A stretch of 64,000 bases of DNA from Cliona cf. orientalis. Taxonomy: Eukaryota; Porifera; Demospongiae; Clionaida; Clionaidae. The stretch is taken from NCBI GenBank assembly GCA_963930775.1, contig OZ005689.1, forward strand, positions 18,747,775 to 18,811,774. The letters are read 5' to 3'. The notes below the pieces were generated by a model. The model worked only from the letters and a program-made list of their open reading frames with translations, made no database searches and was not told where the DNA came from. This document shows positions 1 through 64,000 of this stretch, piece by piece; the first letter of the stretch is position 1, and the number at the start of each line of letters is the position of its first letter. A program made the translations under genes and the position numbers.

Positions 1-503
1 CGCCGTTTTTTAGGCTTGTTATTCCCAGTGCTTTTAAGTCCGTCACACCACAGCTGAATTTTACAGTTTGTTGCACGCATCTCTCTCCATACATCTGCCA
101 AGTCTTCGGTTCTGATCGTTACCACTCTATCACCAGGACCCTGAACGTACCCCACATCAAAGTCATCACAATCCTTTACATCACCTCCAAGTCTATCCTT
201 GATCAACTCCTTCAAATCATCCGAGTCTGAAACTTGGGTGGTATCTATGTGACGAAGAGTAAAGGTTTTCACATCCCTTGAATTTTCCTTTGAAACGGCT
301 TTTAGGAACACCTTGTCAATTGGAGATACTTTTGGCGGTTGGCGGGTACGCCGCGGGGCATGTGGCATCTGAGCGGCTGTGATCCCTACCCCAGGCGCCA
401 TAGGAGTGACCAGTACCTGCCTGATTGTGCCATTCCCAGCTTGTGCCCCATTGTTTAAGTCGATTACAGCCACAGACTGAGAGAAACGCTGGTTACTATC
501 CAT
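1..503 (-). CDS. Partial unknown protein, PB1/ubiquitin-like region, runs off window
   Basis: An uninterrupted reading frame of 167 codons starts at an ATG at 503 and is still open at the left edge, so the C-terminus is missing. The first 75 residues are low in structure and rich in Gln, Pro and Arg. From about residue 78 to 156 there is a compact alternating pattern (FTLRHIDTT, DDLKELIKDRLGGDV, DFDVGYVQG, LWCDGL) that resembles a PB1 or ubiquitin-like fold; this is a judgement from the pattern, not a search. A Lys/Arg-rich stretch follows. Similar N-terminal modules occur in large uncharacterised sponge and cnidarian protein families, some of them transposon-borne, so it may be a host gene or an element gene. 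I do not recognise a function. There is no intron in the visible part. Confidence 0.6.
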   Translation of the reverse strand, partial: MDSNQRFSQSVAVIDLNNGAQAGNGTIRQVLVTPMAPGVGITAAQMPHAPRRTRQPPKVSPIDKVFLKAVSKENSRDVKTFTLRHIDTTQVSDSDDLKELIKDRLGGDVKDCDDFDVGYVQGPGDRVVTIRTEDLADVWREMRATNCKIQLWCDGLKSTGNNKPKKR

Positions 504-1093
504 GGCAGAGCTTGAACTCATCCAGCCTAAGATCCGCTGACTCGACTACATGCATGTGCCACATGCGACATGCGCCCGCATATGCATGTCCAGCAATCAC
601 GAGCTAGCGCTATAGCCTAGCCTAGCTATATATAGCCCTAGCCACTTTGTGCACCACGTGTTCATTCTTTCTGAGCATGCGCAAAGGAAACAGGACAACG
701 AACCTGAAAAGCGCTGTACACTGTAACTAGCCTTCCTTTCTCTCAATTTATTTCATACACATGACTTGTACACAAGCGTAAATTTAATGGGTGCACTCAA
801 AAATGTGAGAAATGCATGAGAGGGACAGCCTGCATGGGGTCAAGGACTGATAATTTAAAATTATTACCTGTCATAAACTCCTTTTTCGCCAAATTCACTT
901 GGAATAACTGTTACACGTTGCTTTTTTTTGTTTGATCATATTCATGAATGTAGTTGTAGATGTCGGCTCTCTGTCGGTATGAGATTTGTCCCAGTAGCAT
1001 TTCAGCAGTGAGATTGGTAAGAAGCTTGGTTTGGAATGCCGTCATGTGTGATGATAGAAAATAAGGAAGCTGATGATAGTTATCATCATAATA
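504..1093. other. Intergenic stretch, no gene seen
   Basis: About 590 bases with no coding frame I can support. It contains a TATATATAG motif at 627-636, roughly 125 bases upstream of the minus-strand start at 503, which could serve as a TATA box. CATG-rich words (ACATGCATG and similar) between 547 and 600 are typical of the whole window. Nothing else stands out. Confidence 0.4.
627..636 (-). promoter_or_regulatory. Possible TATA box upstream of the gene at 1-503
   Basis: The self-complementary word CTATATATAG sits about 125 bases before the minus-strand ATG at 503. The spacing allows a short 5' UTR. There is no further promoter evidence, so this is only a candidate. Confidence 0.2.
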
Positions 1094-1683
1094 TTATATT
1101 GCTTCCGAATCATTGCCATTTGTGTGAAATCCATACAACTGAGTGAAGGAACACCCTTTCCAATTGTTTTGGCAGTACTTCCTGAAATGTGTACCATTGG
1201 CTGTACCTATGTCATCACTGTATATGATTGGGAAGCTTGGTCCATCTGCTCGAACCAGCAGATCTTCTCCATAGAGCTTGCACTTATTGTTGGCTGATAT
1301 CAGGACAATCCCCAGCGATTTCCCTTGAAAACCTTCCTTTATCAATTCTCTTTGTAGATCGCTGTCCATGCATCCTCATCCAAGTACTTCACATTCTCCA
1401 CTAAAACTTTATTCTCATCGATAGAAGGAATTGCACTGCCAGGACATTTTGCAAAACTAAATCTGGTAACTAGCTCCCAGTACTTAGGAGTATCTTTGTG
1501 CACAGAGTAAGCAGCAAATGATAGCCTTCTTAGCACAGAAATATCACTACACACACAACTGGCTTCTTGCAACATCCTAATGATAATTTCTAGATCCGCT
1601 AACAGATGGTAATGAAAAGTCCTAATTTTGCACTTGTACATGTAATTGGATACACTATACTGGTGTACGTGTATTAACAGCAC
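1094..1683 (-). pseudogene. Unknown protein remnant in two overlapping frames
   Basis: Two minus-strand frames (1683-1342 and 1369-1094) overlap by 28 bases and together read like one protein. The first ends with an acidic, Trp-containing segment (YLDEDAWTAIYKE). The second begins within the same bases and continues with LIKEGFQGKSLGIVLI and a Cys-containing tail (YCQNNWKGC). The simplest reading is one gene with a single frame change near 1345-1365. An intron joining the frames is also possible, but I see no good GT-AG pair. No family is recognised. Composition and position among transposons suggest an element-borne gene, but that is inference. Confidence 0.35.
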
Positions 1684-1779
1684 AGCATGAGATATTTCGA
1701 ATTTACCATGTGCTCATCAGGTAATTAGAGTGCAGCTGTTTTTGCCAGTGTTAGAATCGAGTGGATCAGAACAGCAGAA

Positions 1780-1890
1780 ATGGCTACCACTCCAGAGACA
1801 TGGGGCAAAATGAAAGAGACGAGACATAGATTAGAGAACGGTTGGAAGTTGGATATAGATTGGTCACTTTTTCCAGATACTCTCAAAAAT
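1780..1890 (+). CDS. Possible first exon of an unknown gene
   Basis: An ATG at 1780 opens 37 codons rich in charged residues and Trp (WGKMKETRHRLENGWKLDID) and ends exactly at a good splice donor, GTAAGC, at 1891. No second exon is visible before the LTR element at 2475, so if this was a gene the element may lie in its first intron or may have separated it from the rest. The support is only an ATG, coding-like composition and a donor. Confidence 0.25.
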
Positions 1891-2204
1891 GTAAGCTTAT
1901 TTGTAATATTTGTGCATAATTTAATTTTATTGAAGTGTAGTAGCTTGCAAGAGGTAGCTACAAGTAACCAAAAGTACATAATACAGTGCATGTATATTGA
2001 GTAGAAAATGTGGATGTATCAAAATGTACATAAGTGTCTTGAGAGTTTGAATAGCTACAACTACATTAATGTTTGTATACTTAGCTAACATTTGAGATGG
2101 TCAACACTGGCAATAGTAATTGTCCATAAATTATGAGGTTAATCTAGGTAGTACCTCTGAACCACATCACTACTATTGGGCTATTCCATTTAATAGCCAT
2201 ACAC

Positions 2205-2470
2205 CCCCTATGGATGAACAACTCAAGTACTTTTACCCCCTAGATTTAATTAGTGGTGATGTACCCCCCTTGACACAATCTCTTCATTTTGAACCCCCCT
2301 AGACATTCAATCATTTGGGCTTAAATGCTCCCCAGACACAATCTATTCTAATTCAATCCCCAGACATTAAATGGCGTGAAAGAATGCCCCCCAGACGCTC
2401 AATTAAAGGTACATAATGACCCCCAGACACAATCTGCTCAACTTCAAGCACCAGATCATCAATAGACGTG
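2205..2470. repeat. Degenerate tandem repeat, core CCCCAGACA
   Basis: Roughly six units of 28 to 36 bases, each led by a C-run followed by (A/T)GACA and an A/T-rich tail (CCCCCAGACACAATCT and variants), lie in a row. Units are diverged from one another. The LTR element at 2475 was inserted at the downstream edge of this array. Confidence 0.5.
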
Positions 2471-2474
2471 CTTA

Positions 2475-2754
2475 TGTAACGACAACCAGATGTGACAGCC
2501 CTAGCCCTGAAATAGTTGGTCCCGACTCGCACTGAACTACTATTGACTTGAGTCATAACAATTATCACTTTGTATTGTTTCATGTCACCGTCCCTAATTT
2601 GTGTATGTCTGATTCACCTTCTGTGATCCACCCTAACTTTCCTATATAAGGGTACAGTTATCTAAGCCCTGCCGCAGTATTCTATTTCCAGTATTCAATA
2701 TATTATTGCCACTTGAAGAACTCTAGGCGCGAGCTATCGCTGCTGCACGTTACA
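2475..2754 (+). repeat. 5' LTR of the Gypsy element
   Basis: A 280-bp LTR with TG...CA ends. A TATA-like word CCTATATAAGG lies near 2640-2650 and would drive the element's transcript. It is nearly identical to the 292-bp right LTR. Confidence 0.95.
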
Positions 2755-2755
2755 C

Positions 2756-2773
2756 TGGTGTCAGAAGTGGGAT
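2756..2773 (+). other. Primer-binding site, tRNA-Leu type
   Basis: TGGTGTCAGAAGTGGGAT begins one base after the left LTR. It is complementary to the CCA-tailed 3' end of an animal tRNA-Leu, which would prime minus-strand DNA synthesis. Confidence 0.8.
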
Positions 2774-2800
2774 CCACTCGCCAATTGGTGATTTAGCAAC

Positions 2801-3760
2801 ATGTCTGACGATGAAGAGCCTCAACCACCCACTGCAGCAGCATCCACCGCCCCCACAGCCCCTGTGCGAATGAGTGTTCGACCTCCATCGAAATTCTCTG
2901 CTTCAGCTGATCTACAGTTGTGGCTACTGAGGTTCGAATTGTACATCCGAGAAGCAAACATTTCAGCTGCACAGAGAGTGAAAGAGCTGCTACCTCTTCT
3001 GGAAGATGAACCATTTCGAGTGGTGAATCAGCAGGGCCTAGTGGGATCAGAGGATTACGACGCTGTGAAAGCCTGCTTACTACAACGTTTTGCCCCCGAT
3101 GGCAGTGAGCTAGAGTGGCAGTTTCTTCTACAAAATAGCACGCAGAAGCAGAGTGACAAATTGTCAGAATTTGCAGGAGAGCTGAGGGTACTGGTTGCTA
3201 AAGCGTACCCCCGCTGGCCAGATGACCAACGCAACGACTTAGTTCGAAACCAGTTTATTCGAGGGGTGAGGTCATCATCTATCCAATTGCAGCTCATGCG
3301 AGAGATGCCTGCAACCCTTGACGCTGCGCTAGAATTGGCCAGGAAACTGGAAATAGTAGAGGAGTCACAGAAAAGGCTTCAGCGAAACAGACAGCAGGCA
3401 GAGCTATGCAGCATTGCTATTGATGACACAAGCTCCGAAGATGTCCTCCAAGCCAATGCTGCCCAACCCAGACGACCACCTGTTGGACCAAGAGATACTA
3501 GTGTCCAGGAGCTTGCTGCCCAAGTTAGGAAGCTAACTGAAGAGCTGGCAGCTCTGCGTAGTGAGCAACAGAAAGTGTCTTCCCGTCCACCTGGACGACG
3601 TACTTCTGGGTGGCGAGGAAAGTGCTGGAACTGTGGGATGCCAGGGCACCTACAACGCAACTGCCCTGAACCCCCTCGGCAACCATCCGATTCCCAAGGA
3701 CAGCAACCTTTAAACTACCATGGGCCGGTGGGAGAGGTCAACCGCCGGCCGTCTCAATAA
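2801..3760 (+). CDS. Gypsy gag polyprotein region
   Basis: A 319-residue frame opens at an ATG 46 bases past the left LTR. It has an acidic and Pro/Ala-rich start, a helical capsid-like body (RFELYIREANI, LLPLLEDEPFR, FAPDGSELEWQF) and, near residue 278, a single zinc knuckle C-x2-C-x4-H-x4-C (CWNCGMPGHLQRNC). Length and layout fit Gypsy gag proteins. It would form the particle and bind element RNA. The pol region lies downstream in other frames, a common arrangement in the family. Confidence 0.9.
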   Translation: MSDDEEPQPPTAAASTAPTAPVRMSVRPPSKFSASADLQLWLLRFELYIREANISAAQRVKELLPLLEDEPFRVVNQQGLVGSEDYDAVKACLLQRFAPDGSELEWQFLLQNSTQKQSDKLSEFAGELRVLVAKAYPRWPDDQRNDLVRNQFIRGVRSSSIQLQLMREMPATLDAALELARKLEIVEESQKRLQRNRQQAELCSIAIDDTSSEDVLQANAAQPRRPPVGPRDTSVQELAAQVRKLTEELAALRSEQQKVSSRPPGRRTSGWRGKCWNCGMPGHLQRNCPEPPRQPSDSQGQQPLNYHGPVGEVNRRPSQ

Positions 3761-3771
3761 AGACCTCTACA

Positions 3772-4300
3772 ATGAGCCAAGATGGAGCAATCGTGAGCAG
3801 TGTTGCTATGGGAATGGCTACCATGGTGCAAGGGAGTGTAGAGGGACAGTCAACTTCTATGCTCGTGGATACAGGATCAGCTGCAACCCTCATAAGAGAC
3901 GACCTCTGGAGAGAAGCAACTAGGGGACGAGACTGTGACTTGGAAGAGCCACCCTACCCAGTGATGGCAGCAAATGGACAGAATTTGAATTTGTTGGGGA
4001 AGGCGGACGTCTCCATACATGTGGGAGGGGTGAAGGCATACCATGGAGTCCTGGTTGCCACTGGCCTAACACAAAGGTGCCTGTTAGGAGCTGATTTTCT
4101 ACAACGGCATGGATGTGTAGTGGATCTTCAGCAGGAGACACTCTTTGCAGGAGGGATGTCTACACCACTAAAACCTATGGATAGCCCAGCTCCATTGGTA
4201 TGTCATCTGTGCATCTCAGAGACGACCACCATCCCAGCACAACACCAAGCTCTTCTTTCTGTCCAACTCCTAGCTCCTAGGAGGCAGGGACGATGTGAGT
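3772..4300 (+). CDS. Gypsy aspartic protease region
   Basis: The retropepsin motif DTGSAATLI is preceded by a hydrophobic strand (MLV) and followed by the flap region and an ADFLQRHGCVVD segment matching the family's second conserved strand. In intact relatives this enzyme cleaves the gag-pol polyprotein. It sits just after gag and before the reverse transcriptase, as expected. Confidence 0.85.
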
Positions 4301-4599
4301 TATGTAGGGGTTGTAGAACCAGAATATAAGTTTGTGGACTGCCGTGGTATACTAGTTGCTCACTCGATATCTTGTGTTAACCACAGTAAAACAATTGTGC
4401 AGGTTCTAAACCCCTCGACTGATGCAGTCACACTCCGAAAGAGTGAACGGATAGGAAAATTTACTAGCTTGGAGGAGGCCTCTGCGGTTGTGTGTACTCT
4501 GGACACTCCTAATCGGCAGTCTTCAATGGAAATTGAAGCTGCCATCAAGAGTTTGGAGGAGAAAGCTGAGAGCACACTGGACCCACTGGAGAAAGCTCA

Positions 4600-6045
4600 G
4601 CTAACCGCATTGCTACATAAATACCAAGACATAATTTCGGTCAATGGTGAAGTTGGGAGAACAAACAAAGTGCAGCACAAGATTGATACACAACAAGCAG
4701 CACCAATCAAGCAACCACCCCGACGTTTGCCAGGGAGTCGTCGCGAGGAAGTACGCAAGCTTTTGGATAAAATGCATGTAATAGAGCCAGCACATGGCCC
4801 TTGGGCCTCGCCAATCGTTTTAGTGCGAAAGAAGGATGGAAGTACTCGTTTTTGTGTCGATTTCCGCAAGCTCAATGGAGTGACCCAAAAGGATGCACAT
4901 TCACTTCCCCGAATCGACGATACTTTGGATGCCCTCAGCGGAGCCCAGTGGTTCTCGACTTTGGATCTAGCCAGCGGTTACTGGCAGGTTGAAGTGGACC
5001 CCTCTGACAAGGAAGAAACGGCTTTCTCAACTCCATTCGGCCTGTACCAGTTTAGAGTAATGCCGTTTGGCCTTTGCAATGCCCCAAGCACCTTTCAATG
5101 GCTTATGGAGCTAGTGCTGCGCGGACTTCAGTGGGAAACCTGTTTAGTCTATCTGGATGACATTATCATCTTCAGCCATACCATTGAAGAACACCTCCAA
5201 AGGTTGAAAGAAGTATTTGATCGGTTGCGTGAAGCAGGCCTGAAGCTGAAGCCCGGAAAATGTCATTTGTTGCAGAAAAGTGTGCACTATCTAGGGCACA
5301 TCGTGTCTAGTAATGGAGTCGAGACAGATCCCGGAAAGACAAAAATTATCAAGGCATGGTCCACACCTACAAAGCTCAAGGAACTTAGACAGTTCCTGGG
5401 CATCACTTCATACTACCGTCGTTTCGTCAAGGATTTTGCTTGCACTGCTGCCCCTCTATACCGCCTGACAGAAGAAGGAAAACCCTGGAACTGGACAGAT
5501 GAATGCCAGGAAGCATTTGAATTGCTAAAGAGGAAGCTCGTTTCACCTCCAATATTGGCATTCCCTGATTTTAACTGCACTTTTGTTGTAGATTATGATG
5601 CCAGCAACAATGGCCTGGGAGCAGTGTTGTCCCAGCTGTCAGATTCCGAGAAAGTAGTGGCGTATGCCAGTCGTACACTGTCTAAAGCAGAAAGGAAATA
5701 CTCTGCAACTCGAAGAGAAACGCTATCTCTTGTGTGGGCTGTTAGACACTTCCGCCCATACCTGTATGGCCGAAAGTTTATTGTTTGCACAGATCATAGT
5801 GCTTTGCAGTGGCTAAGAAGCTTTCGTGAGCCAGAAGGCCAGGTAGCTAGATGGCTTGAACAACTGGCTGAGTTCAACTTTGATGTGGAACACAGACCAG
5901 GCCGGAAGCATGGAAACGCAGATGCTCTGTCACGGCACCCGTGCTCACAGTCCGAGGATGACAGTTCGACTATTGCAGTGAATCAGTGCAGCCAAGGCAG
6001 CTTTTCAGCCCAGCAAGATAGTTTGTTCCCCCAGTGGACACCAGC
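4600..6045 (+). CDS. Gypsy reverse transcriptase and RNase H region
   Basis: Reverse transcriptase motifs appear in order: a polybasic lead-in, WASPIVLVRKKDGSTRFCVD, LPRIDDTLDAL, FSTLDLASGYWQ, the LPFG-equivalent MPFGLCNAPSTFQ, and the catalytic YLDD box near 5150. The thumb and connection follow (FLGITSYYRRF). An RNase H domain follows with DYDASNNGLGAVLSQ, the ETLSLVWA region and TDHSAL, ending in the HRPGRKHGNADALSR segment. This is the typical core of Ty3/Gypsy pol. Directly after it the sequence passes into an inverted copy of the element's 3' part. Confidence 0.9.
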
Positions 6046-6381
6046 AGACATACACAAATTAGGGACGGTGACATGAAACAATACAAAGTGATAATTATTA
6101 TGACTCAAGTGAATAGTAGTTCAGTGCGAGTCGGGACCAACTATTTCAGGGCTAGGGCTGTCACATCTGGTTGTCGTTATACCACTCCCCTCCCTTGAAA
6201 CGGTACGTCCTCGTGCCGATATTGCATGAGTCACGTACTCCCCGTATCGATCCGGAGGTCTCCTGTTGCGCGTTGAACGTCTGAGTTGGGGCTGTTGTGG
6301 AGGAGTCGGAGGGTTTGCATCAGACGCCGATGGCGAATCTTCAGCTGAAGATGCTGGCTGCATATTTGATTCCTCGCTGGA

Positions 6382-7992
6382 CAGTCGTTAAGCCAGCGGT
6401 CCAAAACACGTACAAGCGTTGCAGATCCAGGAAGTGCATCCGGTGGCACATTCCAGTGCATGCAATTTTTGCCGTTTTTATCTATTTTTTCTTACCTGTT
6501 CTATCTAGGCCATCTTTCACTTCTAGGACTCCAAAGACCAGAAGACAGAGTAACTCTTCTACTCTCTGCTCGTTCAATTCCCATAACTCTGAGACATTCG
6601 TGAGCTCCACGGCAAGCGCTTCTGTCCATGCTATTTGCAAGCGCTCACAAAAGTGCCTCGCGCAAAAAGTGGGGCATCTAGGTTCCCTTGGATGGATTCC
6701 CATGATTCAAGTACCATTCAATAGCTCTTGTGTTGCTCTACAATATGAGACTGGAACGAAGTTTTTCCATCGAGCCATTCCAGAGTTACACGCTATTAAA
6801 AATAGTACAAAAATCATTATTTCACCATGTACGTTTACATACAAATCAATGATATTACATAGTACAAGCTAGCTATATAGCTGCTAACTATCAAAGGCCA
6901 TCTTGAACTTTTGCTGAAGGTTGTTGGAGCTTCACAATCAGTCTCCTATTCCACCATCACAGCTATGGTTGATAGAAAGTACTCTTCCAACACTCGATAA
7001 ACCTGATCACAGGAACATCACCTATTGTGTATGTGCATGGGGTCAGGGTCAGAGGGGAGAGAGAGAGAGAGGGAGGGAGGGAGAGAGAGAGAGGGAGAGA
7101 GAGGGAGGAAAGGAAAGAGAAAGAGAGGGGGAGGGGAGGGGGGTGAAGTACCAGAGCACTAGTGAAGTGTTAGCTACCCTCAATTGTAAGTATACGCTCG
7201 GGATTTCCAGCTTTGATGTAAGCTGCTTTACAACACAGACTCTTCCTCTGATGTATCCAGACTACACTGGTAAGGCTCACCCATCCATGGACTTTTTCTA
7301 TGCTGATACACTCGCCTCACACACACTTCTAGCCTCGTACCCAGGCCTGGGTACAAAGCTAACACGCTTCATATTTATATTTACCGTGGCCAACATTCAT
7401 AAATACTTACTAGACTACAGAGAAGGAATCCTTCAATCTGGATGACGATGCCTCCTCCTTAGAAACTTGGAAGTACTCAAGAAATACTCTATATCTTGTC
7501 ATTTACGACTTGTTCTTGGGCAGAAACCTTCGAGAAGATATGGAAAATACCACGCGGTTGTACTGACATTTTGTGATTTTCAATGCTGTGTAACTCTGGA
7601 ACGGCTCAGTGGAAAAACTTCGTTCCAGTCTCATATTGTAGAGCAACACAAGAGCTATGGAATGGTGCTTGAATCATGGGAATCCATCCAAGGGAACCTA
7701 AATACCCCACTTTTTGCGCGAGGCGCTTTTTGTGAGCGCTAACGAGTAGCATGCACAGAAGCGCTTGCCGTGGAGCTCATGAATGTCTCTGGGTTATAGG
7801 ACTTGAACAAGCAGAAAGTAGAAGAGTTGCTCTGTCTTCTGGTCTTTGTTTCGAGTCCTAGAAGTGAAAGATGGCCTAGATAGAACAAGTAAGATAAATA
7901 GATAAAAAAACGGCAAAAATTGCATGCATTGGAATGTGCCACCGGATGCACTTCCTGGATCTGCAACAATTGGACTGCTTGCTTAACGGCTG
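6382..7992. mobile_element. Foldback element, copy 1 (1.6 kb, about 430-bp inverted arms)
   Basis: Left arm 6382 to about 6800 and right arm about 7570 to 7992 are inverted repeats, starting CAGTCGTTAAGCCAGCGG and ending in its diverged complement. A 4-bp duplication TGGA (6378-6381 and 7993-7996) flanks it. The uninterrupted Gypsy sequence at about 9260-9285 shows the empty site with a single TGGA. This proves that the whole 1.6 kb arrived as one unit rather than as two independent repeats. The interior (about 6800-7570) holds a (GA)n tract and no recognisable gene, so this copy is non-autonomous. A second copy lies at 37430-41018. The superfamily is unclear; 4-bp duplications occur in Sola- and Academ-type elements, among others. 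Confidence 0.85.
7055..7145. repeat. (GA)n purine tract
   Basis: About 90 bases of GA/GGGA repeats on the plus strand, in the interior of foldback copy 1. Confidence 0.9.
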
Positions 7993-8359
7993 TGGACAGC
8001 AATGAAGAATAGTGCGATAGTGGCGGAGTCGACTGCTCTTTCTCACTACGGCCCTTGTAGTGTTTTAGCCGATCTGAGAGAACCACCAGCCGTTTTCTTT
8101 TGTTGTTTGCACTCCGGATTCTGTAGACGACATCACTCAAAACTTTGATAATTTCGTACGGCCCTTGCCACTGGTGAATGAAGCCAGACTTGGTCCCCAA
8201 CAGTGTAAGGGCTGACCTGTGTTCGTCTATCATACAGCAGCTTTTGTCTTTTCTGCTCCACATCAGTGTTATTTCGGACCAATTTGTAGGCATCTGCGAG
8301 TCGGTTTCGTAGCTTTAGTGCAAATTCGCTTGGAGACTCAAAAGTTTCGTCGGGTGGGA

Positions 8360-9450
8360 AATCCACTTGAGCGAGTCGCCATGGATATCCGGGGCCCACT
8401 CCCAGAAACGCCTCGTGGCAACAAGTATATACTTGTGCTTGGGGACTACTTCACCAAGTGGACGGAAGCCTATGCAATGCAAAATATGGAGGCTGTTAAT
8501 GTGGCTAGGATTTTTGTGAATGAATTTGTCTCTCGTTTCGGTGTACCCGACTCCTTGCACACCGATCAGGGGAAAAATTTCGATTCCATGTTGCTCAAGG
8601 AAGTATGCAGACTGTTGGGTGTAGAAAAGACTCGTACGACCCCCTACCATCCTCAATCAGATGGCCTTGTTGAGCGGTTTAACCGCACTCTGCTTAACAT
8701 GCTCAGCATTATTGCTACAGAGAAGGAAGACGGGTGGGACCTTCAGCTACCAACTGCTATGCTTGCTTATCGTACTAGCATCCACGAAACAACAAAAGCC
8801 ACCCCCTTCAGCTTAATGTTTGGACGTGAAGCGAAGCTACCGGTTGATGTTGTGTACGGTTCCCCACCCGACGAAACTTTTGAGTCTCCAAGCGAATTTG
8901 CACTAAAGCTACGAGACCGACTCGCAGATGCCTACAAATTGGTCCGAAATAACACTGATGTGGAGCAGAAAAGACAAAAGCTGCTGTATGATAGACGAAC
9001 ACAGGTCAGCCCTTACACTGTTGGGGACCAAGTCTGGCTTCATTCACCAGCAGTTCGAAGGGGCAAGTCACGCAAGCTACACCGACCATGGCAAGGGCCG
9101 TACGAAATTATCGAAGTTTTGAGTGATGTCGTCTACAGAACCTGGAGTGCAAACAACAAAAGAAAACGGCTGGTGGTTCACTCAGATCGGCTAAAACACT
9201 ACAAGGGCCGTAGTGAGAAAGAGCAGTCGACTCCGCCACTATCGCACTATTCTTCATTGCTGTCCAGCGAGGAATCAAATATGCAGCCAGCATCTTCAGC
9301 TGAAGATTCGCCATCGGCGTCTGATGCAAACCCTCCGACTCCTCCACAACAGCCCCAACTCAGACGTTCAACGCGCAACAGGAGACCTCCGGATCGATAC
9401 GGGGAGTATGTGACTCATGCAATATCGGCACGAGGACGTACCGTTTCAAG
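8360..9450 (+). CDS. Gypsy integrase region with C-terminal GPY/F-like module
   Basis: The frame shows an integrase catalytic core: GDYFTKWTEAYA around the first Asp, LHTDQGKNFDS around the second, and PYHPQSDGLVERFNRTL carrying the Glu. Near residues 295-320 of the frame lie VGDQVWLHSP and RPWQGPYEIIEVLSD, the GPY/F-type module that helps choose target sites. The tail is Ser/Pro-rich with basic patches. It lies immediately before the polypurine tract and right LTR, as in the family. Confidence 0.9.
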
Positions 9451-9462
9451 GGAGGGGAGTGG
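9446..9462 (+). other. Polypurine tract of the Gypsy element
   Basis: CAAGGGAGGGGAGTGG directly abuts the right LTR and would prime plus-strand DNA synthesis. Confidence 0.85.
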
Positions 9463-9754
9463 TGTAACGACAACCAGATGTGATAGCCCTAGCCCTGAAA
9501 TAGTTGGTCCCGACTCGCACTGAACTACTATTGACTTGAGTCATAACAATTATCACTTTGTATTGTTTCATGTCACCGTCCCTAATTTGTGTATGTCTGA
9601 TTCACCTTCTGTGATCCACCCTAACTTTCCTATATAAGGGTACAGTTATCTAAGCCCTGCCGCAGTATTCTATGGAATCATTTTCCAGTATTCAATATAA
9701 TATTGTTGCCACTTGAAGAACTCTAGGCGCGAGCTATCGCTGCTGCACGTTACA
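9463..9754 (+). repeat. 3' LTR of the Gypsy element
   Basis: A 292-bp LTR, nearly identical to the left one. It is 12 bases longer through two short insertions in its last third. CTTA, the target duplication, follows at 9755-9758. Confidence 0.95.
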
Positions 9755-11179
9755 CTTATATTATACACATACAGATACAATATTATTTAGCTATGTACAA
9801 GTCATGGCACTTTGCTGATATCATACATTGTAGCTATCGCTATAATATTATACATATACTATAAAGCTTTCTGAATAACAGATTTCAGCAGACAAATTTT
9901 ATGCTTGTGAACATAAGAGGTTAGGTCAATTATGTATGTACATCCTGGCTCTCTTACATACTCAACAGTTAAGGTATCGCTGTCATCATCGTATGCCTGA
10001 ACATAAGCTACATACCAGCCTACCCTCCGACCGGAATCTCCTATCTCTTCTGGTGTCCATCTAACCCTGATCTTTGGTCCAACCTGCTTAAGCTTCTCCA
10101 TTTGACTACCATTAGTCTTGTTGGATGCACCAGGAAAGAGATGGAGGGAACTTTCTCTGTCCTTGGCCTCCCTAGATTTCCTTAGATTTTGAAGATGTTT
10201 GATTAGGGGTTCAAAAAGGTTATGTGAATTAGATATGGTGATGTTACTAGGGGGAGAAACACGATGTTGGTAATCTTTTGTTGTGTATGTTCTTTTCTGG
10301 TATGTATGACAACTTAACTGTAATTTCCTCTGGGCAAATATGAGAAATTTAAATACATTGATAAAATCTTTTATTTGCTCCTCTTCTCTTCCCGTAATGG
10401 CTGCTGTCTGACTATGCCTCAATAGGTAAACCCTAAGGGCAAGTTGATCTTTCGTTCCAAGGATTGGAAATCTGTGATAATATAGAGAATTTCCCTCAAT
10501 TTAGCCACAGGTAAATGATTAATTGCTGCTATTGTTTTGGGAATGTCAACTTTCCCGTGTAAAAATGGCTACATTCCCTTGGTTCTTCACCTCTCTTCTT
10601 TGTAATGAGACTAACAAGTTGGTGTTTGGTCACTGAAGATGTTACAGGGAGTTTCGTTATGCATATTTTTTCGAGCTCTTTAGTGTTGTTACTGTATAAA
10701 GGATATTGTTTCCATTTTGTACGTTCGTGGTCCAATTCTAGCATTCTACTAACTTGGGTATCCAATTTATCATAGTACTCTTTTGCTTCACTTGGAGCTA
10801 CCCAAGCTAACAGAGCAATGAGCTGAGCCATATCTTGTGATGGATTTGGAATCACTAAGAAGCAAAGATCCAATATCTTTGTAGGCACAAACAATCCTGG
10901 TATGTCATTCCATGGACCGTGTTCAAGTAAGGCTGCCTCCTGCCAAGGCATGTAGTGAAGCTCATAGATTTTGATCCATCTACAGTCTAAGTCCATAATT
11001 ATACGTACAATACATTTTAATGTCAACGCGCGGTTTGCATGGCGCCTATGGGGGTTAATGATATGCATGCCATGCATGTGGGGTAAAAAATAGTGCATGT
11101 CTATGTACAACTGTATCTTCTAGTATGAGATGGCTATCGTTCTATCTCAAATACCGTTGAAAAGAGGAAGACTGAGCTT

Positions 11180-11660
11180 CACATTGATACCAAGAACAAG
11201 ATTAAGCGTGCCGAGATGACCGATGTAGAGAAGACAGAGATTTCGGCTGCGTATGGCTGAGGGCATCTTTGAATTGGGGGCAAATCAGTAACTATCAAAC
11301 CAGCGCTAGGGGACTTGGTCCACAAGCAGGTAAGTACCAGAGCAGTTATTCCGCTGAATCCTGAGTCTTCCAGGACCACTCTGCCACCACGAGCGCTCTT
11401 TGAAGATCAAAAATAATTTATCACTTTAGTCCGTTCTATTTTCTTAGTAGTAGTTAACTAGACAGTCAACCAAAGAAAATACTAAGCTTTAGCTACTAAA
11501 CTAGCTAGGCTATAGCTACCAACTCTTCGTCTTGAGTACTTTCTTCGTGATACTTAAATTTGCTCGTCCATTTTTCGATCTTTTCTGGCTGAATGGAACT
11601 TTGAATTGGGGGCAAATCAGTAACTCTCGTTTCAGAACCAAAAATGAGGCATCCTCGATG
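11180..11660. repeat. Duplicated 26-bp word and non-coding insert
   Basis: The word TTTGAATTGGGGGCAAATCA occurs at about 11269 and again at about 11601 in the same direction. The stretch between two coding pieces of the gene at 9859-14398 (about 11110-11879) has no matching coding sequence, so it is probably an insert or a long intron. I cannot define its ends. Confidence 0.4.
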
Positions 11661-13739
11661 TCTATACCATAGTGGCAGTGTATAGCAGTAGCATGGAACA
11701 GAACCGCTCGACGCGCTTCGAGAAACGAGCCTTCGAAAACGAGAAAATTTTATTCTGTCCTGGGTAGGGCATGGTATACGGATAGATATGCGGACGTATA
11801 CGAGATTATTGCGTATACCCGCGTAATACGTACGCGCGCGTGCGTAATCATACGCAGCAAAACATTTCTGTTTTGCCATTAAACGGGAGGTCTTAGTGTA
11901 GACTGTCTAGGTCTAGGAATGTCTGGTACTGGTTGAAGTTCTCCCCTGCGACAGGTAATGGCACTTGATGGTGAATATAAAATGGATAAGTATTTATCCT
12001 TCCAAGCAGTTTTCTCTTCTATCAAATCATTGTTGATCAGGCGATAGTCACTAAGGTAGTTTCCTTTGAAGTCAAAATCCACATCCCATGCTACATGAAG
12101 TTGAGTAAGTAGCTCACCACTCATTACCTGATACGTATACATGCATGCTTCTTTGCTCTGTTCTGAAAGGCTCAGAAATTTGCTCAGACAGTCCTCATCA
12201 TCAAACAGATAGTCCTCGCTTTTGATGCCTCTGTAGCATAGCGAGGATTTTCCTCCATATGTTGCAGTTCCGATACATTTGCTTACCTCCCCTGCCATGT
12301 GTTCCATATTTTGGAGGTGTTCTGTGGACCCTACAACTGGATTCTTATGAATACCCTGACTGGTGAACGATCTAGCGTGCGATTTTCTTCGGCGTGAACA
12401 TGCTCTACAAAATTCTGCTTACTATATATCAGCCATAACCACTGCTTTAGCATCCTTTGATAGTACTAGGCATCTTGATAACTTCTGAGATGTATCAATT
12501 ATGTAGTTGATATTGCATGTTGACCAGTGCAGATTAATAACCACTTCTGTACTCCAGTGCGTGGTGGTTTTTTTAGTGAGATACCAGCATTCACATCTCT
12601 GCCTGTATGGTGTCTTACTGCTTGAGCACTTCCTTGCCTATAACTTTCGGTATAGTTATAACAAGCACTTAGCGATATTGAAAAACCTTCTGGAGCCATT
12701 GCTAGCAGAATTTCTCGTGCATGTTTCATTGTAATGACACTATCAACACTTCTGTATAGTGTACCAGTAGTTAGTCTGGGATGAGCTTCAAGGCATCCAC
12801 CTCCCAATACAGTATCTCATTATCCACATGCATACTCAAGTGCTATACCTAGCTCTGGAGATTCATTAGATTTAAGTTCTCGTCCACGGCCCTCTGCTAT
12901 TGTGCGTATCTCTCACTTTTCTTGAGCTGATTATTCTTTGTGTTAACTGGAACTGTTGCTTATTAGTGAGATCAGATCTAAGTATTTGAGATATCTTCTT
13001 AATGTCGGAATACTTTTGAAGACTAGGCTTTAATGCAGCTTTCGCTGACTGTGTCCCTTGTCGACTCTGGATACGTTGAAGCTTGGCAGTAAAGTTTACA
13101 CTTGTTAACTCTGCAAATAGTGCTTTCGTAACCTGTCTATCTCGGTGTGTCCATGTACTGTAGTGACTGCTGGAAAATTCGGTCTGTAATAGCTGAATGC
13201 AATATACTTTCAGTGTTTATTGTACCTTTGATTGTATCAACAAAACATGCAACTTTCCCAGTAGCATTTGGTAGCAAGTAAGCAACGTCAAATATGTACA
13301 CTTGAATGAGGTTGAGGTGCTTTGAAAATATTTCATAGTATTCACTTGTCATCTTTTTTGCTTGAAGATTTTTGGATTTAAGATAAATGTCACCTGCTTT
13401 CTGAGTTTTTACAAGAGGACCGTTCAACAGAATATAGTTTCCAACCTCACATATCGCTTTGTAATGCAAATTCTTAATTGCAGTTGATGGACACATAACC
13501 TTCTGCTCTAAAACTTTCAAGTTATTTTCCAACCTCCCTTGAACTTGGCTTCGGTTCATACACAAAATGACATTTTCACTGGTTCTCTCAATTGGGTTTG
13601 CTCTCCTCAGTGAGTGTTGTGGATTCTTTGTTCTTTCACATACCAAGACCTAGAAAGGTTCGGAAAAGGCAATAGTTTGTTTTCATTCTTAAGAGAGAAC
13701 TCAGTCTGAATAGATTCTGTATTGTGCTTTAACCCACCA

Positions 13740-14010
13740 ACATCTGAAACTAGTTCCATATCTGAGTCTGTACTCAGAAACCTGTCATTTGTTGCAATGG
13801 GAGATAGGTTTTTAGATTGAGAATCAACCTCTAACTCATCTATATCTGAAAGTGGTTCCTCCACATCTGATTCTGCACTCAGAAAGCTGTCATTGATTGC
13901 AATGGGAGATAGGTTTTTAGATTGTGAATCAACCTCTAACTCGTCTATATCTGAAATTGGTTCCTCCACATCCGATTCTGCACTCAGAAAGCTGTCATTA
14001 TCTACATGAG
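13740..14010 (-). repeat. In-frame tandem repeat of about 35 codons
   Basis: Two close and one diverged copy of an acidic unit (NDSFLSAESDVEEP, then DIDELEVDSQSKNLSP) lie in tandem in the N-terminal part of the gene at 9859-14398. DNA identity between the first two units is high, which suggests recent duplication while the frame was still open. Confidence 0.8.
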
Positions 14011-15769
14011 AACCTATACTAGAAATAAATGATGTTTCCATGAGGCTGTCATCAGTAGCAATTTCTAAGCCTGCGGTAGAACTGTCATCTGTACCTGTGT
14101 CTAATGTGGACCTTTTGGCTTTTTCAAATAAGTCAATAACAGACTGATTTCCTTGTGAGTGCACTTTCTTCTTTGTATTCAGCAGAAGTATCGATGTAAC
14201 AGAAGGAAGTTGAGTATGAGAATAGGGTGATTTCAGTGATGGTTTGTTATCAGATATTGAGGTAGTAGGCACTGCATGTATAGTGAATCCTGAGGTAGAA
14301 GTAGTATTGGCATCAGGATAATGTACTAACTCTTTTGTTTTGGTCAAATGTGCCAGCCTGTGATACTGTAACAGAAGGAGATTGGGAAGACTGTACATAT
14401 GAACTAGATCGTTTATGTGACACAGGTTTGTTATTAGAATCTGATGTTATGCCACTGACAGGTGCTTGATGTGTGATCTTCGGAATGCTACTATTAGTGA
14501 CAGGATTAGGGGTTCTGCAAGTAGCAGCCTTGAAGTACGTTTTAATACTACCACTTCCTTTCTACGCTGACGAGACTGTTTTTTTTTCTTCCAAGCAAAT
14601 GGACTGATGATATAGTTGGTAGAGGTTTGGGTGGGATTTCTATGCCTCTTGGTTGTGTTGATGTATGCATACAATATTGAAACGTATCTGTTGATAAATC
14701 CGATTGCGATTTTTTTGCTTTCCTGGATCACTTAGGTAAGGGAGTTTCATCAGTTAGGGCACTACAGTCAACTGGACCAGGTCTCTTCCTGCAATTACCC
14801 TGAACTGGCTCTAGTGCAGCAGATCATTGTACTCGCAATGTAACAGTATTGTCACAGAACTGCTGTATAGTGGGGTTTTCATTTCGGCCACCTGCAGCCC
14901 TCTGCTTGCCAAAAAAATGCCTCGAGTGGATCTTGACACAATCTTTCTGACAACAAATACTCCACACCAGGCACAGCGAGTAGGTCTTGAGTCAATTCAA
15001 CAAATGCATGCACTATGTAAAGAAACAGTGTCACACCGCCACCATGCAATTTCAGTGAATAATTACATACCAGTCATCCTAAATCCTTCTCTAGTCTGAC
15101 TTGAGAGAAGCATTTGTGCTCTCTGGGCTGCTTTAAATCCTTTTCTATTGTTCACAGAATCCTCCCAGTCTTGGAGGTACTTCAAAAAGCCATCCTTTAG
15201 CCACTAGGGAAAAAACATGATAAATACGTTTATAACACCACAATTTTTTCTCATGTATATTATACTCACAGATAGTCTAGGATCATTTGGGTCTCTATAT
15301 GGTCTGAGATTGGGTTTCCGCTTCAAAACACTTTCAGTTGTAGACTGAACGTTCAAACAATCAAAAAATCTCTCAAAATTTTTGATGAAAAGTCTAGTCT
15401 CAGTCGTACTGTCATCCCCAATATGCTCAAGAGCATGTGCAACAGTTGAACTCAGAACCTACTTTGTATTGAAATCATGCATGTAAGAAATTTTGAAGGT
15501 ACGTATATACTCTTACTTGAGCAGCCAAATCAACCCTCATTCGTGAATAAGAGTTAAGATACACATGTTCTCTCTTCAGCTTTGCTACCAGTGCCAGTCC
15601 AGATAGAGTCCAGTTTTTGTTGTACAGGTTAAGGACATGTTCCCAACTTATGTGCTTGCCATCCTTCTACAGTTCATCACAATAAAAGTCACATACAATG
15701 TATGCACACGTCATGGCAAAGGTCGAATTAACCATATGACCGCCCAATAGCTCATGCAGTGGCATTAAC

Positions 15770-15985
15770 TTATCAGACACACACACACATACACATGTAC
15801 ACACACATGCACACATGCACACACACATGCACACATGCACACACACATACACACGTACGTATATGCACATACACATAAGCATACACACATACACAAACGT
15901 GCACACATGCATACACACACACGCACACACACATGCATGCACACATGCACATACACACAAACACGCAAGCATACACACAACATTG
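15770..15985. repeat. (AC)n / ACATGC microsatellite
   Basis: About 215 bases of CA-rich repeat with ACACATGC and ACGTAC variants. It lies in an intron-like gap of the P-like transposase. The long open frames here on both strands are an artefact of the repeat. Confidence 0.9.
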
Positions 15986-16125
15986 GTCTTTCCCATGGTA
16001 ACTCATATACCCTCTCCTTTAACCAGCAATATCTTCCTTTGTTAGTGGTAGTCCCTGCCCTATCCATCCATGCATATACAATCACATACACATGCATATA
16101 CAAGTGCATGTACATGCATAATAGT

Positions 16126-16178
16126 TATCTGCCAGTAATTGGATGCATGGTTGAATGCACCCCAATTACTGGCAGATA
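16126..16178. repeat. Perfect 17-bp hairpin
   Basis: TATCTGCCAGTAATTGG at 16126-16142 is exactly complementary to 16162-16178, with a 19-base loop that contains a shorter ATGCA inverted pair. It is probably a small MITE or a MITE end. Confidence 0.8.
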
Positions 16179-16184
16179 AATATT

Positions 16185-16300
16185 TCGTTGGTAGTTGACC
16201 TCTTCATCATCGGCCTATTTTATGATGACCCAACCCCTTCCCATAGCCAGCAAATTGCCCATAAAAACTTTGGTTGCTAAGCAACTACCAACAAATACAC
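16185..16300. repeat. Small MITE-like inverted repeat
   Basis: GTTGGTAGTTG near 16186 and CAACTACCAAC near 16290 form inverted ends about 100 bases apart, with no coding capacity between. GTCAACTACCAAC also appears near 21983, so the word is dispersed in this genome. Confidence 0.5.
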
Positions 16301-17590
16301 ATACAATGCATAAACCTTAATGTATCCTCTAAAATTCAGCCAAAAATAGACATTATGCTCGAGATTTGCCTAATTTACATGGGATACATACTATACACTC
16401 ACCCACAGAACTCTGGACTTCTTATGAGAAAATGAATTAGACCAACAATTCCTTGCTGTCTTTAGCAAGTGTGGGACATCACTAAAAAAACAGATGTATC
16501 TATCTTCTTCAATGGGCTTCTTCGTTCTGTACACAAGGTTCTTTCCGTCCCCATGCATTTTGAAGAATTTCCTATTGGGTGATGCACTGTCACTGGTGAG
16601 AGCAATTACAGTTAGTCCACAAGCCTGCAATCGTTCCACTATTTCCCACACCATTGGATACAACGTATCAGCACTCGCGTTATTGGTAGCAAAAGTGAAC
16701 GTATAGAAAATTTACCCTTGTAAATAATCCTTGAACCATAAACAATAGTACATGTGACGCAACATCTCGGGATTGAGGACTGTCGATATCCTGCTCAAGG
16801 TGGCTCAAATCATTATTGATATCCCCAATATCTGTAAACCCTACCAACTCGCAGGTGTGCTTGTTAAAAACTAATCCCTCTTTGATCTTCATTTCATCCC
16901 AACAGAGCATGATATACTTGTGATGTTCTTCTGTTACATTGATTTCTTTCAAAAGCTGCTATCAACTGCACTGTTAAATCCTATTCCAGCTCTGATCCAA
17001 TGGGTATAATCACGTAGGGTTCTTTCTGAAGGTAAAGTGAACAATCCCGAATTACGAATGGCATGGTGTGCTCCTGAAGAAATGAACTTAAGATGGAGGC
17101 ACCACCTTATTAGTGCAGGGTGCCACCTTATCGTCCGTGCATCCGATTTCCCAAGTGCTTTCACCTGCTCATCCCAAGAGTCACCTGAATGAACCTTCAG
17201 GATACTTGTCATGGACAGTAGCTGTCATGTCCTCCATAACGCTTTTGAAGTCAGAAGGCAATTCACCAAGATGTACGCCACTTTTCTCGTTTACTACAGC
17301 AATTTTTGATCGCATTCTTTCAACCTCCTTTGATTTTGCATCCAGTTGAGCCCTCAACCTGGTGTAACGTGCGTTTTTTCTCAGGAGTGTTGAAGGTTGT
17401 ATTGATTGGAGACAACACTATGGTGCCAAAATTCACCTTGGCGCCACAGATATAGCCTCGCCCCAGGCCACTCCCATTCAAGTTATCGATAATGCATACT
17501 TGAATAATTTATATCAATAATTTGTGTATATTAATACTATACATGCTGTATCACTTACTTAAATAACAATACTTTCATGAAAAAAAATTG

Positions 17591-19705
17591 TTACTTCAGT
17601 GATAGTTTAGAGAATGGAAAAGAATCGATTGTGTGCTCTGTCATCGCAAGAGCCATACACGCATTGAGACTTTCCTGTGTAAGCACAGATCTGAACTTGT
17701 TTTTTACGTAATTCATCACACTAAATCCTCTTTCGCAAATGACGGACGTTGATGAAATGATCAGAAGAAGTAACGCAAGTGATGAGATTTCCTTGTAATC
17801 TTCTCCTTTATGCAGCTCGCTCCAAAACTTCACTAAGTCATTCTGAGCTAACTGGTATTGGAAATCAAGAGTAGAGTCATTCTGGTAGGTTTTCATCTGA
17901 CATGTAAGAACATCATGATTGAACTGAAAAGGACTGCGATCAGTTTCGAATTTAGAGCAAAGGGCTTGCAGATCTGGCTCTTGAAGCTTTCTTAAAGCAG
18001 GATTGACGAATGCTGTATTCTCCACGATGAAGTTCATGTCGGGAAATCGATTCTCCAAAGCCTTACCAACAGTGACAATGTAGTTGAACATTATGTTTTA
18101 ACTCCCTTTCAGACATAAGAGCATGATCTGAGCAATCTGCTAGATGCTTTTGGAAATCTGACCCAGGACACAGCAAAAGTGCTTCTTCTATAGGACGAAG
18201 GTTGTCATCAGAAATGCTTTTGCTGGAGTCAACTGCAGCTGGAGAGATGAATGTCTTCAGAAGTGCTTGGATTTTGCAATACACAGTATGCAATGAGATA
18301 TTGGAACTTTGAAGCCACTTATTTAGTGAAGCTAAAATGCTTAAGTGTGGATGTAGAAAATAGAGGTAAAGATGAAATTTAGGCATCGATAGCCTTTCAT
18401 GCAAGTCTCGGCACCTGGTCCGAACTGCAGCCCTGTTAGCTGTATCCAGGGCTTGCTCTTCAAAATATCGAATAAGGAGAGGTAAGAGCTGCACTACTCG
18501 TGCCACACAATCAGCTAAAGACAACCACCGCACCTTGTGATACTGGACGATTGATACATGAGGACTATCAGGTTCAACCATTTCTTTAAGCTTTTTGAAT
18601 TCATCACGTCTGACAGGGCTGCCTTTAAAGAAAAACAAAGTGTCAGAAATCGTTTTCTCAACATCATTATCAGGCAGCTCTCTTTGCCCTTCTTTAGCAG
18701 CCATAACAAGTCTATGTGGTGGACAGTGAGTAGAAAATAGCTTTGGGTTGACTTCTGTGACGCCTCTCAACTTCCCCAAGACTCCATTTTTTGGGGAGAT
18801 CATGACAGATGCTCCATCACTTGTAAATCCCGCAAGCTTATCTAAGGGCAACCTTAAATCTGGGTTTTCTGGATGTAAAACTTCCATTAAGCTGCCAAAT
18901 ATGTTTTGAGCAGTTGGATGGCCTTCTACCCGTTTCATTTCAAGAAATTCTTCACATAACTTGCTTTTCTCTACATCAACTTACCTCACATAGACTCCTA
19001 GCTGCTCCATAGTAGCAGAATCGGTTGATTCATCTGCCATGAGTGACCAAAATGGTGACTTACGAATTGCATGGATTGTGTTAGGCTTGAGAATGGATTG
19101 GTGCATTTACCAAGAGCGTCTTGTTACAGTGTCTCGACTTCCAGCCATCAACTTGAACACTGGTGAAGTAGGATCAGCAGCTCTAGCGAACTCAATGAAG
19201 CTCTCACAACAGCTGTAAGGCAACTTATGCTTCCCCAATACGAATGCTAACTTGTATGGTGCAAGTTTCACCAGCTTGTCTGGTTCTAACGCAGCTGTCA
19301 AGGTAGATCTCTGCTTTGAGTACATGTGCTCAAACTGTCTGACCAGCCGTTCTCTTTTATCCACAGAAAAAGTGAGGCTAGAAGGGTGTTTACGTTGTAA
19401 ATGACGCTTGGCAGTACTGCTTTTTGCTTTTATTTTCTCCTGGCAATGAATACATATCATTTCCGTTTCATCAGATTGCTTACTAGCCCCAGCTTCTGTT
19501 GCAGGTGAGCGACTCACTGGCCACATCATATACTTTATTTTCCATTCATCCTTGAAAGTTCTTTTGTCCACTTTCTTTTTATGCTTCACTGGACAATGCA
19601 GTGATGGCAATTTAATGCTACTGCTGTCAGAAGAACCAGTGTTGGATCCGGCAGACTCGTAGTCTTCAATAAGAGGGTCCCTGATATTACTGGCTTCACT
19701 GACAC
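17591..19705 (-). pseudogene. hAT transposase, main part
   Basis: From 19705 down: a Ser/acidic linker, a zinc finger C-x2-C-x13-H-x4-H (CIHCQEKIKAKS...RHLQRKHP), then SPFWSLMADESTD, GHPTAQNIFGSL, KLAGFTSDGASVM with a catalytic Asp, HCPPHRLVMAAKEG, and KVRWLSLADCV. At the end comes the hAT dimerisation domain (ISSLALLLLIISSTSVICERGFSVMNYVKNKFRS). Two in-frame TAA stops (at 19107-19109 and 18981-18983) and one frame shift near 18080 break it, so it is inactive. Its first 25 codons lie at 27791-27866, beyond the inserted element. The type resembles the ZBED/zinc-finger-862-like branch of hAT transposases. Confidence 0.9.
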
Positions 19706-19714
19706 TAGTAGATC
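19706..19714 (+). repeat. Target duplication TAGTAGATC, left copy
   Basis: Nine bases, identical to 27782-27790, immediately outside the terminal inverted repeats of the 8-kb element. The hAT reading frame confirms that only one copy existed before insertion. Confidence 0.95.
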
Positions 19715-19751
19715 CAGAGGAGGTAGGACAGGGTCAAAAGGTCACCAATAT
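19715..19751 (+). repeat. Left terminal inverted repeat of the 8-kb transposon
   Basis: Thirty-seven bases identical to the complement of 27745-27781. Begins CAGAGGAGG and includes GGGTCAAAAGGTCACC. Confidence 0.95.
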
Positions 19752-19906
19752 ACCCAGTGTAATGCGTATGATGATTGCATGCTTTCTAAATCACGTGATG
19801 AATTCGCTCGGTCCGGGTCCGGTGCATGCAGAATAGCGTGGGATTGGGCCATGGGACGCTTGTTGCTCTAATTAACGAGCAGTGCACATGGCATGTGGAG
19901 ATATAG

Positions 19907-21209
19907 ATGGCACAAAAAATGGAAGACGAAGATGTATTCGCGTATGACTCAGAGAACGACTCGGAACACTCAAGCCTGTCGAAACGGGCTGAAACTCCAG
20001 AGCGTGAGGCAGAGGGAGTCAAGATCGACATCATTCAAGTGGGGGAAGTAGTACAGTACACTATACCCAGCTTCCCAGTTTTGACTGTCTATCTGAGGCA
20101 TTGTGTGACAAGCGTGTGGGACAATACGGAAGAGAAAGTGAAAATGTTCGATACCTTTCTGCGTGAAGGTCCCGACATTATTACGAATGTCCCATCAAGT
20201 GTGGAAGTCGTAGAGAGTTGCAATATCTGTGTAAGTCACCAAGCATACATAATTTGCACTGTTTATCACCTTGGGTATTCCAGCCAATAAAGATACACCC
20301 CTGTTAAGCCTTATTTTGAAGTGGTAAGACTTAATGAAGTCTTAGCAGGACCTGAAATACAAATTTTTGGGTACACCTTATTCATGGATGTGCCTATTAA
20401 ACTGCAAAAATTAAAATCCTGAACTAAGCTTGATTTTATATGCAAGTACACACTTCCATGAAATGGCAAAGATCGACCATCCATGAACACCACAAAAATT
20501 TTCCACTACATTATGGTAGTAAGTAGGGGTGTATCTTTCTTATTGGAGTTTGGGGAAAAATCAGTTTCAGTGAGCAATAATTTAATCACTAGTATTCACT
20601 ATCTGTTTTTTGGTACTACAGGCATCCGAGTTTTCCAATTGTGTTGACACTGAAAATCTTAGATTGCCTGCAACTGGTGTGTGTGTTATATGGAAGTGGA
20701 ATTGGTTAACAGCAGCAAGTGGCATCCAGTCAGGTGAAGAAGTTGAATCTGGTGATGAGGAAACCAAGACTGATAATTCAGATTCAGATGCCGAGGAAGA
20801 CCTGGTTAATGAACAACCTGACACAAATACGTTAGTATTTAAATGCATGGGATGCCATAAGGAGACACGTTATCAGAAAGCATTGGAGAAAGTGCGTGAC
20901 CTGATGGCTGAAGGGAAAAGCGTACCTGTAGCAATTGTTCATGAAAAAACTAACATTTATGATGCCAGAGCCCTTGCATTTGTGTGCCAGTTGGATAACA
21001 AACCCTACACCATAGGGTATGTAGTCAGCGAACTACTTGACGAAATGCACATGGCAATCGAGGCAGGAAATATCATCTCAGTGAATTTCTCATGGGTCAA
21101 GTACATCACCGACTGGACAAGATGTGGCCCAAAATTTTTTGCGGGAATTGCTATTGAAAGGAAAGGACCATGGTCACCTCAGGCGATTAGATCTGCCAGC
21201 ACTAGGTAG
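19907..21209 (+). CDS. HIRAN-like accessory protein of the 8-kb transposon
   Basis: Two exons, 19907-20230 and 20622-21209, are joined by a GT-AG intron (donor GTAAGT at 20231, acceptor CTACAG ending 20621) in phase 0, giving about 303 residues. The N-terminal half is acidic (MEDEDVFAYDSENDSEHSS) and a second acidic run follows near residue 140-170 (GEEVESGDEETKTDNSDSD). The C-terminal half has FKCMGCHKETRYQKALEKV, VPVAIVHEKTNIYDARALAF, YTIGYVVSELLDEMHMAI and CGPKFFAGIAIERKG. This order matches a HIRAN-type domain, which in Rad5/HLTF binds single-stranded 3' DNA ends. A role in handling transposon ends or repair intermediates is inference. The start is the first ATG after the terminal repeat region. 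I see no breaks. Confidence 0.75.
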
Positions 21210-21354
21210 ATGCTGAGTGGCTACAATGGAATCTTCATTGCTGCAATCAACTTTATAACAATACTGCATTGGTTGTAGAATCAACTACCTAACAATTATT
21301 AAATGATTAATGTTCAATGATCAGTTTACACATTACCTGTCACTGAAACTGTTA

Positions 21355-24300
21355 CTAATGTTTTGCATATGAATGCTCCGAGAGGTGGTGTGAATCCACT
21401 GTTGGTGGGGGCGGTAATTCCAGAGGGAGGTTATGATACGTCATTCGCACTGAACGAGCACCAGGCACAGGAAGAGTTGCCCTACCGAAGACAAGACTAG
21501 ACCCTAGTTCTCTTCGACGTATCCTTTGCTTCTTCACTTTGTGTGGGCGTTCATCAAAGTGTGGCCGTTCACCCTCATAAAAGCGATCGTGAGCTGATGT
21601 AAAATAGTAGAATCCAATGTCTGGGTCCATACGCTTAGCAAATTCGATGCATGTCTTCCTCCATGTGCGTTTTGCCTCCCTAACAGTGAAATGCTTTCCA
21701 GTAAGATCTCGCATAATTGAGAACATGCACTCGACATCATCTGTCGTACTTGAACGGGGATTCTCTTGCTTTCTCTTTAGTTGGGCATTCTCTCTCCTTT
21801 TCCATTCAATACTCTCAATGTTAGTAGTTAAAGCGATCACAGTTTCCCGTGTGAATCCAAGAACACCAATATTGCTATGTATGAATAAACAAACAAATCT
21901 GATACACACGAAGCAAACATATTCAGTGTGTGTATGTTTATTGGTAGTAGCCTAGCAGCAAAGTAGGTCAGTGATAAACAGAGGTCAACTACCAACGTGT
22001 AACTGCTATGTTTGTGTGAGGGAAGAGACTAGGAGGTACAGGTATGTCAGTACATGCACATACATGTACATGCATGTATTAAATGACTATGATAATCTCA
22101 TGCACAAAATTGTATTTACGTGTTCACTTCCATCAAGCTGAAGTCATAGTGACTTTGATGCCATGGCATTAGCTCATCGAGCATGAATTGAAGAAACTCG
22201 TAATTAAACCGGCATCTCTGGAGTGAACTCAAGCCTCGCTCATCACAAGCACGTCTCCAATTCCTAATGATACGCACATATTTTGCTTCATAGTTGTACC
22301 CCATTTTCTCCATGAAGTCTTGTACACCCTTGGAAAATAGTATCTCTGCATCTCGGACTGACTGTTTCCGTTGACCAGTAAGAGCTGCAAAGGTTAACCC
22401 AGAATCTTCGTCATGAAGTGCTTGGGTAAATCGGTCCAGCTTCAGCTTTGACGGACCACCAAGTCTGGTACTCTTGGCAATTCTCTGCAAGGTTGTGAAA
22501 ATTATACCAGGAAGCATGCAAACATGTATAGTATTTTATACCTTCAGTACATGGGCAAAGTCTTCTCTCTCATGATACACACTGTTGGTTACTGTATGTA
22601 CTTCAGGTACATACATGTACGTCCGGAAGGGGACTCCTTTCTCATCCCATGTGCAAATTTGGTGACGGTACTCCAACTGTGCCAAAATTGACCGAAGCAT
22701 ATCTACTAGATCCTCCTTTTTTCCTAAAAATATACATGTAATTAATACTTGCATGTACATGTACATGTATACATACCACCACAGAGGAGGTATGAAAGGA
22801 TCTATGCGTAGACAAAAATGCTGAACCATCATTTAACCCCACAGACTTTGCACAGTAAACCTCAGCAGCATTTTACACAGGTGAATCCCACGGATCCCCA
22901 TACCAAACAGGCATGGTTGTGACTAATGATCAAAGCTAAAGTGGTTAAGCTAGCAAACACTAGAGGATCAGGAGTTTTAACACTGCAACTATAGGGTCAT
23001 GACCTAAATATAGTTATGTGGCATATTAATTTTGTACCTCCTCTGATACAGCCCAAAGTCAAAGTACTCTCACACATGTACCAAGTGGGCATTAAATAGG
23101 GCAACATTACATACAGTGTAAAAATGCACTTGTTCGAAATGACACAACAATACTACATCCTGATTCACCCATGTATCCAATAGCACTTGGATAGAACTAG
23201 ACGCTATGCAATGACAACTCTCATGGTGAGTCAAAAATAGCCCACTTCCCACCAATGCTTCTAGAGCACTCAAGTCATAGGCAGGCCATAATAATATTAT
23301 CATCATTATACCATTCTCTGCCATGCTATAGTTGTCTGATATTGTACTAACCTTCAGTCCATGAACGTACAGCATATCCAGCAGGGACCATCTGCAATCG
23401 TAGCCGTTTAATGACATCTACCTCATCAGCACCAGCTTCTTTCCACTGCAGTAGTTTTCCAAGCAGCTCGGTAGAAACAGCAGGATTGTACTTGACCGCA
23501 ACAACATGGCCATCAGCTGATTCTACAATAAACATAATACTACAACATCATGTGTGTGAGTTATTTCAGAATATATTTCTATGCAGCGAAATATTAATAT
23601 GTACATCTACAACATTACAATGTAGTTTGATCTTACGTTTGGGGGTCAACATATCCATCATAGTTTTCTTCCCCACACTACTATACTTTTTCCTGGCATC
23701 AGCTCTGATTTGAAGCACAGATAAAGGCCGAGTATAACCATGTGATTTCATACTGTTATATTCTCCATTAGAAACAAATCCTACACAAACATATACATAC
23801 ACATACAATAAATCAAGATGCCCATCAACTCACCATTTACATCCATGTCTCTTTCAACCATAGCAACCAACAGACAATTAAGTAGCCCACGCATTTGCTT
23901 AACAGGCATACTTGAGTATGATACACACTGAACTGGTAGAGCGTATGGCTTTTGTGATCTGGACTCAGTGCTGATCATTACCACCAGGATGTGTGTTGCA
24001 GCGGTACGCTTGTGCTTATACAATCCTAAATTATGCAAAACCAAATTAAATAATAAAGTATGTAATGTACATGTAAATGACCATGAGCATTACTTTAATA
24101 TTATTATGCCATATCCACACTTTATATTTTCATAGTTTGCTATACCATACACATGTACATGTACATACTACATGTACCTGTGCACAACCAAACAAATACC
24201 TTTGATAAAGATGAGAAGCCTTTCACTTATGTTTGTTAAACGTTTAGCAATGTTGCGTGATACAAGGTCAGTATTGACATCTTCCAGCAATTCTTGAACA

Positions 24301-27300
24301 GCAACAATTTCTACCAGTAGATTACGCCCACTCTCAGAGAAGCGTGACAGATCATCGATGGACCATCCAAGGTTGAACAAAGTCTTATCCTGTGCTGTAC
24401 CAGATTGGACCTTTGACGAATACTCTGCATTAGTACTCTGCACTGCAAGTAATGAAGATTGAAATTGACATATATAATTAGTGTACTATTCAAAGAGAAA
24501 ACAAGCTGAATGGCCTTGGGGGCACATTAAATTTCCCCAATTAGCTACTATACAATTTGGCCAAATGCCTTTCAACCACCTAAATAATAGTACAATGCAC
24601 CCATCAACCATGCCCACAGCAGGATATGTGTAGTGTTTCATTTAGAGGGGGGGGGTGCCCTGGGATTCCCCCCCCCCCCCAGTGACCAGTTTCCCCCCCT
24701 AAAATATTGAGAAATTTTAGTATAATATATACTAAATAAACAAATACCAAGATTTAAATTAAGGTTAAAGAGTGATTCGTCGGTTTGACTGTTTGAAATG
24801 TCTAATATCGAGTCTGTGATTTGGGAAAGTTAATCTACATGTGTAAATGTACTAATTTCACACTTACTTAGTGGGTATGTACATGTATTTGTCAACCACA
24901 ATCTATCAGCACTAATTTTTGATCAAAATAGGCCTAAGATGCAATTCTTTATGGGGGGGGGGGGGTACCGACATATAGTCCCCCCCCCTAACAAAAAATC
25001 CTGTATGAAACCCTGATGTGGCACTTTCTGCTCATGCGTACAACTGGCCTGGTAGAGATCGTCAACAAAATACATGCATAGCCTCATCCCCAGGCGGGAG
25101 GGGGAAAGAAGGCCTGGTATTTACTGTATGTGCATGTGTCAACCTTACCTTTAAAATGTCTGTAAAAGTGTCTGTACGCCACGTGCTGACAAGTGAAACA
25201 GTCCCTATGCGTAAAGAATACGGGATGACCTCCTGACCTTTGCACTAGTACCTATGCTGTTCAGATGCCTTCGTCGATCAACATGGCACAATCTCACTTG
25301 AAACTCATACTATCCAAGAGTGCCATTTTTAGGTATGTTAAGCACGAGGAATTAAGGTCAAAGGGCAAGTATAGCACTATGAAATATCCGTATGTAATCG
25401 GATTATTCAAAATCTGAATAATATTGGCGCATGCGCATGCAGACCTTCTTTCCCCCCTGGGGACGAGGCAGGGATGCACAGGGTATGTGCTCTATAGAGC
25501 TCTAGTTACAATGTTACTATTGCCTCCCCCCTCAAGAAAACTTTCCTCTGTATACATGTACATTTATAAATACAAATATTTTGTACAACTTACACTGATC
25601 TATGAAGGTGAGATCCTCTTTCAACTCATCCCGTTCCTGTTTCAATGTCTGTATCAAGTAGTACCTTTCAGCTGGCACAAATATGTTCCTTGTTACAGAT
25701 TTGACTCTTTTTAGCCTATCTTGATAGGTACGATACATTTGTTGAAGTTCTCCTGTTCCAAGATCAACATCTCCATTCCATTCCAATTGTACCGATTCTT
25801 CCAGACCACCCACCACATCACACCCATCAGCTTTGATCCACCATCTAGTTTTAGGGTGCAACCGACATGCTTCATCCAATGTGGCAGTCTATTATTATAA
25901 GCAATCACACTTGATAAGCAACAGACGTGAATGTAATAACCTGTATTTCCGAGCCAGTAGTAAATTTGGAGTCCGCAATGTCTCGACGAAGGGTGCGCTC
26001 TCCAAGTGCAGGAACATTCACACGGGCCTAAACAAAAATTAATAATAAACAGCATTGTCATTATTAATACAGACAAACCATACCTTTAGTGGATCTCTGT
26101 TACTGGTGATGCATGCAGAGCCTTGAGATGTAGGATCCTGACTCCACAGAGGTCCACAAAATATCTTGCAAAATTTGGTTCCAAACAGTATGTACATTGT
26201 TTGTAACCAGTTTCGGTAATCACTAGAGCATGTGACCTACACATTTGTGTATTATTCTGTTGTCAGACTTAAACTGTAATAAGTGCTTACATTTCTACCA
26301 GGCGAAGCGTTAAAAAAACCCACCATGAACTGAAGCATGCCCATGGGCATACGTGAAGTGGGAAATAAGGAATCCGTCCCATCCGGCCTCATGATCCCTA
26401 ATCCTCTTGCCAATTCATACAGCACATTCATTCTCTTTGTTTCACTCAAATGCTTCATTCCTTTGAGAGATAACGTCAGGAAATCATTTGGCAACTTCAT
26501 CTGATAGTAAGTAGAAGCATGGCTACAAAACATTTCATTCATCAAGGATAACTGCTCCTCAGTTGATAGTTTGTTGAATCGGCCAACAAGTGTTTCCATG
26601 GTATCGACTACGGCTATCAACTTGGGTGAATAACACACTTCATGAGACTTGGACACACTTTTCTACAAAGTTAAACATAACTGATATTAAACTATTAATG
26701 CTGTCAGAGTATCATGCTCCAGACAACACTACAATTACAAATTGGGGGGGGGGGGGGGGGGGATGGGTGGGGGTTGAGGGGTGGTAACAACAAGTTATGT
26801 TGACATCAACAATGTGCCAACAATATTGCCTTGAACGGTGGTATGAAAATCAAGCGCAATGACTAATTATCATGTGAAAAGCTAGACTTTGTAGCTTGAA
26901 TAGAGACTCTTGTGTATGCACTGTGTATATTATCACTCCCTCTCTCAAAAAAATTTACATGTACATGTTGGACATCACTGGCAGAAAATGATCCAAGCTG
27001 ACGTTCTGCTTCTTTGGGGGTTGAGAATCTCCTCTGTAGCTTGACACTGACCCGACTTCGGCACCCCCCACCTGGAACATGTGTGCATGATACCATAGCT
27101 GTTCTAATTAATGCACATAAAACATGAGTCAAAAAAATAGCACACATGCCCAGATAAAGCACACTTTAGAGCATGTCAAATGGTAGGCATATACCACAAT
27201 TCAAAATATCTTCAAAGGTAGCTGGACTCAGGTTCGATATTATTTTTAATTTTTCTGACATAAATATATTAATACATTATAGAGGATTATTTAATACTAA

Positions 27301-27622
27301 TGTATAGTCTGAACTCACTCGTTCGCTGAGCCTCTCTGCCACAACGGTCATGCACAAATGTCGCAGCGCGTTCCCAGTACTCACTCCTCATCGAAACTGG
27401 CCATTCGTGCGGACATGTTAGCAAAATGAACTCAACAAGTGCCTTCTCTTCCGACAAAGTCCAAGCACTCGATGGCGAGCGAGGCGGGGTAGTGGGGAAA
27501 ATGAGCTTCTTCTTCGCCGACGAAGTTACAGACGAAGACGGTCGTTTAGCCTCTTGCTTCGGGGTTCTTCCAGTTGGAGTTCCTCGTTCTCGCTTCCTAC
27601 CTTCTTCCATCATAGCGTGCAT
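21355..27622 (-). CDS. SANT-domain, transposase-like protein of the 8-kb transposon (13 exons)
   Basis: Exons on the minus strand: 27622-27319, 27071-about 26959, 26662-26291, 26236-26084, 26027-25941, 25888-25594, 24442-24200, 24025-23834, 23780-23637, 23522-23352, 22723-22542, 22484-22120, 21874-21355. All introns are GT-AG and phases agree throughout, giving about 1,046 codons with no stop. Residues 52-105 look like a SANT/Myb-like DNA-binding region (SSAWTLSEEKALVEFILLTC). Near residue 360 RWWIKADGCDV and GDVDLG, near 590 FVSNGEYNSMKSHGYTRPLS, and near 920 STTDDVECMFSIMRDLTGK are conserved-looking acidic blocks that could supply catalytic Asp/Glu residues. The tail is basic with LELPPPP. 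I infer that it is the element's transposase; the family is not recognised. The exon 2 end may be 26965 instead. Confidence 0.8.
24629..25018. repeat. MITE-like insert in intron 6 of the transposase gene
   Basis: Loosely complementary ends (TGTAGTGTTTCAT at about 24636 and ATGAAACCCTGATG at about 25003) enclose about 390 bases with paired G-runs and C-runs (AGAGGGGGGGGGTGCC, CCCCCCCCCCAGTGACC, and again near 24955-24988). It lies inside the 1.15-kb intron between 24443 and 25593. The ends are imperfect, so this is tentative. Confidence 0.4.
26744..26762 (+). repeat. G homopolymer run
   Basis: Nineteen consecutive G followed by further G-runs to about 26785. It lies in intron 2 of the transposase gene and could form a quadruplex or be an assembly-sensitive site. 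Confidence 0.9.
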
Positions 27623-27744
27623 GTGCTAGAATCAGGTGGGGCAAGGATTCAGGGATTCGAGATCTGGAATTGCGCGTGCGCCGGCGATCGTAATTGATCA
27701 CGTGAGGTAGAAAGAATGCATTATACTGCAATGGCGGACGCTGC

Positions 27745-27781
27745 ATATTGGTGACCTTTTGACCCTGTCCTACCTCCTCTG
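27745..27781 (-). repeat. Right terminal inverted repeat of the 8-kb transposon
   Basis: Exact complement of 19715-19751. It is followed by the second TAGTAGATC copy at 27782-27790. Confidence 0.95.
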
Positions 27782-27790
27782 TAGTAGATC

Positions 27791-27866
27791 TACAAACACT
27801 GCTCGAATCAGATGATGATGACGCGTGAGCATCAACAAACGATTTTAGACTAGTCTGTCTTGCCAT
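27791..27866 (-). pseudogene. hAT transposase, first 25 codons
   Basis: ATG at 27866 opens MARQTSLKSFVDAHASSSSD and reaches the 9-bp duplication at 27782-27790. The frame then continues exactly in phase at 19705 once the inserted element and one duplication copy are removed (codons AGA TCT ACT AGT GTC AGT). A reading frame that runs on from here to 27597 is accidental read-through into the inner element's terminal repeat. Confidence 0.9.
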
Positions 27867-28104
27867 ATTGAACTAGCTAAGCTACCAGTATAAAACACGT
27901 GGTTGGTACAAAGGATGCTGGGTGCGCTCTATATGGCATGCGCGTGCACAACAGGTACGGGATCGCTGCAATTGTAAGTGCACTCAGCACTATAATCTAT
28001 TATGTGATTCAAGTACATGCATGGCGCCAAATTTTTCATGGTTGACGCCTCAGCAAGTGGCTTGACGCCAATTGCAGTGCCATAGCGCCAAATCAACACC
28101 CCTG

Positions 28105-28838
28105 CAATGATTTTTACTTTAGCAATCGATAACTTTTCCGTAAAGTGTCGCAGTAGCGTACACATGATGGACATTTCGCTCCTTCACTAGTAGTTCACAT
28201 GATGAATATCTAACCGTTTTTGGGTATCCTTCCCCATTCAGGTTAACAGGAGAATGACTGTCAATGTATGCAACGGTGTGCCCATCTCTTGATAAAAGCT
28301 TTCCCTTATTTGCATGCAGCATAAAAAGAAACTGCTGATCAGGGTGACCAGGACAGACAGTAGCTTTGTCAACCACAGACAAGAATGCCTGCAGCTTAGC
28401 TGTTGAGAGTGTTTTAGGGGTGCCTGACAGCGCAGAGCACATCTGTGGGTCTACCTCCTTCCCATGAACGGTAAGAGTCCATGACAGATCATGTGTCACC
28501 ACAAGGGAATGGGTGACTACCATGGCATCCTGTGGGGAACATGAAGTTTTACATATACCAACACTGTCTGCATTCTGTGTCTGGATAACCCATTGCTCGC
28601 TTGGTAGAACTAAGTCTTTTGTCAGCGTCTTGAGGCAAACCTCATTTGGTGAGGAGCTATGTGTTGGTGATGGTGGACAAGTCGTTGATAGTGGATAACT
28701 TGATGACAGATCACTACTTGCTGGCTGAATGAACTTTTTTGGTCTGCCTGCTGGCCTCCTTTTTCTCTTTGGATTTTTCTCATAGCTCTTTGGAATTCGT
28801 CCCAAACGAAACTTTCTACGACCCATTCTGTGGTACAT
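28105..28838 (-). pseudogene. P-element-like transposase, N-terminal part
   Basis: ATG at 28826 (a nearby upstream ATG at 28838 is in frame) opens MGRRKFRLGRIPKSYEKNPK, a basic segment with PAGRPKKF like an AT-hook. A Ser/Pro linker follows, then SEQWVIQTQNADSVGICKTS, DLSWTLTVHGKEVD and GKLLSRDGHTVAYIDS. Near 28170 the frame changes: the other frame gives GAKCPSCVRYCDTLRKSYRLL, a C-x2-C segment typical of this family just before the coiled region. A TAA stop lies close to the hAT insertion. No THAP finger is seen. The rest of the gene is at 14728-17381. Inactive. Confidence 0.75.
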
Positions 28839-29465
28839 AATAAAACAAAATCAAAACAAGCATGTGTTAGCATCCACTGCATGTTCATCTTTTATGCGAA
28901 AGTGTTGTTTCACATGAAAATTGTCAGTGAACATAGCAAAAATCCCAAAACCATACCTACATTTACACTATTCAGGTTAGCGTTAAAAATATTGCTACCA
29001 ACACAAAATTGGGCGAAAAATATTGCACCCACCATGAATACACGTGCATACCCAATCAGTTCACAATCCATAGAGGTATTGCCTTCTATACTGTTTCTAA
29101 ATCATAACAAATATCCCAAAACTTATTAAGTTTCATTACTTGGGCGTGTATAGCGCGTGCATAGCGCTTACCTTTACACAGTAACTACTTGGATGCCTGC
29201 GGAATGTCTCACATGAAGCACAGGTCCAATTAAAGAGCATCAAAACACAATGCTATCTTTACATAGCCCCCCAGATGGCCTTATATGGTACTCAGGCATA
29301 TATCCATAAAGGGGCATGCTGTGCCGTGTCTATCATCCGCCGTGACGTCACTATAGAGCGGTATGTGCGTTTCCAATCCCTCCTCCCCCCTCTACTATCT
29401 ATCGTTCTGTTGAGTTGTGTGCTAGTGCTATTAAAGACATGCTATTTAGCGTGAGTTTCATTGAT
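28839..29465. other. Non-coding stretch upstream of the P-like gene
   Basis: About 630 bases, AT-rich at first, with short GCGTGTATAGCGCGTGCATAG-like repeats near 29140-29170. I see no gene. It may include the 5' end of the P-like element, whose terminus I could not define. Confidence 0.3.
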
Positions 29466-29650
29466 TCGAGCTGGATGCATAGAACCATACAACGCAAGCA
29501 GGCAGCCTAAACTTCAATTTTGTCAAAAGTTGGTAAAGGTCGTCACGTTTATGTGCGCGCAAAGCCCCGCCCCTCACGTAGCACGTGGGTGTAAAACATT
29601 GCAAATACATGGCTTCCTATACAAACATGGAAATATTTTAAAGTGCCATA
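29466..29650 (+). repeat. Dispersed repeat, copy 1
   Basis: Shares most of its length with 41820-41975 in the same direction (GAGCTGGATGCATAG, AAGCAGGCAGCCTAAA, GTTGGTAAAGGTCGTCACG, ACATGGCTTCC). Copy 1 has an extra 55-base GC-rich insert near 29555-29600. No coding content. Confidence 0.8.
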
Positions 29651-30276
29651 ACTTAGTCATTTAGTGTTTAACTACTTAGTGTTTAATTAAGTCGTTGCGG
29701 TTAATAGTTAAGAAACACTGCTTTGATCTTGCTTTGATGTGGGCAATTACCGGTCTTTTCTTCAGGGGCCACTTCCGATCGCTAATTACACGTGCATAAT
29801 CATCCCTGGCTCTTTCTGGACACGCCCACCTTCGACCAAAAGCACTCGTATGGCCTCTTCGGCCACGCCCCCTCACAATTCGCTAATTGAATTAGCCAAT
29901 CCTCACGCTCACACCCACGCACTTCAATGGTACCTTAATTGACTCATCATCGCTAAGATCTATCCCCACATCATTTTGACCAGTAGATTCTTGGTGCCAA
30001 AATACCACAGCCACCTGATCAAACTCATGTGGTGGGTATTCGCTCCGCCCCTGCTCTCCTATTAGAAAGTCAAAATCATGGAATCTAGGAAAGGAAAGCA
30101 AGATTAGAAAGGCTAGGCAGCGTTTAAAGGCTGAATCTCTGGATGAATATCGTGCAGCGTTGCAGAGGGAAAAGAAAGCAAGTGCACTTCTCTCAAGGTA
30201 TGGTATCGTATGCTGAACACAGGGATGACATATCAGTACTATAGTTGTATGCTATGTCTAGAATAACTTACGTACA
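29651..30276. other. Stretch with a possible short exon
   Basis: Mostly non-coding. At about 30092-30197 a plus-strand frame reads a Lys/Arg-rich helix (KIRKARQRLKAESLDEYRAA) and ends near a donor-like AGGTATGG. It could be an exon of a gene interrupted by the BEL element at 30282. Nothing else supports it. Confidence 0.2.
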
Positions 30277-30281
30277 GGAAG

Positions 30282-30556
30282 TGTAAGGGACTGCAGCTTA
30301 TTACTGAGTCCACTTTGTTCAATGTTAGCTAGTTCCCGACACTGCCCTGACTTATTCACGTTGTCACTTCAACTTTCATGATCGAACTGAATATGTGTTC
30401 AATATGCACATTTTATATAGGAATGAGGGGTGAGACACAGAGTTAGACACAGAATTAGCAAACTGAATAGTATGGACATAACACTGTGTTGAATCAAATA
30501 GAGAAAAACAAACAAGCATTCAGCAATCTTGGGAATGAATAATGAAATCCACAACA
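30282..30556 (-). repeat. 3' LTR of the BEL element
   Basis: 275 bp, about 99 percent identical to the 5' LTR. Flanked outside by GGAAG. Confidence 0.95.
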
Positions 30557-30570
30557 TCCTCCCCCGCGTT
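30557..30570 (-). other. Polypurine tract of the BEL element
   Basis: AACGCGGGGGAGGA on the minus strand directly abuts the 3' LTR. Confidence 0.75.
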
Positions 30571-30789
30571 AGCCGTCATGGCTAACTGGAGGTCAACAAT
30601 TCAGATATTCAGATTAAATAAGTGACCTTAAGATTACTTGCACAAATCAATAGTCCATCTTGCTTAGTTGGTCCATGGCCTTTAGTGCTGCTGCTCTCTT
30701 TGGTCTGATTTGAGTCTCTTCTTGGAGGTCCTGGGTGTCTTGGGAATGTTGTGTACATTCTATCGAGTGTGATATGGTTGGCTCAGTGT

Positions 30790-32110
30790 CAGGAATTTGA
30801 TTGCCAGATCTCTTCTTTCCGTCTATCTCCAATGGGTACAACAAGTTGATTGGCCTCTGGAAGGTGCTGGTTTGTCCATCTCCTGAAGGCACTGCTAGTA
30901 CAGCTGCTCGCACTCTTCCATCACGTCCAGTTATTAGTTGCTTTACTCTAGCCAGTCTCCAGAATGCTCGAGGCTTGTCTTCGTGCAGGATCACAACATC
31001 ACCTGTGTCAATAGTGTTCGTGTCATTATTGCAGCTACCAGCATATTGCTGTCGATGTGATTCTCTCAATTCCAGAAGATATTCGAATTGCCACCGCTTC
31101 CAGAAGTGGTTGAGAACTACATTAAGGTGCTTCATTCGCTTGGTTAGGGTTAGGTGGTCCTGAGTTAGATTGAAGTCCTCGTCACCTGGATCATCTCCAC
31201 AGCTGATACCATCAGGTAGGCTTAGAAGTCTTCTCCCGATAAGGAAATGAGCTGGTGTGAGTGGTTCTTGCAAATCTTCTGGAGAAACATACGTCAGAGG
31301 ACGCGAATTGATTACCATCTCGATTTCGACCAGGGAGGTAAGTAGTTCATCATACGTGAGCTTGGCTTGGCCAATGATTTTTTTCAAGCACCGTTTGGTG
31401 GAGCGAACCATTCGTTGGGGCTCTCTCAACATTGAATTTCCATACAACTCATACAACTCCCAGCTCACTAAGGTTTTCCTGGACTTCTCGTGACTCTGTA
31501 ACCGCCTGAATGGCCTTTGCTGCAGCCTTAAATGTCTGGCCATTGTCTGATACGAATCTTCTAGGTAGCCCACGTCTGGCTGCAAATCTCTTCAGACTTC
31601 TGAGGAAGGATGAAGTAGTCAAATCTGGCACCAGATCGAGATGCACAGCTCGCACAGTGCAGCATGTATATAGGCAAATCCATGCCTTGGTGCCTTTTGC
31701 GCTTCCTGTCGACTTCACATACAATGGCCCAGCAAAATCCACTCCTGTAGAGGTGAATGGAGAGTCCATTCTAACCCGGAAGTTTGGTAGCGGGGGTGGT
31801 ACTGGTACGGAGTAGGGTCTTCCCTCAAATCTCCTGCATACACGGCACTTGTGTAGAATCTTCTTCACCAGTGATCTCCCCTTGATTATCCAGTACTTTG
31901 TTCGAACTTCTGTTAGGGTCTCCCTTATGCCGTTGTGAAGAACTCTTTCATGTGCCTTAAGCACCAACAACTCTGTCAGCGGGTTGTCTCTTGGAAGGAG
32001 AGTAGGATGTCTTGTTGCATATGGCACTTCAGCGTTTGCTAATCTTCCCCCACACCTCCAGATTCCTTCAGCATCTATAAAAAGATTGAGCTGCTTCTTC
32101 CAACTATTGA
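30790..32110 (-). CDS. BEL integrase region and DUF5641-like tail
   Basis: An H-x-C-C-type zinc region (HNGIRETLTEVRTKYWI, CRVCRRFEG) is followed by the catalytic core: TGVDFAGPLYV, AVHLDLVPDLTTSSFL, RRFVSDNGQTF and further on the Glu region. The tail has LTPAHFLIGR, LNHFWKRWQFEYLLELRE and GDVVILHEDKPR, a DUF5641-type module. The order is normal for the family. Confidence 0.85.
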
Positions 32111-32469
32111 ACTGTTTGCAGTTCACAAGGAGGTTTTGAGCTTCTTTCACCCAAAGCATTTCAGCTTTGCTCAAGAGGGGCACTGTGAGTGTTGTAGTTT
32201 CTCTGAGCTTCTTCCTGAGCTTCTCCACTGCAAGTAGTACATAAGCGGTTACTCCAAACAACCTCCGTGCTGAACTGAAGTGTTCGCTTTGAAACAGCTG
32301 ACCAATCCTTGCTGTGGGTTCAATAACCACCAAGGTGTGCAGAATTCTATCTTTGGCCCTTAATTCCTGAATGCACTCCTCAGGCACAGACTCCTCTTCT
32401 TGATGAATGATCAGCTCTCCATTTTTCAACCAATCTGGTCCGCTTCTCCATAGATTATTGGTGGTCAGC

Positions 32470-33000
32470 TGGGTGAGGGACATTCCTCTTGAGGGCAAGT
32501 CGGCAGGATTGTCTTTTCCTGCACAGTGTGTCCAGGTGGCGTCTGGAAGCAGCATCCTGATCTCTGTTGTACGATTCTGTACAAATTGTTTCCACTCCTT
32601 AGCTGCTCCTCGAATCCAGTATAGTGCCACCTTTGAGTCAGTATAGGAGATTCTTTCAGATAAAGGAAGTCTTGGCTCCAGTCCCTTCTTCACACTGAGT
32701 AACAATCTTGCCAATAGCAGAGCGGATAAGAGTTCGAGTCTTGGGATGGTCTGTGGTTTCAGGGGGATTGACTCTGGTCTTTGAAGCGAGAAAGTTCACA
32801 TAGAATCTGTCCAAAATCTTCACTCGCAAGTAGACAACGGCTGCATAAGCCTTCTTTGAAGCATCACAGAACCCAATCAGTGAATAGGACTGCACTTGGT
32901 GATGGATATCACACAGTAGGAACCTTGGGATGCGGATCTGCTGAGCAGTTTGTAGGTCAGTCATCATCGATTGCCATTTCATCAATGGTGCTCCTGTGAG
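32470..33000 (-). CDS. BEL RNase H region
   Basis: GFCDASKKAYAAVVYLRV marks the first RNase H Asp, and the region runs to the ALYWIRG and CAGKDNPADLPSRGMS segments that precede the integrase in BEL/Pao elements. Confidence 0.8.
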
Positions 33001-33199
33001 TGGCTCGTCCCATCTCAGCCGGAAGCTGCACAGCTCTTGAAACAGGGACTTCAACCGAATCACAACTGGAGATAAGAACCCTAGTGGGTCATAGATTCTC
33101 CCAACAAGACTCACAATATGCCTCTTGGTGGGTGTGAGACTACTTGCCTGATGACCGACTTCACTGACGTCAAGAATGAAATGATCTGTTTCAGTGCAC

Positions 33200-34340
33200 C
33201 ATTTTACACCCAATGTTTTGTGTTCTCCAGCTGCCATACTGTAGGCACCCCCTAGCATTGTCTGGGAGTATGTTTCATCTGAATGGAGTGTGGAGGTTGA
33301 CTCAAAATTCTCCTCTTGATAGATGCGTTCTTGCAATCTGGATGAATTTGTATTGAACTTACGGAGATTAAAACCTCCTGCATGTAGTATGGCCTTAGAC
33401 TCGGTACATAGTGAAGGCATCTTCTTCTGTATCAGCTCCACTTATAACATCGTCAACGTAAATAGATTCAGAGATTCTCTTTAATAGCTCAGAATGCGTC
33501 GACATATACTTCTTCAAGTGGTGACTGATCGTAGCATTCAAGAGGAAGGGACTTGATGATACTCTGAAAACAACACGTGTAAATTTCATGATCTGAATTT
33601 CAGGTTGAGGTTTATTCACGTCATCGAACCAAAGGAGCCGTAGAACATCTTGATCTTGTTCATCATCCCCAATTTGTAAGAATGCACGTTCAATATCAGC
33701 TGTAAGTGCAATTCTCGAGGCTCGAAATCTCAGTAGGATGTCCATAATCCTCTGGTCAAACTTAGGGCCAGCATAGAGGCAGTCATTTAGAGAGGGTCCT
33801 GTTGTCTTTGACGATGCATCGTAGACAATTCGTGTCTTTGTAGTTGCTTATCCTGCTGCACAACAGCGTGGTGGGGTAAATAGTGCACTCTATGGCAACT
33901 ACTTCAACAACTCCTTGCTTTATTTGCTCTTGAATGATTGCATCATACTCCTTCAAAAGTGCAGGCTGTTGCCAGAGACGACGCTGTAGGCCTCGTAGGT
34001 GTTTGAGTGCAAGCTCATAGTTGTCTGGCAAGGGTGGGTGTATATCTTTCCATGGTAGCGACACCAGGTAACGGCCATTCTTAAACTTGACCTTCTCTTC
34101 AAAATAGGTCAACACACTCTGACCAGGTTGCTTGATACCCAAAGATTCGAGCTCCCAGAAGGAGTGTAATGTCTCATTGAGTGTATCCGTTTCACTTGCA
34201 GTTGTGGCCACGTGCAAGGTGTGCGTTATCAAGAGGTTTGTAGTGCTCTTGGGCTTCTTCATTCTTGGCACAGGTCCGGAAAGTACCCATCCAAGTCGGG
34301 TGTCTATGGCGACAGGGCCATCTTCATATCGGCTCACATG
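33200..34340 (-). CDS. BEL reverse transcriptase region
   Basis: DTRLGWVLSGPVP and the following linker lead into a reverse transcriptase core with ADIERAFLQIGDDEQD around the first catalytic Asp and the YVDDVISGAD box near 33440-33475. FLLNATISHHL is the family's hallmark between them. Confidence 0.85.
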
Positions 34341-34599
34341 ACCAGTAACAAGCTCCCAGTAGTAATCTGCCCCAATGAGAGCATCAATCTGAAGGGGATC
34401 CTGTTCATTAGAGTGGTCAGCCAGGTTAAGCGGTTTGAGATGTTCAAACTTCTCCAAACACAGGGATATTGGTTGGGCTGTCAAAGATTCACATATGGAT
34501 GGCACTGTGATTAGCTGAAGCTCTCTGGTTTCACCATCCTTCAGTTTCAGCCCAACATGTACGATTCCATACCCCCAAGGATCTTGGGCAGTAGTTCCA

Positions 34600-34780
34600 A
34601 AGGTTGCAAACTGAAAGCTGCTGCACCTCCTTCAGTTTCAGGTTCAGGGCCTTCCTGGCGGTTTCTGCGATATATGATCGCTGGCTTCCAGCATCCAGAA
34701 CAGCTCGAATATTCAGAGTGGAGTTTGGCTTTTCAGGATTGTAGAGCACGACTTGGGCTGTATGTAACAACACATTCTTG
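34600..34780 (-). CDS. BEL aspartic protease region
   Basis: The motif LNIRAVLDAGSQRSYI has the D-x-G-S active-site core of the DUF1758-type protease found in BEL/Pao polyproteins, just downstream of the zinc knuckles. Confidence 0.8.
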
Positions 34781-34879
34781 CTGGCACCAATGTAGAGGGT
34801 CGAGGTAGGGGTCTGGAAGGGAGGAGCTTCAGGATTGAGAGATGCCGATCCAGCTACAGGGGTTGGCCCATCATTCGAC

Positions 34880-36110
34880 ACCTGTCCACATATACTGACA
34901 TGATGTCTTGCACTGCACTTGCCGCACCTTAGGCGAGATCGGCACTCCCTACTGATGTGTCCCTTTCGCAAACATACGAAGCAGCGTCCAAACTTCCGCA
35001 GTATCTGCTTCCTATCTTCAATCCCATTCACTGATGTACAAGCTTCAGCAGTGTGCTGTTGTTTACAGTAACAACAGCTAGTAGCAGAGTTCCCAGACAG
35101 CAGTGTAGTGGCAGTGTGTGGCTGCTCACGTGGTTTCCTTGTAGGTTGACCAGCGTTTGGTTGAGTAGCCTGAGCCCTCTCTCTGGCATCAATTTCCTGC
35201 TCTACTTCTTTCAATAACTGGTCCAATCCCACATCACCGGACTTCCGACTCACGATCAGCCTTAGCTCCTGTGGAAGCTTGTTCAGTAGAACCGAGGTTA
35301 ATAGGGTACCATAGGTCTTGGAGTCGACACCCAAACTCTTCAAGCTGCGCACGTGTATTTCTACACTGTCATAGAGTCGACGTAGATTCCTTAACTGGTA
35401 GACTGCATTCACTGACTCTAGATTCAGCAACAGGTCCATTTGCCTACTGATTATCTGTTGCGTGTTCCTGAAACGCTTCTGTAGTATAGACACCGCTTCC
35501 TTGTAGTTGTGTGCTGTCAATGCGAGTCCGGTAATTGATTCTCTGGCAGAGCGCTCCAGGAAGGACCTCAAGTATTAAATTTGTCGATGTCTGACAAGGT
35601 GGGATTCTCATGGATGGCAGAGTTGAAGGAGTCCCAAAAGGTAGTCCATTGAGTGAGGTCTCCACTGAAGGGTTTTATGGAAAGCTTGGGAAGTCTCACA
35701 CTAGGCTCTGGAACTCTGATTGGTGGTACCTCATGATGAGTAGGACTGGCAGTAGGAGCAGGTGTGGGTATTGCTGCGAGAGAAATCAGCTTCAGGGCCT
35801 TGTCTATCTTTACCAACGCGGCATATATGTCACTCTTGTAATCATCTGCCTGCTCAATCTCTGTAGCAAGTGCATCTTCCTCAATTAGATCGATAATCTC
35901 ACCATCCAACAGCTTGAGTGTGCCTAGTTTCTCTTCAAGCGTGAGCTTTAGCTGCAGCAATTTGGATTCATCACTGGTTTCAGCCGTTAGTGCCTCATTC
36001 ACCTTCATCAAGGTCCGTGTAGCAGAGGCTCTGTGTCCTGCTCGAATCCGTTTCTTCTTTGCAAGACTCTCAGCCATCTGTATCAAATCAGGCAGAGCTC
36101 TTTTAGCAGA
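34880..36110 (-). CDS. BEL gag region
   Basis: The N-terminal part is helical (IELVIHSAKRALPDL). A DUF1759-like region follows, with LPKLSIKPFSGDLTQWTTFW and LTAHNYKEAVSILQKRF. Near 34900-35050 lie Cys/His knuckles (CCYCKQQHTAEAC and CFVCLRKGHISREC). This is the standard gag of BEL/Pao elements and would package element RNA. Confidence 0.85.
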
Positions 36111-36126
36111 GTGGATAACTAGCTCT

Positions 36127-36144
36127 ATCCGGCTCAAAGGACCA
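36127..36144 (-). other. Primer-binding site of the BEL element
   Basis: TGGTCCTTTGAGCCGGAT directly follows the 5' LTR on the minus strand. It begins TGG as expected for a tRNA CCA end; I cannot name the tRNA with confidence. Confidence 0.65.
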
Positions 36145-36417
36145 TGTAAGGGGCTGCAGCTTATTACTGAGTCCACTTTGTTCAATGTTAGCTAGTTCCC
36201 GACACTGCCCTGACTTATTCACGTTGTCACTTCAACTTTCATGATCGAACTGAATGTGTTCAATATGCACACTTTATATAGGAATGAGGGGTGAGACACA
36301 GAGTTAGACACAGAATTAGCAAACTGAATAGTATGGACATAACATTGTGTTGAATCAAATAGAGAAAAACAAACAAGCATTCAGCAATCTTGGGAATGAA
36401 TAATGAAATCCACAACA
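36145..36417 (-). repeat. 5' LTR of the BEL element
   Basis: 273 bp. On the minus strand it starts TGTTGTGGATTTC and ends CCCCTTACA. A TATA-like CTATATAAAG word lies near 36270-36280. Confidence 0.95.
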
Positions 36418-36612
36418 GGAAGTGTATTATGTGATGATTTAAGCGATGATTTGTTACTGAACATTATCACACTGATAATTAGTGCATATCTAAAATGTGC
36501 TGGGCACACTCCTCACTATGCACTCTACTAAGAATCCCATTGATGGATACTGAAAGCAAAATGGCGCTGCAGAGTTGTTTATTTAGTTTCTGCTGCATGA
36601 GCTATAGCCTAT

Positions 36613-36663
36613 AGTCTGGCAGGCCAGCCCCTTCACAAGAGGGGCTCAGTGGCCTGCCAGACT
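36613..36663. repeat. Hairpin with 14-bp perfect stem
   Basis: AGTCTGGCAGGCCA (36613-36626) pairs exactly with 36650-36663, and an inner GCCCCT/AGGGGC stem extends it. It may be a solo MITE end or a structured RNA; there is nothing around it to decide. Confidence 0.7.
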
Positions 36664-37425
36664 AGATAAATCTACTGTCTTGCTGTGATATGGTAGATCT
36701 TAGACTACCTAGATGATGACCATTGCAGTGGCTGATCCTCACTGCTGGCTGAGATTTTCCAGTGCCTTTTTGCCTGAACTATTTCTTACATTATTTTACA
36801 CTCTACCGGATTCAACGCAGTTATATCATGTCATATAAATATTTGCATATGATCATAACTTAATACTATTTCTGCTAAAATTAATGTGACAGTACACTAT
36901 GTTTTATAATGAATATTCAATAGGAGGATAAAAATTTCCCAAGAGAGACTTTCATCCTTCAAGAAAGTATTGGGACGGGTGCGATCGGGTATTCCTACTC
37001 AGATATTTGCTACACCGCTACACCATCACATTGCTACACAGTTCAAAATTCAGACTTGGCTCGATGTGTACGTCGAGTACCTTCGTCTCTATTTCGTGTC
37101 AACGAGGGTACTACCAGCTTGGGTGAAGGAAGCTTTGGAAAATGTATGAAAGGGTATATGCAAGGATTTGAAGTGTGCCTTAAACAAAGTAAAGGCTCAT
37201 CAGGAATCACTACACTACAAAGATGTCTGTTATGTGAAGCTTCAATTTTTTCTAACTTGTGCCATCAGGCTATATGCATTCTGCATGGTGTACAACTTAG
37301 TGACAAACCTCTATGTGATTGATGGATTCAGCGTAACTATCTACAATTTGTTATGTCTATCAGCCGAAGATGATTCAAGCAAAATACGCCTGGTACAGTT
37401 ACTTCATTCAGATATTACTATGCAT
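36664..37425. other. Stretch without a supported gene
   Basis: About 760 bases. A plus-strand frame near 37056-37322 includes SLGEGSFGKCMKGYMQG, which looks like a kinase glycine-rich loop, followed in another frame by a hydrophobic segment. With ACTACC and TGGGACGG words it could be a decayed kinase fragment, but the evidence is one short motif. Confidence 0.25.
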
Positions 37426-38170
37426 AGCTCAGTCGTTAGGCCAGCGGTCCAAAATAGTACAAACGTTGCAGATCCAGGAAGTGCATCCGGTGGCACATTC
37501 CAGTGCATGCAATTTTTGCCATTTTTTATCTATTTTTCTTACCTGTCCTATCTAGGCCATCTTTCACTTCTAGGACTCCAAACAAAGACCAGAAGACAGA
37601 GGAACTCTTCTACTTTCTGCTCGTTCAAGTCCTATAACCCGGAGACATTCATGAGCTCCGCGGCGACCGCTTTTATGCATGCTACTCTCAAGCGCTCACA
37701 AAAAGTGCCTCGCGCAAAAAGTGGCACGTTTTGGTTCCCCTGGATGGATTCCCATGATTCATAAATCATTCAATAGCTCTTGTACTGCTCTACAATATAA
37801 GACTGGAACGAAGTTTTTCCATCGAGCGGTTCCAGAGTTACATGGCATCAAAAAATTGGAAAATTTCAGTATAACCGCGTGGTATTCTCTATGTCTTCTC
37901 GAAGTTTTGATGAGTGTCTGACGATTTGTCCAGTAAATGCCAAGGAGGGGAGTGCTCAATATGAACCTCCAAGTTTCTAGGGAGTAGACATCATCATTCA
38001 AATGGTTAGTTTCTTTCTATCTTCAAGCAAATAATTAAGTCCAGGGATGAGGGTGAGCCTTACCAGCTGAAATGGCAAGAGAGTAGATATCTATGCCATA
38101 TCTCCTGATTATCCTTGTTTCCTAGGTAACTAGAAGGAGATATGACCCATATCTCCTTCCCACAGGGCAA

Positions 38171-38198
38171 AAGGATGATATGGTCATATCATCCTTCC
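38171..38198. repeat. Perfect short palindrome
   Basis: AAGGATGATATG, GT, CATATCATCCTT within a region of further short inverted pairs (GGAGATATG...CATATCTCC nearby). It lies between the left foldback arm and the recombinase gene. Confidence 0.7.
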
Positions 38199-38353
38199 TT
38201 GAAGGCATATGCTGCTATATAATATGTGGACCAATCAGCTACCTGCAGATTTAAATACTCAGAAGTACATACACAATAACTCACAGCAGTAGCATAATGA
38301 TAATAATTATACAAGAATACAATAGCTATACTATGGTACTGCATGAGCACAAA

Positions 38354-39926
38354 TCAATGAAAGTCTTCAGTAATAGAGGCTATAATCTTGTCGATGTCTA
38401 TTTCCATGTGGTCAGTGACTGATGTAGTAGGTGCTGCCTGAGCTGGGGCTGCGTTTATGTTGATAGTACACCCATGAAGGTTTTGAAAGTTAAATGATGA
38501 TGGAGCAAGCTGAGTTGGTTGTACTTCAGAAAGAGTGTGAGAAAGTATCCTCTTTTCTGAAGCCTGATGGTAGAGCGTTGATTCAGAATGGGGAGCAGAA
38601 AGAACAGCTGAAATTGCCTGATGTTGCTGAGCATTAGTTCGTTCATACATTCGTAGAGCTTCCAGCGACCGATGTCCCGTTCTCTCCTGTATCAGTTTCT
38701 CAGGAACTCCGCTGTCATACATTTGAGTCGCACTAGCTGCTCTTAGGCTATGGTTCGTCTTATTGCCACCAATACCTGCTTGTTTACACATGTTGTTGAG
38801 CTTGCTTTGGAGGGTATCCTTCCCAACAGGCACTGCTGCATACCATGGTGCAGAAGCATCTGTGGGTGCTTCAGACAATAGTCGAAGATAGAAGAGGTCA
38901 CATTCATGCGCTTTTGGAGGTAGCTTACTCAGGTAGGTGTCCAAGATGAAGACTGGGCACCTCTCGCCAACTTCTGGGCAAGCATATACTGGAACGACCT
39001 TTCCTTTGATGCGCAGCTTTCGAAAAGATCCGCTGTTGGTTTTAGATACATTCTCGTAGTAGACGTAATGATCAGGATCACAATTTCTCTTTAATTGAGA
39101 CAGTTTAAGCTTTCTGTGCTCAACACCACCACGCAGACTGAACATTTTCCCAACAATAAAAAAAAGCTGCATTTTGCAGTGATCTGGGGGTAGTTACACC
39201 CATCACACCACTACTCCACAGCTTCTCTTCATCTTCCTTCGTTAAAATTTCAGTGTGTTTGGTTTGCACACCTACACCATCAGAATGAAGCTGATGAAAG
39301 AGAGCATCCAAAGTGCCTTGCAAAGGTCGGAAACGAGAATCTTTCTTATCAAGAAAGTTTGGGCAGCCTGGAACGTTTTCTCTCATGTATCTGAGGAGCC
39401 CACAGAGCAGTTGGTGAACTGTAGCAGGTGGATAAGATTCTCCAGTAGTCTTCCTAGCTTCCACAGCGAACCTAGCAAGATGAGTGTTCAGAAGGAGAGG
39501 ATCACAGCTTGTTAGCAAGTGTTCTGGAACGGTATCTTCTGGATAGCGCTGGTTCCTAGCCTGACACCATTGGTCAAACACATTCAAAGCCCATTTCGTC
39601 GACCTACTAGTGTTAGCGGGCGTGTATCCTTTGGATAACTCGGTTAGCTCCTTGTCGCTCTTGAACTGGAAGCGGTCGCTTGGAAGGAGGAGGGGCTGGG
39701 GCGAGCTGGTGCTAGGGCGGGGACTAGATGACGTTGTGAGGCCTAGGCGGAGTTTTTGTTCTTGGGGTATTGAACAGTCGGTCCACTCGCACATGCCGGG
39801 ACAGTATGGGTCGTTGGCCACGCAGACAGTGCTAGTTTCGGAGTCCATGTTCACAGAAGACTTCTCGTTTCTATTTGTTTCTAAGCCTCTACTGTAAGTT
39901 ACTATGGTGACGTAGCGGAGAGCCAA
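38354..39926 (-). pseudogene. Crypton-like tyrosine recombinase (DUF3504 type)
   Basis: Two overlapping minus-strand frames (39926-39120 and 39172-38354) read as one protein of about 525 residues. The N-terminal part has LTELSKGYTPANTSRSTKWA and FDQWCQARN, the SAM-like core-binding region. The catalytic part has CLRGGVEHRKLKLSQ-like sequence near the join, SKLNNMCKQAGIG, NHSLRAASATQMYDSG with the H-x-x-R pair, RTGHRSLEALRMYER with the second His and the nucleophilic Tyr. This matches Crypton transposases and the DUF3504 domain of KCTD1/ZMYM-type relatives. One frame shift lies at an 8-T run near 39155. Cryptons integrate by recombination and lack inverted repeats, so its position between foldback arms is unusual. 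The Ser/Asp-rich tail is not informative. Confidence 0.85.
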
Positions 39927-39946
39927 TCAAATCGGAGATATAACAC

Positions 39947-40057
39947 TTATCGACTGGGAGTCAAGGAATTATGGCTACGTAAACAAACCTCACCCTCGGG
40001 CTGCGCCCTCGGGATCGGTTCGTTTACTGCCATAATTCCTTGACTCCCAGTCGATAA
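39947..40057. repeat. Palindromic MITE-like element, 29-bp perfect arms
   Basis: TTATCGACTGGGAGTCAAGG starts a 29-base arm (39947-39975) exactly complementary to 40029-40057. Imperfect pairing extends inward (GTAAACAAACC against GGTTCGTTTAC) around a CCCTCGGGCTGCGCCCTCGGG centre. It abuts the start of the recombinase gene (20 bases upstream of the first codon) and may overlap its promoter. Confidence 0.85.
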
Positions 40058-40069
40058 CTATTACATAAT

Positions 40070-40610
40070 TTGTGTAAATCAGCTGACAATGAAGCTGAAA
40101 AGCACAAGTTCACATCCATGGAGGTTAAATAAGATAGCAATTTTCCCAAGTACCACCTGTCTCTCTATCTCTCCCCCCTTCTTACACACACCCCTATACC
40201 CCTTGTGTATACACGTGCACAATCTCTTAGGTGATGGTCAGCTATTGACGTGTATGAGATGGTGAGAGGGGGAGCAATGGAGTTCCACCACCAAAGAAAA
40301 GGTGCTGCCTAGGCCTCCGGTATAGCTTTTGTTTTGAAGCTATCTTCTGAGGTGCTAAGCTACTCACTCTAGGTCCTCGCACCATCCCTGTGGCTGCTTG
40401 AGCACTTACTCTGTCAATTGTAGCTGTCAGTGTGTCGTGATGGCATAGGAGACTGGTTGTGAAAGCTTTAACCACCTTCTCCAAACCTTCAAGAAGGCCT
40501 TTGATGGCTGCATAATATCTTTCTACCACCTAGAAAGTTCTATCATTGATTTATACGTATTTTATTCAATGTTTCTATGATAAAATAACAAAATTTTATA
40601 CTATTTGTAA
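40070..40610. other. Interior of foldback copy 2, no gene recognised
   Basis: A minus-strand frame at 40242-40529 (YYAAIKGLLEGLEKVVKAFT) is open but matches nothing I know. The rest is non-coding. Confidence 0.3.
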
Positions 40611-41328
40611 CAACGTGTAACTTTGGAACCGCTCGATGGAAAAACTTCGTTCCAGTCTTATATTGTAGAGCAGTACAAGAGCTATTGAATGATTCATGAA
40701 TCATGGGAATCCATCTAGGGGAACCAAAACGTGCCACTTTTTGCGCGAGGCACTTTTTGTGAGCGCTTGAGAGTAGCATGCATAAAAGCGGTCGCCGCGG
40801 AGCTCATGAATGTCTCCGGGTTATAGGACTTGAACGAGCAGAAAGTAGAAGAGTTCCTCTGTCTTCTGGTCTTTGTTTGGAGTCCTAGAAGTGAAAGATG
40901 ACCTAGATAGGACAGGTAAGAAAAATAGATAAAAAACAGCAAAAATTGCATGCACTGGAATGTGCCACCGGATGCACTTCCTGGATCTGCAACAATTGGA
41001 CCGCTGGCCTAACGACTGAGCTGGTGTCTCATAATGGGGAAAAGACTTAAAGCCAGTTATAATCGATTTCAGCAAAAGTGCAGGTCCATAAGGCTATGAG
41101 ATACAAACTTACAGCTTTGGAAGAGTTTTCAAAAATATTGTATGTTATTCCCAAAGAAAGAGTGGAAAACTTTCTGTACCTACCTGAACACTGATCAAAA
41201 AGTGTCTTAATTATCATGCAAGCGATCGACCAACAGCTGCTGATGCATTAAGCATTCTTTGTGTACATCATAATCAAGTAGGAATGATCTGGATATGCCA
41301 TATTTTGTATTACATTACAAAATACCAT

Positions 41329-41600
41329 ATTTCATCTAAATCTCGCCGCGGCGAGATTTAATTTCAAGTCGCTGCACCCTATGGCGAAATTTTGAGGGCG
41401 GCGACTAGTCTACTCATCCGCCTCATGCCTGCGCACTCATCCATTTCTATAGTGCGAATCGTGTGCGTGCATGTGCCTGTATTCCACGTACTTTGAATCC
41501 GACGACCCTTTTCTATGCGGCGAGATTTCGAGGGCGGTGTTTATTGGAACCAACCACCTTATAGGTGCGGCGAGATTTCAGAATTTCGAGGAAATACGGT
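41329..41600. repeat. MITE with ATACCATATTTC / GAAATACGGTA ends
   Basis: About 270 bases bounded by complementary ends (ATACCATATTTCATCTAAAT and its diverged complement at 41575-41600), each followed by an internal CTCGCCGC/GCGGCGAG pair. A related GCCGCGGCGATATT word lies near 47525. Confidence 0.6.
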
Positions 41601-41819
41601 ACCCAAATATCTCAATACGGATAACTTTGTGAACTTTCTTCTAAGTGTCAAAATCAGAATCTCCAGCAAATCGTGCATCTAACAAGCCCAAGATCATTCA
41701 TCAAAACAATTGTACACGTCAGAACCAGATGTTTAAAAATAGCCCATTTCTCATTCTTTCTTTCTTTCAAGGAGACCAGAACACAAAGCAGAAAAATGTT
41801 CGTCCAAAAATCACCATAA

Positions 41820-41975
41820 AATCGAGCTGGATGCATAGTGGAACCATACAATGCAAGCAGGCAGCCTAAAGTTCAATTTTGTCAAAAAAGTTGGTAAAGG
41901 TCGTCACGGAAACATTGCAAACACATGGCTTCCCTGTACAAACATATGGGGAAACCTTAAAGGGCCGTAACTTTA
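41820..41975 (+). repeat. Dispersed repeat, copy 2
   Basis: Same repeat as 29466-29650, without the 55-base insert. Starts TCGAGCTGGATGCATAG. Confidence 0.8.
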
Positions 41976-42229
41976 ATTATAAGGTGTGAATCAAAATTCC
42001 TAAAGGTAAAATCTATGGATCCATTCTGCGTGCCGGTACAAAAATTGTGTCCCCAAGTGCTCCCAGTTCCCTCTGAATTAATAAATTAAAATCTTTTTTT
42101 TTTTTCTACTTAGTGTTTAACTTTCTTTTTCATTATCACGGCTAACTCAATACTGCCTTAACCTAGTTTGAGTATAAATCCAGTTCCTTCTGTATCGCGC
42201 AGGTCCATGACACGCTATTTTTGCGTTAC

Positions 42230-42345
42230 CGTATTTTCTCGCTATTTAATTAAGTAAGTTAAGCACATGCGCTTATCTCCACAGGAAGAAAACCTGCGCT
42301 TAATAGCGAAGTGGGCCTAATAGCGAGATGCGCCTAACAAAGAAT
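42230..42345. repeat. Short interspersed repeat with GCGCTTAATA words
   Basis: TACCGTATTTTCTCGCTATT, GCGCTTAATAGCGAAG and TGCGCCTAA words recur in inverted orientation at 52965-53045. Probably a MITE family; ends not fixed. Confidence 0.5.
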
Positions 42346-43010
42346 AGCTGCATCCAAGAACACGTGTGCTCACGGTATCATTTAGGGGCGTGGCCAATCA
42401 ATCACACAATCATTCGTGTTGCTGCATACCGCCCAGCTCGAAATGGCGCTCATAGCTCGAAGAACCTGAGAATCGATAGTGGCCATGGTGATTTCGAGTA
42501 ATTTGAAACGGCTGGAACCTTGGGCTAGCAATAAAGCATGCACATATCAAGGTCAAGCGTCACATATGCTCAGTGCACTTAAGGACTGCCCACGTTCTTC
42601 ACGTGTGCGCCCTGCCCCACGCATGCGCCCAGTTGAATACGTAATACGCAGGTTGCCAAGGTACGGTCACATGATCATGATGTCAAACCGTTAACCACTT
42701 ACCTTTCTGCGGGCAAACATGTAAGTGATATCTATGGAAGTCATGTTGATAAAGAGATCAGACTGATACTACATGATGTAAACTAGATTGAGAGAGAGCT
42801 ACTGTTACAGGTAGGTCCAAGTATACAGTGACAAAACTAATCTCGTCGCTGGGGTATGAACCATCATGAAAGTACAATAATGGAGTGTGTTTGTGTGTAC
42901 ATGTATAATGCCTAGAGCGACACGTTCATGGCTCGTAACGCAGCTTTTACGTAGATTCTCTCCTTCAGTAGTTCAATGTATGTTGGGCTTTGATAGTTTG
43001 CTGTGTTGCA
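42346..43010. other. Stretch without a supported gene
   Basis: About 660 bases. An open plus-strand frame at 42479-42694 has no recognisable pattern. Nothing else is seen. Confidence 0.3.
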
Positions 43011-46000
43011 TTAAGTACTGCTGCTCGAAATCTTTGATAGCTTGATCAGGGCTCGGTTCTGCGCCCTAGTATTTGTAGGCTTATCTTTGCTGTCAGCATG
43101 TTGTAACGAACCATCAGATTGTTTGGCCTGTTTTTGGACTTCTTTCTTTGCCTCCTTGAGTATGGACCGGAGCTCGTCAAACTTTCTCAAGGCATCATCA
43201 CATTCAATGATCTCGGTGATAGATGCAGCTAATGTTGTCTTGAAGCCATTCAGGTTGTCTTCATCCGAGTTTGGTGTTAGTATGATGTGAGCTGATTGAT
43301 TTGAAGATTCTGTTGGTACCGATGAGTCTCCTGACCTAATGGTTAGTTTATAGGAGCATCCTTGAGAATCGGCAGAGTTTGAATCTACTGTATTGTTGCT
43401 TGTACATACTAAGGGAGGTGGGAGAACTGAGTGGAATTGCTCTGATGTACATGAATCATCTGTTGATGTTAAAGGGTCATTTGTAAGCATTGAATTGTCT
43501 ATGGTGGGAGGGATACTAGGGCTCTCTTGTAGCGGGATGGCTGATGACGGAGAGGGATAGTGGTGGTTACTTGAAGTGGAGGAAGTACTTGCTGTTGTTA
43601 TTGGGGGGTTATATGGGTGTGGTTGGTGTGTAACTTGACAATCCTTGTACAGTAGTCTACCTGCTAACTCCGTTGGAGTCATATAGTTTGATGCTATTAG
43701 CTGGAATGATCATACTCAGAAACAATTTTATTCCAATATTCCTCTCTTCTTCTACACTTTTCACAGTGTGACTTCAAAAGTGAAGCAGTGGTGGATCGCT
43801 GGACAATGTCGGAGTGCTCTCTCCATCAAAGAAATGAAAACCATTCTCTGTGTCCACCATATACCTTCACCATTTATCAGGAATGGACTGATCCGCCTGA
43901 GGTGAAGTTGCCAGCTGCTCTCTCTGTGTTTCACAAATGATTTCTTTATCATTGTGTCTGATAGTTTGGGTAAGTGCTTAGCTACACATGCCACTTGAGA
44001 ATCGGCCTTTTCCATGGAAAGCAGTGCTGTTTGCTGTTCTTGTTTGGCTTGCAGGCGGATCATTATCAATTTTGGGGGATGATATTTTCGGCGTGGTGAT
44101 TGGTACATCCTTCGGCAATTCCTCTCGCTTGACCAGTCTTTCCTGATTATCTGTGTTAAGAGAACGAAGACATGCTAACTCATTGAGTGGGACTATGACA
44201 TGTAAGTGCATGTTAATACTGCCCAAACATTTTTGATGCTGTTATATTCTTTTGGTGTAGGAAATAAATTTACACACAACTCCATATGAACCCAGCAGCT
44301 ATTATACAGCTGAAGGAGCTGTCTAGGAGATTGCATGTGGTCGGTCTCTTGAGTACAGAATTTCACCAATTTTGATGATTGTCTGCAGGAGGAGGAGAAT
44401 TTTGGAACCAACATCTAGATCTTTCAGGAGGAGGAAGAGCTGGATTACAACTTTCCGGAGATCTGCACCTTTTCTCCTTAGCAAGACAACAAGAGATCAA
44501 GTGAGTGCATTGTGTGATTATGTCACCATTGGGTAGTACATGTGGAAGCTCTGTAATTAAGTTGATTATGTGACCCTTGAGATCGTGCAGTGGCTCATTG
44601 GCTACTACTTCATATTTATCCAGATCTAAACATAGCAAAGAGCGAGATGGATCAGTGAGAAGCGCAGGTAATCGAGCTACTCCCCTAAGGATGTTGTCAA
44701 GCATGTCACTCAAAATTAAATTGGCTTGGTCATCTATGTGTCAGCTACTCCACGTGCTCCAAGCTCTTGCCGAAGCTCGTCCACTTTTGATGCATCAAAA
44801 GGTTTCAAGACTCCTGGATGTTTAACCGTAAGCTCCACCTATAGCTAAAGATTGAAGGGTTTCGAGCGAACACCAATTGTAGTCTAGGGAATGGGCTTGG
44901 TCACTAAACATGCTTTCCTTGCATCCACAGGCACCACACTTGTATGTACCTCCTTGTTTGGTACCCTGCTCAAATTGCGCAGCAGGATGATCACCAGTAA
45001 AAAAAAAGGAATGTATCCTTGATTTTTCCTTTTTCACAGTCGAGAGGGATGGATAAATCGGCCAAACATTCTACTCTGTCGCCAGTGAGTGCAGCCTGGT
45101 CTTCAACGGATGAACTACCCAGGGAGAGCATGTAGATCTCAGGCTGCTCAACTTCGGATTGTACACATACTGCCTGTGGAAATTGATTTTGTGCTTGATA
45201 CTCTGAATCTGTGAGGAACACTGCAGGATCATACAATGTATGTACTGTTATCATGATCATGCCACATGGCCAGTGTTCTGGAATGCTCTAAATTGCGGAC
45301 TGTTTCACACAATTCATTGTATATCATTGAGTCACCATTACAATGACCAAACTGAATCTGACATACTATCTATAGCTTCTGCGGGTGTTACTTCAGTTGC
45401 TTTTTTAGTAGCCTCTCGTGAATATCCCTCAAAGGCACCTTGCGTGCTTGTATCAAAATTTCCTGGGTGGCTACCTTACCATTTTGAAGTACATATTTGA
45501 CTAACTCACCTAGGGTGAATTGGCCAGAAGCTAACATGGACCGGATTTCTTTGTCTACTGAAGCTACTGGTGGATTGGCTGGAATAGAGACGCCACATCC
45601 AGGTAATTTATTTTTTGTGAACGTGTGGTTGGTGGGTGTTAAATAGTGAGGTATGTTGATTTCACGTTCCTCTGCAAAATTCTTTTGCCAGTTGTCCAGC
45701 ATTCCCTCTCTGTGTTCCTGGAGGCCAATTGCGCTAATTTTTGGGTATCCCATGGTACGTTCTTGAAATTGGGAGAATGCTTCTTTTATCTTTTACTTTG
45801 TGAGTTTTCTTCTGGTGTGGCAAAGGATTTTGCAAGCTGTTTTCTGTGATATTTTCTTTTAGATTCACCCTCTACCAGTAAAGTAATAGTAGCATTCTCA
45901 GCAAAGCTTTCATTGACTTTCGATACCAACTCCCTCTGTATGTTTCGTTTCTCTTTCTTTTTTTCGTATGGAGTTTTCTTCCTTTCTAATCCTATTGACC

Positions 46001-46290
46001 TATCCCTTAATAACGCATCTGTAAATGATGTAGCAGCCTCCTTTTCATAAATGGTGTTAAGCTTGGATAAAGCCTTGGAGGTGAACATTTTTATACCTTG
46101 TTGTCTGAGTGCATTTCGATCAATGCTTATAGCTGGTTTGGGTTGGTAAATGGGCTTCAACGGAAAGCATTGCTGGTGGAGCTCCCAGCATCGTGAGCAG
46201 TTGCCTAGTCTGTGACGATGCTTTTCTGCGTCTGATAGTTCAGACCATTTTGCAGAAGAGAACGTAGTAGGTAAGATTCCCTGTCGATGC
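43011..46290 (-). pseudogene. Second unclassified transposon-like gene, decayed
   Basis: Minus-strand pieces in order: CSRCWELHQQCFPLKP (a Cys pair), a basic coiled region (SIGLERKKTPYEKKKEKRN), IPANPPVASVDKEIRSML, FTLGELVKYVLQNGKV and DIHERLLKKQ. Then come FTGDHPAAQFEQGTKQGGTY followed by KCGACGCKESMFSDQAHSLD with a C-x2-C pair, LHDLKGHIINLITELPHVLP, SPRQLLQLYNSCWVHMELC, LACLRSLNTDNQERL and ISPFLINGEGIWW. I remember this order from large repetitive families in sponge genomes, but I have no superfamily name. Several frame breaks separate the pieces. The last part (43011-43682) is a Ser/Thr/Pro-rich linker ending in a charged helix. The GD and HD motifs might be catalytic, which is inference. 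Confidence 0.6.
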
Positions 46291-46622
46291 CCAAGTCACT
46301 GCGCTACTTTGATTTGAAGCCGTCTAGAATTATCGCAATCTCTGTTGAATTGGCTTTGACTTCTCTCATGCTGTGGAATGAAATGAGCTGAAATGCCAAA
46401 CTCTGGACAAGCGCTGAATTGAGATCTGAAATACTGTGCTCTTTTGTCAGTATCTATGGCAGTGCGAGCTCGACAACCAACAATTTGTGATTGCCTCGAA
46501 ATATTCACTCTAGCGTAGCCACAGTTGACATGAAGGCTCACGTGCCTGATGATTGACATGCTGTAAATGGATAGTGTATTGTAAACAATCTCTCTCACAC
46601 ACACACACACGACATACACGTA

Positions 46623-47025
46623 CAGATCCATAGGCTCCAACCTTTCCTGAACAGCTCCAGGGACGTGGACCACACCCATTAGATCTGTCCATCATTAATT
46701 AAAACTCCACCCACACCACACCCAATATGATTAAATTTGATGACTTAGAATATATTTTCTAGAGCATGAATTTGCAAGCCTTGTAGACCTCTTGTAGTGT
46801 TGCTACTGTAAAAACCAAAGTTTGTAAGGCACTACCACAAGCAGCTTGTTCATTTTACCACCAATAAGTGATTAGTTGTACTACTACTACAGTGTTTATG
46901 CTAGTATCTGGACCTCTTCCGGGACCAATAATACAATTATAGAAGAGCCTTCCGGGACGCGGGACAATTGCTAAAAATCCGGGACTGTCCCGGAGATTCA
47001 GGGACAGTTGGAGCCTATGCAGATC
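46623..47025. mobile_element. MITE with 6-bp target duplication
   Basis: Terminal inverted repeats CATAGGCTCCAAC (46629-46641) and GTTGGAGCCTATG (47007-47019) are exact. CAGATC flanks both sides (46623-46628 and 47020-47025). The 391-bp body has an inner CCGGGACTGTCCCGG palindrome near 46970-46995 and an (AC)n run near 46596-46612 just outside. It has no gene. Confidence 0.85.
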
Positions 47026-47937
47026 AACCATGAGTAGACTTGATCAGAGTGGTGGCAGGTAAAGAAATAATTTTACCTCACTGTATTGTGAGTAATTATG
47101 ATGGTTTGTCTTCTTGCAGCAAGCAAGAGCAAGACAGAGTCCAAGAAAGATTTAATATAGCTAGCTGTATATAGCAAGCCTGGAAGAGCACCTACAGAGT
47201 GTGTTATGTTACTGTTATGTTTGTCTACACTGGTACGATTAATGACTGTCCTTGCTCACCTGTGAACTTCAGCTGTTCTGTCTTTGAATCCCTACGTAGC
47301 TAGGCAGCAACTTGCATGATTATCCAGCTGCAGGAGGCTTCTAGCACAACTTGCGGTTGAAGGGTCAGACGCAATGTCATCGCCAATGCAGTGGTCATGT
47401 GACTACTGTGCACTGGGCTGCATAGTCGCTGGCTAACAGCATGGCAGAACCCTCGATTGCTTTCCAACATTATTCCCGTGCTGATAATCTGCCGTCTTAA
47501 CCAAATTACTGTATATTTAATACTTAAAAGTCAATCGGCCGCGGCGATATTGGAAATACTGTGATGAACCCAAGATATTTGCAGGCATATGTGCCGTGAA
47601 GGTGCCGAAATTGTAATTTTTGCGGCTAAAATTGGTATCAGATATTTTTTCCAAACTCGCCACGGTGAAATGATAGATTATTATATGCAGTTTCTACAAT
47701 GTTGGAAAACTGGATTCAGTGTTCTTAGGGGCGTGTCTAAATTAATAATCAGTTACTAATTATTAACAAATTGCGGTTAAAATTGACACATATTAATAGT
47801 GTTTGGATTGATCTATTATATGAACGGTCAAGTTAGCACAAATCGAAACTGCTCTTCCACCAAATGTCTTTGAAAATCTGTAGGAGAAACAATAATATTG
47901 CTCTGAGACAGTCCTTAAGAGTACACTGAGTGCGCTC
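47026..47937. other. Stretch without a supported gene
   Basis: About 900 bases, AT-rich, with GCCGCGGCGATATT and TCGCCACGGTGAAAT words near 47525 and 47665 that form another loose inverted pair. No coding frame of interest. Confidence 0.3.
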
Positions 47938-48712
47938 ACCGTAGTCTCCCGGGTAAGCGCCCATGGGTGCTCTACCATAACTCACTGATTTCGCCATACT
48001 GGGCGCTTACCCGGTGTACTGCGCGCTTACCATGTGAAATAGGCATGGCTAATTTTGTGGGCGTGGCAGTAAGCTAGACTCGTGGTAAGCGCTCTATATA
48101 TGTGATAGGATTTGGGAAAACCCTCCGTAAGGGATCTGCGCGCAATTCGCGCAATGCGCATTTTTAGTAGCTCAAGTCAAAATCCAGATTTTGTCATATT
48201 ATGTGACCCGCTATGATAAAATCGACCATTTACAAGAAAACTAACTTTTGCAGGACGGGTTCAGAAGTTGCCGAAACTTTTTTTTTCGTTTTCTTTTTTT
48301 TGTCATAATATTATGAAAGTATGATCTTTTCTCTGTTCATTCATAATTTTTTACTGCAATACAAGGTTGTTTGACTACAGTAATGATTGGGAGAAAGGAC
48401 TCTGTTTTAGCTAGCTACATGCACGGTCCGTACTTACAGCGATTATCGATCAATAAAAATCTACAAGCAGCGGGCAGTCTCCATGACGATACCCACACTT
48501 TTAGTCGCACAGTGCATGCAAGCAGCTATGGCTGACAAGGTAGCTCGAGTGCTCAACCTTCTCGGTGCTGATCAAGATCTCTTCAACTCGGCCGACGGCG
48601 ACACTCTCCTGGACCTCATCGACGAGTACCTGGACGATTCTGGAGGTATTGCCCCACCCTTCAACCCAGCCCGTTAATTATGTAGTATACCATCACAATA
48701 ATGAATGACATT

Positions 48713-48760
48713 GCTATGTTATGCTATGCTATGCTATGCTATACTATACTATACTATACC
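48713..48760 (+). repeat. (GCTAT)n / (ACTAT)n pentanucleotide repeat
   Basis: About nine units within intron 1 of the transposase, just upstream of the acceptor at 48774. Confidence 0.9.
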
Positions 48761-49467
48761 TCACTACTATGTAGACCTAGATGACTCTGTAGCAGCATCT
48801 AGCCCTGCTCCTCCAGAGGTAGCCGACAACCCAGGTCCTCTTGAGGTGGAGAGCAGCCTCGGCCAGCTGGATTACGATCCCGAGGAGGAAGAGCCAGCGC
48901 GTGCAGACTCGACAGCAGCTGAGATCGTGCAAGCTGGAGTTGCTCAAGGCCAGCTGGTTGTGACAACTGTCCCCATTGATCAGCGAGATCTGGATGTGAC
49001 AGAAGAGCAGCTTGTACAGGAGTTCGTACGAGATGGCTGCAAGTGTGACCTTGGTCCAAGCCGCACTCCTTGTTCTTCGTCCATCACCGTGGATCACTTG
49101 CGAGCAGTGCGCTGTCAGGTCAGATGGCTGACCTGACCCATGACGAGTTGGACTTAGTTGTGATGGGTCAGGTGATGGCAGGATGCTTTTCATCAGAGAC
49201 GTTCCGGAAGCAGGAGAGAAGTAGATCCTTCACCATCTTCCATCGCAATGGTGCAAGGATCTGCCAGAAGACCTTCCTGTTCCTCCACACCATGGGCTAC
49301 GGGCGCTTCAAGGCAATCAAGGCCAGCTTTGTGGCAAACAGAGTGCTTCCTCGAGTCCATGGCAACACAGGGAAGAGCAAAAGGAAGGATAGGCTGACTC
49401 TGAACCAGATCCAGGACGTCGTTCATTTTGTCATGAACTATGCCGGTATGTGTATAGCAGCTGTAGA

Positions 49468-49555
49468 GGTGTGTGTGTGCGCATGCGCGTGCACATGCGT
49501 GTGTGCATGCATGTGTGCGTGTGCATGTGCGTGCGTGTGTGTGTATGTGTGCATA
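49468..49555 (+). repeat. (GT)n / GTGCATGC microsatellite
   Basis: About 88 bases of GTGTGC/GCATGC repeat in intron 2 of the transposase. Confidence 0.85.
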
Positions 49556-52500
49556 CAAAAGAGGGAGAGCAAGTGTGAAACTGAACAAGATTGCACTACT
49601 CCTACACTTGTGTGTGTATAATTACTCCTCATAACTTACCAGACTCCAATGCGATGCTTTTGCCTGGGAGAGTACCTGGATACAAGGACTCAGATGTCAT
49701 GCTCCTCCCTTCCAGTACCACCAAGCACACCATCTGGGAGCAGTACATCCAGGCAGTGGCAACCACCTTGATGAGGGCTGTGACATACTCAACCTTCACT
49801 CATCTCTGGCGACAGCTACTCCCCAATGTGATAGTGATGAAGCCGATGAGTGATCTGTGTTGGGTATGCCAGCAGAACAGCACTGCCATCATGCGTTCTG
49901 CGAATCAGCCTGTAGAGGAGAAGACAACAGTAAGCACAGTAGACAATGCATGCATGCTAATGCAACAATGTATCACAAGGTGGGCATTAATTAAAGTGTA
50001 CAAATGCATGGTTTTGTCATGCAGACCATCAGACAAGCTGAGCTCCATCTCCTTGATGTGACGACGGAGAGGTCAGTGTACCAAGGAGCACTGGAGAAGG
50101 CCAAGTTGTCAGTGGTGCCCTACTTCTCCCCGGATGGCACCTTCTCCCCACCACCACCAGCATGTAAGCGACCACCCAACGAGATACCATTCTCTGCCCA
50201 CTACAGTTTCGACATGGCGCAGCAGGTATTCTACCCCAACGACTCCCTCCAGCCCGGCCCAATGTACTTTTTAACTCCTAGAAAGTGTGCAATTTTTGGA
50301 GTATGCTGCGAGGCCATTACCCGACACATCAGTTACCTCATTGATGAAGCTGTCGACATGGGGAAGGGCTCCAACGCCATCGTCAGCATGCTCCACCACT
50401 TCTTTGCACACCACGGACTGGGTGAGGAGAGAGTACACTTGCACGCTGACAACCGGTGGGCAGAATAAGAACGCCACCATGGTGCAGTATCTGCTGTGGA
50501 GGGTGATGACTGGCCAGCACAAGGAGATCACGCTCTCATTCATGATTCCCGGCCATACCAAGTTCAGCCCCAACTGGTGCTTCGGACTCCTTAAGAAGAA
50601 GTACAGGAGGACAAAGGTTGGTGGTTTGACGGACTTGGTCGGGGTCGTGAACGAGTCGGCATCAGTCAACATCGCTCAACCTACTGGACGGGAGGATGGA
50701 AGTGTTTTGGTGACCACATACGACTGGCAGGAGTACTTTAAGACCTTCTGCACCAAAGTGACCGGAATTAAGAAGCTCCACCACCTTCAGTTTGACTCAG
50801 CACATCCAGGCTGCATCTTCGCGAAGGAGAAAGCTGGGTCAACCGAAGTGAAGAGGTCAATCCTGAAGGTCCAGTCATGGTCACCGAAGGCTGATGAACT
50901 GCCTCCTGTCCTATATCCAGCAGGTCTCTCCAGCAAGCGGCAGTGGTACCTGTATGAGAAGATCAGGGAGTTCTGCCCGGAGAATTTTAAGGATGTCACG
51001 TGCCCTCGGCCATCTGCTCCACTGGAGAGTTCATCTCCTTCACGCTCCCCATCTCCGGCACCACCACCACCAAGCTCATCCACTCCTCTTCCCACTGGTA
51101 CCACTGCTGCCACAGCCACTGCCACCACTTCCACCTCCACAGCTACCACGACTGACGTTGACGAGCCACCAGCCAAGAGAGCACGGCTCTGTGGAGCTTG
51201 TCGACAACCAGGGCACAATGCTCGGACATGCCCTAATAATACAAAATAATTAATTAATTTTTTGTTCATACTTTTATTCTCACTCTTCCTCCCCCCTTTT
51301 TATATTAGCAACACTTCACCTTTGCTGTTACTGCTGTTGCCGTTGCTGTTACAGTATTAAAATAACCAGGATCGTCCCTGGCTCTTCTGCCAGGGCACTC
51401 AACAAATCTGCCAACAAGAGATCATACTATAATGGCGCTTTAGTGTACAGAACGAGCGCTACATGTAGTACGGTCGGTGCCCAGACTTAGTGCACTAAGA
51501 ACTGGGAAACTATCACTCAAGCTTTAATGACAAAAGAATTTAAAATCGCTAGAAGCGATTCCCAAAAAACTATCAGTCGTTTAATACCGACTTTCATTCA
51601 CCACCCCCCCGGCCCCCAGCTTCACGTTGAGAACTGAGTACCACTCAAGCCCAAGGACTGTTGAACAAGCAGTAATACGAACAAGCGTACCTTTGAGAAT
51701 GTATATTTGTTCTTGCCACTTTCTTTCTTCATTGCCTGTCTGTAGCTTTTCCCGGCAAATCCATTAAGATTGCTAACTACGCAGTATGATGCGGAGCATA
51801 TACGGAAACACTGAACGTTGAGCTATGTACGTACAAAATGCTCCATTTCTCGAAAAATTGTGAACTGAGGCACGGGTGACCCGTGTACAATTTTTTGGCC
51901 ATAACTCGGCTTAGGAAACTTTTTAGAGCCTGGCTCTTTGACCGTTGAACTCTACCTACAGTAAATTCTGCGTCGATCTATACCCAAAATGCGAATTTCA
52001 TAAAAAATTGCAAATGGTCGATTTTATCATAGCGGGTCACACATACATGTCAAACAACGCTTCTTCTAACTTGCTGTCGTCTACGGAGGCTATTTGTACT
52101 ATATAAAGGCGAAATAGGCCTTCATTTTGACCTACCTAGTCAACCCAGCTCCTGTACCCAGAGCCTGTTGCTATGGGTGCTAATTAGAATTCCCGCCAGC
52201 AGGCTATCTAGATACAGCTAGATTCATCGAACTACTGTAAATTAGCTCACCTTTCAAGCTTACGCTCATTTCGAATGGGCTTGCCCAAGGCAATTTAATT
52301 GATTTCTGGTTCACGTGTAGTATGCGGAAATGCCATACGCGTACATAGCAATGCCTTTTGACAGTAATTTCTCTATTATTGGGGGTGTGGTGTGATTGCA
52401 AACGAAGCCCTGTAATCTCCACAACGAAGCGTGCAATCGGTCTAAAACTTGAACGCGGATGGTAGAGCTTATCAACGATACATAAAACTAGATTTTTAGA

Positions 52501-52964
52501 AAAAATTCGTTACGGAGTGTTTTCCCAAATCCGGTCACATATAGAGTGCACCCTTATGCGTTTTTGCCTTTTGATAGGAAGTGACTGCAGGCAGGTATAC
52601 CATATACCATGAGATGCATAAAAAGAGAAAAGTTTAAACTACACAAGCTGCCAGAAAAAGTTAGCTAGACATCTGAATCACATAAGGGGTCGAGATCATC
52701 AACATTGTCATCTTCGCCAGCACCCTCCTGATCGGCTTCATCATGGTCGCCGTCCTCGAGATTCCTCGGGATTTCTTCTTGAAACTTAAGTCTGCAGTAA
52801 AAATTTGACATTGCTATGTAGGTAGAGGCAGTAATCTTGTAAATTTTTCTTGATGGGCGCTTGCCATGTTGATCTAGGCGCAGCCTACCTGGGCGCTTAC
52901 CCGGGAGTGGGCGCTCAGCCGGGAGACTACGGTATACACAAAATGTGCCTAAGAACGAGTACTT

Positions 52965-53045
52965 AGGTCAGGAAAATAGTATGCGCTTAATAACGAATAT
53001 GCGCTTATAAGTGAGTTGCGCCTAATAATGAGAAAATATGGTATC
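52965..53045. repeat. Inverted copy of the GCGCTTAATA repeat
   Basis: Shares TATGCGCTTAATAACGAA and GAGAAAATATGGTA words with 42230-42345 in the opposite orientation. Immediately right of the outer element of the nest. Confidence 0.5.
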
Positions 53046-53116
53046 TCAATAGTTACTTAATGGTGAGTGTACAGGATGTCAACGGTTGGATGTATCCTAT
53101 AAGCCATTTTGTCATA

Positions 53117-53767
53117 TGTGACCGTCTATGGGAAAACCCGCCATATGGGATTTTTTGTGAAAGTTGAGTTTGATGCATCTATGATAAGCTCTACCATAGA
53201 GCTAACTCACGTTCAAGTTCTAGACCGATCATGCGCTTCATTATGGAGATACAGTGCTTTGTTTGCGATCGCGCCACACCCCCAATAATCGAGAAATTAC
53301 GGTCCAAAGGCGTTGCTATGCACGAGGATGGTGTTTCCGCATACTACGCGTGACCCGGAAATCAATTAAATGGACCTGGGCGGAGCCGTTCGAAATGAAC
53401 GTAAAGATCGAGCAAGACCGTTGTTGACAACGACAGCCGATTGTTTGTAGATGCCCTAGAAGCTAAAAAGGTGAGCGAACGTACAGTAGTTTGATGAATC
53501 TAGCTGTATCTAGGTTGAGAATTCTAATTAGCGCCCATAGCAACGGGCTCCGGGTACGGCAGCTGGGCCAACTAGGTGGTCAAAATGAAGGCTTATTTCG
53601 CCTTTATATAGATCGACTGGCCTCCGTAGACGACGGCAACAGTTAGAAGAAGGGTTGTTCGACATGTATATGACAAAACCTGGACTTTGACAAATTTCGA
53701 CCTGGGCTACTAAAAACGCGCATTGCGCGTGGATCCCATATGCCGGGTTTTCCCGTAGATGGTCACA
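53117..53767. mobile_element. TGTGACCGTC-type MITE, 651 bp
   Basis: Ends TGTGACCGTCTATGGGAAAA and diverged complement. The interior matches the other TGTGACCGG MITEs (GAGTTTGATGCAT, CCCCCAATAATCGAGAAATTACGG). It has no gene. Confidence 0.85.
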
Positions 53768-54086
53768 TATGCGCATGCATGCATGCTCACACTGTGTTGC
53801 AATGGTGAAGTCGTGTGGCAGAATCCTTTGATACCTGCTGCTGCTAAGCAACAGTTGATATTGATTTTCTGTACTGTGTCCAGACTGTGACCTATTGTGC
53901 GGTCGATATAATTTTTTCTGTCTACGAATTCTCGCAGAGCTCTTCGAATTCGCAATCTCTCACCCATTATTAGTTCTCCCTCAACAAACTGTGCTACTGT
54001 TATATCTTTCTAAGTGTCCTTCATACCGCTGTCAAAACCTCCGTCATTAAAATTTAATATTAAACACCGCTGAACCAAAATTAATA

Positions 54087-54769
54087 TTAAGGTTACGGGA
54101 TAGTGTTTCGCCCACGCATGGACAAAGTTCACATGAATAATAAATGCGACAGTTATATTCCAGTTTTTGTCCACATTCTTTGCACAGTCAAGGTACAGGT
54201 AAGTAGCTCTCCTGATGCCTGCCCCATGGTCCACAAAAATGAAAAGCAAACCTGCCACTGTCCTGCCACTGTCTGTCTGCAAGCGCGGGTAAGTTTTACA
54301 AATTTCTGCGTCAATTTTTGTCAAGGTAAACAGCTTCTATGTATTGATATACAAATGAAACGATAGCTTACAAGTCCCTACAGGGCCAAATGTAGCGTTT
54401 GAACTCTGTCGAGTTATATGAACAGAAAACAAACATAAAAACATACTGCTCAGCTGCCATGTGACTCGCTTAATGGTGGCCCTCCAGGACAAAACCTTGT
54501 CTGACGACTCACCATCTTAGAGTTTTCGAGAAAGTGCTATACTTGGACCAGCTCCGATCGATGGACTAGCGTGAACGACAGCAAAGTCAGTTCGTTCAAG
54601 TCTCTGGTCTTCAAAACTTGACGCAGAAATTCGGATTTTTGTATACTTCTGGAAATGGTCGACATTCGTTCGCGTTTCTGACTAAACCGCATTAAAACAT
54701 ACGTGAATTGTGTCCATGCGCAATCATTTATAAATTGCGCGTCGAATGAATACTATCCCGTAACCTTAA
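54087..54769. mobile_element. TTAA-flanked MITE, 683 bp with TTAA
   Basis: TTAA then GGTTACGGGATAGT at the left end (54087-54104) is exactly mirrored by ACTATCCCGTAACC then TTAA at the right (54752-54769). TTAA duplications are typical of piggyBac- or Kolobok-type elements. No gene is seen inside. Confidence 0.75.
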
Positions 54770-55572
54770 ACCAAGAGACTACAGCTAGTGAAATTTGCTA
54801 AAGGTAAGTCTATATATTAATAATAATGTACAAGTCTACTATTGAATATAGATATTGACTATCGCCATTCAGATACTACAGATATCGACTACTGCCGTTC
54901 ACTTTACTACCTGGCTGTTATACAGTGCATCAGCAAGATAAATTGTGACCCGCTATGGAAAAACCGACCACTCGCGCTAAAATATGATTTTGCAGTAGGG
55001 GGTTCGATACTCGACTCAACGTTATTTTTTCGAATTTTTTTTCTTTGGACTTTCTGAAAGTATAGCCCTTTGCCCATCCATTTATAAAATTTCAGCGCGA
55101 TCCGAGCTTGTTCAGTGTGTGTACCGCTCGAAAGAAATAATGGCGTTCAGTTTTAGCTAGCTACGTGAACGGACCTACAGTGTTATCGATCTATTATAAT
55201 CTACAAGTCGCGGTCGATCACCATGACGATACCCGCGCTTAGCGAGCTAGCATAGCACAGTAAGTCAGTAGTGGCTGACTCGAGGCCCTTGTCTTGCTTT
55301 CGATCCTACATAGAGCAGCCGCTCACCCTCGGCTCCACGATCGACAGCACCAGAAGTCAATCAAGAAGACAGTCCCACCCCACCCGCTAATCATACAATA
55401 CACTGTCATAATACTGAATTGAATTGTTTACTAAAATCAATATCAATGCCTAACTATCTATGTAGACCAGCAGAGCTCAACAGCAGCAGCCCAGTCCTGC
55501 CTGAGGGAGCCCACAGCCTTGAGCACAACAGTGCCTTGAGCTGTCTGAAGACTCAGAGAATCTAAGGGGGGG

Positions 55573-55578
55573 ACAGAC

Positions 55579-55642
<64 letters not shown>

Positions 55643-55680
55643 GAGAGAGTGAAAGAAAGAGAGAGAAAGAGAGAGGAGGT
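55573..55680. repeat. (GA)n purine tract
   Basis: About 108 bases of GAGAGA with minor variants, inside the 1.9-kb derivative. Confidence 0.95.
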
Positions 55681-56175
55681 ACATGTAAATGCCGCGGTAA
55701 ATTACATGGACATACACGTACATTCACGGATAATTCGACATGCATGTTACTTGTACGGTTATGGACGAGGATGAAGGAACTAGTACCTGTGCAGCAAACT
55801 TCATAAACAGCTACTGAGAAGACCTTGTCAATGTATCAGTCTCAGAATCACTGTTGAGTCAACAGCCGCTATCCTCGTTGACATCCACACAACCCCCAGC
55901 TCAAATGTGCCAGCTTGGATACATACCTTTCCCACCGTATACGATCTCATGCAAGACTAGTCGACTCTCCTTCCTCATGTTTGTTGCCGGCTTTAAGCCC
56001 TTCTCTCCTTCCTCCTCCCCCCAATTTCTACAAGTACATCATACATGTTACAGTACATGCACATGCACACAAACTCTCCCTGTTTACTATACATGTACCT
56101 TAGCTTTCCAAATCTTAAACAATGAGCAGACTCATCCTCACAGTGAGAGCATCACATTCAGTCAGTTGGTAGACT

Positions 56176-56304
56176 CACAGCGCAGTACAGAGCCTTCATT
56201 TTCTACAACAAAGGTGTAAAAGCTTTTCACAACCTGCACAGCGCAGTACAGCGCCTTCAAAATTACATTTTCTACAACAAAGGTATACTGAGCTTTTCAC
56301 AACC
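56176..56304 (+). repeat. Tandem duplication, unit about 61-68 bp
   Basis: Two copies of a unit containing CACAGCGCAGTACAG, TTTTCTACAACAAAGGT and AGCTTTTCACAACC lie head to tail at 56176-56236 and 56237-56304, with a short insert in the second. Confidence 0.85.
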
Positions 56305-56894
56305 ATAGCTCATATCAAACAGCGCACACAGCTAGCTAGTAAACTCACAGCTACGAATGGCTATCTCATGTGTCAGACTCCTTCGTACTTTACCAGAAGT
56401 ACTTCATGTTGAATCACACCCAGGGGTGTTTATTACATGCAGCCTTAGCTATAAGAACAATCATAGACAACTTACAAAGTGTAGAGTCCATCGCTTCTCT
56501 CGATATCTTCTCCCTAAGACCAGGACTGCTGTACTGGCGCTCTCTCTGTGGCCATCTTCCCGGCAAATTCATTATGGCGCTAACCGCGTGGTGTAATACG
56601 GAGCGTATACGGAAACATTAAACGTTGAGCTATATACGTACAAAACGCTCCGTTTCTTGAAAAATTGTGAACTGAGGCACGGGTGACCCGTGTACAATTT
56701 TTTGGCCATAACTAGGCTTAGGAAGCTTTTTAGAGCCTGGCTCTTTGACCGTTGAACTCTACAGTAAATTCTGCGTCGACCTATACCCAAAACGCGATTT
56801 TCATGAAAAATCGCGAGTGGTCGGTTTTTCCATAGCGGGTCACAATTATTGTATTTCATAACACTGGAAAAAAAGTGGGATTTCATCAACAGGA

Positions 56895-56932
56895 AACATA
56901 CATACACCATACACCATACACCATACACCTAA
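56895..56932 (+). repeat. (CATACAC)n short repeat
   Basis: Four to five units of ACACCATAC directly after the 1.9-kb element. Confidence 0.85.
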
Positions 56933-57065
56933 ACACCAAGTTTCAGTTGGCATTTCATCCTGATTCATGGATTTAGGAAATACCATAATAATTAATGATT
57001 ATCAGAAACTTAGTAATGTGCATGTTTCATTTATATGGAAACATGGTCAAAATGTGATGTTTTCT

Positions 57066-57300
57066 TTAGAATTACAGAATACGAAATTTAATCTTTAGTC
57101 AGGTCAAATATGTGCTTGAATCACAGTATTTCATGAGCTGAAATACGTTTTACAAATATGAAACGTGATCTTTAGTATATAGTCCAATGTGTATCTGAAT
57201 CACAATGTTTCATGTAACGTTTTTGCAAATATGAAATATGATCTTTAGTGGTCCAATTTGTGTCTGAATCACGATGTTTTGAGCAGGATTACTTTTGAAG
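57066..57300. repeat. Three tandem units of about 70-75 bp
   Basis: Each unit contains ATATGAAA(C/T)(G/A)TGATCTTTAGT, a GTCCAAT(G/T)TGT(A/G)TCTGAATCAC-like core and TGTTTCATG. They lie just outside the 3' end of the minus gene at 57408-59101. They could be subterminal repeats of the element that carries it, as in EnSpm-type elements, but this is inference. Confidence 0.7.
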
Positions 57301-57407
57301 GAAATGTCAACGAATCTTTACCGAAATGCACAATGAATCATGCATGATGTAAATAATAGCTACTTACATTAAAATCACATTAAGTTTGCAATGGTCAGGA
57401 GTACACA

Positions 57408-59101
57408 TTACTTTTTGAAGGCCCAGTGATTTCCAGGAAACGCTTCGGGTTTGCCACGGTCTGACACCCCTTTATTGATTCGTGGTCTTGTTTGCATTTC
57501 GGACTTCTTGCTTTTCTTTTTTGAACCTTTTTCATCCAGACGATGAAAAAATGATGTTACACTTTCGGCCCGCCACCAAAGATCAGATACGTATAGAACA
57601 TGTCTTTGACTTCCATCCAAGTTTTCTTCCACTGCACTTTCCTCACTCGATATGAAGTCAAGCGTCAGAACGTCTTTCCACTTTTCCTTGTTCTCATCTT
57701 TGACAGAAGATGTCTTAGCCATATAGCAAGGCGATCATCACGTTTCTACAATAAAGGAGGACACAATAATATTATTATAGTACACAATGTACTATACATC
57801 ACACACATGCACACATACATATACACGTCATGACATTGTACATACTCTCACGTCCACAGACATCAGGGGCTCTTAATTGTGAGGGATTCCACTGTTATTG
57901 AGAATCATGTTTCATTTGACTGGAGGGGTGGATGTATATGCACATAATGTTGTACATGTATCTTATCATCTTATGGCTTAGTATGTGAACATTATTAGAG
58001 CACAAAAATCAAGATAACACTGGTATATTACCACTTCCCCTCCCTTGTGTTTTGAGGACAAAGGCTTGTGTACATGCATGTCCTAGCTGAGAATGAAGCT
58101 AGTAAAAATCACCAACTGAAGGACACATGTAAACATGTATATGAATCAACGTACTCGTGTAAAACGATTCCGTTTTTGCTTGACAACCTTTTCATCATAC
58201 TTTCCTCGCGACTTAAGAGATTCTTCAACTTTGGTTTGAAAAACACGTTTTCCAGCTTCTGCAAAGCAAAATTATACTAAATGCAGATTGAGGTAAATTA
58301 CAAGAGCACTGACCTCTAATTTGGAATGTTGGCACAGATGAATCAATACCTTTAACTTCCTTTATCACTCGATCTACAATACCTTGATTGTGTTTGTCAA
58401 GGTAACGCTTTCTATATTAATGAAATACATGGGTAAATTTCAATGGTATGACGTGTACCGGCACTCACTTGACATCAAATCCTTCAAATTTGTCCTCCTC
58501 TTGTAGGCTTTTGTATACATCTCTAAATTCTTGCTGCATGTATAGGTTTTTTTAAACAGGAATGAGGTTCTATTTGAAGAGCCATTCTTACCCTAACTTT
58601 ATTGGGTACTCTTCTTTTTTTCTTGATTGAATCGGCAGAAGAACTACTGACAACGCCATCCTCTTCAATGACTTCTAATCTCTTTTCAACAGACTGGAGT
58701 CGCGATGATACACCACTTAGCTATGTATTGGTCTTATTTACTTCCTCCAAAAGTTGAGCTAGTGCTTGATCAATACCAGTACGATTGTCAGCATTTGTCT
58801 CGACAGCTTTTGGATCTGGTGGTGGCTGGATTGGCATAGATTTGGACTGCTTTTTGGGAGGTTCATCCAATTCAGAGTCCGTGGAACCCTCTTCTGAATC
58901 ATTCCCACCAAACTGCAATCGCCGAGCCACATGACCATTACGCTTCTGGCGCCCCTGAGATGGTGTAGGATCATCTCTCTGAATTTCTGGACTTGTTATG
59001 ATGGCACTGCTATCACTGTCATGACCTGCACTCTGCTTAGCACCCCATCCTTGTTTAGCTAGCTCGAGTGATAACTGCGTCATTCGAGAACTCACGCTCA
59101 T
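57408..59101 (-). pseudogene. Unknown acidic/basic protein, divergent partner of the Tnp2 gene
   Basis: ATG at 59101 opens MSVSSRMTQLSLELAKQGWG. An acidic linker (NDSEEGSTDSELDEPPKK) follows, then a coiled segment (RLQSVEKRLEVIEEDG) and KKKRRVPNKVR at the exon end near 58592. Later exons near 58469-58533, 58310-58411, 58145-58263 and 57408-57735 read EFRDVYKSLQEEDKFEGFDV, KRYLDKHNQGIVDRVIKEVK, KVEESLKSRGKYDEKVV and VLTLDFISSEESAVEENL, ending SKKSEMQTRPRIN and a final AFPGNHWAFKK. Families with this layout recur in sponges; I do not know a function. An in-frame TAG at 58721-58723 and at least one splice phase that does not fit suggest decay. Head-to-head with the Tnp2-like gene, 118 bases apart. 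Confidence 0.6.
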
Positions 59102-59219
59102 TGTCGCTGACCATCAGAGAAGCAGAGCCAGAGATCGAAGATGCTTTTGGCACCAAAAAGTAGCTACCGATGTTTCTATTTAAAGCGCATTTGTTGGTGC
59201 TATTTAATTGGAATTCATT

Positions 59220-60765
59220 ATGTTGCGTTCTCTGAAGTATAAAGTGTGCCCACACTGCAGCCGTTCTTTGAACGTCAAGACCTTCAAAGAGCATAAGAGG
59301 CTTTTCTTTTCCGAGGAATCCTCCACTTGGATAGTAGAGACTCATGATACTGACACTGACAGCAGTGACGTCAGCATTGAACCAGGAGACTCTGAAGTAG
59401 AAGGCTTATATGACGATATGATGACTCATGAACAGCTCAGCAGTAGCGACATGGATATGGATGTGTTTCCAGAAACTTCAGACTCTAGTAAGGTACCACA
59501 ACCCTCAGCAATATCATCTTCAGATTCGAGGCAGCCTCATTCAGACACAGGTAAGTGGTTCTAGCTATAGGTATGGCATAATAATTATTAAATAGTGGCA
59601 ATTGGCCATAGCCAAGCTAGTCAGTTTGATATCTACTTGCCTCATATCATGATTTAAAGAGGATAATAACCAATCCGATCATTTTAAACGCCTTAAATTT
59701 ATTGTATGTCACTACGTGTAACTACTTATTCATTATATTGTTTACTAGTGGAGTATTGGATGGAAAGTGATGAAGTGGACAAGGATTTGTGTGAACCTCC
59801 TACTTTTCAACAAAGTTTAGAAAGTCCACAAAAGTCCAGTCACGAACCAATTGTTTGGTGGATTGTGACGTTCATATGTTTAATACGTACCCTTCACAAG
59901 CTACCTGACAGAGCTGTGTCCTGGTTGATTAAATTTTTGTGTGTCTTACTGTGATTTCTTGGGCGAAGGTGTGAACGAGTAGCCCGGATAGCTGCAAGTC
60001 TGCCTCAATCATTGTATCTACTGGGTCAATACACAACAGAACAATCTGCAGTTACTCCTAACGTCATGCACTATGTCGTATGCCCCGAGTGTCACTCCCT
60101 ATACCACTACCCAGATTGTGTTGAAAAGGTTGGTACTTCTGTGAATTCAAAGCTTTGTTCAAAAGTTACCTTTAATCGACGTTGTAATGCTCCATTATTG
60201 AAGCAAGTTGTAACATCAAGTGGCTCAAAAAAGCTGTATCCATTCAAAACATACAGTTACTACAGTGTTATAGAGGGATTAAAAAAGCTGCTACTACGTC
60301 CAGGAATTTCGGAATTGATTACGAAGTATAGTAAAGGTGCCCAATCACCAAAAATTAGTGACATAACTGATGGAAGAATCTGGAGAGAATTTCGATCTAG
60401 TGATGGGAAACTGTATTTCAACAATCCTGATAACTATGGATTAATGTTAAACTGATTGGTTTCAACCTTTTAAGCACTTTACATACTCTGTAGGTGTGGT
60501 ATACTTTGTGCTGTTGAATTTACCAAGGGTTTAAATGTGAGAATGTGATACTGGCAGCAGTAATTCCTGGACCAGATGAGCCTCACTTGACGATCAACTC
60601 ATATTTAGATCCAATTGTAAGTAAATTATGGAATGGAATCGAAATCGAAGGAAAAATTATTCATGGAGCTCTAGTAGCTGTAGGGTGTGATTTACCTGCA
60701 GCTCGAAAAATTATGGGGTGCCAAACAAGACAAAAAGCCACTTGCACTTCCTCTGCCATCCTTTT
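59220..60765 (+). pseudogene. Tnp2 (EnSpm/CACTA-like) transposase, N-terminal part, decayed
   Basis: ATG at 59220 opens MLRSLKYKVCPHCSRSLNVK, a C-x2-C lead-in, then an acidic Ser/Asp-rich linker. Exon 1 ends at donor GTAAGTGG (59551), and exon 2 starts after TTTACTAG at 59749 with a hydrophobic stretch (IVWWIVTFICLIRTLHKL). Further on are YVVCPECHSLYHYPDC, RCNAPLLKQV, YSYYSVIEGLKKLLLRPGI and GRIWREFRSSDGKLYFNNP. Near 60545 comes VILAAVIPGPDEPHLTINSY with GALVAVGCDLPAARKIMG, the hallmark of Tnp2-type transposases. An in-frame TGA near 59952 and at least one frame change near 60460-60545 break it, and the catalytic remainder is missing, cut off near 60765 by AT-rich repeats. Confidence 0.75.
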
Positions 60766-60775
60766 TAGTGGATAC

Positions 60776-61176
60776 ATTAGTCTATATACATATAGCGTAC
60801 GCCATATGCATATAGCATGGTCTATATACATATAGTGTATCCCATATGTATATGGGTGATGCTATATCTATATAGGATACTCCATATCTATATGGATTAT
60901 CCTATATGCAAATGGATCGTACATGTATATAGCAGATCTCATATCTATATAGGACCTCCTATATAATGATACTCCATACTAGTTATATATAACAGTCATA
61001 GGACTTCCTATATGTGTACTTGATGTCCTACATTTGCACAAGGTCACCAATGGTATATACGAGACATTGTTAAAGCTAAATAGGACATTCTATATCTATA
61101 TAGGATCTCCTTATTAACTAGAACATCCTATATAGACCTTGTTAAAGCTATATAGGACATCCTTCCTATATCTATA
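60776..61176. repeat. CTATAT / ATATAGGA minisatellite
   Basis: About 400 bases of diverged units around CTATATAGGAT and CCATATCTATAT, resuming at 61841-61890 after the MITE at 61177-61840 and again near 63110-63135. It interrupts the Tnp2-like gene. Confidence 0.8.
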
Positions 61177-61840
61177 TGTGACCGGATTTGGGAAAACACT
61201 CCGTATGGGATTTTTTCAGAAAATTGAGTTTGATGCATGGTTGATAAGCTCTACCATAGAGCTAACCCACGTTCATGTCTTAGGCCGATCGCGCGCTTCG
61301 TTGTTGAGATACAGCGCTTTGTTTGCGATCGCGCCACACCCCCAATAATCGAGAAATTACGGTCTAAAGGCGTTGCTATGCACGTGTATGGCGTTTCCGC
61401 ATACTACGTGTGACCCGGAAATCAATTAAATGGACCTGGGCGGAGCCGTTTGAAATGAACATAAAGATCGAGCAAGAGTTGAATTTCGTTGTTGACGACA
61501 GACGATTGTTCTTAGATGCCCAAGAAGCTAAAAAGGTGAGCGAACGTACAGTAGTTCGATGAATCTAGCTGTATCTAGGTAGAGAATTCTAATTACCGCC
61601 CATAGCAACGGGCTCCGTGTACGGCGGCTGTGCCGACTAGGTGGGTCAAAATGAAGGCTTATTTCGCCTACGTATAGCACGACTAGCCTCCGTAGAAGAC
61701 GGCAAGTTAGAAGAAGGGTTGTTCGACATGTATATGACAAAATCTGGACTTTGACAAATTTCAACCTGAGCTACTAAAAACGCGCATTGCGCGAATCGCG
61801 CGCAGATCCCATACGGAGGGTTTTTCCAAATCCGGTCACA
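61177..61840. mobile_element. TGTGACCGG-type MITE, 664 bp
   Basis: Ends TGTGACCGGATTTGGGAAAA and complement, flanked by TATA on both sides. The interior contains ATTGGGGGTGTGG (complement), a TAGATACAGCTAGATTC word and AATGCGCG runs, as in the other copies. It has no gene. Confidence 0.9.
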
Positions 61841-61897
61841 TATAGGATCTCCTATATATCTTATTAGCTAAACATCCTATAATATTATAGCAATCTC

Positions 61898-63108
61898 TTA
61901 ACCGATTATACGCGGAATGTAGATGACGTCATTACCCGTAAACGCTAATGTAACTAGAGCTCTATAGAGCACATACCCCGCGCGCACATTGCGCAATCTA
62001 TTGATCAGCTTTTGTTGCTGCTTGGTTGTATCAAAGGCTTAGCTATAATATTATAGACCCCGAGAGCCCTCGGTTTCAATAGCTATATCTATAGGGCTCT
62101 TGGTGATATCAGCCAATTGCAAAACACCACTGACTGTCTCTGCACCAGATGTAGACTAGGTACATATAGGTATCTTTAATACATTCTGATTCGATGGGGC
62201 TTTGTATTCCAGTCAATGGACAGCTTGCCAGCCAATTTCAAACGTGTGCCACTAGCATTATTGACGACCTTTACCAGTACATAATATTCAATGTTATGCG
62301 CATGAGCAGAAAGCACAAGGCCTGTATGCATAATGCATTGAGTGGGCACTGTCGATAGGCGTGGTTACGAAGGCTAACAGAAAGGCACCATTTATGGACT
62401 TCGACTGATTCATTGTGCATACTAGTCGCTCAGGTGCCTAGACCTCCAGATATGGTGATTTTTCTGCTAACAACGACGACAACAACAACGACGACGACAC
62501 GACTGATTACTTTACCCCTTGCGCATGCGCGTGGGGTATACTAGCTATTAGTCTTTGTACAGCGTCCTAGAACAGTTGTCATAGCTATGGACGCTTTATT
62601 CACACGAAGGAGTCATTGTACAACCTTCGTAGTTAGTTACTTTAGCTTCGTATGTACATATAGTACGCTATTTCTGAACATAAAAGCTTAAAAGCTTACT
62701 TACCTCCAAACCGTCGCCGTCTCAAGTCCATCCGTCGTTAGTAGAACTCTTCATCTCACTTTGTCTATACAGTAACTGTATGCTTAGCGATATGTCTGTA
62801 CTGCCCGTACAGTGGCAGAAAACAAGGCTACTTCAACGCTTAGGTCGATCGTGGCCATCTCGATCTTGATAAGTAACCTCGTTAGTACTTCCTTTCTGAA
62901 GGTCAACAAGTGACCTCAAAGCCACACTGGAGTAAGGTATTTCCTGTACTAACCTCAGACAGGATGCCAAGCCCAAACTGATCTACTATGGAATGATGGG
63001 CGCGGCTATAGCACAGCAATAATGGCGCTTGCGCCTTAAGGCGTCTCTCGCACTTAATGACATGCACGCGCATGCGCCTCAAGGCGCATCTCGCGTATAA
63101 TCGGTTAA
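61898..63108. mobile_element. TTAA-flanked MITE-like element, 1.2 kb
   Basis: TTAA plus CCGATTATACGCG at 61898-61914 is exactly mirrored at 63092-63108. The interior has no recognisable gene; it contains (GAC/AAC)n near 62470-62505 and GCGCATGCGC words. The ends and TTAA suit a piggyBac- or Kolobok-type non-autonomous element. Confidence 0.75.
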
Positions 63109-63380
63109 AGCAAACATCCTATATAGCAACTTCTTACAATTAGATTTCATGCAATACTCCGCATAGTACATCACAACGTATACGTGTGTAGCCAATTAAT
63201 AATACTGCACACTTCCTGGGAATGAGGAAATTACATAACTACAAATTAAATTAATTACTCCCAATTATGTGCAATGTAGTATAGGTCCCTGGACTATGAT
63301 TTAATAATTATTATTAATAATATATATTATTTTTATTGGTAAATTTAAATGTGGAAATTTATGGAGTGCCAAATGTAATA
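63109..63380. other. AT-rich spacer
   Basis: About 270 bases, very AT-rich (TTATTAATAATATATATTA), no gene. Confidence 0.4.
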
Positions 63381-64000
63381 TGTGACCGGATTTGGGAAAA
63401 CCCTCCGTATGGGATCCGCGCGCGATTCGCGCAATGCGCGTTTTTAGTAGCTTAGGTCTAAATTTGTGAAAGTCCAGATTTTGTCATATACATATCCAAC
63501 AACCCTTCTTCTAACTGTTGCCGTCTTCTACGGAGGCTAGTCGTGCTATACGAAGAGGAAATAAGCCTTCATTTTGACCCACCTAGTCGGCACAGCCATC
63601 GTACACGGAGCCCGTTGCTATGGGCGGTAATTAGAATTCTCTACCTAGATACAGCTAGATTCATCGATCTACTGTACGTTCGCTTACCTTTTTAGCTTCT
63701 TGGGCATCTAAGAACAATCGCCTGTCCTTGTCAACAACGAAATTCAACTCTTGCTCGATCTTTACGTTCATTTCGAACGGCTCCGCCCAGGTCCATTTAA
63801 TTGATTTCCGGGTCACGCATAGTATGCGGAAACGCCTTCCGCGTGCATAGCAACGCCTTTAGACCGTAATTTCTCGATTATTGGGGGTGTGGCGCGATCA
63901 CAAACAAAGCGCTGTATCTCCACAACGAAGCGCGCGATCGGCCTAAGACTTGAACGCGGGTTAGCTCTATGGTAGAGCTTATCAACCATGCATCAAACTC
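63381..64000. mobile_element. TGTGACCGG-type MITE, cut by the window edge
   Basis: Starts TGTGACCGGATTTGGGAAAA and runs about 620 bases to the right edge, in the opposite internal orientation to the copy at 61177-61840. It supplies the uninterrupted reference (63478-63530) for the insertion of the 3.8-kb transposon at 48202. The second end lies outside the window. Confidence 0.85.

Follow-up and report, generated by a model that had tools for sequence, protein, structure and literature searches.

A two-gene DNA transposon with 9-bp target site duplications and a probable distant kinship with P elements

The window, a 64,000-nucleotide stretch of sponge DNA, holds an apparently complete element of 8,067 bp (19715-27781) with two genes, and the main protein of this element, taken by itself, matches no Pfam family. 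This raises the question of which known transposons, if any, the element is related to, and whether it could move by its own means.

Ends, genes and copies of the element

Our results show that the terminal inverted repeats (TIRs) at 19715-19751 (plus strand, starting with CAGAGGAGGT) and 27745-27781 (minus strand) are identical at 37/37 positions, and they form the sole exact inverted 37-mer match between the 18.0-21.5 kb and 26.0-29.5 kb regions of the window. Flank comparison identified a perfect 9-bp target site duplication, TAGTAGATC, on both sides (19706-19714 and 27782-27790), and the exact ends proposed in the initial annotation are upheld by these observations. That annotation had also placed the element inside a hAT reading frame. 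Removal of the element with one copy of the duplication does restore a single minus-strand frame open across the junction, but its hAT identity was not confirmed: the junction piece of the flanking gene gave a weak BED-finger match below the cut-off (E 0.0072), and the neighbouring frame at 18066-18938 had no hAT match in the profile search, with just PYRIN at E 0.066. No unoccupied version of the flanking gene was found at another genomic site, the search matching just the two flanks themselves. A nested short element with ends CAGAGGAGGTA...TACCTCCTCTG lies in intron 10 of gene 1 (22782-23045), and its 9-bp flanks agree at 6/9 positions.

Gene 1, on the minus strand, has 13 exons and 12 GT-AG introns and is free of stops as spliced here, unbroken as had been claimed; its 1,041 amino acids differ from the roughly 1,046 first predicted, probably through other splice choices. 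Exon 1 (27319-27613) codes for an N-terminal domain with a conserved W and E that is Myb/SANT-like at most, an identity that is a lead only (E 0.088 in one member and 0.21 in another). It is followed by exon 2 (26965-27071, its donor ambiguous by two codons) and exons 3 (26291-26662), 4 (26084-26236) and 5 (25941-26027). The putative catalytic D1, residue 359, is in exon 6 (25594-25888), and exon 7 (24200-24442) codes for an insert that separates the D1 part from the beta3-like part, KPYALPVQ, in exon 8 (23834-24025). At the expected D2 position, exon 9 (23637-23780) has Asn586 (AAT, 23769-23767), with Glu588 two residues on. Exon 10 (23352-23522) precedes exon 11 (22542-22723), which carries the D(2)H motif DFAH (residues 741-744), and exon 12 (22120-22484) precedes exon 13 (21355-21874), which holds the stop and the putative catalytic Glu, residue 917 (TTDDVECMF). 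Of the 12 exon junctions, 10 lie no more than 5 residues from a match boundary in the C19 paralogue.

Gene 2, on the plus strand, comprises exon 1 (19907-20230) and exon 2 with the stop (20622-21209), which encode an unbroken protein of 303 amino acids, again as first described. The HIRAN profile is matched by 4 of 8 gene 2 relatives (best 3.5e-7; one above the cut-off), and the segment of the window gene that lines up with these matches falls in the second half of exon 2. The window protein has no Pfam domain above the cut-off, HIRAN included, and a PDB profile search with it found no HIRAN chain. In 21 of 24 gene-1 entries a gene 2 is present no more than 9 kb away, convergent in 21/21; this count leaves out 8 of 35 gene-2 matches, which are additional fragments next to matches that were included.

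With up to 3 mismatches allowed, the genome contains 82+78 occurrences of the 29-bp end and 0 of the reversed control. Six full-length copies, including the window element, have the same ends, and their 9-bp duplications are perfect in 4 and match at 8/9 and 7/9 positions in the others. Boundaries could be set for 14 short copies in the loci examined. When their flanks were compared at 7, 8, 9 and 10 bp, a length of 9 bp fitted, with a perfect duplication in 9 copies, one mismatch in 4 and no match in 1. The description of an intact-looking two-gene transposon with exact ends is thus borne out by the recurrence of ends and duplication in other copies, and the five further full-length copies end alike rather than elsewhere.

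Recent copying, which had been proposed as a sign of activity, is indicated for other copies but not for the window copy. The copies C6 and C1:33.09M, at different sites, are 99.3-99.8% identical over their main aligned blocks in one comparison and 99.5-100% in another, the latter copy being 744 bp longer, and C12 and C1:5.38M, also at different sites, are 97.4-98.1% identical over theirs. A 586-bp end query found no near-identical sister of the 8-kb window element; besides the element's own other end, just terminal bases match elsewhere. In 10/10 pairs from five families pN was 0.25-0.40 against a saturated pS of about 0.8, and gene 1 is under purifying selection across these five families.

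Probable kinship of the gene 1 protein with P elements

The initial annotation could assign the main protein to no named superfamily. This stands for the window protein alone, but its homologues point consistently, if weakly, to the RNase H domain of P elements. PF21787 (TNP-like_RNaseH_N) is matched by 12/15 gene 1 homologues (best 5.5e-9), and in the Pfam scan of these 15 members no other family occurs in more than one. The PF21787 cut-off was exceeded by 1 of the 10 homologues with individual scores, and six loci of the gene 1 family are among the weakest matches listed in the whole-genome scan. In a comparison with the P profile, the beta3-D2 part scored 48.9, whereas the highest of 60 column shuffles reached 32.7 and reversal gave 18.5. 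The post-D1, D(2)H and E blocks, each at its best placement, are in collinear register. Taken singly, three blocks fall short of significance, shuffles doing as well in 11 (E), 13 (D1) and 2 (D(2)H) cases out of 60, and the aligned stretch of the D1 block does not include the D1 residue itself. An earlier, smaller profile comparison was weak (29% probability for beta3-D2, 0.3% for the E block), and a PDB profile search with gene 1 gave no P match. As a yardstick, a canonical P fragment of the same genome reaches the Drosophila P transposase at just E 0.008. Relatives of the gene 1 protein, known as proteins, are found in sponges, cnidarians, molluscs and lancelets. On these sequence comparisons we call the gene 1 protein a putative distant relative of the P transposase and the element a candidate new P-related lineage.

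It is possible, though doubtful, that the element is an ordinary P-superfamily transposon that has simply diverged, one that Repbase may already list under 'P'. The PF21787 lead, the D(2)H motif and the P-like E motif would agree with this, as would a TIR that begins with CA, as in P elements of the same genome and in zebrafish P elements (PMC10983969). Against it, Pfam scans of the window protein, the 15 members and five N-terminal pieces found no THAP domain, with the full N-terminus present in just P0004, P0008, P0009, P0010 and the window protein. Of 66 genomic matches of PF21789, the C-terminal part of the P RNase H domain, 0 are at gene 1 family loci. The 9-bp duplications also argue against an ordinary P element, since a canonical P family of this genome has 7-bp duplications with symmetric ends in 2 copies (in one of which unsymmetric boundaries would permit 8 or 9 bp), and PMC4168063 and PMC7776569 give 7-8 bp for P elements. 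The extra inserts and the HIRAN-like partner gene argue in the same direction.

The second catalytic position and a proposed mechanism

At the expected D2 position, Asn was found at 13 of 14 loci read in this genome and Asp at one, whereas Asp occurs in 10 of 13 readable homologues (P0008 and P0013, with no readable D2 site, were dropped). The initial annotation mentions neither the Asn at this position nor the HIRAN likeness of gene 2. Just these two residues occur across the 27 readable sites, and their distribution on the tree takes 5 changes, at least 4 of them forced. A single origin of Asn was rejected (AU p 3.2e-46, for a group named after viewing an earlier tree), and Asn as a host-wide rule fails on one family with GAT. 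Restoration of Asp by A-to-I editing (AAT to IAT) was unsupported, the contiguous stem at the codon being at most 8 bp across 14 loci; folding of the surrounding sequence at these loci, with lengths reaching 500 nt, gave z-scores of -2.9 to 3.2 (15 shuffles each). The Glu two residues past D2 is almost invariant, and Glu588 is most likely the residue that replaces Asp in the window protein.

Two further readings bear on this position. A separate superfamily, sister to P, could be defined by 9-bp duplications, a HIRAN partner (in this genome) and a catalytic triad that shifted several times, with Asn tolerated because the neighbouring Glu or another group would serve as metal ligand; we advance this only tentatively and consider it somewhat unlikely. 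It is more unlikely that the Asn-type copies are catalytically dead and moved in trans by a rarer Asp type, which would make the window element non-autonomous. The scarcity of Asp in this genome and its prevalence among homologues fit such a division, and the Asp family may have additional copies at C11:3.75M and C1:14.65M, where similar matches lie. However, Asn is kept across families with saturated synonymous sites and constrained proteins, the recent near-identical copies are Asn-type, and the state has changed at least 4 times between Asp and Asn alone.

We hold it probable that the element is an autonomous cut-and-paste DNA transposon of a P-related lineage. The gene 1 protein, with an N-terminal domain, a putative RNase H-type core split by inserts and a C-terminal tail, would bind the CAGAGGAGG ends, cut them and join their 3' ends to the target with a stagger of 9 bp between the strands; subsequent gap repair would leave the 9-bp duplication. 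The gene 2 protein, which is conserved and whose gene is convergent with gene 1, probably assists by binding DNA ends via its HIRAN-like domain.

If this is true, a deep two-gene lineage is added beside P elements, the duplication size implies a cut spacing different from theirs, and a HIRAN-type domain is tied to transposition. Switching between Asp and Asn would affect a site that is usually regarded as essential to DDE transposases. It can be tested directly, and would alter the way in which a transposase is declared 'dead' from its sequence. Literature listings showed no HIRAN-bearing transposon or 9-bp P relative, and no such element under new superfamilies or with Asn at D2, which is not proof of absence.

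Comparison with known systems

A Mutator-like (MuDR/MULE) origin is very improbable: the 9-bp duplication is shared and MuDR is in the C/DxxH group (PMC9587614), but no MULE or MuDR Pfam family matched among the 15 members, 0 of 58 genomic PF10551 matches are at family loci, and the E motif is P-type by eye. The duplication also differs from the 8 bp of hAT elements, and no hAT C-terminal dimerisation domain was matched among the 15 members. TIRs of hAT elements are of the CAGAG type. The element shares this TIR type, and hAT is likewise in the D/CxxH group (PMC9587614); for Zisupton, 8-bp duplications are given in PMC12730594.

HIRAN domains occur in proteins such as HLTF. Gene 2 resembles these through the HIRAN profile matches of its relatives, and differs in its length of 303 amino acids, its location within a transposon and the lack of a Pfam domain above the cut-off in the window protein.

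The putative likeness to the P superfamily lies in the TNP-like RNase H N-terminal signal, the collinear post-D1, beta3-D2, D(2)H and DxxExFF blocks, the TIRs starting with CA and the staggered-cut duplication. Compared with Galileo, the transposase has extra inserts of roughly 140 and 120 residues, and 173 residues separate D(2)H from E in the window protein, against 190 in Galileo; no P-type GTP-binding domain was among the Pfam families listed. Unlike P, 1360, Galileo and THAP9, the element has a 9-bp rather than a 7-8-bp duplication and no THAP domain was found in it, and it further departs from the P superfamily in its HIRAN-like second gene and in the Asn that predominates at the expected D2 in this genome.

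The element and its copies

The element at 19715-27781 is real and apparently intact. Its 37-bp inverted repeats and its flanking 9-bp duplication (TAGTAGATC) are perfect, and a minus-strand frame is open across the junction once the element and one duplication copy are set aside, so the exact ends claimed in the initial annotation are borne out. Gene 1, the candidate transposase gene on the minus strand, has 13 exons and 12 GT-AG introns and codes for 1,041 aa without a stop, and gene 2 (plus strand, two exons) codes for 303 aa; they are convergent, with stop codons 145 bp apart. The earlier reading of two unbroken genes therefore holds; gene 1 as spliced here has 1,041 aa, against the roughly 1,046 codons given there, a difference that probably reflects other splice choices. 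Intron 10 of gene 1 contains a short element with CAGAGGAGG-type ends (22782-23045), whose flanks match at 6/9 bases only. Elsewhere in the window, inspection of the ORF list by eye found frames like gag/pol of two LTR-type retroelements (2801-9523, plus strand; 30647-36185, minus strand), and two overlapping frames at 38354-39926 (minus strand) look by eye like a frame-broken tyrosine recombinase.

A search of the 216.8-Mb genome with the terminal 29 bases of the element (≤3 mismatches) gave 82 forward and 78 reverse matches, and 0 for the reversed pattern; at most of the places listed, part of these 160, the end of the window element appears in a two-base variant. Copies with such ends, whose counting had been proposed earlier, were then bounded. 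Besides the window's, five are full-length, three with perfect duplications (8,944 bp on C19; 6,709 bp at C1:33.09M, one end being CACAGGAGG; 5,938 bp at C1:5.38M) and two with 8/9 (C12, 5,972 bp) and 7/9 (C6, 5,965 bp). Another 14, bounded among the DNA of 30 of these end places and 8 loci from a separate end-query search, are short (215-424 bp), with 9-bp flanks identical in nine, one base off in four and unmatched in one; six of them, compared pairwise, show 92-99% identity. A 215-bp element at locus L003 (1501-1715; C1:20801340-20801554), whose first 35 bases are exactly the window element's end, has no matching 9-bp duplication and is possibly a short derivative. The C6 and C1:33.09M copies are near-identical over the main aligned blocks, as are those of C12 and C1:5.38M, and since sites and duplications differ within each pair, the group moved recently. 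The window copy appears to be a singleton; in the tree, the sequence closest to it is 58% identical over 607 columns.

Gene pairing and selection

Gene 1 has at least 89 exon matches, a lower bound because 44 of 181 candidates were scored. A gene-2 relative lies within 9 kb of gene 1 in 21 of the 24 gene-1 entries listed from these matches, opposite and convergent in all 21; in two cases one gene 2 is common to two entries, showing that some entries are pieces of a single copy. At 8 of 27 gene-2 places entered, gene 1 was absent within reach. HIRAN was matched in Pfam by four of eight gene-2 relatives, one exceeding the curated cut-off, and not by the window gene-2 protein itself. HLTF uses its HIRAN domain to bind 3' single-stranded DNA ends, and cleavage of P elements produces 3' extensions; by analogy, gene 2 may handle transposon ends.

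Five gene-1 families differ by 0.25-0.40 per non-synonymous site and by ~0.8, a saturated value, per synonymous site in 10/10 pairs. The aligned codons of this comparison include two stops in the window and one in C19; the former arise where tblastn matches extend into introns, as the spliced frame is free of stops, and the latter is assumed to have the same origin.

Kinship with P elements and the second catalytic position

The window gene-1 protein alone matched no Pfam family, just as it could not be matched to a named transposase superfamily earlier, but 12 of its 15 relatives matched TNP-like_RNaseH_N (PF21787). Nine relatives came from a first protein search (the sponges Halichondria panicea and Dysidea avara, Mytilus, Actinostola, Branchiostoma and four JGI records) and six, Mizuhopecten among them, from a second. 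Judged by the closest named relatives alone, the host is probably a demosponge. The remaining 14 Pfam families listed matched one relative each. One match exceeded the cut-off among the TNP-like_RNaseH_N matches listed (5.5e-9), and the genome-wide scan placed six family loci close to the list's end (E 0.02-0.43, all below cut-off). A canonical P element fragment lies near the transposon at 16442-16955 (minus strand), with 16722-16955 matching this domain at E 5.2e-12.

Aligned to the family over the beta3-D2 part, a profile built from seven of this genome's canonical P proteins scored 48.9, versus ≤32.7 in 60 column shuffles and 18.5 for the reversed profile. The best local placement of the other putative motif blocks against the P profile is the collinear one, with scores not significant alone: TTDDVECFF on QDPLExFF for E (11/60 shuffles as good), EREDxxHxLK on SDxPHxxK for D(2)H (2/60) and GDVDL, a seven-column stretch, on GFxxxG after D1 (13/60). 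PMC4168063 gives the DDE plus D(2)H set as a feature of P-superfamily proteins. No family locus was among the 58 genome matches of the MULE profile or the 66 of the P C-terminal profile PF21789. On sequence grounds, the element is best described as a putative new lineage beside the P superfamily, or a very divergent branch of it.

At the expected D2 position, assigned from sequence alone, Asn (AAT every time) was read at 13 of 14 family loci and Asp (GAT) at one; the 13 represent nine separate families together with near copies. Canonical P elements read from this genome have Asp. Homologues with a readable site have Asp in 10/13 and Asn in 3/13. A tree built without the D2 columns needs five Asp/Asn changes, of which well-supported branches force four; it rejects the grouping of all Asn sequences in one clade. 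The Glu588 position is Glu at every readable site except in one homologue, P0005 (Gln). We favour a shifted metal ligand, for which Glu588 would be the candidate, because the Asn families, on which purifying selection acts, have recent copies among them; the same observations speak against a dead enzyme moved in trans, which is a possible alternative.

Differences from P elements

Pfam found no THAP domain in the window protein or the 15 relatives, four of them complete at the N-terminus. The family duplicates 9 bp, whereas a canonical P family of this genome, with CATAG ends, duplicates 7 bp in two copies examined, one of which has unsymmetric boundaries that would also permit 8 or 9 bp; PMC4168063 and PMC7776569 give 7-8 bp for P elements. 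Canonical P elements at C5:9849134-9854046 and C6:10350614-10355522 (~4.9 kb, CATAG ends, 7-bp duplications) are 99.3% identical, which indicates recent activity of P elements in this genome as well. Compared with Galileo, whose positions are taken from PMC4168063, the window gene-1 protein has longer D1-D2 (227 vs 88 residues) and D2-D(2)H (155 vs 34 residues) spacings, and its core therefore carries two extra inserts.
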